Both the position numbers and the translations under genes were made by a program. A DNA stretch of 52,642 nt from Bacteroidaceae bacterium (lineage in GTDB: Bacteria; Bacteroidota; Bacteroidia; Bacteroidales; Bacteroidaceae), in assembly GCA_017517925.1 (NCBI GenBank), contig JAFWXS010000118.1, forward strand, positions 1-52,642. The letters run 5' to 3'. Under the pieces are notes generated by a model. That model had not been told where the DNA came from. It ran no database searches and was given only the letters and a program-made list of their open reading frames with translations. How positions within the stretch are numbered: the first letter of the stretch is position 1; the number at the start of each line of letters is the position of its first letter. Of this stretch, positions 1 through 52,642 are shown one piece after another.

Positions 1-765
1 CTGCTTGGCAAAGTATATACCATAGAGTTCGCGGCTCTTGTGGTAGATTTCCGACTCGGGCGAGTTGACATATTTGGCTACCTTCTTGTCTGCCGTATTC
101 AATACGCGGCCTCCGAAAGCCACCACCTTGCCCGACAACGTATGTACGGGAAACATCACGCGCCCCCAGAAACGATCGCGCACTTGCCCATCGTCGCGAG
201 TGTAGCAGAGGCCCGTCTTCACGAGGTAGTCGGTATTGAATCCCTTCTTTTTGGCCTCTTGATAGAGCGCATCGCGGCTCTCGGTGCTGAAACCGAGCTG
301 GAACTTCTTGATGATGTCGTCGCGAAAGCCGCGCTGACGGAAGTAGCTCATGCCGATGGTCTGTCCGTCGCGATGGTTATGCAGAATGTTTTGAAAGTAG
401 TTGTTGGCAAAGTCGTTCACGAGGAAGAGACTTTCGCGTATGCTCTGTGCCTGCTTCTCCTCGTCGCTGAGCTCGCGCTCCTTCACCTCGATGCCATATT
501 TCTTGGCCAACCACTTCAATGCTTCGTAGTAGTTGAGTTGCTCGTGCTCCATAATGAAGTGTACCACGTTGCCTCCCTTGCCGCAACTGAAGCACTTGCA
601 TACCCCTTTCGAGGGCGACACGCTGAACGACGGTGTCTTCTCATTATGGAAGGGACACAGACCGACATAGTTGACACCCCGTCTTCGCAGGGTGACAAAC
701 TCGGACACCACATCCACAATTTGGGCGGCATCCATGATACGGTCTATCGTCGCTTGGTCAATCAT
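1..765 (-). CDS. dnaG: DNA primase DnaG, N-terminal part (cut by window edge)
   Basis: DnaG makes the RNA primers for DNA replication at the fork. Reading the minus strand from the ATG at 765 gives 255 codons that stay open to the window edge, so the C-terminal part is missing. A CHC2 zinc finger is visible: CPFH at residues 37-40 and CFSC at 58-61, followed by GKGG. The RNA polymerase-like catalytic core begins after about residue 110 (RDRFWGRVMFPV and a GGR motif are readable). The gene is divergent from hisB. Its promoter -7 box ends only about 8 bases before the ATG, so the transcript should have almost no leader. Identification is firm. Confidence 0.96.
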   Translation of the reverse strand, partial: MIDQATIDRIMDAAQIVDVVSEFVTLRRRGVNYVGLCPFHNEKTPSFSVSPSKGVCKCFSCGKGGNVVHFIMEHEQLNYYEALKWLAKKYGIEVKERELSDEEKQAQSIRESLFLVNDFANNYFQNILHNHRDGQTIGMSYFRQRGFRDDIIKKFQLGFSTESRDALYQEAKKKGFNTDYLVKTGLCYTRDDGQVRDRFWGRVMFPVHTLSGKVVAFGGRVLNTADKKVAKYVNSPESEIYHKSRELYGIYFAKQ

Positions 766-773
766 AGGGAAGG

Positions 774-805
774 CAAAATTAGTGCAGACTGAGCGAAAAT
801 GCAAA
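774..805 (-). promoter_or_regulatory. Promoter of dnaG
   Basis: On the minus strand TTTG (805-802) and TAATTTTG (781-774) are separated by 20 bases, matching the Bacteroidota -33/-7 consensus. The start codon at 765 lies right behind the -7 box, so the predicted transcript start is only a few bases from the ATG. Confidence 0.8.
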
Positions 806-809
806 TTTA

Positions 810-841
810 TTTGCAATTCTCCGCCCCATACACTAATTTTG
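810..841 (+). promoter_or_regulatory. Promoter of the his operon
   Basis: TTTG at 810-813 and TAATTTTG at 834-841 with a 20-base spacer, followed by the hisB ATG at 864. The -33 boxes of this promoter and the divergent dnaG promoter sit together in the palindromic stretch GCAAATTTATTTGC (801-814). Confidence 0.8.
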
Positions 842-863
842 CGTCACTTAGTAAAAAGATTGT

Positions 864-1988
864 ATGAACCGACTTCTCATTATTGACCGCGACGGCACTA
901 TTCTCGTGGAGCCGCCCGTGGATTTTCAGATAGACAGCATAGCCAAGACGGACTTTGTGCCGGGAGCTATCAGCGGAATGAAGGTGCTCAGTACGCTCGG
1001 GTACCAGCTCGTGATGTGCAGCAACCAGGACGGACTCGGCACGGCGAGCTTCCCCATGGAGGATTTCCTGCCACCCCAAGAGATGATGCTCAAGGTGCTC
1101 GCCTCAGAGGGCGTAGAGTTTGACGACATCCTCATCGACCCCACGATGCCCGAGGAGAAGGCACCTACACGCAAGCCAGGCATAGGCATGTTTGGCAAAT
1201 ACCTCACAGGCGAATACAACCTGGCCGAGAGCTACGTCATAGGCGATCGCCTCACCGATGTGATGCTGGCCAAGAACTTGGGTGCTCGCGCCATCCTGTT
1301 GCAAGAGCCGGAGAAGGCCACCGAGGCATTGGCCGAGAAGGGGCTGACCGATGTGTGTGCTCTGTGCACTACTTCGTGGAGCGAGATTGCCGAGTATCTG
1401 CGTCGCACGGTGCGCGTGGCATCGACCGTGCGCAATACACGCGAAACGAAGATAAATATCACCGTGGACCTCGACGGGCGCATGTCATCAAGTATCGACA
1501 CGGGCTTGAAATTCTTCAACCACATGATCGACCAGATAGCTCACCATGGCGGTATCTCATTGCAGGTGCAGTGTCAGGGCGACCTTGAGGTTGATGAGCA
1601 CCACACGATGGAAGATGTGGCCATTGCCTTGGGTAGCACTCTGCGGGAGGCCTTGGGCGATAAACGCGGCATCGAGCGTTACGGCTTTGCCTTGCCTATG
1701 GATGAGTGCAAGGCGTTGGTGCTGCTCGATCTGGGCGGTCGCATCGACTTTGACTGGGATGTCACCTTCACCCGTGAGTATGTGGGCGACACGCCTACCG
1801 AGATGTTCCGTCACTTCTTCTATTCGCTGTGCGCCGCCATGCAGTGCAACCTCCACATCAGTGCCCGTGGCGACAACAACCATCATCTCATCGAAGGCGT
1901 GTTCAAGGCCTTTGCCCGCAGCTTGCGTGCCGCCATACACCGCCAACCGTTCAACTACGACCTACCCAGCAGCAAAGGAATATTATGA
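864..1988 (+). CDS. hisB: Bifunctional histidinol-phosphatase / imidazoleglycerol-phosphate dehydratase
   Basis: HisB carries out two steps of histidine synthesis in the cytoplasm: dehydration of imidazoleglycerol phosphate and dephosphorylation of histidinol phosphate. The 374-residue protein has an N-terminal HAD phosphatase domain (DRDGT, nucleophile D8 and acid D10; roughly residues 1-165). A C-terminal IGP dehydratase domain follows (about 175-374) with the metal-binding motifs FFNHM, DEHHTMED and NNHHLIEG. It starts behind a consensus promoter and its TGA overlaps the ATG of hisH (ATGA), so the two are translationally coupled. hisG, hisD and hisC are not in the window, so the pathway is split between loci. 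Confidence 0.97.
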   Translation: MNRLLIIDRDGTILVEPPVDFQIDSIAKTDFVPGAISGMKVLSTLGYQLVMCSNQDGLGTASFPMEDFLPPQEMMLKVLASEGVEFDDILIDPTMPEEKAPTRKPGIGMFGKYLTGEYNLAESYVIGDRLTDVMLAKNLGARAILLQEPEKATEALAEKGLTDVCALCTTSWSEIAEYLRRTVRVASTVRNTRETKINITVDLDGRMSSSIDTGLKFFNHMIDQIAHHGGISLQVQCQGDLEVDEHHTMEDVAIALGSTLREALGDKRGIERYGFALPMDECKALVLLDLGGRIDFDWDVTFTREYVGDTPTEMFRHFFYSLCAAMQCNLHISARGDNNHHLIEGVFKAFARSLRAAIHRQPFNYDLPSSKGIL

Positions 1989-2614
1989 TAGCTATAGTAA
2001 ACTACGATACAGGAAATATACGCTCGGTGACCAATGCTTTGGTCCGCGTAGGCTGCACCGAATGGATATATACCGACGACAAGGCACTGCTCACACAAGC
2101 CGACAAGGTGATACTGCCCGGTGTGGGCGAAGCCTCCTCGGCCATGGCCAAGCTTGCCGAACGCGGACTCGACACCTTCATTCCCACTCTCACGCAGCCC
2201 GTGCTGGGCATCTGTGTGGGTACCCAACTCATGTGTCAGAGTAGCGAGGAGGGCGATGTGGAGTGCATGGGCATCTTCCGCACAAGAGTCAGAAAGTTTC
2301 AACCCGAAAAACAGAAGGACGGGGAATTGTCCATTGTCCATTGTCCATTGTCCATTGAGAAAGTTCCCCACATGGGTTGGAACCGGATTACCGATCTGCG
2401 TACCCCCCTCTTCAATCATATTGACGAGGGCGCCTACATCTACTATGTGCACTCCTATTACCCCGAGTTGTGTGCCGACACCATCGCCACCTCCCACTAC
2501 ATCAACTCCTTCAGTGGTGCCTTGGGCCGCGATAACTTCTTTGGCACCCAGTTCCACCCCGAGAAGAGCGGAACCGTAGGGGCACAGATACTTAAAAACT
2601 TCCTTGAATTATGA
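1985..2614 (+). CDS. hisH: Imidazole glycerol phosphate synthase, glutamine amidotransferase subunit
   Basis: HisH hydrolyses glutamine and passes ammonia to HisF. I take the ATG at 1985 (209 residues); a longer reading frame upstream lies inside hisB. The class I amidotransferase triad is visible: nucleophile C77 in GICVGTQ, and H191/E193 in QFHPEK. Between the beta-rich middle and the conserved KVPHMGWN stretch there is an extra segment of about 15-18 residues (about 107-124). It is encoded partly by four tandem copies of the heptamer ATTGTCC (about 2327-2358), reading ELSIVHCPLSIE. This insert is not part of the normal fold and looks like an intergenic-type repeat that entered the gene in frame. 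The gene overlaps hisA by ATGA. Confidence 0.95.
   Translation: MIAIVNYDTGNIRSVTNALVRVGCTEWIYTDDKALLTQADKVILPGVGEASSAMAKLAERGLDTFIPTLTQPVLGICVGTQLMCQSSEEGDVECMGIFRTRVRKFQPEKQKDGELSIVHCPLSIEKVPHMGWNRITDLRTPLFNHIDEGAYIYYVHSYYPELCADTIATSHYINSFSGALGRDNFFGTQFHPEKSGTVGAQILKNFLEL
2327..2358 (+). repeat. Heptamer tandem repeat inside hisH
   Basis: Four full copies of ATTGTCC followed by ATTG, read through in frame within hisH. A change of one copy would shift the frame by one base; a change of three would add or remove seven codons. Confidence 0.9.
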
Positions 2615-3327
2615 TCAATATAATCCCTGCCATAGACCTCATCGACGGCAAGTGCGTGCGCCTCACTAAAGGTGACTACAGCCAGAAGAAGCAGTACGAT
2701 GCCTCGCCGCTCGACATGGCTATGCGCTATCAAGACATAGGCATACGTCGTCTGCACCTTGTGGACCTCGACGGTGCCAAGAGCAGTAGTCCGCGAAACT
2801 TGCACGTGTTGGAGGAGATTGCCACACGCACCACGATCGAGATAGAGTGGGGTGGTGGTATCAAGAGCGATGATGCCTTGCGCGATGTCTTCAACGCCGG
2901 TGCCCATCACCTTATCATTGGTAGCGTGGCGGTGAGCCAACCCGAGTTGTTTGCCAGCTGGCTCGATCAGTATGGTGGCAGCCGCCTTATCCTCGGTGCC
3001 GACGTCAACGATGGTCGCGTGGCTATCAATGGTTGGTTGGAGCAGTCGGAGCAGACTATCGAGGCACTCATCGACCGCTTCACCCCTCATGGACTGCGCG
3101 AGGTCATCTGCACCGACATCAGCAAGGACGGTATGTTGCAGGGACCTACTTTTGACCTCTATTCTCGCCTACAGGCAACCTATCCTGAGCAGGACATCAT
3201 CGTGAGCGGAGGCATCAGCCAGATGGACGACATACGCCGCCTCGATGCGATGGGCTTGCGCCACGTCATCGTGGGAAAGGCCATCTATGAGGGACGTATC
3301 ACATTTAACGAATTGTCACCATGTTAG
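2611..3327 (+). CDS. hisA: Phosphoribosyl-formimino AICAR ribotide isomerase HisA
   Basis: HisA is a (beta/alpha)8 barrel that isomerises ProFAR to PRFAR, the substrate of HisF. The 238-residue length is normal. The N-terminal IPAIDLIDGKCVRL holds the catalytic Asp (D8); the second catalytic Asp is in GADVNDGRVAINGW. Phosphate-binding loops GGGIKS and SGGIS are present in the expected halves of the barrel. The start overlaps the end of hisH, and its TAG falls seven bases inside hisF, so it is the centre of a coupled hisBHAF block. Confidence 0.97.
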   Translation: MINIIPAIDLIDGKCVRLTKGDYSQKKQYDASPLDMAMRYQDIGIRRLHLVDLDGAKSSSPRNLHVLEEIATRTTIEIEWGGGIKSDDALRDVFNAGAHHLIIGSVAVSQPELFASWLDQYGGSRLILGADVNDGRVAINGWLEQSEQTIEALIDRFTPHGLREVICTDISKDGMLQGPTFDLYSRLQATYPEQDIIVSGGISQMDDIRRLDAMGLRHVIVGKAIYEGRITFNELSPC

Positions 3328-4076
3328 CCAAACGCATCATACCCTGCCTCGACGTGAAGGATGGCCGCACTGTCAAAGGCATCAACTTCGAGGGTCTGCG
3401 CGATGTGGGCGATGCTGTCGCCCTCGGCAGCAAGTATGCCCGTGAGGGAGCCGATGAACTGGTCTACCTCGACATCAGCGCCACTCAGGAAGGACGCAAC
3501 ACCTTCACGCACTTAGTGAACCGTATTGCCGAAGCTATTGACATCCCCTTCACAGTGGGTGGAGGTATCAGCACCATCGACGATGCCAGCCGCCTGCTCG
3601 ATGCCGGTGCCGACAAGATAAGCATCAACAGTGCTGCCATACGCCGCCCCGAACTCATCGACGAGATTGCCTCGAAGTACGGCTCGCAGTTTGTGGTCAT
3701 CGCTATCGATGCCCGCCTAACTGATGGCCAGTGGCTGGCTACCACGCATGGTGGCAAGCGCAACACCGACAAGGAACTCTTTGCCTGGGCTCACGAGGCG
3801 CAGGAACGCGGTGCTGGCGAACTGCTCTTCACCTCGATGAACCACGACGGCACACGTCAGGGCTATCCCTGCGACACCTTTGCCCGACTGGCCGAGCATC
3901 TGCGCATCCCCATCATCGCCTCGGGCGGTGCCGGCAGCATCGACGACATTGCCGACGTGCTCACCCACGGACGTGCCGATGCCGCACTCGCCGCCAGCAT
4001 CTTCCACTATGGAGAGATACCCATCCCCGTGCTCAAGCAAGCCCTCAGCGAGCGAGGCATAGCGGTACGGAGATAG
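3321..4076 (+). CDS. hisF: Imidazole glycerol phosphate synthase, cyclase subunit
   Basis: HisF uses ammonia from HisH to convert PRFAR into imidazoleglycerol phosphate and AICAR. The 251-residue barrel has the catalytic Asp in IPCLDVKDGRTVKG (D11), the second in VIAIDARL, and the phosphate loops GGGIST and SGGAGS. Length and motifs are normal. It overlaps hisA by seven bases. After the stop there is a 108-base spacer before hisIE. Confidence 0.97.
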   Translation: MLAKRIIPCLDVKDGRTVKGINFEGLRDVGDAVALGSKYAREGADELVYLDISATQEGRNTFTHLVNRIAEAIDIPFTVGGGISTIDDASRLLDAGADKISINSAAIRRPELIDEIASKYGSQFVVIAIDARLTDGQWLATTHGGKRNTDKELFAWAHEAQERGAGELLFTSMNHDGTRQGYPCDTFARLAEHLRIPIIASGGAGSIDDIADVLTHGRADAALAASIFHYGEIPIPVLKQALSERGIAVRR

Positions 4077-4184
4077 GAAGAGAATAATAGTCTTTGTATT
4101 ATAGACTTTCTTAGGACTTCTTAGGATATCCTAGGATTCCATAGAAAATCCTATAAAAAGTAAACAACCAAAACAAACAAGATA
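4077..4184. repeat. Spacer with short direct/inverted repeats between hisF and hisIE
   Basis: Contains CTTCTTAGGA- and CCTAGGATTCC-like copies (TTCTTAGGACTTCTTAGGAT and TATCCTAGGATTCC), one of the several short-repeat patches in this window. I see no gene and no good TAnnTTTG promoter here, so hisIE is probably transcribed from the hisB promoter. Confidence 0.5.
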
Positions 4185-4784
4185 ATGCAATTCCAAGATT
4201 TCAACCTCAGCAAGACAGCCGACGGGCTTCTTCCCGTCATCATCCAGGATGCCGACAGCCTCAAGGTGCTCATGCTCGGCTATATGAACCAGGAAGCTTT
4301 CGAGAAGACACAGGCCGAAGGCCGCGTCACCTTCTATAGCCGCACCCGCCAGACGCTCTGGACCAAGGGCGAGACTAGCGGCAACTTCCTCCATGTGATG
4401 GCGATGTATGCCGACTGCGATGGCGACACCCTGCTCATCAAGGCACGCCCCGACGGCCCCACCTGTCATCGTGGCACCGTGGCTTGCTTCGACACCCGTG
4501 ACAACGAGGGCTTCCTCGGTACGCTCGAAGCCTGTATCAAGGACCGCCATGCCAAGATGCCCGAAGACTCCTATACTACTTACCTCTTCAACAAGGGTGT
4601 GAACAAGATTGCCCAGAAGGTAGGCGAAGAGGCCGTGGAGACAGTCATCGAAGCCATCGACGGCAACCGCGAACGCTACCTCTACGAGGCCGGTGACCTG
4701 CTCTATCACCTCCTCGTGCTCACCGAGCAGATGGGCTGCTCGCTCTCCGATCTCGAAGACGAGCTGGCCAAGCGCCACAAGTAA
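4185..4784 (+). CDS. hisI: Bifunctional phosphoribosyl-AMP cyclohydrolase / phosphoribosyl-ATP pyrophosphatase
   Basis: This HisIE fusion performs the second and third steps of histidine synthesis. Residues about 1-105 are the HisI cyclohydrolase: VLMLGYMNQEAF, the metal-binding DCDGD stretch and the PTCHRG cysteine motif are visible. Residues about 110-199 are the all-helical HisE pyrophosphatase with the GEEAVETVIEA and EAGDLLYHL acidic motifs that hold Mg2+. The 199-residue length is normal for the fusion. It is the last gene of the operon and is followed by a hairpin-rich spacer before the convergent recQ. Confidence 0.97.
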   Translation: MQFQDFNLSKTADGLLPVIIQDADSLKVLMLGYMNQEAFEKTQAEGRVTFYSRTRQTLWTKGETSGNFLHVMAMYADCDGDTLLIKARPDGPTCHRGTVACFDTRDNEGFLGTLEACIKDRHAKMPEDSYTTYLFNKGVNKIAQKVGEEAVETVIEAIDGNRERYLYEAGDLLYHLLVLTEQMGCSLSDLEDELAKRHK

Positions 4785-4800
4785 AAACACGCGGTTAGTA

Positions 4801-4907
4801 TTTTTGTCAAACTTTTTCGAGGGCTTGACAAAAAATTATCACCATAGTGACAAAAAATTATCACAGGGACGACAAAATTTTTTCAAGCCTGTGATAATTT
4901 TTTATCA
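4801..4907. repeat. Overlapping AT-rich hairpins, candidate bidirectional terminator
   Basis: TTTTTGTCAA (4801-4810) pairs with TTGACAAAAA (4825-4834). TGACAAAAAATTATCAC occurs at 4826-4842 and again at 4848-4864, and the second copy pairs over 19 of 20 bases with 4888-4907 around a 20-base loop. It lies between the convergent ends of hisIE and recQ. The repeated arms allow alternative pairings. Confidence 0.6.
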
Positions 4908-5027
4908 AAGGCTCCAAACGGCAGTTTGCCTTAGGTGTACTGAAAAAAGTTGACAGGTTAAACTTAGAATCCTATATAGGTTTACAATAGAGATACTTAT
5001 TCTTATATGAGTTTACGCACCGGGCCG

Positions 5028-6925
<1,898 letters not shown>

Positions 6926-6929
<4 letters not shown>

Positions 6930-8653
6930 TCCTCGTGTGTGTTGGGTCTGATGCTTTCGATGAGCAGTTGCACCTCACCCCGCTTGTGCGTATTCTCCTC
7001 CACGGTGTAGCAGATGTCGAATGCCTGCTTCGACTTGATGTAGCGTGCCTGCGAGCTCTGCCCGAAGGCTATGCCGTTCACCACGTCAGCCGTGCGGTCG
7101 TCTACAAGCTCCAGCTTGATGTGCTCTTGGTTGCGCCCCACCACGCGGCTGGTACCGAAGTCGTAGACGTGGTGTGTACAGAAGAGGGGCTTGGGGTTAT
7201 CGGGGCCGAAGGGCTCGAAACGCTTGAGGTCATTGTAGAGCTTGTAGTTGATATCCTTGAATGCCAGCTCCTCATCTATATAGATGTTGGCCTCGGTCTG
7301 TGTAGGTTGTATGTTTTCCGACACGTACTCTTCGAAGCGTCGGGTAAACTCCTCTATGTTCTCCACCTTGAGCGAGAGGCCGGCGGCATAGGGGTGTCCG
7401 CCAAAATTGTCGAGCAGGTCGCGGCAACTCTCGATGGCCTTGTAGACGTCAAAGTCGGCTACCGAGCGCGCCGAGCCTGTGGCCATATCGTTTGTCTTGG
7501 TGAGCACTACCGACGGACGGTAGAAGAGCTCTGTAAGGCGTGATGCCACGATGCCGATGACGCCGCGGTGCCAGGCTTCGTTGTAGAGCACGATGCTGCG
7601 CTTGTCGGCCAGTCCCTCGAGGTTGTCTACGATGCGGTTGGCCTCCTCGGTCATGCTCTTGTCAAGGTCCTTGCGTGCCTCGTTGTACTCGTTTATCTGG
7701 TTGCTGATGGTCTGTGCCTTGCGGTAGTCTTTCTCGGTGAGCAGGTCTACGGCTTTCTGGCCGGTCTCTATGCGTCCCGAGGCGTTGATGCGGGGGCCTA
7801 TCTTGAAGATGATGTCGTTGAGCTTTATCTCCTTGTCCTTCAGACCGCATACTTCGATAATGGCTTTCAGTCCTGTGCTCGGGTTGTGGTTTATCTGGCG
7901 CAGTCCGTGGTAAGCGAGTATGCGGTTCTCGCCCATGATGGGCACAATGTCTGAGGCGATGCTCACTGCTACGAGGTCGAGGTAGGGGATGAGTTGGCTG
8001 AACTCTATGCCATTATCTTTGGCAAAGGCCTGCATCAACTTGAAGCCTACGCCACAGCCCGAGAGGTGAGGGTACGGGTAGGTAGAACCGATAAGCTTGG
8101 GGTTCAGGATGGCTACTGCAGGGGGCAGTACCTCGTCCTGCACATGGTGGTCACACACTATGAAGTCGATGCCCAATGTCTTGGCATAGGCAATCTCCTC
8201 TACCGCTTTCACGCCACAGTCAAGTACGATGACTAATGATACGCCCGTCTCCTTGGCATAGTCCACACCCTTGAACGATACACCGTAGCCGTCGTTGTCG
8301 CGATCGGGGATGTAGTAGGCGATGTTGGTCGTAAACTGTTGCAGGAAGCGGTACACCAAGGCTACTGCCGTGGTGCCATCCACATCGTAGTCGCCGTATA
8401 CGAGTATACGCTCCTTGCGTCCCAGGGCTTTGTTGATGCGCTTTACTGCTGCTTCCATGCCATCCATGAGAAAGGGGTCGTGGAGGTCGAGCAGCGAAGG
8501 GCGGAAGAACTTCTTCGCCTCGGCTGCTGTCCTCACCCCTCGCTTGCGCAGCAGGCGGCATAGCACAGGACTGATGCCTATCTCTTCGGCGAGCAGCTCA
8601 GCCTCGGCGCATTCTCCGTCGGTGGGAGGTTGATAATTCCATTTGTAATTCAT
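6926..8653 (-). CDS. recJ: Single-stranded-DNA-specific exonuclease RecJ
   Basis: RecJ degrades single-stranded DNA 5' to 3' in recombination and mismatch repair. The 575-residue protein carries the DHH-family metal motifs: GDYDVDGTT (D88, D90, D92), the LDCG motif near residue 145 and CDHH (D168-H170). A DHHA1/OB region follows in the C-terminal half (GGHPYAAG is the DHHA1 signature). Length is normal. The gene lies first in a recJ-recQ pair; 196 bases separate it from the end of tamL upstream. Confidence 0.96.
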
Positions 8654-8849
8654 TATATATGTTTCTTTTTTGTTGTCTTGCTCAAGGGCACAGAATAGTG
8701 TGCCTAAATGTGCTAATGAGTGTCTAACAGATGTTTACGCCCATTAACCCATTTTAATTTGGTAAAGTTACAAAAAAGAAAGGATACTAACGAATAGTTG
8801 GAGGGATTTTTGACAATACTTACATTTTATAAATGTTTTTCCCGATAGT

Positions 8850-11162
8850 TCAGAATGGATAGCCCACTCCGAAGTGGATGCATAGTCCGCGCAGGAAATG
8901 AGGCACGTTGTAATAGCCTTTCTTGCCGGTGTCGTAGGGTATGTGGATGGGTATACCCATATCGCAACGCAGGAGCAGCATACGGAGGTTGTAGCGCAGG
9001 CCGAGGCCTGTGCCTAAGGCGATGTCATGCCCTAAGGTCTTCCATCGGAATTGTGCGCCGGGGCGTGAGGAGTCGTGACGGAGGGTCCATACGTTGCCGG
9101 CATCCACGAAGAGGGCTCCGCCGAGCTGTCCCACGAGGGGGAAGCGCCATTCGATGTTGGCCTCGAGCTTGAGGTCGCCCGTGTGGTCGATGTAGGCATA
9201 GCGCCCCGTGGCATGATAGCTGCCCGGGCCGATGCCGCGAAGGGGGAAGGCGCGGAGGTCACTGGCTCCGCCTACGTGGAACTGCTCGCTGAAAGGGGCC
9301 ACGGTGCTGTTTCCATAGGCATAGATAGCGCCTGCAATGAGGCGCGTGGCGAGGGTGTGGCGTGGAGTGAGGTGATAGTAGCGGCAGGCTTCGATGTGGC
9401 TTTTGACGAACTGCGCATAGGGAGTGCCGAGCAGCGACTTGCTGCGCTGTTTCAGGCTGTGCCCTGTAGCAGCATAGACGAGCGAGGTGAGGGCTCCTGC
9501 CGAGGCGAGGGTGAGGGTGATGCGTGAGGGGTGCCGCGGTGAGAAAACGGTGTTGTCGTAGGTGAGGGTATAGGATGCCGAGGGCACGAACTGGTCGCGG
9601 AAGGAGAGTCCGATGGCAGGGTTGGCGGTCATGATGGAGTCAAACCGATGGGTGGTGTGCTCCAAGGTGTTGAAGGTGAGTACGAAGGGGCTGACATTGT
9701 GGGTGACGGCGTCGGAGGTGGAGAAGGCGTAGGTGAGGTTACCGCCAAAGGCAAGCATACGAAAGTAGCCTCCGCGGTGCAGCCAGTCGGCATAAAGGCG
9801 TGCGGTAGTGGATACGGGGCGCTTGTAGGGATAGTCGTAGCCACCGGGAAAGAGTAGCTGAGGAACAGACAGGGAGAGGTCGGAACCTACTTCGAAGGAG
9901 TTGACCACGCTGCCCTCGCGGCGCAGGATGCGGTTGGTCTGCCACTCATACGACCCCTTCAGCCGCAGTTGGATGACCTCGGCCATGCGCAGGAGGTTCT
10001 TGCGTGAGAGCGAGGCCACGATGCCTGGGCCTACCTGGTCGTTGCTCTTGGCGGTGAGGTTGGCCTCGAGCGATAGTTCGTAGGGCGGTTCGAGCAGGGC
10101 ATTGATGTATACGTCGAGGGTGTCGGCGGTGTAGGTGCTGTCGCGTGGCACGTAGTTGATGCTCACAGCGCTGAGCACTCCCAAGTGGTTGAGGTCGCGC
10201 TGCGTGGCGTTCTGTGTCGTGGGGGAGTAGAGCTCGCCGTGCTGCCAGGCGATGCGCGTGGCGAGCAGCGACTGGCGTATTGGGAGGCGTTTCCCGTAGT
10301 AGCGGTAGGTGGTGGACCCGTTCACCGTTGTACGGAATGCGGTGTCCGAACGTCGTTTCCCATTAAATGTAAGGTAGGTGTTCCCTATGTGCCACGGCTT
10401 GGTGGCATAGGCGGGGAGGTCGGTATGGGGACTGATGCGCAACTGTGCCCGGTACTTCACGGCAGTGGTGTCGGCAAGGAGGGTGACCATCTCGGGACGG
10501 AAGTAGTAGTAGCCTTGTTCGCGAAACAGTTGGAAGAGGCGATTGCGCTCACCGGTGAGCGTGGCATAGCTCAGTTGCTCGCCTTCTCGCAGCAGACGGT
10601 CGGGCCAGGTGGAGCGTATGAGGCTGTCCATTGCAGGGGTGAAGTCGCTATACGTCACCTTGCCGTAGTACCAGGGTGCTCCGAGGCGGAGCGCATAGGA
10701 TAGCTTGGCCTTGCGTCCACTACGGAGCGTGTCAATTTTGTAGCTCACGCTGCTGTCGAAGTATCCGTAGTTGCGCAGGGTGTTCTCGGCTACATCGGCA
10801 CGCAGGGCGGGGTTTACCGTAGAAATGTAGATGGGCTGGGTGGCGAAAGTGCGGAACAGCCAGTGCTTCACCCCGGTGCTGTCGCCCACAAAGGCATTGT
10901 AGGCCCACAGCCCTACGGGGAAGGGAGTGCGGTAGCGAGAACTGCCGAAGAGCGCATTGTTGGGCGGCGACACGAAGGCCACCTTGGCCTCATCCACTGC
11001 ACGGTCACGCAACTGGGAGGGGGTGCTCTCAACGACCTCTACGGCTGTGGTACCCGTATAGAGCAGTTCATCCGTAGGGAGGTGCTTCACCGTGGAGCAG
11101 GAGGAGAGGATCATAAAGATACTAACTAAGAGGGACAGTTCCTTTTGATTGGTCATATACAT
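8850..11162 (-). CDS. tamL: BamA/TamA-family outer-membrane barrel lipoprotein (TamL-like)
   Basis: This 770-residue protein begins with a lipoprotein signal (lipobox LSSC, Cys about residue 22). It continues with periplasmic POTRA-like sequence (roughly residues 30-400) and ends in a 16-strand type barrel with aromatic-rich strands, an FPLRGIGPG-like loop motif and a terminal FGVGYPF strand. Bacteroidota have a TamA relative that is a lipoprotein, called TamL, working with TamB in envelope lipid transport or outer-membrane protein handling. The tamB gene directly upstream supports this call. Two in-frame ATGs (11162 and 11156) are possible; I keep the first. Only 33 bases separate it from tamB. 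Confidence 0.88.
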   Translation of the reverse strand: MYMTNQKELSLLVSIFMILSSCSTVKHLPTDELLYTGTTAVEVVESTPSQLRDRAVDEAKVAFVSPPNNALFGSSRYRTPFPVGLWAYNAFVGDSTGVKHWLFRTFATQPIYISTVNPALRADVAENTLRNYGYFDSSVSYKIDTLRSGRKAKLSYALRLGAPWYYGKVTYSDFTPAMDSLIRSTWPDRLLREGEQLSYATLTGERNRLFQLFREQGYYYFRPEMVTLLADTTAVKYRAQLRISPHTDLPAYATKPWHIGNTYLTFNGKRRSDTAFRTTVNGSTTYRYYGKRLPIRQSLLATRIAWQHGELYSPTTQNATQRDLNHLGVLSAVSINYVPRDSTYTADTLDVYINALLEPPYELSLEANLTAKSNDQVGPGIVASLSRKNLLRMAEVIQLRLKGSYEWQTNRILRREGSVVNSFEVGSDLSLSVPQLLFPGGYDYPYKRPVSTTARLYADWLHRGGYFRMLAFGGNLTYAFSTSDAVTHNVSPFVLTFNTLEHTTHRFDSIMTANPAIGLSFRDQFVPSASYTLTYDNTVFSPRHPSRITLTLASAGALTSLVYAATGHSLKQRSKSLLGTPYAQFVKSHIEACRYYHLTPRHTLATRLIAGAIYAYGNSTVAPFSEQFHVGGASDLRAFPLRGIGPGSYHATGRYAYIDHTGDLKLEANIEWRFPLVGQLGGALFVDAGNVWTLRHDSSRPGAQFRWKTLGHDIALGTGLGLRYNLRMLLLRCDMGIPIHIPYDTGKKGYYNVPHFLRGLCIHFGVGYPF

Positions 11163-11195
11163 AACTCTTCACTTTTTACTCTTCACTCCGAACTA

Positions 11196-14100
11196 TCAAA
11201 ACTGTCTCCTATAGGCATATCCCACGCCTGTCTCTCGTATCTCGCCTTCGAGGATGCTCTCGTAGTTCTTGTCGTAGAAGAAGCGCAGGTACTGGTTGCC
11301 CACGGGGTTGATGCGCCATTCTATGCTGATATTGTCGATGACGGCATCGTTCTCGATGCGCTCGCCCGTGGTAGTGACGCTCCCGCCTATGATGATGCGT
11401 ATGCGGTCGTTCCAGAATCGCTTGGCGAGGCTGAAGGAGTAGTCGGTGCGGGTGCTGATGCCGCTCACGCCGTCGGGCAGTGGCTCTATGCCTACGCTCA
11501 CATCGACGGTGCGGAAGGCATCGCGGGATATATTATCGAGTTGTGACTGCAGGATGCTCATGAGGGCCGTATTCATGAGTTTGCCCGTGCCGCCTTCGCC
11601 ACGGTATAGCCCTGTGGTGAGCAGGGCTACGGCGAGCTTGCTGCGCTCCTCGGGCGAGAGGGCGGCCAGGGTGTTCTGCATCGAGGCGTTCTCGGGTGCT
11701 GAGAGAGTGAACTGCAGTCCCAGTTTCTCCACGGTTTCGGTGAGCGAGAGTCCGGTGATGAACAGTACGGACTGAGGGCTGCCGTCAAGGGTCACTGAGG
11801 CTCGGATGCGCTCTTCGGCGGTAATGTTGAGTTGTGGGTTCTGAGGACTACCCGACCAGGTGACGGTGCTGCCCGAACGGATGGTCATGTGGTTGGCGTG
11901 CAGCAGGGGGACATTCATGCTCAGCTCACCGCCTTCGATGGTGTATCGTCCCGACAGGCGCAGTCCGCCGGCCGGGATATACTGCAGGTTCAGCGTGCCT
12001 CCTCCTTGCAGCGCGACGGTGTTCTGCTGGCCCCGTCCGAGCGACACCTTTAATTGTACGGTGGGGTCGATGGCAAGGTTGAGGTTCATGGAGAGTCCGT
12101 TGGTGGAGAGACGTCTTTGGGGTCGGGAGGCTACGGTGGAGTCGGTATCGAAGTTGACGAAGGTGACCACGTTGTCCAATTGGTTGTTCGCCGTGAGTAT
12201 GGCATCCCTATATATATAATGTATGGAGGAGCCGGGACGCAACTGCAGATTACCGCGTATGGCAAGGGCGTTGAAGGGACCGCTCAGTGTGACGCTACCG
12301 CTCACCAAGGCTTTCCCGTAGAGCAGGGTTTCGCGTGTGGAACCGCTGCGTAGGATGTCGGTGTCGCGTGTGTTGAGGCGTAGTTGTAGGGAGGGCGTAC
12401 CCAATAGTGCTATGCGTCCGTCGAGCAGCAGAGGCTGCTTGCCTATGGTGTAGAGGGGAAGTGCGGTGAGGGTAAGGCCTCCTCGCTCTATGGGGACAGA
12501 CAGCGTATCGACGGTGTGCAGTTGCAGGCTGTAGGCGGGAAGGGAGTACTGCACGGCAGTGAGGCGTAGCAACCCCGACAGGCTGTCGGGGGCAAAGTTG
12601 CCGCCCCAAGCCAATGTGGCGTTTGCCTTGCCTTGGAGTTGCATCTGTGGAGTAGTCCATAGCAACTCGCCGGTGTGTAGGTTGGCATGGAGCGTGCCGC
12701 CGGTGTAGTGTGCCGTGAGGCCGATGCTGTCGGCCTCGACGCCTTGGACGCTGATGTCGTTTATCGTGATACGGCCGGTGAGGTTTCCTTGCAGTTCGTC
12801 TATCGTGGCACGAAGGGTGCTGATGGTGATACCTTGCAGGGCGAGGTAGTTGCTCACGGGATTGTCGGTTCCTGCCACGAGGGTGGCCTGTAGGCCTAAG
12901 AGATACTCGCGAAGTGTGTGCGGTGATAGGTCTTCAGATGGCTCCCATTGCCACGGCAGTCCTTCTGTGTGGGCACTGGCATTCAGTGTCAGGTCGCCCG
13001 AACGGATGCCGAGCAGGGCGGTGTCGGGGGTGAGTGTACTGCTCAGTGAAATCGACTTGGGGCGTATGGTCTGAGTGGCTGTACTCAGCACGATGTCGCT
13101 GAAGTGGCTTCGTAGGTTATACGTGGTGGCTGAGTCGATGCGCAGGGTGGTGTAGTTCTGGAAGGCAGGGCGTATGTCGGTGTCGGCGAGCTGTAGCGCC
13201 CTCATGTTCAGGTTGTCGAGCTGTGTGTGAAGACGGGCATCAATGCTCTCAGAGGTGTACTTCAGGGTTGTTGTCAGGCTCCACTGCATCAGCGAGTCAC
13301 GGTATGAGGCTGTAGCGCGCAGTTTTCTGTCGGCAAGGGCTATTTGTGCTGTTGCATTGGAGAAGGTGTGCTCTGCCCATTGCAGGGAGTGTAGCTGTAG
13401 CGAACCGTATATAGAGGCGTTGTTTTCCGTGTAGTCAAAGCTGTTTCCTGCCAGGTAGGCGTGTATGCTTGCCTTTCCCAAACTCCCCTCGGGGAGTATC
13501 TGGCGCAGGTCGAGCGAGTCGGTCTGCGCTTGTAGTGTGTAGGCTCTGCGGGCAAGATGATAGCCGCCTTCAAGACTTGCCGACCCTCTGTTGAGGTCGA
13601 GGGTACACTGTGCATGCAGCGTGTCGGGCGCATAGTATAGGCTGCCCTGATAGGTGATGTCGTGGGGGATAGTGATGCGTGTGCCCGCCGTGCTGTCGGC
13701 AAGCGCGGTGAGGAAGTCGAGATTGTAGGTGTGGGCTTCTATCTCTCCCCACGCCTTGCTTTGCATGGGGTCGGTGATGTCGTGCACCGTGCCGCTCATC
13801 CTGAGGTCGAAGGCTGTGGGGAGCGATACGGTGCACCGTGTCAGTTGCAACCGCTCTATAGGGCCGTCCAGTGCGATGGTTGCGCTGAGGGTTTCGGTGG
13901 GGTAGAGGTGTACAAACTCTATTGGGATGCTGCCCGTCAGCTCTGCCAGAAGGAGCGCGTCGGCATAGCCGATGGCGATGTCGGCATCGCCGTCGATGGC
14001 CATCTCGCCAGTGCCGTAGTTTAGGGTGCGCAGCTGGCCGTCGAGGCTTGAGTGCTCGGTGCGGAAGACGAAGCGGGGCAGAGAAAGCACCCCCTCTTGC

Positions 14101-14942
14101 CATGCAAAGCTCAGTGCTCCCTCGCGTAGCGAGAGGCCGTGAGGCTCCTCGAATGATAGTGCAGTGAGCTGCCCGCCGATGCGCTTGGGAGCGTAGGATA
14201 GCGAGTCGGCCTGTGCGGTCAGGGCGGTAAGCGTCCAAGGAGCTTTGTCTTTTTGTGTAAGCGCGAGTGTTCCACCTTGCAGTTTGATACGCTTGAGCGA
14301 TAGTTGCGTCGTGGTATCCGCAACAACGCCTCGCAAGGTGATGTCTTCAGCGGTAGTGCTTAGTCTCAACTGTTCGCTGGTATAGCCGGCCGCAATGCTC
14401 CGCAGCTGTGTGCGCGAGACTGTTACGGTAAAGGGGAGCCGAAAGGTTGTGGAGCCTTTAGGCGTGGGGAGGCTGCTCCTATGCACCGTGATGTCCCCTC
14501 CGGTAAGGGATATGTTGTGGATGTGCAGCTTGCGCTCGTCCCATCGGTAGGCGATGCCTTCGGCTCGGAGCCGCTGTGCCGAGACGGCAACAGCTCCCGT
14601 CGTATCGCTCTGGAAATCTATCCCATGTGCACTCACATAGTCGGTCCTTATCGTGCGCTGCAAGAGGGAGCGGAGGCGTATATGGGTAGCAAACTCCTCC
14701 ATGCTGAGCAGTTTGCCTACCTGTACGTTCCGCACCTCAATCCGCAGGGGAAACAGCAGGTGTATCTCCCCGATGCGTATTTCCGTCCCCGTCCGCTCGG
14801 TGAGCCATGCTGTGCTCCATCGCCTGGCGGCCTCTTGTATGGGCGGGAGGTACAGCATGAATAGCACTGCTGTAGGTAACAGCAGTGCCGCCAGAAGGAG
14901 CATGGCTCCCCATCGTATCAGCTTTCTTATCTTCGCTCTCAT
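11196..14942 (-). CDS. tamB: Translocation and assembly module protein TamB (DUF490/AsmA-like)
   Basis: TamB-like proteins span the periplasm from the inner membrane to a TamA/BamA partner and are thought to form a hydrophobic groove for lipid transfer. I start at the ATG at 14942 (1248 residues) because the frame extends further only by a TTG at 14996. One N-terminal membrane helix is seen (about residues 10-35), followed by more than 1000 residues of alternating beta-strand sequence. The conserved C-terminal DUF490 domain ends in GVGYAYRRQF. It is transcribed toward the barrel partner, and divergent from recR. Confidence 0.9.
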   Translation of the reverse strand: MRAKIRKLIRWGAMLLLAALLLPTAVLFMLYLPPIQEAARRWSTAWLTERTGTEIRIGEIHLLFPLRIEVRNVQVGKLLSMEEFATHIRLRSLLQRTIRTDYVSAHGIDFQSDTTGAVAVSAQRLRAEGIAYRWDERKLHIHNISLTGGDITVHRSSLPTPKGSTTFRLPFTVTVSRTQLRSIAAGYTSEQLRLSTTAEDITLRGVVADTTTQLSLKRIKLQGGTLALTQKDKAPWTLTALTAQADSLSYAPKRIGGQLTALSFEEPHGLSLREGALSFAWQEGVLSLPRFVFRTEHSSLDGQLRTLNYGTGEMAIDGDADIAIGYADALLLAELTGSIPIEFVHLYPTETLSATIALDGPIERLQLTRCTVSLPTAFDLRMSGTVHDITDPMQSKAWGEIEAHTYNLDFLTALADSTAGTRITIPHDITYQGSLYYAPDTLHAQCTLDLNRGSASLEGGYHLARRAYTLQAQTDSLDLRQILPEGSLGKASIHAYLAGNSFDYTENNASIYGSLQLHSLQWAEHTFSNATAQIALADRKLRATASYRDSLMQWSLTTTLKYTSESIDARLHTQLDNLNMRALQLADTDIRPAFQNYTTLRIDSATTYNLRSHFSDIVLSTATQTIRPKSISLSSTLTPDTALLGIRSGDLTLNASAHTEGLPWQWEPSEDLSPHTLREYLLGLQATLVAGTDNPVSNYLALQGITISTLRATIDELQGNLTGRITINDISVQGVEADSIGLTAHYTGGTLHANLHTGELLWTTPQMQLQGKANATLAWGGNFAPDSLSGLLRLTAVQYSLPAYSLQLHTVDTLSVPIERGGLTLTALPLYTIGKQPLLLDGRIALLGTPSLQLRLNTRDTDILRSGSTRETLLYGKALVSGSVTLSGPFNALAIRGNLQLRPGSSIHYIYRDAILTANNQLDNVVTFVNFDTDSTVASRPQRRLSTNGLSMNLNLAIDPTVQLKVSLGRGQQNTVALQGGGTLNLQYIPAGGLRLSGRYTIEGGELSMNVPLLHANHMTIRSGSTVTWSGSPQNPQLNITAEERIRASVTLDGSPQSVLFITGLSLTETVEKLGLQFTLSAPENASMQNTLAALSPEERSKLAVALLTTGLYRGEGGTGKLMNTALMSILQSQLDNISRDAFRTVDVSVGIEPLPDGVSGISTRTDYSFSLAKRFWNDRIRIIIGGSVTTTGERIENDAVIDNISIEWRINPVGNQYLRFFYDKNYESILEGEIRETGVGYAYRRQF

Positions 14943-15084
14943 ATCTTGGACAATGAGAACGCGCTGCAGATTACGATTGTTCTGAAAATAAATCAAGAGG
15001 AAGAAAGAATGTGGTGGACAACTTATTTTGGTCTTGCTGCCGCAAGTTGATGAGCTTTGTTTTCGCAGTGTCGTTTTTTTGCAC

Positions 15085-15092
15085 TATCTTTG
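15085..15092 (+). promoter_or_regulatory. -7 box upstream of recR
   Basis: TATCTTTG lies 14 bases before the recR ATG. No well-spaced TTTG -33 element was found (the nearest, at 15056-15059, gives a 25-base spacer), so only the -7 box is proposed. Confidence 0.5.
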
Positions 15093-15106
15093 CCAAGATA
15101 TAGGAT

Positions 15107-15727
15107 ATGGAACATCAGTACTCATCTGCATTGCTCGAGCGGGCCGTAGGCGAGTTTGCCAAACTGCCGGGGATAGGGCGCAAGACGGCGCTCCGTCTCG
15201 TGCTGCACATGTTGCGCCGTCCGGTGGGTGAGGCCGAAGCGTTTGCCGAGGCCGTGAGCACGCTGTGCCGCGAGGTGAAGTACTGCAAGGTGTGCCATAA
15301 TATCTCGGACAGCGATGTGTGTGAGATTTGCGCCCAGCCCTCGCGCGACCATAGCTTGGTATGCGTAGTGGAGACGGTGCGCGATGTGATTGCCGTGGAG
15401 AACACCTCGCTCTACCGTGGCCTGTACCATGTGTTGGGCGGGGTCATCTCGCCGATGGATGGGGTGGGACCTGCCGACCTGGAGATTGACAGCCTCGTAG
15501 AGCGCGTCAAGAGCGGTGAGGTGACGGAGGTCATCTTTGCCCTCAGCCCCACGATGGAGGGCGATACGACCAACTTCTATATCTTCCGCAAGCTCGAGGC
15601 TTTGGGCGTAAAGATGTCGGTGCTCTCGCGCGGCATCTCGGTGGGCGACGAACTGGAGTATGCCGATGAGGCCACGCTGGGCCGCTCGATAGTAAACCGC
15701 ATGCCGTTTACAGGTAAGACGTTCTAA
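15107..15727 (+). CDS. recR: Recombination mediator protein RecR
   Basis: RecR acts with RecF/RecO to load RecA on gapped DNA. The 206-residue protein has the N-terminal helix-hairpin-helix ([12 protein letters not shown]), a four-cysteine zinc site ([16 protein letters not shown]) and a C-terminal Toprim domain with VVE and the [10 protein letters not shown] stretch. Length is normal. A second member of the same pathway, recF, lies at the other end of the window. The stop is followed by the repeat GTGGAAAGAT ... GTGGAAAGAT. Confidence 0.97.
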
Positions 15728-15789
15728 GTGGAAAGATAAGAGTGGAAAGATGGAAGTTTATGCAAGTTAGTAAAATAAAAGACAAAGAT

Positions 15790-16242
15790 ATGACAGACTA
15801 TAAGAAGATAAGCCGTACTATCAGCCTGATGTATGCAGCAATGATGTTCTTTTTGGTGACATTCGTTATCCTTTGCGAGTCGGGTGTAGCACAGTTGGAG
15901 GGGATGGCATTAGCTACCTATGATGAGGCGCAGATATATTACATCCAGGTGTTTATGTTCTTCTACACCGGAGTTTGCGTGTTGTCCGCGCTCAAAGGAT
16001 TCAACTGGCTGCTGAAGAATAAAGTGCATACGGCTGAGAAAGCCGAGAGGCCCCAGTTGTATAAAAAGTATCATTTCATACGGATTGGTCTGTTGTCGGC
16101 TGTTATGCTCATGGGTGTTCTCTTCTATTATACGATGCTCGAGAACTGGGGCCTGTATTATGCGCTGATTGCACTTGTGGCGTCGTTCTTCTGCCTGCCT
16201 TCGCCTGAGGGTGTGGAGATAGAAATGAAGATGGAGGACTAA
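15790..16242 (+). CDS. Small polytopic membrane protein of unknown function
   Basis: I do not recognise a named family. Starting at ATG 15790 (MTDYKK) gives 150 residues; an upstream GTG at 15742 would add a sequence encoded by repeat-like DNA and is unlikely. Four hydrophobic helices are visible, near residues 12-30, 48-68, 88-110 and 115-132, with a charged stretch between the second and third (KVHTAEKAERPQ) and an acidic tail (EIEMKMED). It lies 62 bases after recR and 37 before the glycosyltransferase on the same strand. Nothing in the sequence points to transport or enzymatic residues. Confidence 0.75.
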   Translation: MTDYKKISRTISLMYAAMMFFLVTFVILCESGVAQLEGMALATYDEAQIYYIQVFMFFYTGVCVLSALKGFNWLLKNKVHTAEKAERPQLYKKYHFIRIGLLSAVMLMGVLFYYTMLENWGLYYALIALVASFFCLPSPEGVEIEMKMED

Positions 16243-16279
16243 ACAGATTTAGAAGAACCAACGTTCAAAATTATTCGCC

Positions 16280-17467
16280 GTGCTGTCCGTCATCATCGTC
16301 AACTACAACGTCAAGCATTACTTGGAGCAATGCCTCAAGTCGGTGCGCCGTGCTTCCGAGGGATTGCAGGTCGAGGTGTTTGTTGTCGATAACCTTTCTA
16401 CTGACGGCTCTGTCGCCTATCTCCGTGAACGCTACCCTGAGGTGACGTTCGTTGAGAACAAAGAGAATGTGGGCTTTGCCCGTGCCAACAACCAGGCCAT
16501 ACGCTTGTCGAAGGGAAAATATGTCCTGCTGCTCAACCCCGATACGATAGTGGGTGAGGGTACCTTCGCGGACTTTATCGCCTTCATGGAAGCCCATCCC
16601 GAGGCAGGCGGTGCAGGTGCTTATATGCTCCGCACCGACGGGACCTTTGCTCCAGAGAGCCGTCGTGGGTTGCCTACCCCTTTCGTGGCTTTCTGTAAGA
16701 TGTCGGGACTCGCGGCGTTGTTTCCCAAATCGCGCCTGTTCGGACGCTACTACATGTGCTATCTCAATGAGGATGAGGTGAACGAGATTGAAGTCATTTC
16801 GGGCGCTTTCATGTGGCTCAGACGCGAGGCGCTGGATAGAACTGGCCTGCTCGATGAGGCCTTCTTCATGTATGGTGAAGATATAGACCTTTCGTATCGT
16901 ATAATGAAAGGAGGGTACAAGAACTACTTCCTCCCTTCCCGGATACTCCACTACAAGGGCGAGAGCACGGAGAAGAATTCGTATCGCTATGTCTACACCT
17001 TTTATCAGGCAATGCGCCTCTTCTTTCGCAAGCATTATGCGCACTACTCCTTCCTTGTGAGCTTGCCTGTCAACTTGGCTATTTGGACGCGCTCCTTCAT
17101 GGCCTATGCCGGCAATCAACTGCGTCATCGCGCCAAGCCGATGGTAGCGCAGCCATCGCTCCATATGCTCGTCATCGGGGATGCACAAACCCATGGCGAG
17201 GTGCGCTCAATCATTGGAAAATATCAGCTCAAGGGCAATCACCTCTTCATTGAAGGCAATGGAGAAAGCCTTCCCCAGGGACATCTGACCGGAGGCATTG
17301 ATTGTGGTAAATATAACACCGTGGTGTATGATAACCGACTTTACTTGTATGAGCATATGCTTCGTCTGCTCGAACAGACACCGGGCAACACTTTGCGCAT
17401 AGCAACCTACTCAAGAGATGAGAAGGTGCTGATAACCGAGAATGAGGTATATGCTCTTGACTCATAA
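16280..17467 (+). CDS. Family 2 glycosyltransferase
   Basis: The protein transfers a sugar from an activated donor to an unidentified acceptor, probably in envelope polysaccharide synthesis. It starts at GTG 16280 (395 residues). The GT-A fold begins at once (SVIIVNYN), with VVDNLSTDGS at 35-44, the NVGFARANNQA motif around 63-73 and NPD at 86-88 where other families have DXD. A catalytic-base region EDIDLSYR follows near residue 200. Residues about 295-395 form an additional small C-terminal domain after the membrane-proximal part, with a LVIGDAQTHGEV start. Close relatives are common in Bacteroidales; the exact sugar cannot be told. Confidence 0.85.
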   Translation: MLSVIIVNYNVKHYLEQCLKSVRRASEGLQVEVFVVDNLSTDGSVAYLRERYPEVTFVENKENVGFARANNQAIRLSKGKYVLLLNPDTIVGEGTFADFIAFMEAHPEAGGAGAYMLRTDGTFAPESRRGLPTPFVAFCKMSGLAALFPKSRLFGRYYMCYLNEDEVNEIEVISGAFMWLRREALDRTGLLDEAFFMYGEDIDLSYRIMKGGYKNYFLPSRILHYKGESTEKNSYRYVYTFYQAMRLFFRKHYAHYSFLVSLPVNLAIWTRSFMAYAGNQLRHRAKPMVAQPSLHMLVIGDAQTHGEVRSIIGKYQLKGNHLFIEGNGESLPQGHLTGGIDCGKYNTVVYDNRLYLYEHMLRLLEQTPGNTLRIATYSRDEKVLITENEVYALDS

Positions 17468-17488
17468 CCCTTAACCTATACTCTGCGT

Positions 17489-18013
17489 ATGTACTTGCAA
17501 TCAGAAACTTTGCTCTTGCGGGCTCCCGAACCGAGTGATCTCGATTACCTCTTTCATGTAGAGAATGACACTCGCTTGTGGATGGTGTCGGTGTGCAAAG
17601 TGCCCTATTCGCGCTATTTGTTGCAGCAGTACATTGAGACCAATACGCATGACCTGTATGCCGATAAGCAGGCGCGATTGATGATAGAGCATCGCACTGC
17701 AGGGCAACCGGTAGGTGTCGTTGACCTTTTTGACTTCAGCCCGGCAGATCGCCGTGCCGAGGTGGGCATTGTCATCGATCGTCTCAATCGCGGCAAGGGG
17801 TATGGGCGCGAGGCACTGGCCCTACTGTGCGACTATGCCGAACATTTGCTCGACCTCCATCAGCTCTATGCATACGTGCTCGAAGATAATGCTCCTGCAC
17901 AGCGCCTCTTCGTTTCGTGTGGTTTCAAACGGGTGGCAGTACTCCACGATTGGGTGTGTTTAGACAGGGAATACAGAGCCGTAGGCCTTTATCAACGTAT
18001 ATTTGAAAAATAA
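17489..18013 (+). CDS. GNAT-family N-acetyltransferase (RimJ/SpeG-like)
   Basis: A 174-residue acetyl-CoA dependent acetyltransferase. The N-terminal LLLRAPEPSDLDYLF is typical of the RimJ/RimL/SpeG branch. The acetyl-CoA pyrophosphate loop RGKGYG is at residues 101-106, followed by the helix REALALLCDYAEHLL and the beta-5/alpha-4 stretch VLEDNAPAQRLFVSCGFK. The acceptor could be a polyamine or a protein N-terminus; the sequence alone does not decide. It lies 21 bases after the glycosyltransferase and just ahead of the tRNA promoter. Confidence 0.85.
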   Translation: MYLQSETLLLRAPEPSDLDYLFHVENDTRLWMVSVCKVPYSRYLLQQYIETNTHDLYADKQARLMIEHRTAGQPVGVVDLFDFSPADRRAEVGIVIDRLNRGKGYGREALALLCDYAEHLLDLHQLYAYVLEDNAPAQRLFVSCGFKRVAVLHDWVCLDREYRAVGLYQRIFEK

Positions 18014-18036
18014 TTTCGAAAAAAACGGGCAAACGT

Positions 18037-18067
18037 TTTGTAATTACGGAAAAAGTTTCTACCTTTG
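18037..18067 (+). promoter_or_regulatory. Promoter of the tRNA-Asp pair
   Basis: TTTG (18037-18040) and TACCTTTG (18060-18067) with a 19-base spacer, an exact fit to the Bacteroidota consensus, 43 bases ahead of the first tRNA. Confidence 0.85.
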
Positions 18068-18110
18068 CACCCGCAATCAAGAGAGATTGCCCGAGAGTTT
18101 GACATTTTCT

Positions 18111-18184
18111 GGTGCGTTAGTTCAGTTGGTTAGAATACATGCCTGTCACGCATGGGGTCACGGGTTCGAGTCCCGTACGCACCG
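18111..18184 (+). tRNA. tRNA-Asp (GTC)
   Basis: A 74-base cloverleaf: acceptor stem GGTGCGT/ACGCACC, D-loop GTTCAGTTGGTTAGAAT, anticodon stem CATGC/GCATG with loop CTGTCAC (anticodon GTC), T-arm ACGGG TTCGAGT CCCGT and discriminator G. The next three bases are CCA (18185-18187), so the tail is encoded here. Confidence 0.96.
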
Positions 18185-18220
18185 CCAGAAATAAACAACT
18201 CCCGAAATTCAATACTTATT

Positions 18221-18294
18221 GGTGCGTTAGTTCAGTTGGTTAGAATATCTGCCTGTCACGCAGGGGGTCACGGGTTCGAGTCCCGTACGCACCG
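18221..18294 (+). tRNA. tRNA-Asp (GTC), second copy
   Basis: The same as the first copy except in the anticodon stem (TCTGC/GCAGG, with a T-G pair at the top). CCA is not encoded. The two copies are 36 bases apart and share one promoter and terminator. Confidence 0.96.
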
Positions 18295-18295
18295 C

Positions 18296-18327
18296 AAAGC
18301 CACTCAGTACTGAGTGGCTTTGTTTTT
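18296..18327 (+). terminator. Terminator of the tRNA operon
   Basis: A perfect 26-base palindrome (18296-18321, arms AAAGCCACTCAGT/ACTGAGTGGCTTT) followed by GTTTTTG. Confidence 0.85.
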
Positions 18328-18372
18328 GTGTCTTCTTTCTTTCTCTCTCCTTTAAGGAAGAGGACGATAGGT

Positions 18373-18413
18373 AAAAGAAAAGGATGCTTCCAGTGGAGGC
18401 ATCCTTTTCTTTT
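18373..18413 (-). terminator. Terminator of the outer-membrane protein gene
   Basis: Inverted repeat with 20-base arms and one mismatch (AAAAGAAAAGGATGCTTCCA pairs with TGGAGGCATCCTTTTCTTTT), lying 15 bases behind the stop of the minus-strand gene at 18428. The arms supply the T-rich end in both directions. Confidence 0.75.
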
Positions 18414-18427
18414 GGATTATACAATTA

Positions 18428-18952
18428 TTAGAATGTGTAGTATATGCCAACCTTAGCAATAGAGGCGTCAGCGTTAAGAACAAAATTGTTTACGCTGTTG
18501 GCATTGCTCCAACCGAGTGAGCCAAGGTGAGAAAACAGACTGATGTTCTCTGTTACGCTGAGAGCGATACCGGGCTTAGCAAAGATACCGAATGTGGCGT
18601 CAGAGTTTTTTGCGCCAGAAATTGCGATAACTCCGTCAACGAAGCAAGAGAAGATGCCGCTGTTGAAGAAGGTATAACGTGCGTATGGGGTGAAGTTCCA
18701 GTTGTTGCTGCTGCTCTTAGTCTCAACTCCAGCAATTTCGCTCTTAGTGCTTGTGGTGCCAAAACCGAATGCAGCACCGAAACTGAGGTTTTCGTTCAAT
18801 ACATAGCCCACTTCAGGGTAGATGCCAAATCCTGTTCTGCTGCTGTTGTCCTTGCCTGAGAAGTCCAACCCTAATGAACCACCTACATAAATCTGTGCGC
18901 TACCTACCATAGCTACCATTGCAAATGCAATTGCCAATAATGACTTTTTCAT
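18428..18952 (-). CDS. Small outer-membrane beta-barrel protein
   Basis: A 174-residue protein with a clear Sec signal peptide (MKKSLLAIAFAMVAMVGSAQ, cleavage after about residue 19). About eight amphipathic strands of the OmpX/OmpA-barrel type follow, starting with IYVGGSLGLDF and ending with the aromatic strand KVGIYYTF. Strand turns are rich in Asn, Ser and Gly. It belongs to the broad 'outer membrane protein beta-barrel' class common in Bacteroidota; a function cannot be assigned. It is a single-gene unit with its own terminator. Confidence 0.85.
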   Translation of the reverse strand: MKKSLLAIAFAMVAMVGSAQIYVGGSLGLDFSGKDNSSRTGFGIYPEVGYVLNENLSFGAAFGFGTTSTKSEIAGVETKSSSNNWNFTPYARYTFFNSGIFSCFVDGVIAISGAKNSDATFGIFAKPGIALSVTENISLFSHLGSLGWSNANSVNNFVLNADASIAKVGIYYTF

Positions 18953-19099
18953 AACTGTTTTTAATTTTAGTTAGACAATAAATGAATAGTTTTGCGCAAA
19001 AGCATTTAATATCGTTGGGTCGTGCAACGATTTGATGAACTTTTTTTGTTGGATGGTTAAAATATCCTAAAAAAGCATTCGTGGGACAGAAAAAACGTC

Positions 19100-19107
19100 T
19101 AAATTTG
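19100..19107 (+). promoter_or_regulatory. -7 box upstream of meaB
   Basis: TAAATTTG, 24 bases ahead of the meaB ATG. No TTTG at the proper -33 distance is visible. Confidence 0.45.
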
Positions 19108-19131
19108 CACATATAACAGAAAGTCTATATC

Positions 19132-20223
19132 ATGAACCATCCTGAGAACGAAGAAATATACAAAGGACTGACGGTGAATGCCGGTATAGAGCAGCCCTCG
19201 ATGGTCAATCCCTATATGAAGCCCAAGAAACGCAAGCGTATCTTCACGGCTGGAGAGTATGTAGAAGGGATTGTCAAAGGAGACATAACCATGCTTTCGC
19301 GTGCAGTGACGCTTGTCGAAAGTCTGCTCCCCGAGCACCACGCCATAGCGCAAGAGGTGATAGAGAAGTGCTTGCCTTATACGGGAAATTCGGTGCGCGT
19401 CGGCATCAGTGGTGTGCCGGGTGCGGGCAAGAGCACTTCGATTGATGCTTTCGGATTGCATGTGTTGGAACAGTATGGAGGTAAGTTGGCCGTATTGGCC
19501 ATTGATCCTTCGAGCGAGAAGACCAAGGGAAGTATCTTGGGCGACAAGACCCGTATGGAAAAACTCTCTGTACATCCCGATGCCTTTATCCGCCCCAGTC
19601 CATCGGCGGGTTCGTTGGGTGGGGTGGCCCGCAAGACACGCGAGACGATTGTGCTCTGCGAGGCGGCAGGATTCGACAAGATATTCGTAGAAACTGTTGG
19701 TGTCGGTCAAAGTGAAACGGCAGTGCACTCTATGGTAGACTTTTTCCTTCTCATTCAGCTTGCAGGTACTGGAGATGAATTGCAGGGCATCAAACGTGGT
19801 ATTATGGAGATGGCCGATGGTATTGTCATCAATAAAGCCGACGGCGACAATGCCGAGCGTGCCGAACTGGCGGCTTCGCATTTCCGTAATGCGCTCCATC
19901 TCTTTCCGGCTCCTGAGAGTGGTTGGTCGCCACAGGTGCTCACCTACTCGGGCTTCTATAATTTGCGTGTGGCGGAAGTTTGGCGAATGGTGTTCGACTA
20001 TATGGATTTTGTGAAGAAGAACGGGTACTTTGAGCACCGTCGTAACGAGCAGGCCAAGTATTGGATGTATGAGAGTATCAATGAGGCATTGCGTGATAAC
20101 TTCTACAATAATCCGACTATTGCTTCATTGCTTGCTTGCAAGGAACGCCAGGTGCTTGAGGGCGAACTGACTTCGTTCGTTGCGGCACGTCAACTGCTCG
20201 AAATATATGGTCTCCAACAATGA
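19132..20223 (+). CDS. meaB: Methylmalonyl-CoA mutase-associated GTPase MeaB
   Basis: MeaB is a G3E-type GTPase that loads and protects adenosylcobalamin in methylmalonyl-CoA mutase, the enzyme of the succinate-propionate route used by gut Bacteroidales. The 363-residue protein has the Walker A loop GVPGAGKST (K100), the DPSS and GDKTRM switch-region motifs, ETVGVGQSE and the NKAD guanine motif near residue 230. The C-terminal dimerisation arm ends in FVAARQLLEIYG. The mutase genes are not in the window, so meaB stands alone here. Confidence 0.95.
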   Translation: MNHPENEEIYKGLTVNAGIEQPSMVNPYMKPKKRKRIFTAGEYVEGIVKGDITMLSRAVTLVESLLPEHHAIAQEVIEKCLPYTGNSVRVGISGVPGAGKSTSIDAFGLHVLEQYGGKLAVLAIDPSSEKTKGSILGDKTRMEKLSVHPDAFIRPSPSAGSLGGVARKTRETIVLCEAAGFDKIFVETVGVGQSETAVHSMVDFFLLIQLAGTGDELQGIKRGIMEMADGIVINKADGDNAERAELAASHFRNALHLFPAPESGWSPQVLTYSGFYNLRVAEVWRMVFDYMDFVKKNGYFEHRRNEQAKYWMYESINEALRDNFYNNPTIASLLACKERQVLEGELTSFVAARQLLEIYGLQQ

Positions 20224-20281
20224 ACAGATTGTGGCTTTTGATTTTTTTGTTGAAAGAGGCGCTTGTTTATATAAAAAACTA

Positions 20282-20289
20282 TAACTTTG
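20282..20289 (+). promoter_or_regulatory. -7 box upstream of the cysteine desulfidase gene
   Basis: TAACTTTG, 19 bases ahead of the ATG at 20309. A TTG at 20263-20265 is slightly too close to be a normal -33 element. Confidence 0.5.
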
Positions 20290-20308
20290 CGGAAACTTCG
20301 TATAGATT

Positions 20309-21586
20309 ATGTTAAGTAAAGAGGAAAGAACGCAGATAATTTCGCTGATACAGCATGAGGTGGTTCCGGCAATGGGTTGTACCGAGCCTGTAGCTGTGGC
20401 TCTGTGTGCTGCACGTGCAGCCGAACTCATGGGAGCGCTGCCCGAACGTGTAGAGGTGGAACTCAGCATGAATGTGCTGAAGAATGCGATGGGGGTAGGT
20501 ATTCCCGGAACGGGAATGATAGGACTTCCCATTGCCATCGCCTTGGGTATGCTGGTGGGCAAGAGTGAGTATAAGTTGGAGGTGCTCAAGGAGGTTACTC
20601 CCGAAGCTGTGGAGCGTGGCAAGCGCTACATTGATGAGGGTCGTATCAGTATACGTCTCAAAGAGGACGCTCCTGACGGACTATATATAAAGGTGGTCGG
20701 CTATCTGGGAGAACGTACCGAGAAGGCGGTCATCTGTGGCGAGCACACGCGATTCGTGGACGAGGAGTGCTGCTCTGCGAAGGCTGCGAAATCAGCGCAA
20801 ACTGCTCAGGCAACCACGGAGGAGGTGAAGCTCAATCTTCGTCGTATCTATGACTTTGTTACTGAGACTCCTTTTGAGGAGATTGCTTTCATCGAGGAGT
20901 CGGGTCGGATGAATATGGCTGCTGCTGAGAAGGCTTTCCAAGCTTCCTACGGACACCGTGTCGGAAAGATGCTGAATGATGAGGAAAAGCGTGTAATGGT
21001 AGGCGATGGTACACTGGCGCATGTGATGGCTTATACCTGTTCGGCTTGCGATGCACGCATGTCGGGTGCTACCATTTCGGTGATGTCCAACTCGGGTAGC
21101 GGCAATCAGGGTATCGCGGCTACGGTGCCGGTGGCTGTATATGCCCGTGATCATAAGGTCGATCATGAGACCTATGTGCGTGCTTTGGCGCTGAGTAATC
21201 TTACGGCAATTTATATCAAGCAGAGTCTGGGTCGCCTGTCGGCTCTCTGTGGATGTATTGTAGCTTCTACGGGTGCCAGTTGCGCCATTACCTATATGAT
21301 GGATGGTACGTATGAGCAGATATGCTTTGCCGTGAAGAATATGATTGCTAATCTGACGGGTATGATATGTGATGGTGCCAAGCCCAGTTGTTCTCTGAAG
21401 TTGTCGAGCGGTGTGTCTACGGCTATGCTCTCGGCAATGCTTGCCATGCAAAACTGTTCGGTAACAAGCGTGGAGGGTATCATTGATGAGGATGTGGACC
21501 GCAGTATACATAACCTGACCTGTATAGGGCGCGAGGCGATGGAAGAGACCAACCGTATGGTGGTAGGTATTATGACCAGTAAGTAG
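20309..21586 (+). CDS. L-cysteine desulfidase / UPF0597 (serine dehydratase alpha-like) protein
   Basis: The 425-residue protein matches the UPF0597 family (CyuA/CdsB; also annotated as L-serine ammonia-lyase alpha-like), which uses an iron-sulfur cluster to release sulfide and ammonia from cysteine. Visible are the N-terminal PAMGCTEPVA cysteine motif, GVGIPGTG and SNSGSGNQGI. Cysteines that could bind the cluster lie in GASCAITYMM and MICDGAKPSCSLKL. The length is normal. The family assignment is firm; whether cysteine or serine is the true substrate is inference. It has its own -7 box and is followed by an acyl carrier protein gene. Confidence 0.88.
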   Translation: MLSKEERTQIISLIQHEVVPAMGCTEPVAVALCAARAAELMGALPERVEVELSMNVLKNAMGVGIPGTGMIGLPIAIALGMLVGKSEYKLEVLKEVTPEAVERGKRYIDEGRISIRLKEDAPDGLYIKVVGYLGERTEKAVICGEHTRFVDEECCSAKAAKSAQTAQATTEEVKLNLRRIYDFVTETPFEEIAFIEESGRMNMAAAEKAFQASYGHRVGKMLNDEEKRVMVGDGTLAHVMAYTCSACDARMSGATISVMSNSGSGNQGIAATVPVAVYARDHKVDHETYVRALALSNLTAIYIKQSLGRLSALCGCIVASTGASCAITYMMDGTYEQICFAVKNMIANLTGMICDGAKPSCSLKLSSGVSTAMLSAMLAMQNCSVTSVEGIIDEDVDRSIHNLTCIGREAMEETNRMVVGIMTSK

Positions 21587-21673
21587 GCCTTCTGTATGGG
21601 ATGTTTTTGGCGTGAGAGAACTTTGGTGTGAGAGGCTTGTTATATGAATTGCTAATAAGTAAAGTGAAAAACG

Positions 21674-21955
21674 ATGATGCGCGAAAAGAATATAGAGAAG
21701 GTTGTCAAAGAGTTCATTGCTAAGGAAATGGCAATAGATCCTGCGAGTATAACCCGTGAGACAAATCTGGTGAATGATTTGAATGCCGACTCCATGTCTG
21801 TGGTGAATGTGGTGACGGCCATTGAGTCGAAATTCAAGATTACTTTTCCTGATGAATCTGAAGTGAAGTATGAAGGCTATACATTACAGTTCTTGATTGA
21901 TGGCGTGATGTATGCCTTGCAGAGAAATGACAGTAAAAATAAAGAGCAAGGATGA
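21674..21955 (+). CDS. Acyl carrier protein, stand-alone
   Basis: A 93-residue four-helix carrier protein. The phosphopantetheine attachment serine is S40 in DLNADSMSVV, replacing the usual DSL with DSM. The N-terminal helix KNIEKVVKEFIAKEM and the acidic helix II/III region are typical. A basic-acidic tail (NDSKNKEQG) extends past the usual end near residue 80. It has no fatty-acid or polyketide genes next to it, and it differs clearly from the fabF-linked AcpP type, so it may serve another acyl or amino-acyl pathway. Two in-frame ATGs (21674, 21677) are equivalent. Confidence 0.85.
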   Translation: MMREKNIEKVVKEFIAKEMAIDPASITRETNLVNDLNADSMSVVNVVTAIESKFKITFPDESEVKYEGYTLQFLIDGVMYALQRNDSKNKEQG

Positions 21956-21986
21956 TATTGGTGTAGCCGGTCATTGTTCTTGAATA

Positions 21987-22027
21987 CGATAGAGGGGATA
22001 CCTGTGGGTACCCCCTCTATCGTGCTT
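21987..22027. terminator. Bidirectional terminator between the ACP and NagB-like genes
   Basis: Arms of 16 bases with one mismatch (CGATAGAGGGGATACC pairs with GGTACCCCCTCTATCG, ends 22022) then GCTTTTT. It lies between the convergent stops at 21955 and 22044. Confidence 0.8.
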
Positions 22028-22043
22028 TTTACTGTATGGGTCT

Positions 22044-23963
22044 TCATTTCATGCGTACGAAGACCTCGATGGCTTGGTATTCGGCCATACCGAGTTTGTC
22101 GTACTGGCGTGCGGTGTTCTGTGTGCGGTCTTCGGCACGCTGCCAGAACTCGCGGTGGTCTTCACCGGGGAAGGGCACGATGTCTTTCTGTGAGAGGTGA
22201 CGGAAGATGGCGTGGCGCTTCTTGATGAGTTCGTCGGGGCTGAGGGGTACGGCCATGTCTACCATGCCGAGGTCCCACTCCTGCCATGCACCGCGGTAGA
22301 GCCAGATGTGGCACTCCTTGGCCCAGTCGTCATCTTTTACCACATCCCATGCTCCGAGTACGGCTTCTATGCATACACGGTGTGTGCCGTGGGGGTCGGT
22401 GAGGTCGCCTGCAGCATATATCTGGTGGGGCTTGATGTCACGGAAGAGCTTTACGATGATTTCAATGTCGGCTTCGCCGAGTTCGCCCTTCTTGATGCCT
22501 CCGGTCTCATAGAACGGGAGGTTGAGGAAGTGGGCGTTGGTCTCGTCGTTGAGGCCGAAGGAGCGTACGGCAGCCTTGGCTTCGGCACGGCGGATGGCAC
22601 CTTTGAGGTTGAGCAGTGCGCGGGGTTCCGGCTCGCCTTCCACCTTGCTGGCGATGATGCGGCGCACCTCATCGTAGCGGTCTTCAAGGCCGATTTCGCG
22701 TGCGGTGTCCATGTGCTGTACCACTACATCGTCGTATACGGCAACGTTACCGGAAGTCTGGTATGCTACGTGTACGTCGTGTCCCTGCTCTACGAGGCGG
22801 ATGAAGGTGCCTCCCATAGAGATGACATCATCATCGGGGTGTGGCGAGAAGACGATTACTCGTTTGGGGAAGGGGCTTGAGGGGACGGGGCGTGTGGTGT
22901 CATCGCAGTTGGGCTTTCCGCCAGGCCATCCTGAGATGGTGTGTTGCAGGTCGTTGAATACTTCGATGTTCACTAAGTCGTAGGCTTTCCCGAGGCTGTC
23001 GAGCATGTCGGCCAGCGAGTTCTTCATGTAGTCCTGATAGGTGAGCTTGAGGATGGGCTTCTCTACCTTGTTGCAGAGCCAGATGACGGCTTTGCGCACA
23101 AGTTTCTTGGTCCATTCGCATTGTCCTACTACCCAGGGAGCTTCTACGCGTGTGAGTTTTTCGCCGGCAATCTCGTCAATGACCATTTCGATGTCGTCGT
23201 GCTGCTGCAGGAGGCTGGCGGGTACCATTTCGGTCTCTTCGCCTTCGACCACTTTCTTCACCACATCGGCTTTGTTTTCTCCCCATGCCATGAGGACAAT
23301 CTTCTTGGCCTTGAGGATGGTCTCTATGCCCATAGTGATGGCCATGGTGGGGATTTCTGACTTGGAGAAGAGGCTTGCAGCCATCTTTCGCGAGCTGAGG
23401 CTGAGCTGCACGAGGCGTGTGCGCGACTTTTCGTATGAGCCGGGCTCGTTGAAGCCGAGCTGTCCCTGCTCGCCCATGCCGATGACCATGAAGTCTACCT
23501 TACCGGCAATCTTGTCGTATGCCTTGCAGTAGGCCGATATTTCGCTTACGGGTATGGTGGCGTCGAGGATATGGATGTTGTCCTCTGCAATGTCAATGTG
23601 GTTGAGCAGTTCTTCGCGTATGCGGTAGTTGCGACTCTGCTTGTGGTCAGGGGTGATGGGGTAGAACTCGTCGAGGCTCACTACGGCCACGTTCTTGAAG
23701 CTTACCTTGCCGGCCTTGTGGCGGTTTACCAGTTCTCGGTAGAGGCCGAGGGGGGTCTTGCCGGTGGTGAGTCCGAGGAGGAAGGGCTCTGTACCGTTGT
23801 GCTCATTGATGGCAGCAACGACTTGGTCGGCCACGTGTTGCACGCCGGCATATTCGGTTTCGAAGATTTCTGTAGGAACTTTTTCGTAGCGGCAGTAGAT
23901 GTCGCGAGGAACGCCTGTGGTGATGAGTCCACCGTCTTTTGGCAATGTGTACTTACTTTTCAT
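22044..23963 (-). CDS. Glucosamine-6-phosphate deaminase-like / PIG-L deacetylase fusion
   Basis: A 639-residue fusion. Residues about 25-285 are a NagB-type sugar-phosphate isomerase/deaminase domain (LTTGKTPLGLY phosphate loop, VVSLDEF with the conserved Asp, GFNEPG). Residues about 365-639 are a PIG-L/LmbE zinc deacetylase with HPDDD at 375-379 and a later HGTHR metal ligand. Together they suggest deacetylation and deamination of an N-acetylamino sugar. The deaminase active-site motif is altered: MGEQGQLGFNEPG stands where E. coli NagB has a DGH, so Asp141 and His143 are both Gln. Long NagB-like proteins of this build occur widely in Bacteroides, so this may be a different reaction. A TACCTTTG -7 box (24012-24005) lies upstream. 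Confidence 0.9.
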   Translation of the reverse strand: MKSKYTLPKDGGLITTGVPRDIYCRYEKVPTEIFETEYAGVQHVADQVVAAINEHNGTEPFLLGLTTGKTPLGLYRELVNRHKAGKVSFKNVAVVSLDEFYPITPDHKQSRNYRIREELLNHIDIAEDNIHILDATIPVSEISAYCKAYDKIAGKVDFMVIGMGEQGQLGFNEPGSYEKSRTRLVQLSLSSRKMAASLFSKSEIPTMAITMGIETILKAKKIVLMAWGENKADVVKKVVEGEETEMVPASLLQQHDDIEMVIDEIAGEKLTRVEAPWVVGQCEWTKKLVRKAVIWLCNKVEKPILKLTYQDYMKNSLADMLDSLGKAYDLVNIEVFNDLQHTISGWPGGKPNCDDTTRPVPSSPFPKRVIVFSPHPDDDVISMGGTFIRLVEQGHDVHVAYQTSGNVAVYDDVVVQHMDTAREIGLEDRYDEVRRIIASKVEGEPEPRALLNLKGAIRRAEAKAAVRSFGLNDETNAHFLNLPFYETGGIKKGELGEADIEIIVKLFRDIKPHQIYAAGDLTDPHGTHRVCIEAVLGAWDVVKDDDWAKECHIWLYRGAWQEWDLGMVDMAVPLSPDELIKKRHAIFRHLSQKDIVPFPGEDHREFWQRAEDRTQNTARQYDKLGMAEYQAIEVFVRMK

Positions 23964-24004
23964 AGATGTATTGTGTTTTTTAAGGTTATGTTGTTTTCAT
24001 GGTT

Positions 24005-24012
24005 CAAAGGTA
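24005..24012 (-). promoter_or_regulatory. -7 box upstream of the NagB-like fusion gene
   Basis: TACCTTTG on the minus strand, 41 bases before the ATG at 23963. No correctly spaced TTTG was found. Confidence 0.45.
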
Positions 24013-24161
24013 GGAAAAGGTTGCGACATAACATTGCATTTGGCTGTTTTTTTTTACTGATAGGGCTATTGATAAAAACTATATCTAAAGTATGGCCTCG
24101 ATGAAGTAACGCTTCTGAGACCTTATTTGTTTGTTCCTTTTATAGGATGTCGAGGGTGTCT

Positions 24162-25418
24162 TTATCCTGCAAACCCTCTGCGCTGTCGTGCCCAGGGGAT
24201 GATGTGCTTAGCTTCTAACCCCTGCTCGATGAGGTGGCGCATCTGCTGCATGTAGGGGGCGGTGTGTTCGAAGAAGTGCTTGTAGCCTTCGCACAAGGCG
24301 TTGAGCCCCTTCTCTCCCCGTCGTGTGGTGGCGAACCGGTGCTTGGGACACTCGCCGCGGCAGGCAAAGAGGTACTCGCACTTGCGGCAGTCGGTGGGCA
24401 GTGAGTTGCGCTTCTCGATGCCGAAGCGGAAGAGCTCGGGCTTGCGCTGCATGTCGGCAAGGTGCTCGGTGCCGATGTTGCCGAGTCGGTATTCGGGGTA
24501 TACGAAGTGGTCGCACATGTATACGTCGCCGTTGTGCTCTACTACGAGTCCGTCGCCACAGGTGGGGCAGAAGGCGCAGAGCCCGGGCTGCACGCCGCAC
24601 CACTGGGCGAGGGTGATGTCGAAGAGTTGTACGAAGCGTTCGCCCACATCGCCGATGACCCACTCGTCGAAGATGTCGCACATGAACTTGCCGAACGCCT
24701 TCGGGGTGATGCTCCAGGGGGATACCTTGCTGCCTTCGGTACCGGGGGGCACGATGGCAGCGCGGCCCGATGGAGTGGGAACGGTGTGCTCCACGACGGG
24801 GAGGAACTGCATGTAGCGGCTCACCGAGCGCATGAACTCGTATACCCTGCGGCCCTGTCCGGCACATCGGTTGTTGATGGTGCTCAGGGTGTTGTACTCG
24901 ACACCGCTTGTGGCCATCATCTCGAGGGCGCGTATGACGCGGTCGAAGGTGGGGTGCCCGCCACGGTCGCGGCGGTAGGCGTCGTGTATGTCCTTGGGGC
25001 CGTCGATGGAGAGGCCTATGAGGAAGTTGTTCTCGCGGAAGAAGCTGCACCAGTCGGGATTGACGAGCAGTCCATTGGTCTGCAGCGAGTTCTCTATCTG
25101 CTTGTTGCCTTTATAGCGGTTTTGCAGTGCTACAGCTTTTTCGTAGAAGTCGATGCCGGCGAGCAGGGGTTCGCCGCCATGCCAGCAGAAGGTGACGGTG
25201 GGTACCTGCACGGCTTCGATGTACTGGCTGATGTATCGCTCTAAAAGTTCGTCACTCATCTTGGGCTGGTGTCCTCCGTAGAGGTCGGCCTTTCCCAAGT
25301 AGTAGCAGTACTCGCAGTCGAGGTTACATAGCGAGCCCACGGGCTTTATCATGGTGGTAAAGGCCGTGGGGCGTGTCAGCTTCTGCGCGTCGGTGAAGTG
25401 CAGCGTGTTGTTGTTCAT
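24162..25418 (-). CDS. Anaerobic sulfatase-maturating radical SAM enzyme (anSME)
   Basis: anSMEs convert an active-site Cys or Ser of sulfatases into formylglycine. I start at ATG 25418 (418 residues), which overlaps the preceding TGA (ATGA); a longer open frame upstream only shadows that gene. The radical SAM cluster is CNLDCEYC (C31, C35, C38), followed by FCWHGGEPLL. The C-terminal SPASM region has the cysteine pattern CGVQPGLCAFCPTC, CDHFVYPE and CRKCEYLFACRGECPKHRF, matching the two auxiliary [4Fe-4S] clusters. No sulfatase gene is in the window. It is the last gene of an ECF sigma operon, which suggests stress- or substrate-controlled expression. Confidence 0.93.
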   Translation of the reverse strand: MNNNTLHFTDAQKLTRPTAFTTMIKPVGSLCNLDCEYCYYLGKADLYGGHQPKMSDELLERYISQYIEAVQVPTVTFCWHGGEPLLAGIDFYEKAVALQNRYKGNKQIENSLQTNGLLVNPDWCSFFRENNFLIGLSIDGPKDIHDAYRRDRGGHPTFDRVIRALEMMATSGVEYNTLSTINNRCAGQGRRVYEFMRSVSRYMQFLPVVEHTVPTPSGRAAIVPPGTEGSKVSPWSITPKAFGKFMCDIFDEWVIGDVGERFVQLFDITLAQWCGVQPGLCAFCPTCGDGLVVEHNGDVYMCDHFVYPEYRLGNIGTEHLADMQRKPELFRFGIEKRNSLPTDCRKCEYLFACRGECPKHRFATTRRGEKGLNALCEGYKHFFEHTAPYMQQMRHLIEQGLEAKHIIPWARQRRGFAG

Positions 25419-25909
25419 CTCTCTTGTCGGGGCGTTTCGGGGTTCTTGCCGTCGTTTTTCCTGCCTTGCTGCATGCTGCGCAGGAGTTCGCGCTGGTAGC
25501 GTTCCTCGGCCATCTGCACGCGCATGAGTTTCTTGGCGGGTAGTATCTGCTTGAACTTGGCTAAGTACTCCTTTTCGAGTGTGGCACACTCGATCTTCAC
25601 GTCGGCCATGGCGTCGGTCATCTTGTCGCACTCCTCCTCGGTGCGCTCGTGGGGTGGCACACGTCGTGCTTCCTTCCACACGCGGCGGTTGGCCTCGTGC
25701 TTCTTGCCCTGCAGCTCGAAGTAGAGGGGGAAGAAGGCGTCGCTCTCCTCCGGGGTGAGCTCGGCATGACGGGTGATGAACTCCTGCTGCTTGGCACGGT
25801 ACTCCTCGGGTGTCATGCGGGGATGTTCGGGACGCTGGCCCTGGGGCTGCTGTGCGGCGGCCATGAGGCATACGAAGTACAGGAGTAGGGTGGTGATGTG
25901 TCGTCTCAT
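25415..25909 (-). CDS. Periplasmic Spy/CpxP-like protein
   Basis: A 164-residue exported protein: signal peptide MRRHITTLLLYFVCLMAAAQ, then a highly charged helical body (LTPEESDAFFPLYFELQGKK, ECATLEKEYLAKFKQILPAKKLMRVQMAEERYQRELL). The 'LTPEE...F' start and the helix with KQILPAKKL are like the Bacteroidota sensor/chaperone proteins that accompany ECF sigma factors. I infer an envelope-stress role from that resemblance. The Arg/Lys-rich tail (RKNDGKNPETPRQER) overlaps the anSME start by four bases. Confidence 0.75.
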   Translation of the reverse strand: MRRHITTLLLYFVCLMAAAQQPQGQRPEHPRMTPEEYRAKQQEFITRHAELTPEESDAFFPLYFELQGKKHEANRRVWKEARRVPPHERTEEECDKMTDAMADVKIECATLEKEYLAKFKQILPAKKLMRVQMAEERYQRELLRSMQQGRKNDGKNPETPRQER

Positions 25910-25921
25910 ATCTGTGTGGTT

Positions 25922-26290
25922 TTATTCGTAATCATCGGTGGTGAGGTAGGAGTAGAGCACGTATTCGTTGTAGAGCGACGATGACATGAAGCAATCTGCC
26001 TCATCGGTATAGATGTCTTCGATGGAAGCCGTTTCACCGGTGGGGAAGCGGCTCTCCTGCACGTACATGAGGCCTTGCACCATGAAGATGATGCCCACGA
26101 AGGTGGCGGCCATGTAGAGCCACGGCTTGACGCGTGCCATGAGGGTGACCTTGGCTGCGGGTGCAGGCTCGGGCCGGACCTCGGGCAGGCTCTGCATGAG
26201 CTGCTCGTGGAAGTGCTCAAAGTATCCTTCGGGTACCTTGTAGGGGTCATGCTTCCCGTAGCGTTGTTTCAGTTCTCTATCGTCTGTCAT
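25922..26290 (-). CDS. Membrane-anchored putative anti-sigma factor
   Basis: A 122-residue protein with a charged cytoplasmic N-terminus (DDRELKQRYGKHDPYKVPEGYFEHF), one membrane helix near residues 55-75 (LYMAATFVGIIFMVQGLMYV) and a short outer tail ending in YLTTDDYE. It directly follows the ECF sigma gene and shows the single-pass topology of anti-sigma factors. The KVPEGYFE element is found in many Bacteroidales proteins in this position. It lacks the zinc-binding HxxxCxxC motif of the classical ZAS family. Function by context only. Confidence 0.65.
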   Translation of the reverse strand: MTDDRELKQRYGKHDPYKVPEGYFEHFHEQLMQSLPEVRPEPAPAAKVTLMARVKPWLYMAATFVGIIFMVQGLMYVQESRFPTGETASIEDIYTDEADCFMSSSLYNEYVLYSYLTTDDYE

Positions 26291-26336
26291 TTGTCTTGTT
26301 TTTTGTATCTCTTTGACTCCGCTTTCTTCCTAAGGT

Positions 26337-26882
26337 TTAATTCTCACGCAGCAAATATTCGCTTATTTTTTTTACGGCAATGTGGTACGATGCCTTCAGT
26401 GCTCCGGTGCTGGTGCCGAGCACGGCAGAGATCTCCTCGTATTTCATGTCGTCGTAGTATTTCATGTTGAACACCAATCGTTGCTTGGGAGGCAGGGCCT
26501 GTATGGCGGCTGTGAAGCGTGCTTGCAGACGGTCACCGTCGAACCACTCGTCGGCTTCGAGCTGTGAGGCGTATGCCTCGATGTCCTCCACGGCATCGCA
26601 GTGGCTGCTTCGGCTGATGAAGGTGAGTGTCTCGTTGGTGGCTATGCGGTATAGCCAGGTGAGTACCTTGGCGTTGCCGAGGAATCCGTCGAGCCCCGTC
26701 CATGCCTTGATGAAGGTGTTCTGCAGTATGTCGTTGGTGTCGTCGTGGCTCTCCACCATGCGGCGTATGTGGCGGTAGAGGGGCTGGCTGTACTCCTTCA
26801 CGAGCATAGAGAAGGTGTTGCGTCGTGTATGCGGGTCGCGCAGCTGCTGTATGAGTATGTCTTCGTCGTGGGGCAGTGGCAT
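26337..26882 (-). CDS. RNA polymerase ECF sigma factor
   Basis: A 181-residue extracytoplasmic-function sigma factor. Region 2 contains YSQPLYRHIRRMVESHDDTNDILQNTFIKAW, with the WLYRIATNE stretch binding the -10 element. Region 4 contains LPPKQRLVFNMKYYDDMKYEEISAVLGTSTGALKASYHIAVKKI, the helix-turn-helix. Both are joined by an acidic linker. It begins 33 bases behind lepA on the same strand and heads the block sigma / membrane protein / periplasmic protein / anSME. Confidence 0.93.
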   Translation of the reverse strand: MPLPHDEDILIQQLRDPHTRRNTFSMLVKEYSQPLYRHIRRMVESHDDTNDILQNTFIKAWTGLDGFLGNAKVLTWLYRIATNETLTFISRSSHCDAVEDIEAYASQLEADEWFDGDRLQARFTAAIQALPPKQRLVFNMKYYDDMKYEEISAVLGTSTGALKASYHIAVKKISEYLLREN

Positions 26883-26915
26883 GGGGTGTTCGTGTTTTGT
26901 GTGGCAAACAGATTC

Positions 26916-28697
26916 TTAGTCGAGCTTGAGCACGGCGAGGAAGGCCTTCTGGGGCACCTCCACATTGCCAATCTGCTTCATGCGCTTCTTGCCCTTCTTC
27001 TGCTTCTCGAGGAGCTTGCGCTTACGCGACACGTCGCCACCGTAACACTTGGCCGTCACGTCCTTGCGCACCTGCTTCACCGTCTCGCGGGCGATAATCT
27101 TACCTCCAATGGCGGCTTGGATGGCGATGTCGAACTGCTGGCGCGGGATGAGTTCCTTGAGTTTCTCACACACGCGGCGTCCGAAGTCGTAGGCATTGTC
27201 GATGTGGGTGAGGGTAGAGAGGGCGTCTACGGGCTCGCCATTGAGCAGGATGTCGAGCTTCACTAAGCGCGAGGGACGGTACCCTGCGGGGTGATAGTCA
27301 AACGAGGCGTAGCCCTTCGAGATGCTCTTGAGCTTGTCGTAGAAGTCGATGACAATCTCGCCCAGCGGCATGAGGTAGTGTATCTCCACACGGTTGCCCG
27401 AGATGTACTCCTGTTTCACGAGCTCGCCGCGCTTGCCCAGACACAGGGTCATGATGGGGCCTATGTAGTCCGTCGTGGTGATGACCGAGGCCTTGATGTA
27501 GGGCTCTTCGATGTGGTCGATGAGGGTGGGGTCGGGCATGCCGCCGGGGTTGTGCACCTCGATGCAGTTGCCCTGCTTGTCGTATACGTTGTACGATACG
27601 TTGGGGACGGTGGTGATGACGCTCATGTCGAACTCGCGGTCGAGTCGTTCCTGTACAATCTCCATGTGCAACAGACCGAGGAATCCGCAACGGAAGCCGA
27701 AGCCTAAGGCCAGTGACGACTCGGGGAAGAACGAGAGTGAAGCGTCGTTGAGCTGTAACTTCTCGAGCGACGAGCGCAGGTCTTCATAGTCCTCGGCATC
27801 GATGGGATATACGCCTGCAAACACCATGGGCTTGCTCTCCTCAAAGCCCGCGATGGCCTCCGAGCAGCCTCCCTTGACGTGGGTGATGGTGTCGCCCACC
27901 TTGACCTCGGTAGAGGTCTTGATGCCCGAGATGATGTAGCCCACGTTGCCCGCCTTGAGCTTCTTCTGGGGCACCATGTCCATCTTGAGCACACCGATTT
28001 CGTCGGCATCATACTCCTTACCCGTGTTGAAGAACTTTACCATATCTCCTTGGCGGATGGTGCCGTTGAGGATCTTGAAGTAGGCGATGATGCCGCGGAA
28101 CGAGTTGAACACCGAGTCGAAGATGAGGCACTGCAGGGGAGCGTTTTCGTCGCCCACGGGAGCAGGTATGCGCTCGATGACGGCAGCAAGGATGTCCTCG
28201 ACGCCCTCGCCCGTCTTGCCCGATGCACGGATAATCTCTTCGCGCTTGCATCCGAGAAGCTCTATGATCTCGTCCTCCACTTTCTCGGGCTCGGCACTGG
28301 GCATGTCACACTTGTTGATGACGGGGATAATCTCCAGGTCGTGTTCGATGGCCATGTACAGATTCGAGATGGTTTGTGCCTGCACGCCCTGCGAGGCATC
28401 CACCACGAGCAGTGCACCCTCACACGCGGCGATAGAGCGCGACACCTCGTAGGAGAAGTCCACGTGTCCCGGCGTGTCGATGAGGTTGAGCGTGTACTTC
28501 TCGCCCTGATACAGGTGCTCCATCTGTATGGCGTGGCTCTTGATGGTGATGCCGCGCTCCTTCTCCAAATCCATGTCGTCGAGCATCTGCCCCTCGGTGA
28601 CCTTGATGGTGTTGGTGTACTCGAGCAGGCGGTCGGCCAGTGTCGACTTGCCGTGGTCGATGTGTGCAATGATGCAGAAGTTTCTGATATGCTTCAT
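26916..28697 (-). CDS. lepA: Elongation factor 4 (LepA)
   Basis: LepA is a ribosome-bound GTPase that can back-translocate stalled ribosomes. The 593-residue protein has G1 AHIDHGKS (residues 11-18), the switch-region [16 protein letters not shown] and the C-terminal LepA-specific domain ([22 protein letters not shown]), ending in FLAVLKLD. The conserved [10 protein letters not shown] stretch is present. Length is normal. It has a consensus promoter and reads toward the ECF sigma operon. Confidence 0.97.
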
Positions 28698-28744
28698 TAT
28701 GATGAGTGATTTTCCTATAAATAGCTGATAAATTAAATAAATGA

Positions 28745-28776
28745 CAAAGATATATCAAACTGTGCGAAATGCCAAA
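28745..28776 (-). promoter_or_regulatory. Promoter of lepA
   Basis: On the minus strand TTTG (28776-28773) and TATCTTTG (28752-28745) with a 20-base spacer, about 48 bases ahead of the lepA ATG. Confidence 0.8.
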
Positions 28777-28868
28777 TTCTGGAGGCTTGTAGGACGTTTT
28801 TTTTACTTTATAGCTCCTTTATGGGGCTTTGCAGACTCCTTGGTCTTCTTCTGTTGCCGTTTTGCACG

Positions 28869-28956
28869 TGGAGGCGGTGCTATAAATTCCTGGAGGCGGT
28901 GCTATAAATTCTTGGAGGCAGTGCTATAAATCTGCGGAGGCAGTGCGATAACAGCG
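28869..28956 (+). repeat. Four tandem 22-bp repeats
   Basis: Units begin at 28869, 28891, 28913 and 28935, with the core GGAGGC(G/A)GTGC(T/G)ATAA. The first two differ by one base, the third by a few and the fourth is decayed. The period is about two helical turns, so one protein could bind the same face each time. Confidence 0.9.
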
Positions 28957-29010
28957 GAGTAGGTGTGAGGACTTCGTCGGTTCTGGGCGCATGCAGTGGG
29001 GTAGGGCGCG

Positions 29011-29214
29011 AAGCGTTACAAAGCGTTACAAGCGTTACAAAAAAATGGATACCCCCGTCTTTTTCTTGCGTAGCATACGCTTGTAAAAGAATTTTATCTA
29101 ATATATATAATTAATTATATATATTAGATAAAATTTTATACGCCCTATTTATTTCTATTTTTTCTCGGCGGAGTGTGTGTTTTTTTGTAACGCTTGTAAC
29201 GCTTTGTAACGCTT
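29011..29214. repeat. 35-bp perfect inverted repeat around a 46-bp AT palindrome
   Basis: Left arm 29011-29045 and right arm 29180-29214 are exact reverse complements. Each arm is itself built from three copies of AAGCGTTACA plus an A-run. Between them, 29090-29135 is a perfect palindrome with 23-base arms (left arm starts AATTTTATCTAATATATATA). The 134 bases between the arms contain no TAnnTTTG box on either strand. Confidence 0.92.
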
Positions 29215-29354
29215 GTAACTGCGCTCGTTGGCGCTATCCTTGCTTCGCCCCGAGAGGATAAATTCATCCCCAAATGCTCTCAGCTAAACCCGAAATAAAA
29301 CCCAAACAATTTCTCAAAAAAAGCAAAAAAAGCAAAAATGTGGAAAGAAAGTTG

Positions 29355-29362
29355 TATCTTTG
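29355..29362 (+). promoter_or_regulatory. -7 box upstream of the lipoprotein operon
   Basis: TATCTTTG, 86 bases before the first gene at 29449. A clear -33 TTTG is missing. The start of the transcript (TTTGCAACTTGTTTTGCATA) resembles the leader of the TPR gene at 51857. Confidence 0.5.
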
Positions 29363-29448
29363 CAACTTGTTTTGCATATAGCACCGATAGGGGCCGCTAT
29401 GTATGCATGCAAATAGGAGAAAACAATAATAAAAAGAAGATATATATA

Positions 29449-30264
29449 ATGTTAATGAAAAAGATGGAAAAGATGTTGGGCGCAGCATTCGTTTTTGGAG
29501 CAATGCTGGCCTCATGCAGTCAGAACGCAGACTTTGTGGGTCAGACTGAAGAAGGAGAGGGACAATTGTTCCTTACATTGGGTGCCGATGCAGGCTTTAC
29601 CAAGACGCGTGCCCTTTCGGAAGCATCGTATGAGAATACCGACAACTATACCGTGGTCGTTACAGATAAGGATGGTATAGAAAAGGTGAGATGTATGGGA
29701 GCGGAACTTTCCTCAAAGATGCCTTTGACTTTGAGTCTTGGAAGCTATAGCGTACAGGCGTTCTATGGGAAAGAACATGCTTATTCGCGTGATGAGTTCT
29801 ATGTGTTCGGTGAGGTAAAGGGTAGTATCAAGGCTGACCAAAAGGAGACCGTAGAGGTTGTATGCGAGCCTACCTGTGGACGTATCAAGGTGGAGTTTGA
29901 CAAGAATATGGCAACCTATTACAACGATTACAGCGTGTCTTTTACAGGTACCGAGGCTGTGGGTACTGGCTGTTTCGAGTGGAAGAAGAATGATACCGAT
30001 CCCTTCTACGTAGCACTGAAAGAGGGAGGAGAGGTTATAACCTTTACTATATCTGTAACTCCTAAAGATGACTATGTGAACAATCAACAACAGGGAGCGA
30101 CGAAGACTGGAACATTCAGACTTAATCGCAATAAAGGATACAAAATGAATATTTCTGCTCACTACACACCTACGGCTGTAGGCGATATTGAGATTAGTAT
30201 CACCATTGATGAAAGTACTAATGATAAGCCTGTAGACATAGAAGTACCAATTGAGTGGACGTGA
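29449..30264 (+). CDS. DUF4493-type surface lipoprotein, operon gene 1
   Basis: A 271-residue lipoprotein (from ATG 29449; 29455 is also possible). The signal ends in the lipobox LASC. After an acidic linker comes a first strand GQLFLTLGAD, the site TKTRA with Arg 31 residues behind the Cys, and then a beta-rich domain (NYTVVVTDKDG, LSLGSYSVQAFYGKE, VVCEPTCGRIKVEFD). It ends in IEVPIEWT. This is the layout of DUF4493 proteins, which resemble fimbrillin-type domains. I infer a surface subunit. It lies behind the structured intergenic region and is the first of ten genes on the same strand. Confidence 0.8.
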   Translation: MLMKKMEKMLGAAFVFGAMLASCSQNADFVGQTEEGEGQLFLTLGADAGFTKTRALSEASYENTDNYTVVVTDKDGIEKVRCMGAELSSKMPLTLSLGSYSVQAFYGKEHAYSRDEFYVFGEVKGSIKADQKETVEVVCEPTCGRIKVEFDKNMATYYNDYSVSFTGTEAVGTGCFEWKKNDTDPFYVALKEGGEVITFTISVTPKDDYVNNQQQGATKTGTFRLNRNKGYKMNISAHYTPTAVGDIEISITIDESTNDKPVDIEVPIEWT

Positions 30265-30317
30265 AGTTTCGGAGATTAGCAATCTTTAATTTATGTACTA
30301 TATATAAATATGGAGTT

Positions 30318-31586
30318 ATGAATATATCTAAACATATATTAGTAGGAGCCTGCGTCGCACTTGGCCTGGCTTCTTGCGCAAACGAAGATTTCTCTACGGT
30401 GAAGACGGGCAGCATGTTGCTCAGCGTAGACAAGGTGGCTCCCACAGCCACCCGTGCCGTAGAAACGGCCGACTACCCCGTGGCTGTATACTCAGTGCTC
30501 GATAATAGCGAAGTGGCATCGTACGAAAAGGCTAGCCTCATACCCGAGAAGCAGGTGATGGCCGTAGGCCAGTATTACGCTACGGCTCACACACCCGGTG
30601 TGATGGAGAAAATACAGAGCACACCCTACTATGCTGGTCGCGACACGTTCGAGATTATGCAGAACATCAATACCGTAGCAACCGTCGTATGCCGCATGGC
30701 AAACGGTAGCGTGACCGTGGCATATAGCGACGCCTTCCTTGAGGCTTTCTCTAATTGGACCGTGTCAATTGACGATGGAGGACAGACCGCACTGGTCTAC
30801 AGCAAGGAGCGCGACGGACTGACACCCGCACCCGCCTACATCCGTTGGGAAGAGAACGTCAAGACACTCAAGGTAAACATCGTGGCTACCACAATGGCCG
30901 GTAACCGCATCTCGAACAGCAATACACTCACCAAGCAGCAGGCAAACGAGCAGTACGATAGCGATACCGAATACTTCGCCGGTGGTGACTGCATCGTCAT
31001 CAACTTCGACCCCGTAGAGAGTACCGAGGGAGACATTACGGGTATCTCAGTGCGTGCCAACATCAGCTTCGACGACAATGAGCGCGAAGAGTCATTCGAG
31101 ATGGAGGTCGAGGACTTCATCCCCGAAGATACGGGCGATGACACACCCGGCGACGACACTCCCAGTGGCGACAGCAATGCCATCACATTGGACCTCCCCG
31201 AGAATATGACCGTAACGGCCGTGACAGACCCCTCACTCGGTGACACATACATCGCTGCCGAGCACGGCATCAAGAGCATCAGCGTGAAGATGACCTCTAC
31301 GAGTGATGCTATGATGGGCTCGTTGGCTGATTTGGCTGGCAACTACAACGGAGTAGACTTTGTGGCTGGTGCTGAGGTCGTGGCAAACCAGGAGATGGTA
31401 AGATTGTTCGGTGACTTGGGACAGACACTCGCAGTACCTGCTGTGGGCGATACTGAGTATGTATTCCCCATCGGTAACTTCTTCACCTTGCTGGCATTCT
31501 TGCCTGGTGAGCACTCATTCACACTGACCATTACCGACATGGAGGGTAACACCAAGGACGGATTGCTCAAGTTGACCGTAGAATAA
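30318..31586 (+). CDS. DUF4493-type lipoprotein with extra C-terminal domain, operon gene 2
   Basis: 422 residues from ATG 30318 (an upstream in-frame ATG at 30255 overlaps gene 1 and would hide the signal). Signal with lipobox LASC; first strand SMLLSVDKV; TATRA with Arg 26 residues behind the Cys; then YPVAVYSVLD and the DUF4493-like body (GQYYATAHTPG, VCRMANGSVTVAYSDAF). A Thr/Asp/Pro linker (DTGDDTPGDDTPSGDS) near residues 275-295 joins a second domain with SLGDTYIAAEHGIKSISVKM and a terminal strand HSFTLTITD. The linker suggests two separately folded domains. Function inferred from the operon. Confidence 0.78.
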   Translation: MNISKHILVGACVALGLASCANEDFSTVKTGSMLLSVDKVAPTATRAVETADYPVAVYSVLDNSEVASYEKASLIPEKQVMAVGQYYATAHTPGVMEKIQSTPYYAGRDTFEIMQNINTVATVVCRMANGSVTVAYSDAFLEAFSNWTVSIDDGGQTALVYSKERDGLTPAPAYIRWEENVKTLKVNIVATTMAGNRISNSNTLTKQQANEQYDSDTEYFAGGDCIVINFDPVESTEGDITGISVRANISFDDNEREESFEMEVEDFIPEDTGDDTPGDDTPSGDSNAITLDLPENMTVTAVTDPSLGDTYIAAEHGIKSISVKMTSTSDAMMGSLADLAGNYNGVDFVAGAEVVANQEMVRLFGDLGQTLAVPAVGDTEYVFPIGNFFTLLAFLPGEHSFTLTITDMEGNTKDGLLKLTVE

Positions 31587-31616
31587 TCATAAAGGATAAC
31601 ATACACGATATAGAAT

Positions 31617-33419
31617 ATGAAAAAGATACATTATATACTATCTACCCTGCTGCTTGCAGCCTTGGTGGTTTCATGTAGCCAAGAGGGGGATATTGATGAA
31701 GCTCGTCAAGGTTACTTGTCGCTGAAAATCAGTTCGCTGACCTCGACTCATGCCCCCAGCGCAAGCCGTGCTGCAGCCCCTGATGACTATGCACCCAAAA
31801 ACCTCCACGTAGAGATACGTGATGTTAAAGGTACGGTGGTAAAGAGTACTGACGACTTTGAAAACGACGCCTTATTCCAGGAAAATATCCGCCTAACAGC
31901 TGGCAACTACACCATCGTAGCCCACTCGGCAAACTGGGACGGTGAAGGCTCGGGCTTCGACACACCCTTCTACTATGGCCAAACCACCATCGAGGTGAAG
32001 CCACAGACCTTAGTGACAGCAACGCTCACCTGCACATTGGCTAACGTCAAGATTACCGTAAACTACGACCAGTCGTTCCTCAACAACTTCAAGTCGGCCA
32101 TAGCCACCATCACCTCGTCTATCGCAGAGGTTACACCCCTCGCATTCGTGATGAACGAGACGACACAGGCAGGCTACATCCCTGCAGGAGACTTCACCGT
32201 AAAGCTCGACGTGGTGAACCATAAGGACGAGCCCAACAGCCTCTCACAGGACTTCACCGACGTGCAGCCGCGCGACCACTACATCCTGAACTTCAAGCTG
32301 GCCGACGAAGGCTACCTGGGCGATGGAGCAGGAGGCGGTATCAAGGTCGAAGTGGACGAGACAACCAAGACCTATACCTTCACCTTCGAGGTACCCCGCA
32401 AAAGTGCAATCACGCTGGTTACACGTGGTGCCAATGCATGGAGTAACTTCGCTATGCTCAATGCCTCGGTAACTGCTAAGATTGAGTCGTTCACCAACGA
32501 CGGACTCACATTCCAGTGGCGCAAGGTTGGTGATGCTAATTGGGCAGTACTGTCCAACAGCAACCTCACCATCGATGCTTCAGATAACGTCACCGCAACC
32601 CTGAAGGGACTGCAACCCAATGCCAACTACGAGTATCGCCTATGCTACATCAAGGACGATACAGAGGTGCTAAGCGACCCCGTGGCGTTCACTACCGAAC
32701 AGCAGATTGCACTCTACAACGGTGGCTTCGAGAACTGGTGGATGGATGGTAAGGTAGCCTATGCCACTGAGCAAGGCGTATCATATTGGGATACCAGTAA
32801 CCAAGGTGCAGCATCGTTTGGCGGTAGCAACACCACCGAGACTACAAGTGTTGTACACGGTGGTAGCAAGGCAGCCATGTTGCAGTCAAAGTACATCGTC
32901 ATCAAGTTTGCGGCTGCCAGCCTCTATACTGGTGCGTTCGGTGAGTTGGTGGGTACCAGTGGTGCTAAACTGAATTGGGGCGTTCCCTTCACTGCGCGTC
33001 CTACTGCATTGAAAGGATATATGCAGTATGCTCCCGTTGCAATCAATCGTGTGGGAAGTAATCTACCTGCCGATGCACCTGGCAAGGGGGAAACTGACCA
33101 ATGTGGTATGTATTGCGCACTCTTGACCGAGGAACTGCATATCGACAATACTAAACTGGAGACTATCCCCAACTGGGATACCGACTCTCGTGTGATTGCT
33201 TATGGTGCTTTGCCCCTTGAGCAGAACGTACATAGCGGTGGACAGTGGAAAGAGGTGAACATCCCCTTGGTATACAGAGACTTGACAAGAAAACCCACAC
33301 ATCTGCTCATCGTGTTCTCGGCAAGTAAATATGGTGATTACTTCCATGGCGGTGAGGGTAGTACACTCTATGTGGATGACTTCTCACTCGAGTACGGTGA
33401 TAGCCCCGTGGTAAGATAA
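31617..33419 (+). CDS. DUF4493 + fibronectin-like + PCMD lipoprotein, operon gene 3
   Basis: A 600-residue lipoprotein (lipobox VVSC). Domains in order: DUF4493-like domain about residues 30-240 (YLSLKISSL, SASRA with Arg 31 after the Cys, RLTAGNYTIVAHSANW, CTLANVKITVNYD), a fibronectin III-like region about 255-360 (NAWSNFAMLNASVTAKI, NANYEYRLCY), and a PCMD domain about 362-600 beginning ALYNGGFENWW. PCMD is a beta-sandwich domain thought to bind or process carbohydrate. The PCMD part is nearly the same as in gene 5 (by eye about 88% identical), while the front is unrelated. Confidence 0.8.
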   Translation: MKKIHYILSTLLLAALVVSCSQEGDIDEARQGYLSLKISSLTSTHAPSASRAAAPDDYAPKNLHVEIRDVKGTVVKSTDDFENDALFQENIRLTAGNYTIVAHSANWDGEGSGFDTPFYYGQTTIEVKPQTLVTATLTCTLANVKITVNYDQSFLNNFKSAIATITSSIAEVTPLAFVMNETTQAGYIPAGDFTVKLDVVNHKDEPNSLSQDFTDVQPRDHYILNFKLADEGYLGDGAGGGIKVEVDETTKTYTFTFEVPRKSAITLVTRGANAWSNFAMLNASVTAKIESFTNDGLTFQWRKVGDANWAVLSNSNLTIDASDNVTATLKGLQPNANYEYRLCYIKDDTEVLSDPVAFTTEQQIALYNGGFENWWMDGKVAYATEQGVSYWDTSNQGAASFGGSNTTETTSVVHGGSKAAMLQSKYIVIKFAAASLYTGAFGELVGTSGAKLNWGVPFTARPTALKGYMQYAPVAINRVGSNLPADAPGKGETDQCGMYCALLTEELHIDNTKLETIPNWDTDSRVIAYGALPLEQNVHSGGQWKEVNIPLVYRDLTRKPTHLLIVFSASKYGDYFHGGEGSTLYVDDFSLEYGDSPVVR

Positions 33420-33453
33420 TTTGTTAACAAGCATATAGGCTCATACACACGAT

Positions 33454-34320
33454 ATGATTAGAAACTATTGCAAGGTGCTCATCAGTATGCTACTGCTGGT
33501 GGCAGCTATCCCAACCTCGGCACGAAGCTTCACCCTACAAGGGGAGGCTTCGGAGCTGTCGCTCTGTGAAAGTGCAGTGAGCACCCTTGACGACAAGAAT
33601 ATCCAAGAGAACAAGGTGGGGCAGAAGACCGAAGACTACATCGAGCAGCGAGGCATGATACGCCGCGGTGCCACAAAGGCACTCTTCATCCCCAAAGGTC
33701 AATGGATGGTAGGAGGACAAATAGGATGGAACCAGTGGAATAGCGATAACCTCAACCTCTTCATGCTCACCGACCTTAATCTCCAAGGACATACCTTCTC
33801 TGCTGGTCCTTGCCTCGGCTACTTCTTTACCAAGAACATGGCAGCAGGATTGCGCTTCTCATACAAGCGCAATTACTTCAACGTGGGCAGTCTGGGACTA
33901 AGCCTTGGCGACGCCTTGAACTTCGGACTCAGCGATATAGGCTACCTCCAACACAACTACAAGAGCACAGCCTTCATGCGTTCGTACATCCCCATCGGAG
34001 AGAGCAAGATATTCGGCCTCTTCGGCGAGTTGCAACTCAACTACACCTTCTCGGAAGGCAAGAACGGCGTTGGCGTGGGAGAATCCCGCACCGAAGTGTA
34101 TGAGTGTGCACATTCTCTCGGAATAGGATTGGGGGGCGGATTGGTCGTATTCCTCGCCGACTTTGCCGCAGCCGAGGTGATGCTCAACGTCGGAGGCTAT
34201 GACTTCAAGTGGGGCGAGCAGAATATCAATAACGTGGAACAGGGAAGTCACAACAGCTCGGGAGCAAACTACCGACTGGACCTCTTTAGTCTCAAATTCG
34301 GTGTAACGTTCTATCTATGA
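33454..34320 (+). CDS. Outer-membrane beta-barrel protein, operon gene 4
   Basis: A 288-residue exported protein and the only one of the ten without a lipobox. The signal is MIRNYCKVLISMLLLVAAIPTSA. A periplasmic stretch of about 55 residues with an RRG turn follows (about 25-80), then strands such as WMVGGQIGWNQW, SAGPCLGYFFT, AAGLRFSYKRNYF, KIFGLFGELQLNYTF and a terminal LKFGVTFYL of barrel type. It overlaps gene 5 by ATGA. It could be the membrane partner of the surface lipoproteins, but that is inference; similar barrel genes stand alone elsewhere. Confidence 0.75.
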   Translation: MIRNYCKVLISMLLLVAAIPTSARSFTLQGEASELSLCESAVSTLDDKNIQENKVGQKTEDYIEQRGMIRRGATKALFIPKGQWMVGGQIGWNQWNSDNLNLFMLTDLNLQGHTFSAGPCLGYFFTKNMAAGLRFSYKRNYFNVGSLGLSLGDALNFGLSDIGYLQHNYKSTAFMRSYIPIGESKIFGLFGELQLNYTFSEGKNGVGVGESRTEVYECAHSLGIGLGGGLVVFLADFAAAEVMLNVGGYDFKWGEQNINNVEQGSHNSSGANYRLDLFSLKFGVTFYL

Positions 34321-36062
34321 AGATACTACAGAAGTCCATCCTCATTGCGTTGACCTTCTTGCTTGCTACGTGTGACATCAAGGACGACATCGCGTACCCC
34401 ATCATAAAAGGTCATATCACCGCATTTGAGGTTGAGGGACAGTGCGATGACAAGGGAGGAGCAAGCTCTACCCCCATCATCGACAAACAGACGCGCACCA
34501 TCACCCTCTACGTCAGCGACACGGTAGACGTGGCCAACCTGCGCGTGACGAAGGTGGCCGTAGCCAGTACGACAGAGAATATGGGTATCAGTCAAACCGA
34601 ACTGCCACGCATACAACCCAAAACAAACGGTGGAGAGAAATTCCCCGAGCATGGGTTCAACGACACGACGGGGATACTGAACATCCGTATGGACTTTACA
34701 CGTCCCGTAGAGTTCAGGGTGAGCACACTGCAGGACTATATCTGGACAGTCGTCGTAAACCAAGTGGTAAAGCGGGAGATAGAACTCGAAAACCAAGTAG
34801 GCCCGGCCATCATCGAACCTAACCTGTGCAATGCCATCGTCTACGTCAAGAAAGGACAGAACTTGCGCCACCTGAAAGTCAATAAATTCTCGCTCGGCGG
34901 TGAGCATGGTAGCGTTAAGAACGACCCCACGGGGACTTACGCCAATTTCTATAGACCTCAGACATTCGAGGTGACAACAGGATGGGGTGCCACACAAATA
35001 TGGAACGTGATGGTCGATACCGTAGAGGTAGTGGAGACTAAGGACCCCGTAACGATGACCACCAATGCGTGGAGCAACTTCGCGATGCTCGAAGCCACCA
35101 TCGCCCCCGAGGACGAAGCCTTCAAGACCACACTCGTCTATGGAGAGTGGAAGCGTGTCGACGAAGAAGAATGGGCGGAGATTCCCAACTACGAACTCAC
35201 AATAGACCGCTCGGATGGCACTGCATATCAGTTCGGAACGACAATAAGAGACTTGGCTCCAGGTACGGAATACGAGTTCCGCCTCCGCTATGAAGATGGA
35301 GGGCAGGAACAGACAAGCAAGAGCGTATCCTTCACTACCGAAGAGCAGATAGCACTCTACAACGGTGGCTTTGAGAACTGGTGGATGGATGGCAAGGTAG
35401 TCTATGCAACCGAACAGGGCGTTTCATACTGGGATACCAGTAACCAAGGCGCAGCATCGTTTGGCGGTAGCAACACCACCGAGACTACCGAGGTGGTACA
35501 TGGCGGTAGCAAGGCAGCCATGTTGCAGTCAAAGTACATCGTCATCAAGTTTGCGGCAGCCAGCCTCTATACTGGTGCGTTCGGTGAGTTGGTGGGAACC
35601 AGTGGTGCCAAACTGACTTGGGGTGTACCCTTCGAAGCGCGTCCCACAGTACTGACAGGATATATGCAGTATGCACCCGTAGCCATCAACCGTGGGGGAA
35701 GCAATCTGCCTACCAATGCCCCGGCAATGGGCGAGCCTGACCAATGTGGCATGTATTGCGCACTCTTGGCCGAGGAACTGCATATCGACAATACTAAACT
35801 GGAGACTATCCCCGATTGGGAGACAGACCCTCGCGTAATCGCCTACGGCGCCTTACCCGCTGAACAGAACGTACATAGCAATGGGCAGTGGAAGAAGGTC
35901 AATATTCCCTTGGTGTATAACGACCTTAAACGTAAACCCACGCACCTGCTCGTCGTGTTCTCGGCCAGCAAGTATGGAGACTATTTTCACGGTGGAGAGG
36001 GTAGTACGCTCTACCTCGATGACTTCGAGTTGGTATACGGAGATAGACCATTGATGAAATAA
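34317..36062 (+). CDS. PCMD lipoprotein with N-terminal beta-sandwich repeats, operon gene 5
   Basis: 581 residues; lipobox LATC. The front (about 25-240) is two related Ig-like repeats (GHITAFEVEGQ..., with TRTITLYVSDTVDVANLRV, then a second with YVKKGQNLRHLKVNKFSLGG) resembling DUF5018-type modules. Next is a fibronectin III-like region (NAWSNFAMLEATIAP, GTEYEFRLRY) and then a PCMD domain (about 345-581, ALYNGGFENWW). It lacks the strand-plus-TRA site of its neighbours, so it would not be processed like them. The PCMD domain is a near copy of that in gene 3. The start overlaps gene 4. Confidence 0.78.
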   Translation: MKILQKSILIALTFLLATCDIKDDIAYPIIKGHITAFEVEGQCDDKGGASSTPIIDKQTRTITLYVSDTVDVANLRVTKVAVASTTENMGISQTELPRIQPKTNGGEKFPEHGFNDTTGILNIRMDFTRPVEFRVSTLQDYIWTVVVNQVVKREIELENQVGPAIIEPNLCNAIVYVKKGQNLRHLKVNKFSLGGEHGSVKNDPTGTYANFYRPQTFEVTTGWGATQIWNVMVDTVEVVETKDPVTMTTNAWSNFAMLEATIAPEDEAFKTTLVYGEWKRVDEEEWAEIPNYELTIDRSDGTAYQFGTTIRDLAPGTEYEFRLRYEDGGQEQTSKSVSFTTEEQIALYNGGFENWWMDGKVVYATEQGVSYWDTSNQGAASFGGSNTTETTEVVHGGSKAAMLQSKYIVIKFAAASLYTGAFGELVGTSGAKLTWGVPFEARPTVLTGYMQYAPVAINRGGSNLPTNAPAMGEPDQCGMYCALLAEELHIDNTKLETIPDWETDPRVIAYGALPAEQNVHSNGQWKKVNIPLVYNDLKRKPTHLLVVFSASKYGDYFHGGEGSTLYLDDFELVYGDRPLMK

Positions 36063-36077
36063 CGAACGACGAAACAA

Positions 36078-37904
36078 ATGATTAAGACAACACGACATAG
36101 CCTAACGATACTCATAGCCCTCGTCATGGGAGCGGTTATGGGAGGATGTAGTCAAGAGGAGTTCTCTTCGTTTGCCAGTGGCACATTGCATTTGAGCATT
36201 GGCCATGCAGCAACGAAAGCCGAAACGCGTGCTACACCTACAGAAATAGGCAAACCTTTGGCCGAAAAGTTCAACCTCAAGATACAACGTAGCGGTGGTG
36301 ACTATCCCTCGTATGAAGGTGAGTTCGTCGGTGACGTGACACTCAGAGTTGGAACTTACGACATCACGGCCTATTATGGGGAGAATGTTGTAATCGGAAA
36401 GAATACTCCCTACTATGAGGGTGTGGCAACAGCTGTGATCGAGGAAGACCAGTCAACCTCAGTGACTATCCCTTGCCGTGTGGCCAATGCCTTAGTGTCT
36501 GTTGTCTTTGGAGCCGATGAGGAGGAAAGACGCCGCTTCGACCGGCACTATGAAGATTATGGCGTGTTGGTGAGGGTGGACGACCATTCGCTGGCCATTC
36601 CTTATGACGAGGCACAGAGTTGTAGCGTATATTTCCCCGCAGGAAGCAAGCCTACATTGGTATTCTATGACACGCTTAAGGAAACGGGCGAACACGTGTG
36701 GTGTGAACTCTCGTCAACAGCGTTGCCTGAGACCTTCAAGGCTGCCGACCATGCTATAGTTACCCTCAGCCTGCCCGAGCCCGAGAGCGCGCTCAACGTG
36801 GACATCTCCAAGGTAGAGGTGGTGACGGCAATGCTTGACGAAACCATCCCTCTGTCGTGGCTTCCTATCTCTACAGCAACTGCAGCACACCACTACGACG
36901 CACAGGGGGTTCTGGTGGGTACCGATGTGACCTTCTCTAACTCATATCCCGGCATGCAATGGAAGGCTGTTGTGACCAATGCTGCGGGTCAGGAGGTGCG
37001 CAGCATATCGGGTATGGGCGAACTCGTCTCAACTTATAATAGTTCATCCGCATGGCCCTACCTCCCCTCGGGCGACTATAAGGCTATATTCTATCTCGAA
37101 GACGAAGGCAATTACAATAAAGTGGGTAGCCGCGACTTTAATATTGGAAGTCCCGAGCTGAAACTTACACTCGGAGGATACACCTCTTACACCAAATACT
37201 TGGAGGGAGATGTAGACGCTGCCAATAAATGTGATAGAAAAACAGTGTATGACATCTCGGTAGCGCTCAACGTAAGCGAGGCGCTGCTGGCCAAGTTCCC
37301 TTATACCTTCACTTTCCAATACGCCTCGATGGCTGTAGAGAAGGTTGCTGCTGGTAAGAATACCTTCAAGATGAGTGAACCGCTAACCAACCAAGCTGTA
37401 AGCTTTACTCCTTATCGATTGAAGGCCAGCGCTTTGTTCGATGGTATTGCGGTAAGCAGCAATAGAGACTTCTACATCACAGGACTTCCTGTAACTTATG
37501 CGCCGCCGAAGAAAGAAACAGGGTGGGTAGCAGGAACGGATTACGTGACTTTCAGTGCAAATGAGGTTAAACTGGGTGAAAGAGGTTGGCTCACAGCACA
37601 CTACAATGAGTATATCCACAATCCTGATTTTGCGATACCTCACAATACTGGTGTTGCTATGGATTACAGCTTTATGATACACCCCGCAACCGAAGGTACT
37701 ACGCTGACCATCACCGTGGGCGAAGATGTGATACTCTCGAAGCGTGAAGAGGGAGGTTTGGCCAATTCATCAGACTATCCTCACAGTGGAACCAATAGTG
37801 TAACCTTGTCAGGTAATGCTGTAGAGATAAAGTGCTTGAACAGTTATGGTGGTAGTGCAACTTATACCTCAATATACTCTTTGGCTTTTAAATATAGTAA
37901 GTAA
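36078..37904 (+). CDS. DUF4493 lipoprotein with shared C-terminal module X, operon gene 6
   Basis: 608 residues. Signal with lipobox GGC; first strand TLHLSIGHA; ETRA with Arg 27 residues after the Cys; then a DUF4493-like domain to about residue 235 (LRVGTYDITAYYGEN, CRVANALVSVVFGADEE). Residues about 255-608 form a long C-terminal module with SSAWPYLPSGDYKAIFYLEDEGN, GGYTSYTKYLEGD, DFYITGLPVTY and a final SYGGSATYTSIYSLAFKYSK. The same module ends gene 9, where it follows a fimbrillin domain instead. The stop TAA is directly followed by the ATG of gene 7. Confidence 0.78.
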   Translation: MIKTTRHSLTILIALVMGAVMGGCSQEEFSSFASGTLHLSIGHAATKAETRATPTEIGKPLAEKFNLKIQRSGGDYPSYEGEFVGDVTLRVGTYDITAYYGENVVIGKNTPYYEGVATAVIEEDQSTSVTIPCRVANALVSVVFGADEEERRRFDRHYEDYGVLVRVDDHSLAIPYDEAQSCSVYFPAGSKPTLVFYDTLKETGEHVWCELSSTALPETFKAADHAIVTLSLPEPESALNVDISKVEVVTAMLDETIPLSWLPISTATAAHHYDAQGVLVGTDVTFSNSYPGMQWKAVVTNAAGQEVRSISGMGELVSTYNSSSAWPYLPSGDYKAIFYLEDEGNYNKVGSRDFNIGSPELKLTLGGYTSYTKYLEGDVDAANKCDRKTVYDISVALNVSEALLAKFPYTFTFQYASMAVEKVAAGKNTFKMSEPLTNQAVSFTPYRLKASALFDGIAVSSNRDFYITGLPVTYAPPKKETGWVAGTDYVTFSANEVKLGERGWLTAHYNEYIHNPDFAIPHNTGVAMDYSFMIHPATEGTTLTITVGEDVILSKREEGGLANSSDYPHSGTNSVTLSGNAVEIKCLNSYGGSATYTSIYSLAFKYSK

Positions 37905-38633
37905 ATGAAGCGGTACTTATATACATATTATATATTCGGAATATTTGCTCTTATCGCCTGCCAACAGATGGAAGGACCTGGGACTCTGGGCGGCGAGTGC
38001 ATCTTGGAACTCGAGGTCGCTCGTGCTGGAAAACCCTCTGTGACTTCGCGTGCCGTAGATGCAGACTTGGCTGTCACCATTCTTGATGCCAATGGAGAGG
38101 AGTATCTCTTCTATCCTGCAGGCAATATCCCTAAGAAAATCGTATTGGAACCGGGCGTATTCACCGTATGTGCCCATACCGAAAACCAAAATAATTGGCA
38201 CACAGCCCAGGGAGGAAAGGGCGAACCTTGCTACTTTGCCAGCCAGCAGGTTGAGATGGAGTATGACCATCGTACTCGTATCTCTATGTCTGTTCCTATG
38301 GTTAATTATGCCGTTGAGGTGGACCTTCCCGACTTATTTGATAATCTGTTCAAAGTATACCAATTCACACTAAAGAGTGGCGAACGTGAAGTGGCCGTTC
38401 GCGAAGGTGAAAAGGCTTATTTTGACCTCTCTGCTGGGGGCTTTTTCTATTCACTTAGTGTAACCAATACGGATGGCGTATCTCATGCTCATTCACCTAT
38501 ATGGTTCTTTGATGTGCAGGGGGGTAAGCACTATCTTTTGCGCTACCACTATGCTTCAGAAGCTATGTCGGGTAACGTAGAGATTGAGATTACTGATGAT
38601 ATGGGGACCGACGATACATATATAGACCTGTAA
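37905..38633 (+). CDS. Short DUF4493-type lipoprotein, operon gene 7
   Basis: 242 residues; a signal rich in Tyr and Phe (YTYYIFGIFALIAC) with the lipobox Cys at residue 19. First strand ECILELEVA, TSRA with Arg 30 residues after the Cys, then LAVTILDANGEEY and VLEPGVFTVCAHTEN, the core of the DUF4493 domain, and SMVNYAVEVDLPD. It has no C-terminal addition (ends DMGTDDTYIDL), so it could be a single-domain subunit. It abuts genes 6 and 8 with no spacer. Confidence 0.78.
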   Translation: MKRYLYTYYIFGIFALIACQQMEGPGTLGGECILELEVARAGKPSVTSRAVDADLAVTILDANGEEYLFYPAGNIPKKIVLEPGVFTVCAHTENQNNWHTAQGGKGEPCYFASQQVEMEYDHRTRISMSVPMVNYAVEVDLPDLFDNLFKVYQFTLKSGEREVAVREGEKAYFDLSAGGFFYSLSVTNTDGVSHAHSPIWFFDVQGGKHYLLRYHYASEAMSGNVEIEITDDMGTDDTYIDL

Positions 38634-39563
38634 ATGAAGATTATGACTCGACTATATACGCAAATACAATCAACGGCGAAGCTCTGCCTCACGTTGCTCA
38701 CAGCCTTTCTGTTGGGCGCGTGCTCCGCAGATATTGCCGAAACCACCATCCCCTCTATTGATGACACCGAGCTGTGGGGTACCTTGGAACTCTCGCTTGG
38801 CAGTGCCACGCGTGCTACCTCGACGGTTATTTCCAAAGAGGAGGCCGACAATTATTGGGTGACCGTGTATAAGGGGCAAGACATCAGTCGGGAAACAACG
38901 CGTCTGAAAGACCTCAATACGCGTCTGTCTGCCGGTTATGGCTATACGGTGAAAGCCGAAAACTGCTTGGAGACTGAGGCAGAAGCAGCAAATTATGGCT
39001 GGGGACAACGTCGCTTCTTAGGCTTTTCTCCATCTTTTTCCATCAAGCCGGGCGAGACAACCAAGGTGGGGGTAGGCTGCACCGTGGCCAATGCGGGTGT
39101 AGAGGTGGTGTTCGATGAGACCATGGCGCATCACTTTACCACCTCCTATCGCGTTACCATTACCGAAGGTGAACGTACCATTGTCTTTGATGAACTTACA
39201 GGTGGTAAGCGCGAATCGGATGTTATCACTCCGGGTAGCGTGGCTTATTATAATGTCGATGATAGCGGCACTCGTACACTGACCTATACGATTGAGGCTT
39301 ATGGCATCGGTAAGCGTTTGGTGAAGACTGCTGCCATGGTGGTGACGAAGGCAAAAATCTCGCGTCTGACGCTAATCTTCATACCAGGAACATTGGATTT
39401 GGATATTGCAATTGACCAAGAGGATATTTTTGTGGAGTTGGGTATTGAGATTACCGATAAGAATGTCATTCAGGATGATGGCTCGGCAGATGTTAATGGT
39501 GCGCACGATGACTTTGAAGAGAGTAGTGACGGCGTGGACATCTCTGATTATGGACAACAATAA
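38634..39563 (+). CDS. DUF4493-type lipoprotein, operon gene 8
   Basis: 309 residues; signal with lipobox LGAC; first strand TLELSLGSA; ATRA with Arg 30 residues after the Cys; then YWVTVYKGQDISRE, LSAGYGYTVKAENC and CTVANAGVEVVFDETM. The back half is beta-rich (RTLTYTIEAYGIGKRL, RLTLIFIPG) and closes with an acidic tail (DGSADVNGAHDDFEESSDG). Same class as genes 1, 7 and 10. No spacer to either neighbour, so one messenger is very likely. Confidence 0.78.
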   Translation: MKIMTRLYTQIQSTAKLCLTLLTAFLLGACSADIAETTIPSIDDTELWGTLELSLGSATRATSTVISKEEADNYWVTVYKGQDISRETTRLKDLNTRLSAGYGYTVKAENCLETEAEAANYGWGQRRFLGFSPSFSIKPGETTKVGVGCTVANAGVEVVFDETMAHHFTTSYRVTITEGERTIVFDELTGGKRESDVITPGSVAYYNVDDSGTRTLTYTIEAYGIGKRLVKTAAMVVTKAKISRLTLIFIPGTLDLDIAIDQEDIFVELGIEITDKNVIQDDGSADVNGAHDDFEESSDGVDISDYGQQ

Positions 39564-41411
39564 ATGAGATTTATAATGAAACAGCATATCCTATACCACA
39601 TATCACTCGTCTTGGGTGTTGCACTCTGTCTTTTTGCGTGCAATGAAGAGGACTTCGTGGATAACACCACTCAAGAATTGTCTTCACTCGAACTCTACAC
39701 CTCCTCTACTAATACACGTACCAGTCTGCTCGATGACGGCACTACCGTAGTATGGAACGCGGAGGACGAACTGGCCGTATATGACTACGAGGCTGCCAAG
39801 CATCGCTTCATAGCAGACAATATCAGTGGTTCGTCTGCACGATTCATCGGAAAGATTACAGCGAAGAAAGACTATTTTCTCGCTCTTTATCCCTATGAGT
39901 TGGGGGCTGAGGCTCTCTCTGCCAATAACGAAATCGTGGTGACACTACCCCAAGCGCAGACCGCAGCGGAAAGCACCTTTGCTCCGAACCTTAATGTGTC
40001 TGTAGCCAAGGGAGCACGCAATGTGGATGGTAGCCCCTCAAATATCACATTCTACAACGTGTGTCAACTGCTCAAGTTTACAGTGCCAGCTTATGCTGCA
40101 GGTAAAATCAAGCAGATAGAGTTTGTTGCCAATACTCCGATTGCGGGAGAGATGCATGTGGACTATAGCACCGATGTGCCTAAGGCAGTGATTGCTGCAG
40201 ATGCCGCTAAGAGTGTCACCATTGTTCCTCCTGCTGGAACGACCGCCTTTAATGCTGGGACCTATTATATTGTATCGGCACCTGTAGAGCTAAATGGGTT
40301 TACGATGTCGTTCACCTGTGACGAGACTTCCTACTCGCTTGGTAGCCATAGCACCTTTGGTGGGGTTGCAGGCAAGGTATATTCTTTAGGTAATATAGAT
40401 CTCGTGAATACTCCTAGGGTATCGGCCGTTCACCAGTATGCGAATGGCACGTTGCAAGGCACTAAACTCACCATTAGTAATGCACCGATGGGTGAATCTG
40501 CGTGGAGTGCTGTCATTAAGAATGCATCCAATACCGTTGTGCGCACCTTGCAGGGAACTGGCACATTGGAATCATCGGAGCAAGATGTAAATTGGCCCTA
40601 TTTACCCAAGGGAAACTACACTATAGAATATACCTTTACAACTTCGAATGATAAGGTCGTTACTAAGACGAATGCATTTAGTGTTGTTGAGTCACCAACA
40701 TTCTCCGTAGGAGTAACGGCCTATACATCGTACTCTTATTATAAGGGTGATGGGGTAGAAAAAAATATCGTTACGGCTAATAGCCTTAACAATGTTACTA
40801 TCTATGAACCTAAAATTTCAATCAATGGTATTGCGTCGCATATCCTTAACAATGCAAACTACTCTTTTAATGTGACAAATAATTTTGGCGGTTCACAACC
40901 GAGTGTGAATAGTGGTGTGTATTCATACAAGGACTATACCGTAAGCAACTATACTTCTTATACGCTTACGGGCAATGTCGCATTTGATGGAGTGACTCGT
41001 TCGGCAAACAAGACGGTGTATATTACCGGCATTCCTTATACGGCGCAACCGCCAACGCAGGCAGATTGGAGTGGTAGTGCAGAGCAATGGAAAGCTGATT
41101 ATGTGCGTTTACACAAGCACACCATTACAAAGACCTTCTACTGTCCTGAGAATATAAATGTAAAAGTGGGACAGATAGCAAGTGCACGTCAACATACTTC
41201 GGGGACAACCTATAAGCTGATTTGTAGCGGAGTAACGTTAAAAACACTCAATACCAGTTGGATGAGTACAGTTGAAGATAATGCAACCTACGATTCTGAG
41301 TTGAAATCAAGTGACGCAACCATAAAGTGCCAGAGTTCATATGGTAGTCCAGATGCAATTATTGAAGGAACTCATGCAAAGGTACGCTCTATTTCCGTAA
41401 GATACAGATAA
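39564..41411 (+). CDS. Fimbrillin-domain lipoprotein with shared module X, operon gene 9
   Basis: 615 residues; signal with lipobox LFAC. The N-terminal domain (about 30-290) is a fimbrillin/Mfa-like-1 domain: first strand LELYTSS, NTRT (Arg 26 after the Cys), VVWNAEDELAVYD, FYNVCQLLKFTVP, GGVAGKVYSLGNI. Module X follows (about 295-615): WPYLPKGNYTIEYTFTT, TAYTSYSYYKGDG, VYITGIPYTA and final KVRSISVRYR, homologous to the end of gene 6 but well diverged. The gene is visibly more AT-rich than the his genes. Finding a true fimbrillin domain in this operon supports the pilus-like view. Confidence 0.8.
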   Translation: MRFIMKQHILYHISLVLGVALCLFACNEEDFVDNTTQELSSLELYTSSTNTRTSLLDDGTTVVWNAEDELAVYDYEAAKHRFIADNISGSSARFIGKITAKKDYFLALYPYELGAEALSANNEIVVTLPQAQTAAESTFAPNLNVSVAKGARNVDGSPSNITFYNVCQLLKFTVPAYAAGKIKQIEFVANTPIAGEMHVDYSTDVPKAVIAADAAKSVTIVPPAGTTAFNAGTYYIVSAPVELNGFTMSFTCDETSYSLGSHSTFGGVAGKVYSLGNIDLVNTPRVSAVHQYANGTLQGTKLTISNAPMGESAWSAVIKNASNTVVRTLQGTGTLESSEQDVNWPYLPKGNYTIEYTFTTSNDKVVTKTNAFSVVESPTFSVGVTAYTSYSYYKGDGVEKNIVTANSLNNVTIYEPKISINGIASHILNNANYSFNVTNNFGGSQPSVNSGVYSYKDYTVSNYTSYTLTGNVAFDGVTRSANKTVYITGIPYTAQPPTQADWSGSAEQWKADYVRLHKHTITKTFYCPENINVKVGQIASARQHTSGTTYKLICSGVTLKTLNTSWMSTVEDNATYDSELKSSDATIKCQSSYGSPDAIIEGTHAKVRSISVRYR

Positions 41412-41420
41412 ATATACTCT

Positions 41421-42158
41421 ATGAAATATATTCATTCTCTATACATGCTTCTTGCGGCTCTATTGCTAATTACGAGCTGCGATGCTGACCATGCAACTCC
41501 GGTTATGGGCAATGAGACAGGAACTTTCTCTCTTGTGCTTACTCCAGGTGAGGTGCAGAGTGAAGTTATTACTCGTGCAGCGTTGAATCTTGACGTTGAG
41601 GACTTTCAGATTACGTTGGCAGAGGCGAATGGTACACTGTTGCTTGATAAACGTCTTTTGGGCGAGCTTACCGAGGCCGAATGTACGCTTCCTGCGGCTA
41701 CGGGCTATCAAATTAAGGCGGAGAGTTGCACTCCTGAAGAGTCTATTACACTCAACGAGCGGTGGGGTATGGCACATTTTGTAGCAACGACGACGTTTGA
41801 CATTGTGTCCAATCAGCATACTCCCGTGTCGCTCACCTGCTCTATGGATAATGCCGGGGTGCAGTTTGTCTTTGAACAGAGTTTCTTGGACAAATTCCCC
41901 ATACATGCAGTGACTACCCAAGATGGTCGTTCGTTGGTCTTTAATAAAGATACGCACGATAAGATAGCCTATTATCCCATAGAAGAAGATGGGGAAACTG
42001 TACGCCTCAAACTGACTGGCTCGGCTGGCGGATGGAGCGACCGTATTGAGATTATTCAAGAGATGCCTATTAACCGAGGAAAAATATATATAGTTAGCAT
42101 AACTTATAACGAAACAATGTCCAGCGAAGTAGCTTTAAAGGTATCTGAGGTTCATTAA
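41421..42158 (+). CDS. Short DUF4493-type lipoprotein, operon gene 10
   Basis: 245 residues; signal with lipobox ITSC; first strand TFSLVLTPG; VITRA with Arg 32 residues after the Cys; then FQITLAEANGTLLLDK, LPAATGYQIKAESC and CSMDNAGVQFVFEQSFL, the conserved DUF4493 core. The C-terminus KIYIVSITYNETMSSEVALKVSEVH could be a final donor-type strand. A hairpin with a T-run 45 bases behind the stop closes the operon. Confidence 0.78.
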   Translation: MKYIHSLYMLLAALLLITSCDADHATPVMGNETGTFSLVLTPGEVQSEVITRAALNLDVEDFQITLAEANGTLLLDKRLLGELTEAECTLPAATGYQIKAESCTPEESITLNERWGMAHFVATTTFDIVSNQHTPVSLTCSMDNAGVQFVFEQSFLDKFPIHAVTTQDGRSLVFNKDTHDKIAYYPIEEDGETVRLKLTGSAGGWSDRIEIIQEMPINRGKIYIVSITYNETMSSEVALKVSEVH

Positions 42159-42203
42159 GGCGCTTCTTCCTAACTCTTTGGAACTACTTAGGGGGATTTA
42201 TAT

Positions 42204-42236
42204 TTAAGGAGGTGAATTTTGCCTCCTTAATTTTTC
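42204..42236 (+). terminator. Terminator of the lipoprotein operon
   Basis: Arms TTAAGGAGG (42204-42212) and CCTCCTTAA (42222-42230) with a nine-base loop, followed by TTTTTC. Confidence 0.75.
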
Positions 42237-42256
42237 TTAAATAAGAATAAAATCCT

Positions 42257-42264
42257 TATCTTTG
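42257..42264 (+). promoter_or_regulatory. -7 box upstream of the permease operon
   Basis: TATCTTTG, 50 bases before the permease ATG. The -33 region has no clear TTTG. Confidence 0.5.
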
Positions 42265-42314
42265 GCGACAGTTTTAACCGTGGGTAATTTCTTTTGCCGA
42301 CAAAACTATGAAAT

Positions 42315-43730
42315 ATGTCTGACTCGAATGGTAAGTTCAAACGCTCGATGCGCCCCATAGATGTGTGGGCCTTGGCATTGGGTGCAATAATTGGTTGGGG
42401 ATGCTTTGTGCTCCCAGGTAACGCATTTCTGCCGAAAGCCGGTCCGTTAGGTACGGCATTGGGTATGCTCATTGGGGCTTTCTTGATTATCGTGATAGCA
42501 CTCAGTTACGGATACCTCATCCGTAAGTTCCCCATCAGCGGAGGAGAGTTTATCTACACCAAGGAAGCCATAGGCAAGCGTAATGCTTTTGTCTGCGGTT
42601 GGGGTATGATATTGGCCTACTGGAGCCTTATCCCGCTTAATGCTACGGCATTGGCACTCATCAGCCGCTACTTGTTCCCTGGTATCATACAGCGCGGCCT
42701 GCTCTACCAAGTGGCCGGGTGGGATGTATATGCCGGTGAGGTGGTATTGGCCTCGGTGTTCATTATCCTCATGGCACTTATCAATATCAAGGGCATCAAG
42801 CAGGCGGCATGGTTGCAGACGGCTATCTCGCTTACGCTCGTGGGATGCATCTGTCTCATTACATGCCTGATTATGGGCATGGCCGACTGGAGCAACTTGA
42901 CACCTGGTTTCCCTGAGAATACGAACTGGTGGCAGGGCGTGTTCAGTATCGTGGCTATGGCACCTTGGGCGTTCATCGGTTTCGACTGCATACCGCAGAG
43001 CGCCGAGGAGTATAACTTCGACCACAAGAAGTCTACACGCATCATGGTACTGGCCATCTTCATTGCCGCCCTGCTCTATATAGCTGTATGTACGGTGACT
43101 GCTACGGGCTTGATGCCGTGGCAGGATCTGCTGGCTTCGCGTGAAAACTGGCCTACAGGTTTCGTCGTGCGCAAGTTGTTGGGACTTGCGGGCTTGGTAA
43201 TCCTCGGTATTGCCATGTTCTGTGCCGTGGTGTCGGGTATGAACGCCTTCTATATCTCCACTTCGCGCCTGATGTATGCGATGGCCGATGAGGGCAGTCT
43301 GCCTGCGGTGTTCAAGCAACTCTCTCCCAAGCATGGTACCCCGCGCAACGCCATCCTTTTCGTCATGGTGATGAGTCTGTTTGCTCCGTGGTTTGGTCGC
43401 GAAGTGCTCAACTGGATTGTCGACATGACCAGTGTAGGCGCAGCCATTGTGTTTGCTTACACCACCGGCTCAGCAGCCATTATGGCCCGTAAGGCCGGTG
43501 ATACACGTCAAATATGGATTGGCATCGTGGGTTGTGTGTTCTCGCTCTTCTTCCTGTCGCTGCTGCTCATCCCCGGTATGCCAGGCTACCTCTCTTTCCA
43601 GAGCCGCGTGATATTGTTGGTATGGATTGCAATAGGTTTTGCTTTTTACTGGATTATACGTAAGAACTATGGAGAAATACAACGAAAGAGAAAGCTACTT
43701 CGTAGACATAGAGAAAATACTGGGGCCTAA
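42315..43730 (+). CDS. APC-superfamily amino acid permease
   Basis: A 471-residue inner-membrane transporter with twelve hydrophobic segments, from ALGAIIGWGCFVLPG (TM1, unwound Gly-rich motif) to VILLVWIAIGFAFYWIIR. The GGEFIYTKEAIG stretch and the TM6-like SIVAMAPWAFIGFDCIPQ are typical of the APC family. The substrate cannot be told. The next gene, a glycine-lipid type acyltransferase, starts 62 bases before the permease ends, so their expression is tied. A basic tail (RKRKLLRRHRENTGA) lies in that overlap. Confidence 0.9.
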   Translation: MSDSNGKFKRSMRPIDVWALALGAIIGWGCFVLPGNAFLPKAGPLGTALGMLIGAFLIIVIALSYGYLIRKFPISGGEFIYTKEAIGKRNAFVCGWGMILAYWSLIPLNATALALISRYLFPGIIQRGLLYQVAGWDVYAGEVVLASVFIILMALINIKGIKQAAWLQTAISLTLVGCICLITCLIMGMADWSNLTPGFPENTNWWQGVFSIVAMAPWAFIGFDCIPQSAEEYNFDHKKSTRIMVLAIFIAALLYIAVCTVTATGLMPWQDLLASRENWPTGFVVRKLLGLAGLVILGIAMFCAVVSGMNAFYISTSRLMYAMADEGSLPAVFKQLSPKHGTPRNAILFVMVMSLFAPWFGREVLNWIVDMTSVGAAIVFAYTTGSAAIMARKAGDTRQIWIGIVGCVFSLFFLSLLLIPGMPGYLSFQSRVILLVWIAIGFAFYWIIRKNYGEIQRKRKLLRRHRENTGA

Positions 43731-44520
43731 GCTGCGTAAGAAATTGCCACGCTTTGTCATCAACTTTCTCAAGCGCCGCTTACATCAGGACGACATCAAC
43801 GAGGCCATCATGCAGGCCGAGTGTCCCGTGGGCGCAGGCTTCTTCGATGATGCCCTCCGCTATCTCAACATAACCTTCCGTACACGGGGTGAGGAACTTT
43901 TGGACCCAAACAAAAAGTATCTATTTGCTTGTAATCATCCCTTGGGCGGTCCCGAGGCTTTGATTATCGGCTCGGTGTTCCGTAAACTGTATGGCGATGG
44001 CTTCAAGGTGCCCGTAACGCCTATCTTGGCTCACCTGAAACCTTTGGCGGAATTTTTTGTGCCGGTCAACAACTTGTCGTCCAAGCAGAGCCGCGACCTT
44101 GGCGTACGCATCGCCGAGATGTTTGAGTCAGACAAGCAGGTACTGGTGTTCCCCGCCGGAGTGTGTGCAAAGAAGATTAAGGGCAAAGTCACCGAGATGC
44201 CGTGGAAGAAGATGTTCATCACGCAATCGCGCCGTCACGAGCGCGACGTGGTGCCCATCCACATCTCGGGGCATAACTCCAAGTGGTTCTTCTTCCTTGC
44301 CAAGGTAAGCCGATTGCTCAAGCTCAAAATCAATATCGGTATGCTGTACTTGGTAGACGAACTCTTCAAACAGTGTGGCAATGAGTTTGTCATCACCTTT
44401 GGCGAGCCGATTCCCTATACCACTTTCGACCGCAGCAAAACTGACCTTCAATGGGCTGCTGAGGTTAAGGACAAGGTGGAAAAACTGGCCGAGGGCAATG
44501 GTTGTGTCCCTAACATGTGA
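43669..44520 (+). CDS. glsA: Glycine-lipid O-acyltransferase (PlsC/GlsA-like)
   Basis: A 283-residue membrane-associated acyltransferase. I take ATG 43669 (MEKYNERES). Motif I is CNHPLGGPEA at about 88-97: catalytic His H90 but Glu at the place where relatives usually have Asp. Motif III-like FPAGVCAKK follows near residue 167, and VVPIHISGHNS near 200. In Bacteroides thetaiotaomicron GlsA adds the second acyl chain to N-acyl-glycine made by GlsB; the glsB-like gene follows here, which supports the call. Alternative: another lysophospholipid acyltransferase. Confidence 0.8.
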   Translation: MEKYNERESYFVDIEKILGPKLRKKLPRFVINFLKRRLHQDDINEAIMQAECPVGAGFFDDALRYLNITFRTRGEELLDPNKKYLFACNHPLGGPEALIIGSVFRKLYGDGFKVPVTPILAHLKPLAEFFVPVNNLSSKQSRDLGVRIAEMFESDKQVLVFPAGVCAKKIKGKVTEMPWKKMFITQSRRHERDVVPIHISGHNSKWFFFLAKVSRLLKLKINIGMLYLVDELFKQCGNEFVITFGEPIPYTTFDRSKTDLQWAAEVKDKVEKLAEGNGCVPNM

Positions 44521-44616
44521 TAAATAACCACGGATTGAACAGATTTTATAATATAGAATAGAGAAGAATAATCCGATAAATCCGTGAAATCTGTGGTGAA
44601 AATAAAAAGAAAATAT
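44521..44616. repeat. Spacer with inverted 'CCACGGATT' type repeats
   Basis: ACCACGGATTGAACAGATTT (44527-44546) is partly matched in inverse by AAATCCGTGAAATCTGTGGT (44578-44597). Same class as the short repeats elsewhere in the window. No gene seen. Confidence 0.5.
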
Positions 44617-45567
44617 ATGTTTCCTCCTATTATTGAGCCTGTATCCGTTGAGTTACTCAAAAGTGAACTCAACGAGAAGACCTTCCTCCGCACTACCAAT
44701 CGCGGAAACAACGAACTATATGTAGTGAACAATGAGACTGCACCCAACGTGCTGCGCGAGGTAGGCCGCTTGCGTGAGGTGTCGTTCCGCGCTGTAGGCG
44801 GTGGCAGTGGTACCGAGTGTGACCTTGACCACTTTGACCTCGAAGACCCTGCCTGCTTCCAGCTCGTCGTATGGAATCCCGAGGCCGATGAGATTATCGG
44901 TGGCTACCGCTTCACCCGCTGGAAACTGGCCTCTTTCCACGAAAACGGACAACCCTATGTGAATACCGAGCACCTCTTCGACTTCTCGCAGAAGTTCCTC
45001 GACAATGAGTTCCCCCACTGCATCGAGATGGCTCGCGCCTTTGTGCAGCCCAAGTACCAAAGTGCAGCAGGTGGACGCAAGGCACTCTTTGCCCTCGACA
45101 ACCTGTGGGACGGTATCGGCGGACTCATTGCTACTGACCCCACGGAGAAGTACCTCTCGGGCAAGGTGACCATCTATAGCACCAGTCCTGAGATGAGCCG
45201 CAAGGCTATGGTCTACTACCTCGACATGTGCTTCGGTGATCGCGAGGGACTCATCACCTCAAAGAATCCCGAGACTTGCACTCCCGAGCAGGCCACCTTC
45301 TTCAAGGAATTGTTTACCGGTGCCGACTACAAGGAGAATTATGCCATTCTCAATGACTATGTGAAGTCATTGGGCGATACCATTCCTCCGTTCATACATC
45401 TTTATATCGGTCTCTCGCCCACGATGAAGACCTTCGGCACCACTTTTGACCCCGATTTCGGTGACTGCTACGACACGGCGATGCTCATCACTACAGCAGA
45501 CATCTACCCCGACAAATATGCCCGTTATGTAGACTCATACGAGAAGTGCAAGGAATATAGAAGATAA
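44617..45567 (+). CDS. glsB: Glycine N-acyltransferase (GlsB/OlsB-like GNAT)
   Basis: A 316-residue GNAT-fold acyltransferase of the OlsB/hemolysin-like group (Acetyltransf_5). ATG 44617 is preferred over a GTG at 44584 that lies in the repeat. Motifs: VGRLREVSFRAVGGGSG near the start, DHFDLEDPACFQLVVWN, IIGGYRFT, IEMARAFVQPKYQ. The enzyme family joins a 3-hydroxy fatty acid from acyl-ACP to the amino group of ornithine or, in Bacteroides, glycine. The glsA-like gene upstream completes the two-step lipid pathway. Confidence 0.85.
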   Translation: MFPPIIEPVSVELLKSELNEKTFLRTTNRGNNELYVVNNETAPNVLREVGRLREVSFRAVGGGSGTECDLDHFDLEDPACFQLVVWNPEADEIIGGYRFTRWKLASFHENGQPYVNTEHLFDFSQKFLDNEFPHCIEMARAFVQPKYQSAAGGRKALFALDNLWDGIGGLIATDPTEKYLSGKVTIYSTSPEMSRKAMVYYLDMCFGDREGLITSKNPETCTPEQATFFKELFTGADYKENYAILNDYVKSLGDTIPPFIHLYIGLSPTMKTFGTTFDPDFGDCYDTAMLITTADIYPDKYARYVDSYEKCKEYRR

Positions 45568-45590
45568 CGCAAACGAAAAAAGACAGCATA

Positions 45591-46484
45591 ATGAAACATT
45601 CTGTAAAAGATTGGATTCTCACTACCCGTCCCTGGTCGTTCCCTGCATCGGCCATGCCCGTACTCACAACCTTCGCCTTCATGGCATGGAACAGCAGCCA
45701 AGGCGGCTCGCCTATTGATTGGGTAAGCGGCATTCTTGCCGTAGTGGGCATTGTCTTCTTTCACGCTTCGGGTAATATGCTGAGCGACATACGCGACTAT
45801 AAGAAGGGTGTCGACGAAGGTTTGCAACACATGCCGCTGGTAAACGGCTCGTTTACCACGAAGGAGTATCTCTGTTTCAGTCTCGCTCTTTTTGTCGTGG
45901 GTGTAGCCATCGGCCTGTACATCATGTCGCGCTGCGGATTGCCACTCCTCTATGCTGCACTGTGTGGAGCCTTCTTCACGCTCACCTACGCGCTGTTCAA
46001 GTACATCGCCTTGGGCGACCTTGTGATATTCCTCTCCTATGCCATCATCCCCATCCTGGGTACCACTTATGCTACTACGAGCGAATACTACACCCCTGCA
46101 TTGGTGCTGGCACTGCCCATAGGTCTCATCACGGTGGCTATCCTGCATGTTAACAATACACGAGACATCGACTCTGACCGCAAGGCGGGCATCCGCACAT
46201 GGGCCATGCTCATCGGTCGCAAGGCATCGCTCAAGCTCTATGCCTTCGAGGTGCTCTTCCCCTTCGTGCTCATCGTGGCTACCGTATGTTGCGGTTGGCT
46301 CCCTTGGTATAGTCTGATAGCCCTATTAGCGGCTCCCAAGGCTTGGAAGAATGCCCACACCGTGCTCAGTGCCAAGAAAAAAGGGACAGAACTACTTGCA
46401 CCTATCGATTCTGAGACTGCACAGCTGCAGCTCATCTTCAGCCTGCTGCTTACTATATCACTATTTATAGCAGCGGTACTATGA
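45591..46484 (+). CDS. menA: 1,4-dihydroxy-2-naphthoate polyprenyltransferase MenA
   Basis: MenA attaches the isoprenoid tail to DHNA in menaquinone synthesis at the inner membrane. The 297-residue UbiA-family protein has about nine membrane helices and both Asp-rich motifs: NMLSDIRD (N62, D66, D69) followed by KGVDEG, and NNTRDIDSDRKAGIRT near residue 185. The RPWSFPAS start is typical of MenA. It lies 23 bases after glsB and overlaps the CPBP gene by ATGA, a membrane-lipid-and-quinone transcription unit. Confidence 0.92.
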   Translation: MKHSVKDWILTTRPWSFPASAMPVLTTFAFMAWNSSQGGSPIDWVSGILAVVGIVFFHASGNMLSDIRDYKKGVDEGLQHMPLVNGSFTTKEYLCFSLALFVVGVAIGLYIMSRCGLPLLYAALCGAFFTLTYALFKYIALGDLVIFLSYAIIPILGTTYATTSEYYTPALVLALPIGLITVAILHVNNTRDIDSDRKAGIRTWAMLIGRKASLKLYAFEVLFPFVLIVATVCCGWLPWYSLIALLAAPKAWKNAHTVLSAKKKGTELLAPIDSETAQLQLIFSLLLTISLFIAAVL

Positions 46485-47095
46485 AGAAACTCTTCCTCCC
46501 TCTCGCCACCGCCGGCGTGCTGTGGTTTCTCATGTTCAATCCGTGGATTGCCATGCCCGTAGACTTCTGGACCATGATGACCCTCTCGGCCTGTATCCTG
46601 CTCACTATGGCACTTACTATCGACCGCAGTTGGGTATCCGACATCGAGGTGTCGTGGCGCGGCCTCTTCACCGGTCTGGTTCTCGCACTCGTACTGTGGG
46701 GCATCTTTTGGGTGGGCGACAAGGTAGCCACGTGGATGTTTCCCTTTGCACGACCACAGGTCGACACCATCTACAGCATGAAGGACTCGCAGAGTGGATG
46801 GTTCATCGGTCTGCTGCTGCTCTTCATCATAGGACCGGCCGAGGAGATATTCTGGCGCGGCTTCGTACAGCACAGATTCACACGTTGCTATACAGCCGAC
46901 ACCGCCTTCATTGCCACACTGCTGGTGTATGGCCTCATACATATTTGGAAGTTCAATTTCATGCTCATCATGGCCGCCTTCGTGTGCGGCCTTATATGGG
47001 GATTGGTCTACCGTTTATGGCCCAAACAACTCTTTGCCCTCATCGTATCACATGCCGTGTGGGATGCACTCGTATTTGTGGTGTGGCCCATATAG
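46481..47095 (+). CDS. CPBP-family intramembrane metalloprotease
   Basis: A 204-residue CAAX-protease/bacteriocin-processing (CPBP, Abi) family membrane protein with about seven hydrophobic helices. The active-site residues are all present: EEIFWR (E121, E122, R126), H154 in LIHIW, and H191 with D195 in SHAVWD. The substrate is unknown. It overlaps menA by four bases and ends one base before the convergent kinase gene. Lipid context is suggestive only. Confidence 0.88.
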   Translation: MKKLFLPLATAGVLWFLMFNPWIAMPVDFWTMMTLSACILLTMALTIDRSWVSDIEVSWRGLFTGLVLALVLWGIFWVGDKVATWMFPFARPQVDTIYSMKDSQSGWFIGLLLLFIIGPAEEIFWRGFVQHRFTRCYTADTAFIATLLVYGLIHIWKFNFMLIMAAFVCGLIWGLVYRLWPKQLFALIVSHAVWDALVFVVWPI

Positions 47096-47096
47096 T

Positions 47097-48245
47097 TTAT
47101 TTCTTCAACTCAATACGGAAGGTGGTGCCTTTGCCCACCTCGGAGTGTTTCACGTAGATGCGTCCCTTGTGATAACTCTCGATAATGCGCTTGGCGAGCG
47201 AAAGACCGAGGCCCCAGCCGCGTCGCTTAGTGGTAAAGCCGGGTGAAAAGACGCTCTGGTAGTGCCCCTTGGCAATACCCTTGCCGGTATCCTCTATGTC
47301 GATGTATACGCGTTCGGTGGTTTGTGCCACATGGATAGTGATGCGCCCCTCACCGTTCATGGCGTCGATGGCGTTCTTGCACAGGTTCTCGATGACCCAC
47401 TCGAAGAGGGGGCTGCTCATGCGTACGGTGATGGGCTTCTCGGGCATGCGCAGGGCGATGTCCACATGCTCCGACGAGCGACGGCCTATGTAGGTGGTTA
47501 CTCGCCGCAAAGCCTCGTTCAGGTTCTCGGGCGTGGTTTCGGGGAGGGAACCTATCTTGGAGAAGCGCTCGGCAATGATTTCGAGGCGGTGAACGTCGTT
47601 GGTCATCTCGGGGATGAGCTCGTCGTTGGGGTAGGTGGTGCGCAGTATCTCGGTCCATGCCATGAGCGACGAGATGGGGGTGCCCAGCTGGTGGGCGGTC
47701 TCCTTGGACAGTCCTACCCATACGCGGTTTTGCTCGGAGCGCTTCATGCTGAGCAGGGCGAAGAGGGCCACGGCAAGGAACAGGGCGAAGACACCGAATT
47801 GTATGTAGGGGTATGCCTCGAGGCGTTTGAGCATGAGCGAGTCGTCATAGCACACGTCGTAGTAGCGGCCCGGCTCGTCCAGGTCCATGCGGATGATGTG
47901 TTCTGCCTCGCGCATTGCTGCGGCCTTTTGCATGAGGTAGCCCAAGGTGTCGGTGCCGTGGATGCGTACGTTGCTGTAGCTCTCGATGCCGCCCTTGTCA
48001 TCGAGCACGATGACGGGGATGGTGCTGTTGCCGCGGATGACGGTGAGCACGAGTGTGAGATCGGTGTTCTCGTCGGCATTGTTGAAGGTGCGCATGGCCT
48101 CGGTCCACACCTCCATGCGCATGGCCTCTTCGCGTTCGAGGTCGCGCACTAAGTAGTTGGAGAAAACGAGCGACGCCACACCAAGCAGTACTGCGATGAC
48201 GATGAGCAGGGATTTTATTGTGCGTGTGCGATTAAACCATTCCAT
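47097..48245 (-). CDS. Membrane sensor histidine kinase, orphan
   Basis: A 382-residue kinase. Two membrane helices (about 12-30 and 148-168) frame a roughly 115-residue sensor domain. No HAMP domain is evident: the phospho-acceptor helix comes straight after TM2 (LSKETAHQLGTPISSLMAW, H185). The ATPase part has the N box NLCKNAIDAM, G1 DTGKGI and G2 GWGLGLSLA, and an F-box PGFTTKRR. No response regulator gene is adjacent, so the partner is encoded elsewhere. It is convergent with the CPBP gene and divergent from the GH109-like gene. Confidence 0.93.
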   Translation of the reverse strand: MEWFNRTRTIKSLLIVIAVLLGVASLVFSNYLVRDLEREEAMRMEVWTEAMRTFNNADENTDLTLVLTVIRGNSTIPVIVLDDKGGIESYSNVRIHGTDTLGYLMQKAAAMREAEHIIRMDLDEPGRYYDVCYDDSLMLKRLEAYPYIQFGVFALFLAVALFALLSMKRSEQNRVWVGLSKETAHQLGTPISSLMAWTEILRTTYPNDELIPEMTNDVHRLEIIAERFSKIGSLPETTPENLNEALRRVTTYIGRRSSEHVDIALRMPEKPITVRMSSPLFEWVIENLCKNAIDAMNGEGRITIHVAQTTERVYIDIEDTGKGIAKGHYQSVFSPGFTTKRRGWGLGLSLAKRIIESYHKGRIYVKHSEVGKGTTFRIELKK

Positions 48246-48340
48246 AGTCCGTTGTTTTCATATTATAGAACGGACAGGTAGAGGAAATCGTATAAAAGAG
48301 TACGATAAAATGCATCTTTGTGAAAAAAAGAAAAAAAAAC

Positions 48341-48371
48341 TTTGTCATTCAGCAATATCGCTGTATCTTTG
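48341..48371 (+). promoter_or_regulatory. Promoter of the GH109-like gene
   Basis: TTTG (48341-48344) and TATCTTTG (48364-48371) with a 19-base spacer, an exact consensus fit. The leader to the ATG at 48427 is about 50 bases. Confidence 0.82.
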
Positions 48372-48426
48372 CAGCAATGTATAGTTGGACATACAATCTA
48401 TAATTAACCTTTAATACAAACATTTC

Positions 48427-50067
48427 ATGAAAGTAAAACACATCCTTTCGTTGGCATTGGCTGCACTGTTTGTCAGTTGTGCCCAAAAGCAAGTGTCTCC
48501 TTATGGTACTGCTTACCATTGGGACAAAGGTACAATCGTAGTTGAGTCGCCCGAGCGTCCTGCCGGTCAGGAGCACGTGCTCGGCCTCACCGCTCCCAAG
48601 TTGGAGACTGTTCGTGTAGGTTTCGTAGGTCTCGGTATGCGTGGCCCCGGTGCTGTAACTCGCTTTGCCCACATCCCCGGTGTAGAGATTGTAGCGCTCT
48701 GTGACTATGAACAGAATCGTGCCGAGGCATGTCAGAAGTCGCTCCGCGAGCAGGGCTTGAAGCCCGCCGACATCTACTTCGGCGAGAAGGGTTATGAGGA
48801 GCTTTGCAAACGCGATGATATCGATCTCGTGTACATCGCTACCGACTGGAATCACCACTTCCCCGTGGCAAAGTTTGCCATGCAGAACGGCAAGCACGCT
48901 GCCATTGAGGTGCCCTCTGCTATGAACCTCCAGCAGTGCTGGGAGCTTATCGACCTCTCTGAGCAGACACGTCTCCACTGCTTCATCCTTGAGAACTGCT
49001 GCTACGACTATTATGAGATGAACGCCCTCGCTATGGCACAGGACGGTATCTTCGGTGAGATTATCCGCGCTGAGGGTGCTTACATCCACGGCCTCGAGTG
49101 GTTCTGGGATTACTACTGGCTCGATCCCAACGATAACGACGTTGACAAGCTCCACTGGCGCATGAAGTACAACATGGAGAACCGTGGCGACGTATATGCT
49201 ACTCACGGCCTTGGCCCCGTGGCACAGTGCCTCAACATTCACCGTGGCGACCGCTTCACCACACTCACCGCTATGGATACCGAGAGCTTCGTAGGTAAGG
49301 AGTGGGTTGAGAACAAGACCGGCAAGGAGTGCACAGAGTTCCGCAATGGTGACCACACCACCACACTGATGCGTACAGCACAGGGTAAGGTTGTTGAGAT
49401 CCAGCACAACGTGATGACTCCCCAGCCCTACAACCGCTTGTTCAAGCTCACCGGTACCAAGGGTTACGCTACCAAGTATCCTACTCCCGAGTATGCTCTC
49501 TCTGGCGAAGTGTTCAAGGGTACCGATGCTCCTCAGGTAGACAACCTCAACGCTCACGGCTTCATCAACGCCGAGCAGAAGGCTGCCCTCGAGAAGAAGT
49601 ACTATCACCCCATCCTCACCAAGTATGGCGAAATGGGCCGTCACATGGGTCACGGTGGTATGGACTATATCATGGACGCACGTCTCGTATACTGCCTCCA
49701 GAATGGTCTTCCCCTCGACATGGACGTATATGACCTCGCTGAGTGGTGCTGCCTCGCAGAGTTGGGTGCCATCTCTATGGATAACAACTGCGCTTCTGTG
49801 ACCTTCCCCGACTTCACACGCGGTCACTGGAACGATGTACAGGGTTACAAGCACGCCTATGCTCCCGCTGAGGAGGAGGCTGCTGCCGAGGCTGCTGCCG
49901 CTGCCTATACCGCTGCACAGAAGGAGGCTACTGCCGCTTGCAACCTCTGGGCTCTCTACGATGCAGTGAAGGCTGCTCCCGAGGCCGACAAGGCTGCTGC
50001 CACAGAAGCTTACAACGCTGCTGTAGCACAGGCCGACGCTATGATTGCCGAGGCTGTGAAGAAGTAA
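48427..50067 (+). CDS. GH109-family (Gfo/Idh/MocA-type) lipoprotein with Ala-rich tail
   Basis: GH109 enzymes remove alpha-N-acetylgalactosamine by an NAD-dependent mechanism, as in mucin and blood-group A sugars. The protein has a lipobox (LFVSC, Cys 18), a Rossmann loop GFVGLG at 65-70, the family motif ENCCYDYYEMN with the AEGAYIHG stretch, and the THGLGPV His. The regular enzyme seems to end near residue 477. A 69-residue tail beyond it (YAPAEEEAAAEAAAAA... to KK) is about half alanine and predicted helical, which is unusual. Codon use is strongly biased, suggesting high expression. The substrate is inferred from the family. Confidence 0.9.
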   Translation: MKVKHILSLALAALFVSCAQKQVSPYGTAYHWDKGTIVVESPERPAGQEHVLGLTAPKLETVRVGFVGLGMRGPGAVTRFAHIPGVEIVALCDYEQNRAEACQKSLREQGLKPADIYFGEKGYEELCKRDDIDLVYIATDWNHHFPVAKFAMQNGKHAAIEVPSAMNLQQCWELIDLSEQTRLHCFILENCCYDYYEMNALAMAQDGIFGEIIRAEGAYIHGLEWFWDYYWLDPNDNDVDKLHWRMKYNMENRGDVYATHGLGPVAQCLNIHRGDRFTTLTAMDTESFVGKEWVENKTGKECTEFRNGDHTTTLMRTAQGKVVEIQHNVMTPQPYNRLFKLTGTKGYATKYPTPEYALSGEVFKGTDAPQVDNLNAHGFINAEQKAALEKKYYHPILTKYGEMGRHMGHGGMDYIMDARLVYCLQNGLPLDMDVYDLAEWCCLAELGAISMDNNCASVTFPDFTRGHWNDVQGYKHAYAPAEEEAAAEAAAAAYTAAQKEATAACNLWALYDAVKAAPEADKAAATEAYNAAVAQADAMIAEAVKK

Positions 50068-50091
50068 TCATCACAGTATCTTGATAAGAAC

Positions 50092-50127
50092 AGGGGAACC
50101 GCGATGTGCGGCTCCCCTTTATTTTTC
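50092..50127 (+). terminator. Terminator of the GH109-like gene
   Basis: Arms AGGGGAACCGC (50092-50102) and GCGGCTCCCCT (50108-50118) with one mismatch, followed by TTATTTTTC. Confidence 0.8.
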
Positions 50128-50275
50128 CTGGAGTTCAGGAGTTACAGGAGTTCAGATAACACCTTTGACGGATGTACTTTTCCCCTCGCGATGAGTATCA
50201 TGCGGAGTATAACGATGCATCTCGGGAATCTTCGCTCTTGACGATTTAACGTTAACGTTTATTTCTAACCCTGCT
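50128..50275. repeat. Spacer with GGAGTTCA-type short repeats
   Basis: CTGGAGTTCAGGAGTTACAGGAGTTCAG near 50129-50156 holds three near-copies of GGAGTT(C/A)CA. The rest, to 50275, has no gene or clear signal. Confidence 0.5.
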
Positions 50276-50566
50276 CTACCTGAAGGCGATATTAGCAATC
50301 ACCTGCGCCCCCACATAGGCGTTGAGGCGGGTGATGATTTCATGGCGCTGCATCATCAGCTCCTGTCGGATGACAGGTGAGGTGAGTTGCACGTGCAGTG
50401 TCTGGTTGCGTATGATGAGTTCCTTGGTGTAGCGTGCAATGATGGGCCCCATCACATACTCCCACCCCTGGATGAGGCGGTACTCATTGAGCGGAGCCTC
50501 GAGGCCCTGCTGGCGCAAGTATTGGCGGATGAGGTCGCCTACGGCCTCGGAGTTGGTGCGTCTCAT
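50276..50566 (-). CDS. DUF721 (DciA-like) protein
   Basis: A 96-residue protein of the DUF721 family: LIRQYLRQQGLEAPLNEYRLIQGWEYV, then VMGPIIARYTKELIIRNQTLHVQLTSPVIRQELMMQRHEIITRLN. The GWxxVxGxxIAxxT and LxVxxxSxxxxxEL pattern is the family signature; in other bacteria DciA helps load the replicative helicase. It follows recF on the same strand after a 48-base spacer with GTTGAAAGTTGAGAGATG-like repeats, so it may share a replication/repair unit. Confidence 0.85.
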   Translation of the reverse strand: MRRTNSEAVGDLIRQYLRQQGLEAPLNEYRLIQGWEYVMGPIIARYTKELIIRNQTLHVQLTSPVIRQELMMQRHEIITRLNAYVGAQVIANIAFR

Positions 50567-50614
50567 GTTGCTTGAGTTGAAAGTTGAGAGATGAAAGATG
50601 AAAGTTTCATCTTA

Positions 50615-51709
50615 TCACAGTTCCACTACCCCATTGGTTACGGTATAGAGTTTATAGTCACCGGTGGCCGCGGAGACGATGCGGTCGAGGTGGCCGCGGT
50701 TGACGTCGGTGATGAAGATCTGTCCGAATGTGTCGCTGGAGACGAGGCGGATGATCTGCTCCACCCGTGAGGCGTCGAGGCGGTCGAAGATGTCGTCGAG
50801 CAGGAGTATGGGTACCTTGCTGCCTGAGCGGCGGAGGAAGTCGAACTGGGCCAGCTTCAGGGCGATGAGGTAGGTCTTGTTCTGTCCCTGCGAGCCTTCG
50901 CGCTTGATGGGGTAGCCGCCGAGCTGCATCACGAGGTCGTCCTTGTGTACGCCGTGTAGGGAATAGCCCATGATGCGGTCTTTGGCCCGGCCGTTACGGA
51001 TGGTATCAAGCAGGGCACCACGCTCGCCATGCGAGGAATAGGCCAGCGAGACCTCTTCACATTCGCCCGAGATCTGTGCATAGAAGGATTGGAAGATGGG
51101 TGTAAGCCCCTCTATGAACGCCTTGCGGCGCTGGTAGATGACCTCACCCGAGCGGGCCATCATCTCTTCCCACAGCCCCAAGAGTTCCGGGTCGGGTTCC
51201 TCTTCCTGCTTGAGCAGGGCGTTGCGCTGCTGTAGAGCCTTTTCATAGTTGATAAGTTCGGTGAGATACTCCTTGTCGTGCTGCGAGATGGCCACATCCA
51301 TGAAGCGGCGACGCTCCTCACTGCCGCCAAGTATCAGCTCATTATCCGAGGGCGATACCATCACCAGAGGGATGAACCCCACATGCTCCGAGAAGCGTTG
51401 GTAGGCCTTCTTGTTGCGCTTGAAGGTCTTCTTCTGACGGCGCTTCATGCCGCAGTATATTTCCTCCTCGTCGCCCTGCTCCGTGTCGTAGAGGCCCTGC
51501 ACCACGAAGAAGTCCGCCTCGTGACGCATCACCTGCGAGTCTATCGGGTTGGTCGCACTTTTGCAGAACGACAGGTAATAGATGGCATCCAGCAGGTTGG
51601 TCTTGCCCATGCCGTTCTGTCCGATGAAGCAGTTCACGTTGGGCGAGAAGTCGAGGTCGGCCTGCTCGATGTTCTTATAGTTGAGTATGGAAAGTCGTTT
51701 CAGTATCAT
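50615..51709 (-). CDS. recF: DNA replication and repair protein RecF
   Basis: RecF is an SMC-like ATPase that targets RecOR to gaps in DNA. The 364-residue protein has Walker A GQNGMGKT (residues 30-37), the signature-type region EGSQGQNKTYLIALKLAQ and Walker B ILLLDDIFDRLD. The N-terminal LKRLSILNYKNIEQADLDF and C-terminal IFITDVNR are typical. Length is normal. The recR gene of the same pathway lies at 15107. Confidence 0.96.
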   Translation of the reverse strand: MILKRLSILNYKNIEQADLDFSPNVNCFIGQNGMGKTNLLDAIYYLSFCKSATNPIDSQVMRHEADFFVVQGLYDTEQGDEEEIYCGMKRRQKKTFKRNKKAYQRFSEHVGFIPLVMVSPSDNELILGGSEERRRFMDVAISQHDKEYLTELINYEKALQQRNALLKQEEEPDPELLGLWEEMMARSGEVIYQRRKAFIEGLTPIFQSFYAQISGECEEVSLAYSSHGERGALLDTIRNGRAKDRIMGYSLHGVHKDDLVMQLGGYPIKREGSQGQNKTYLIALKLAQFDFLRRSGSKVPILLLDDIFDRLDASRVEQIIRLVSSDTFGQIFITDVNRGHLDRIVSAATGDYKLYTVTNGVVEL

Positions 51710-51852
51710 GCAGCGGAATCCTGAATTCTAAATTCTGAATTATTTTATCGCGAAGATACGAATAATCTGCCGAAAAACGCGGTGGGAAGAAAAAAAACAG
51801 CCCTACGGCATAAAAAAAACGGTCTAAATTTTATCAATCAGCAGAAATAGAC

Positions 51853-51860
51853 TACTTTTG
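51853..51860 (+). promoter_or_regulatory. -7 box upstream of the TPR gene
   Basis: TACTTTTG, 41 bases before the ATG. The -33 region (ATTTTATC near 51828) is only a rough match. Confidence 0.5.
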
Positions 51861-51901
51861 CAACTTGTTATGCAAAGTATATAATAAAACAAAATAAGAA
51901 T

Positions 51902-52555
51902 ATGGCAAAACAAGAAATCAAGCAAGAGCAAGTGCTCAATGTAGAGGAGGCTGTAAGCCGCTCTGAAGCGTTTATCAACAAGAACAAGAAGGCTCTCGTC
52001 ATTGGCGTAGTGGCTGTAGTGGTACTCGTGGCCGCAGGTCTGCTGGCTTCAACTTATATTATCGCTCCCCGCGAGAAGGCCGCTGCTGAGGCACTCTTTA
52101 CCGGTGAGCAGTATTTCCAGAACGGCAACTACGAGACTGCCATCGTGGAGTTTGAGGCTGTCATTGCCGACCACAAGGGCACCAAGGCTGCTAACCTCGC
52201 CAAGGCATATACCGGCATCAGCAATGCCAAGCTCGGCAACTACGAAGAGGCCATCCCCATGCTCAAGGCATTCAAGGGCAATGATGCGATGATCGCTCCC
52301 TCGGTATTGGCTGCCCTCGGCAACTGCTACGCACAGGTAGGCCAGGAGGCTCAGGCTGCCGCCACCCTCATGAAGGCTGCCCAGAAGGCCGACAACAACC
52401 TCCTCAGCCCCGCATACCTCATCCAGGCTGGTCAGATCTACGAGAAGTTGGGCAAGAAGAGCGATGCGCTCAAGGCCTACACCCAGATCAAGGAGAAGTA
52501 CTACGGCTCTATGCAGGCTATGGATATCGACAAGTACATCGAGCGCGTAAAGTAA
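51902..52555 (+). CDS. Membrane-anchored tetratricopeptide repeat protein
   Basis: A 217-residue protein: a charged cytoplasmic start (MAKQEIKQEQVLNVEEAVSR), one membrane helix about residues 31-53 (ALVIGVVAVVVLVAAGLLAS), and a periplasmic solenoid of about four TPR units (AEALFTGEQYFQNGNYETAI, AYTGISNAKLGNYEEAIPML, LGNCYAQVGQEAQAAATLMK, AGQIYEKLGKKSDALKAYTQ). It resembles the YfgM class of envelope scaffolds. Codon use is strongly biased, as in the GH109-like gene. A large GGTTGAG-repeat hairpin follows the stop. Confidence 0.88.
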   Translation: MAKQEIKQEQVLNVEEAVSRSEAFINKNKKALVIGVVAVVVLVAAGLLASTYIIAPREKAAAEALFTGEQYFQNGNYETAIVEFEAVIADHKGTKAANLAKAYTGISNAKLGNYEEAIPMLKAFKGNDAMIAPSVLAALGNCYAQVGQEAQAAATLMKAAQKADNNLLSPAYLIQAGQIYEKLGKKSDALKAYTQIKEKYYGSMQAMDIDKYIERVK

Positions 52556-52573
52556 TATAGTATAGGATATAAA

Positions 52574-52641
52574 GGTTGAGGGTTGAGAGTTGAGGGGGTA
52601 ACACAGTGCATCTCCTATCTCTCAACCCTCAACCCTCAACC
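52574..52641. repeat. GGTTGAG heptamer-repeat hairpin
   Basis: GGTTGAGGGTTGAGAGTTGAG (52574-52594) is matched in inverse by 52621-52641 over 20 of 21 bases, around a 26-base loop. Both arms are built of the heptamer GGTTGAG. It lies directly behind the TPR gene and may act as its terminator. Confidence 0.8.
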
Positions 52642-52642
52642 C

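Follow-up and report, generated by a model that had tools for sequence, protein, structure and literature searches.

A predicted ten-gene operon in the draft genome of a gut-type Bacteroidaceae bacterium encodes cell-surface proteins that, judging by sequence, resemble bacterial pili of a little-known kind with sugar-binding heads. The best reading is that its products would form a type-V-like strand-exchange fibre, in which PCMD domains would act as glycan-binding heads and the lipoprotein G5 as a tether. We put the chances that the operon makes such an adhesive cell-surface fibre, related to type V pili, at about even. The gene set recurs across related bacteria, yet no description of it as a system seems to exist.

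Organization of the locus and its genomic setting

Within the window (the whole stretch of DNA analyzed, 52,642 nucleotides), open reading frame calls confirm ten closely packed genes in the same direction (G1 to G10, Table 1), as a previous sequence-only reading had claimed. Their spacers are, in order, 53, 30, 34, -4, 15, 0, 0, 0 and 9 bases, which agrees with the range of 0-53 bases given there, whereas in place of its two ATGA/zero overlaps there is a single ATGA overlap, and three junctions have no spacer at all. Lipoboxes, called by motif alone and not by a signal-peptide program, occur in nine of the ten products. The exception is G4, in which about 8 strands can be judged by eye, so that the expected set of nine lipoproteins and one probable barrel was recovered. 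In the case of G2, the lipobox cysteine (LASC) is residue 20 counted from the ATG at 30318, and the domain scans of this protein were run with one residue too many, its start having been taken as 30315.

Table 1. Features of the operon and its borders (positions in the window)
Feature	Position	Strand	Description
-7-like element TATCTTTG	29355..29362	+	resemblance to TAnnTTTG; weak
G1	29449..30264	+	271 aa lipoprotein, single DUF4493 (D-short); Pfam E 2e-40; lipobox LASC, Cys23
G2	30318..31586	+	422 aa lipoprotein, DUF4493 + C-terminal PKD-like (D-mid); Pfam E 2.7e-36
G3	31617..33419	+	600 aa lipoprotein, DUF4493 + fn3-like + PCMD (D-P); Pfam E 2.2e-49 / 9.2e-42
G4	33454..34320	+	288 aa, no lipobox, probable small outer-membrane beta-barrel, family B
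G5	34317..36062	+	581 aa lipoprotein, Ig-like repeats + fn3-like + PCMD (N-P); PCMD E 6.9e-41
G6	36078..37904	+	608 aa lipoprotein, DUF4493 + module X (D-X); Pfam E 1.4e-32
G7	37905..38633	+	242 aa lipoprotein, single DUF4493; Pfam E 5.7e-16
G8	38634..39563	+	309 aa lipoprotein, DUF4493, acidic C-tail; Pfam E 5.3e-23
G9	39564..41411	+	615 aa lipoprotein, fimbrillin-like N-domain (F) + module X (F-X)
G10	41421..42158	+	245 aa lipoprotein, single DUF4493; Pfam E 5.7e-22
Terminator-like hairpin	42204..42230	+	12 pairs, then T run

The single terminator proposed for the end of the operon was found as a stem and T tail, which is the longest stem among the terminator-like sites listed, but such sites are not above chance overall (14 against 11.6 +/- 3.4 in shuffles). 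Upstream of G1 there is a resemblance to the -7 element of Bacteroides, which we take to be TAnnTTTG. This site is weak, since three others like it are present on the plus strand of 28700-42315 and no matching -33 element was found for it. An invertible promoter was rejected: a perfect 35-base inverted repeat (29011-29045/29180-29214) leaves the -7-like site outside and is part of a dispersed element with matches on four further contigs, and phase variation is therefore not claimed.

The draft genome (76.6% complete) contains seven DUF4493 matches, all of them inside the operon, which has a patchy distribution and is present in one of the 19 genomes of the genus. A binning error was rejected on two counts. 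The lepA gene adjoining the operon is 96-98% identical in nine of the 18 genus-mates and 89-90% in seven (being fragmented in one and with no full match in one), and both flanks of the operon adjoin each other in another genome (G158). No relative of G3 was found in viral contigs.

Relatives of the DUF4493 and fimbrillin-like domains

The DUF4493 domain (D) exceeds the Pfam cut-off in G1, G2, G3, G6, G7, G8 and G10, and PCMD in G3 and G5 (143.8 and 141 bits, against a cut-off of 28), which bears out the different pairings described previously. Module X is also variably paired, as had been noticed, being common to G6 and G9 (26% over 360 aa, E 1.4e-25). On the other hand, the fibronectin-like and fimbrillin modules of the sequence-only reading were seen under the cut-off in all cases, as fn3-like domains in G3 and G5 and as a match of the N-part of G9 to Mfa_like_1 (PF13149; E 2.9e-4, 20.9 bits, cut-off 27). 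Nothing exceeds the Pfam cut-off in G4 and G9, and none of the ten proteins reaches that of a pilin or Mfa2 family in the Pfam scan.

Profile comparisons relate the F domain of G9 to Mfa_like_1 with a probability of 97 (bootstraps 87-97), and DUF4493 to Mfa2 with a probability of 92 (bootstraps 22-90, 4 of 15 below 40). The hhalign scores were 72.5 for the first pair (no more than 32.1 shuffled, 18.8 reversed) and 48.5 for the second (no more than 28.7 over 40 block shuffles, 10.9 reversed). Between DUF4493 and Mfa_like_1 the relation is slight (4 local, 26 global), and with F there is none (0.4), but the Mfa2 and Mfa_like_1 profiles miss each other too (0.5 and 1.7). Among the controls, the PCMD and barrel profiles were compared with Mfa_like_1 only, and SusE comprised the 11 of 14 sequences that were kept. 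Profile searches of the PDB with D, G4 and F gave no usable match. These comparisons argue strongly for a relationship between the G9 N-domain and Mfa_like_1 pilins, and moderately for one between DUF4493 and Mfa2, the anchor family of type V pili. As sequence profiles, they answer only in part the question of fimbrillin-like folds raised by the sequence-only reading. The bootstraps down to 22, as well as the little relation of D to Mfa_like_1 and its lack of relation to F, speak against a fibre. A literature search found no described function, and no mention, of DUF4493.

Some 30 residues past the lipid cysteine, the D proteins also have a basic site that resembles a cleavage site (TKTRA in G1) and that most N-P proteins lack. 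The motif [ST][RK][AST] occurs 15-49 residues after the cysteine in 94/108 D-short, 47/63 D-P, 48/75 D-mid, 29/47 D-long, 16/16 D-X, 7/7 F-X and 3/4 F proteins, against 10/74 N-P proteins and 392/3802 background windows; within 75 residues, it is found in 9/16 Mfa_like_1 pilins, 3/9 Mfa2 anchors and 4/15 SusE proteins. The strict form [ST]RA is scarce (0/11 in F plus F-X, 10/47 in D-long, 1/16 in Mfa_like_1 pilins), and the likeness to pilins therefore depends on the looser motif. These counts leave out proteins without a motif-defined lipobox (30/250 D, 23/90 D-P and 15/87 N-P, among others), identical N-termini and, for the basic site, loci L129, L095, L116 and L072; the motif script did not recognize G7 of the window and placed the start of G1 too far upstream. 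The basic site, predicted from the motif, has a specific position past the first strand, as would fit type V maturation.

According to a portion of a 2025 review (PMC12632263), type V pilins are cut by a surface clostripain. The Pfam scan agrees that the operon holds no protease, which is no gap in the idea given this kind of cleavage and a C11 peptidase gene elsewhere in the genome (contig C4, 24211-25110, E 6.4e-67, a family match only). C11 proteases occur in 10/11 operon genomes against 23/138 others of the order (Fisher 7.9e-7). However, their presence is uninformative within the family, where 237/251 genomes carry one (41/44 barrel carriers, 196/207 others), and this co-occurrence was rejected as decisive evidence. 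The confounded protease link is a further point against a fibre, as is the N-terminus of G5 in the window, CDIKDDIAYP, whose DDIAYP is a variant outside the motif counted below.

The barrel, the PCMD lipoproteins and their conserved order

No entry of Pfam, NCBIfam or the PDB matches G4 significantly. Similarity searches reveal a conserved family of G4-type proteins. In 79 loci picked by barrel similarity (the best 80 of 245 relatives, 79 of them distinct, with at least three repeating seed genomes, L129, L095 and L116, and with L072 duplicating L070 in its PCMD domains), D-P, one or two B genes and N-P are contiguous in 65, and B adjoins N-P in 11 more. B is the nearest upstream gene of N-P in 85/87 cases, within 400 bases in 79. 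The order D, D-P, B, N-P is kept across genera and in one Flammeovirga locus (L101), most loci of this genus being reduced to the barrel and the PCMD lipoprotein. Cultured commensals with the operon include Parabacteroides chinchillae DSM 29073 (L091) and P. gordonii DSM 23371 (L087). The sequence-only reading had staked its proposal on co-occurrence in other genomes, and the gene set does recur in a fixed order.

The order was sampled with 149 genomes. Of the 15 with DUF4493, 11 have a strong barrel (E <= 1e-30), against none of the 134 without it (Fisher 9.9e-14), an overlap that is partly circular because the barrel profile was made from barrels of nine of these 11 genomes, found beside DUF4493. 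Excluding the nine leaves 140 genomes, six of them with DUF4493, and both remaining strong barrels fall in these six (Fisher 0.0015). The threshold of E <= 1e-30 was set after seeing the gap, and at E <= 1e-3 the overlap is 11/23.

The PCMD family (PF13201) includes BT2081 (PDB 3hbz), for which D259 and D338 were proposed as the catalytic pair in the portion of the report considered here (PMC2954218). G3 and G5 share with it a C-terminal jelly-roll and a conserved pocket, whose aromatic positions and D338 and D351 equivalents are mostly kept in proteins of these types (Asp at the D338 position in 152/164). They differ in the D259 position, which is variable (G in G5 of the window, Asp in 8/87 N-P), and in the fusion of the G3 domain to DUF4493. 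This variability at D259, one of the two residues proposed as catalytic, disfavours a role as glycoside hydrolase. Beyond the structural description, a literature search found no account of PCMD function. The Ig-like N-part of G5 matches a surface glycan-binding protein of the Bacteroides levan utilisome (chain 8a9y_T, E 4e-11), from which G5 differs in its C-terminal domain and in having a small barrel as neighbour. This likeness, together with PCMD, supports the earlier guess of glycans as ligands. The C-part of G2 matches the PKD domains of KIAA0319L (E 3e-8).

G5 is a candidate base or tether: the motif C-x(1-3)-[ND]D[ILMVF]P, picked after the N-P alignment had been seen, is present in 75/84 N-P proteins and in 2/363 D/F proteins. 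In G3 and G5, the PCMD domains have been homogenized (89% identity), which has also happened in at least one further lineage. For a classical pilus it is odd that a putative tip (G3) and a base protein (G5) should both bear a PCMD head, and this counts against a fibre.

A surface fibre and its alternatives

The proposed fibre would start with the arrival of D/F subunits at the outer surface as lipoproteins. A C11 protease of the Arg type (clostripain), encoded in trans, would then cut at the basic residue, removing the lipid and the first strand, and the opened groove of one subunit would accept a strand of the next. The single-D proteins G1, G7, G8 and G10 would be shaft or adaptor subunits, whereas G3, G2, G6 and G9, which combine D or F with PCMD, PKD-like or X modules, would be tips or adhesins. 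G5 would retain its lipid, sit at the base and bind the same kind of glycan as G3, with G4 as a membrane partner probably holding its conserved N-terminal tether, so that the fibre would be tethered by G5, probably on the barrel. We only tentatively suggest a distinct class of strand-exchange fibre that would differ from type V pili in its base, made up of a dedicated outer-membrane barrel and of a glycan-binding lipoprotein docked to it (C-x-NDIPYP tether), and whose base and tip heads would be kept alike by repeated gene conversion. The multi-subunit surface structure of the sequence-only reading is in part supported by fixed gene order, profiles and the basic site.

The main rival, possible but rather doubtful, is a non-polymerizing surface complex for glycan capture, in which lipidated D, D-P, D-X and N-P proteins would cluster on the small barrel and, as an analogue of utilisomes free of SusCD, hold glycans for enzymes or attachment. 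It would account for the levan-type N-part of G5, the mostly kept PCMD pocket, the seven Flammeovirga loci with barrel and N-P but no adjoining D genes, and the location of B. theta PCMD paralogues in polysaccharide loci, as given in the same part of PMC2954218. However, among the ten genes, the Pfam and NCBIfam scans found neither SusC/SusD nor a family of glycoside hydrolases or sugar transporters, which sets the operon apart from Sus-like polysaccharide utilization loci and Bacteroides utilisomes. Moreover, the basic site is common in D/F and rare in N-P, and up to nine D genes per operon (from two upwards), together with the interchange of D and F in front of module X across loci, suit a modular pilus better.

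It is unlikely that the locus simply encodes a usual type V pilus with divergent stalk, tip and anchor. As with the type V pili of Porphyromonas gingivalis (FimA/Mfa1) and the Bacteroides pilins, the operon encodes lipoprotein precursors, a fimbrillin-like domain in G9, Mfa2-like DUF4493 domains, a basic cleavage-type site and putative tips with additional C-terminal modules. It differs in lacking any classical pilin or Mfa2 anchor over the cut-off, the only Mfa2 family match of the genome being a separate gene on contig C7, and in having as core parts a small barrel, which is conserved, and a lipoprotein with PCMD, neither of which was found named as a type V component in the portion of the literature covered. 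Finally, unrelated lipoproteins heaped by tandem duplication at a permissive site, with no joint structure, would fit the variable number of D genes and the patchy presence, but are very improbable given the order kept across genera and in Flammeovirga and the strong barrels found only alongside DUF4493 in the order sample. These odds rest on gene order and profiles, and are unchanged by corrections to the motif counts.

The union of DUF4493 and PCMD in one conserved set, together with a barrel and a tether motif, suggests for both a testable role in glycan adhesion. The fibre would possibly add a second branch to the recently recognized type V pili, and its PCMD heads may provide an example from nature of a single binding domain shaped by gene conversion.

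Architecture and conservation of the gene set

The sequence-only reading had proposed a ten-gene operon of nine lipoproteins and one barrel, ending in a single terminator, and this architecture was confirmed: G1 to G10 are co-directional and closely spaced, all products but G4 (a probable small outer-membrane beta-barrel) carry a lipobox motif, and G10 is followed by the region's longest hairpin terminator. A Pfam scan detected DUF4493 in seven products and PCMD in two; this draft genome has no further DUF4493 match outside the operon. G3 and G5 are 74% identical over 337 aa of their C-terminal parts, and G6 and G9 have a C-terminal module, X, in common.

A set of 149 genomes from the order, counting the window's own, contains 15 with DUF4493 and 23 with the barrel (E <= 1e-3); in 11 of the 23 the barrel match is strong (E <= 1e-30). 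All 11 strong barrels belong to the 15 DUF4493 genomes, with 0 in the 134 others, an overlap that is partly circular because nine of these 11 genomes supplied the barrels of the profile. Without those nine, six of 140 genomes carry DUF4493 and two a strong barrel, both within the six (Fisher 0.0015); in these two (G139 and G093) barrel and DUF4493 genes lie on different contigs. The four genomes with DUF4493 and no barrel match (G007, G042, G118 and G131) have one DUF4493 copy apiece.

A barrel scan of named genomes gave 245 relatives, and 79 loci were retained for counts, with titles including Bacteroides, Phocaeicola, Parabacteroides, Barnesiella, Prevotellaceae, Odoribacter, Coprobacter, Flammeovirga and others. 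The gene set around DUF4493, barrel and PCMD lipoprotein is conserved: a G3-type gene (DUF4493 plus PCMD), one or two barrel genes and a G5-type PCMD lipoprotein gene are contiguous in 65 of the 79, directly preceded in 64 of the 65 by a DUF4493 gene. In 11 loci, seven of them from Flammeovirga, the barrel adjoins the G5-type gene without the full core, and three are cut or irregular. The median gap between classified neighbours is 6 bases, and 467 of 485 pairs lie less than 400 bases apart, with starts taken from the longest frame. Module X is present in 19 of the 79 loci.

Several loci carry additional genes (see table). In Flammeovirga L122, L123, L133 and L135, a minimal barrel and G5-type pair directly follows a gene of 179-192 aa (gap 13-18); other Parabacteroides loci have similar-sized genes at the position of the repeat proteins, and L106, L115 and L125, like L047, are headed by a fimbrillin-like protein.

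Coordinates of the operon and of features observed in the window and related loci
Feature	Location	Observation
Ten-gene operon	window 29449-42158, + strand	G1 to G10
Direct repeats	window 28869-28951	TGGAGGCGGTGCTATAAATTC, spaced 22 bases, in the gap between lepA and the operon
Palindromic element	window 28990-29240	dispersed, adjoining the operon; 35-base perfect inverted repeat, GTTACAA units, 46-base AT palindrome inside; also present in similar form on four other contigs of this genome (C61, C14, C62, C37)
tRNA-Asp genes	window 18111-18295	two, adjacent, identical anticodon
Mfa2-family gene	within C7:37000-52000 (L199)	separate gene in the window's genome (G000)
Transglutaminase-like gene	L130:8733-9701	Flammeovirga, upstream of barrel and G5-type pair
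Large protein, Listeria-Bacteroides (InlB-type) repeats	L087:12670-17460	Parabacteroides, 324 bases downstream of operon
Large protein, Listeria-Bacteroides (InlB-type) repeats	L099:12357-16319	Parabacteroides, 14 bases downstream of operon
Fimbrillin-like protein	L047:4930-6759	heads the operon instead of the long DUF4493 protein

Genomic setting

The barrel was not found in the 18 other genus genomes searched (62-93% complete), and it occurs in 44 of 251 family genomes (E <= 1e-3). In the genus-mate G158, the lepA and permease genes that flank the operon adjoin each other with 207 bases between them, and four other fetched stretches contain lepA without this permease. The GC of the operon genes (0.44-0.54) is below that of lepA (0.58) and overlaps that of other window genes. 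The operon was likely gained by transfer, a reading favoured over its loss in relatives. The adjoining palindromic element is possibly a small non-autonomous mobile element.

Probable relationship to type V pili and a candidate base

Profile-profile comparison matched the DUF4493 family (120 domains) to the type V pilus anchor family Mfa2 (11 domains) with probability 92 and score 48.5; none of 40 block shuffles scored above 28.7, the reversed comparison scored 10.9, and 15 bootstraps ranged from 22 to 90. The N-domain family of G9 (11 sequences) matched the pilin family Mfa_like_1 (21 domains) at 97 (bootstraps 87-97). Controls stayed at or below 1.3 (PCMD, the Ig-like N-terminal part of G5 and the barrel against Mfa_like_1, the same N-terminal part against Mfa2, and SusE against both), and module X scored 5 with Mfa2. 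DUF4493 gave 4 (local) or 26 (global) with Mfa_like_1, below 1 with the G9 family, and 49 across 46 columns with X, barely over shuffles (34.6 vs 31.5). Mfa2 and Mfa_like_1 do not match each other (<=1.7), and an absent match is therefore weak evidence. These profiles lend moderate support to a DUF4493 domain that would be Mfa2-like. The Mfa2-family gene on contig C7 suggests that this genome also has a conventional type V pilus locus at another site.

The C-terminal part of G2 and the start of X (E 0.002) are PKD-like. At E 4e-11, the N-terminal part of G5 matches the chain of a surface protein in 8a9y/8aa0, presumably Bt1761; in PMC7618045, the glycan-binding protein of the levan utilisome has two Ig-like domains beneath its binding domain.

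DUF4493 proteins show a candidate processing site, [ST][RK][AST], that follows a single short strand downstream of the lipid cysteine. Within 75 residues, DUF4493 and fimbrillin-like proteins (n=306) have TRA in 118 and SRA in 29 (median position 30), and background windows (n=1442) in 26 and 13. In small comparison sets, the loose motif occurs in 9/16 Mfa_like_1, 3/9 Mfa2 and 4/15 SusE sequences, and the strict one in 1/16, 1/9 and 2/15. This site, common in both DUF4493 and fimbrillin-like types, is rare in G5-type proteins (10/74), which instead have the lipid cysteine in a putative tether motif, C-x(1-3)-[ND]D[ILMVF]P (75/84, vs 2/363 DUF4493 and fimbrillin-like proteins), derived by reading the alignment. 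The nearest gene upstream of the G5 type is the barrel in 85 of 87 cases. Because of the rare site, the tether motif and this gene order, G5 may be the uncut base of the structure and G4 its partner, and we infer a G5-G4 contact.

PCMD domains and the nature of the proposed structure

Identity between the PCMD domains of G3 and G5 reaches 89%. The corresponding pair in the operons of two close relatives, L058 and L059, is just 40% identical, and their G3 domain is 77-79% identical to that of the window. The G3/G5 identity profile rises steeply near G3 codon about 352, the PCMD start, and falls in the last bin. In the PCMD tree, both copies of one operon pair as a cherry in the window's operon (0.985), L041 (1.0) and L047 (0.999). 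By these comparisons, the window's operon (with L081, 81%) and L041 (82%) are clear, separate cases of homogenisation, probably by gene conversion, which has therefore occurred at least twice among 74 operons. L047 (47%) is an old pair that may be an independent duplication, and L101 (58%) and L091 (57%) are suggestive further candidates. A common ligand of both copies would be the simplest reason for homogenisation.

The description of PCMD, based on BT2081, is of a jelly-roll fold that has a pocket, with D259 and D338 as possible catalytic residues (PMC2954218). Every one of the 164 PCMD domains from these operons has F or Y at the F202 position; D338 is retained in 152 and D351 in 153, and the D259 position is variable. 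Glycan binding is a likelier role than hydrolysis.

A full-text literature search, with most subscription papers and preprints outside its scope, returned no paper on DUF4493/PF14900 or under the PF13201/PCMD domain name. The operon's parts are of known kinds (lipoproteins, PCMD, Ig-like modules); no earlier description of their conserved combination was found. In the accessible accounts of type V pili, the components named are stalk, tip, anchor and protease, with no barrel named, unlike this operon. The main rival to a fibre is a non-polymerising glycan-capture complex; that the operon forms a type-V-like fibre has about an even chance.
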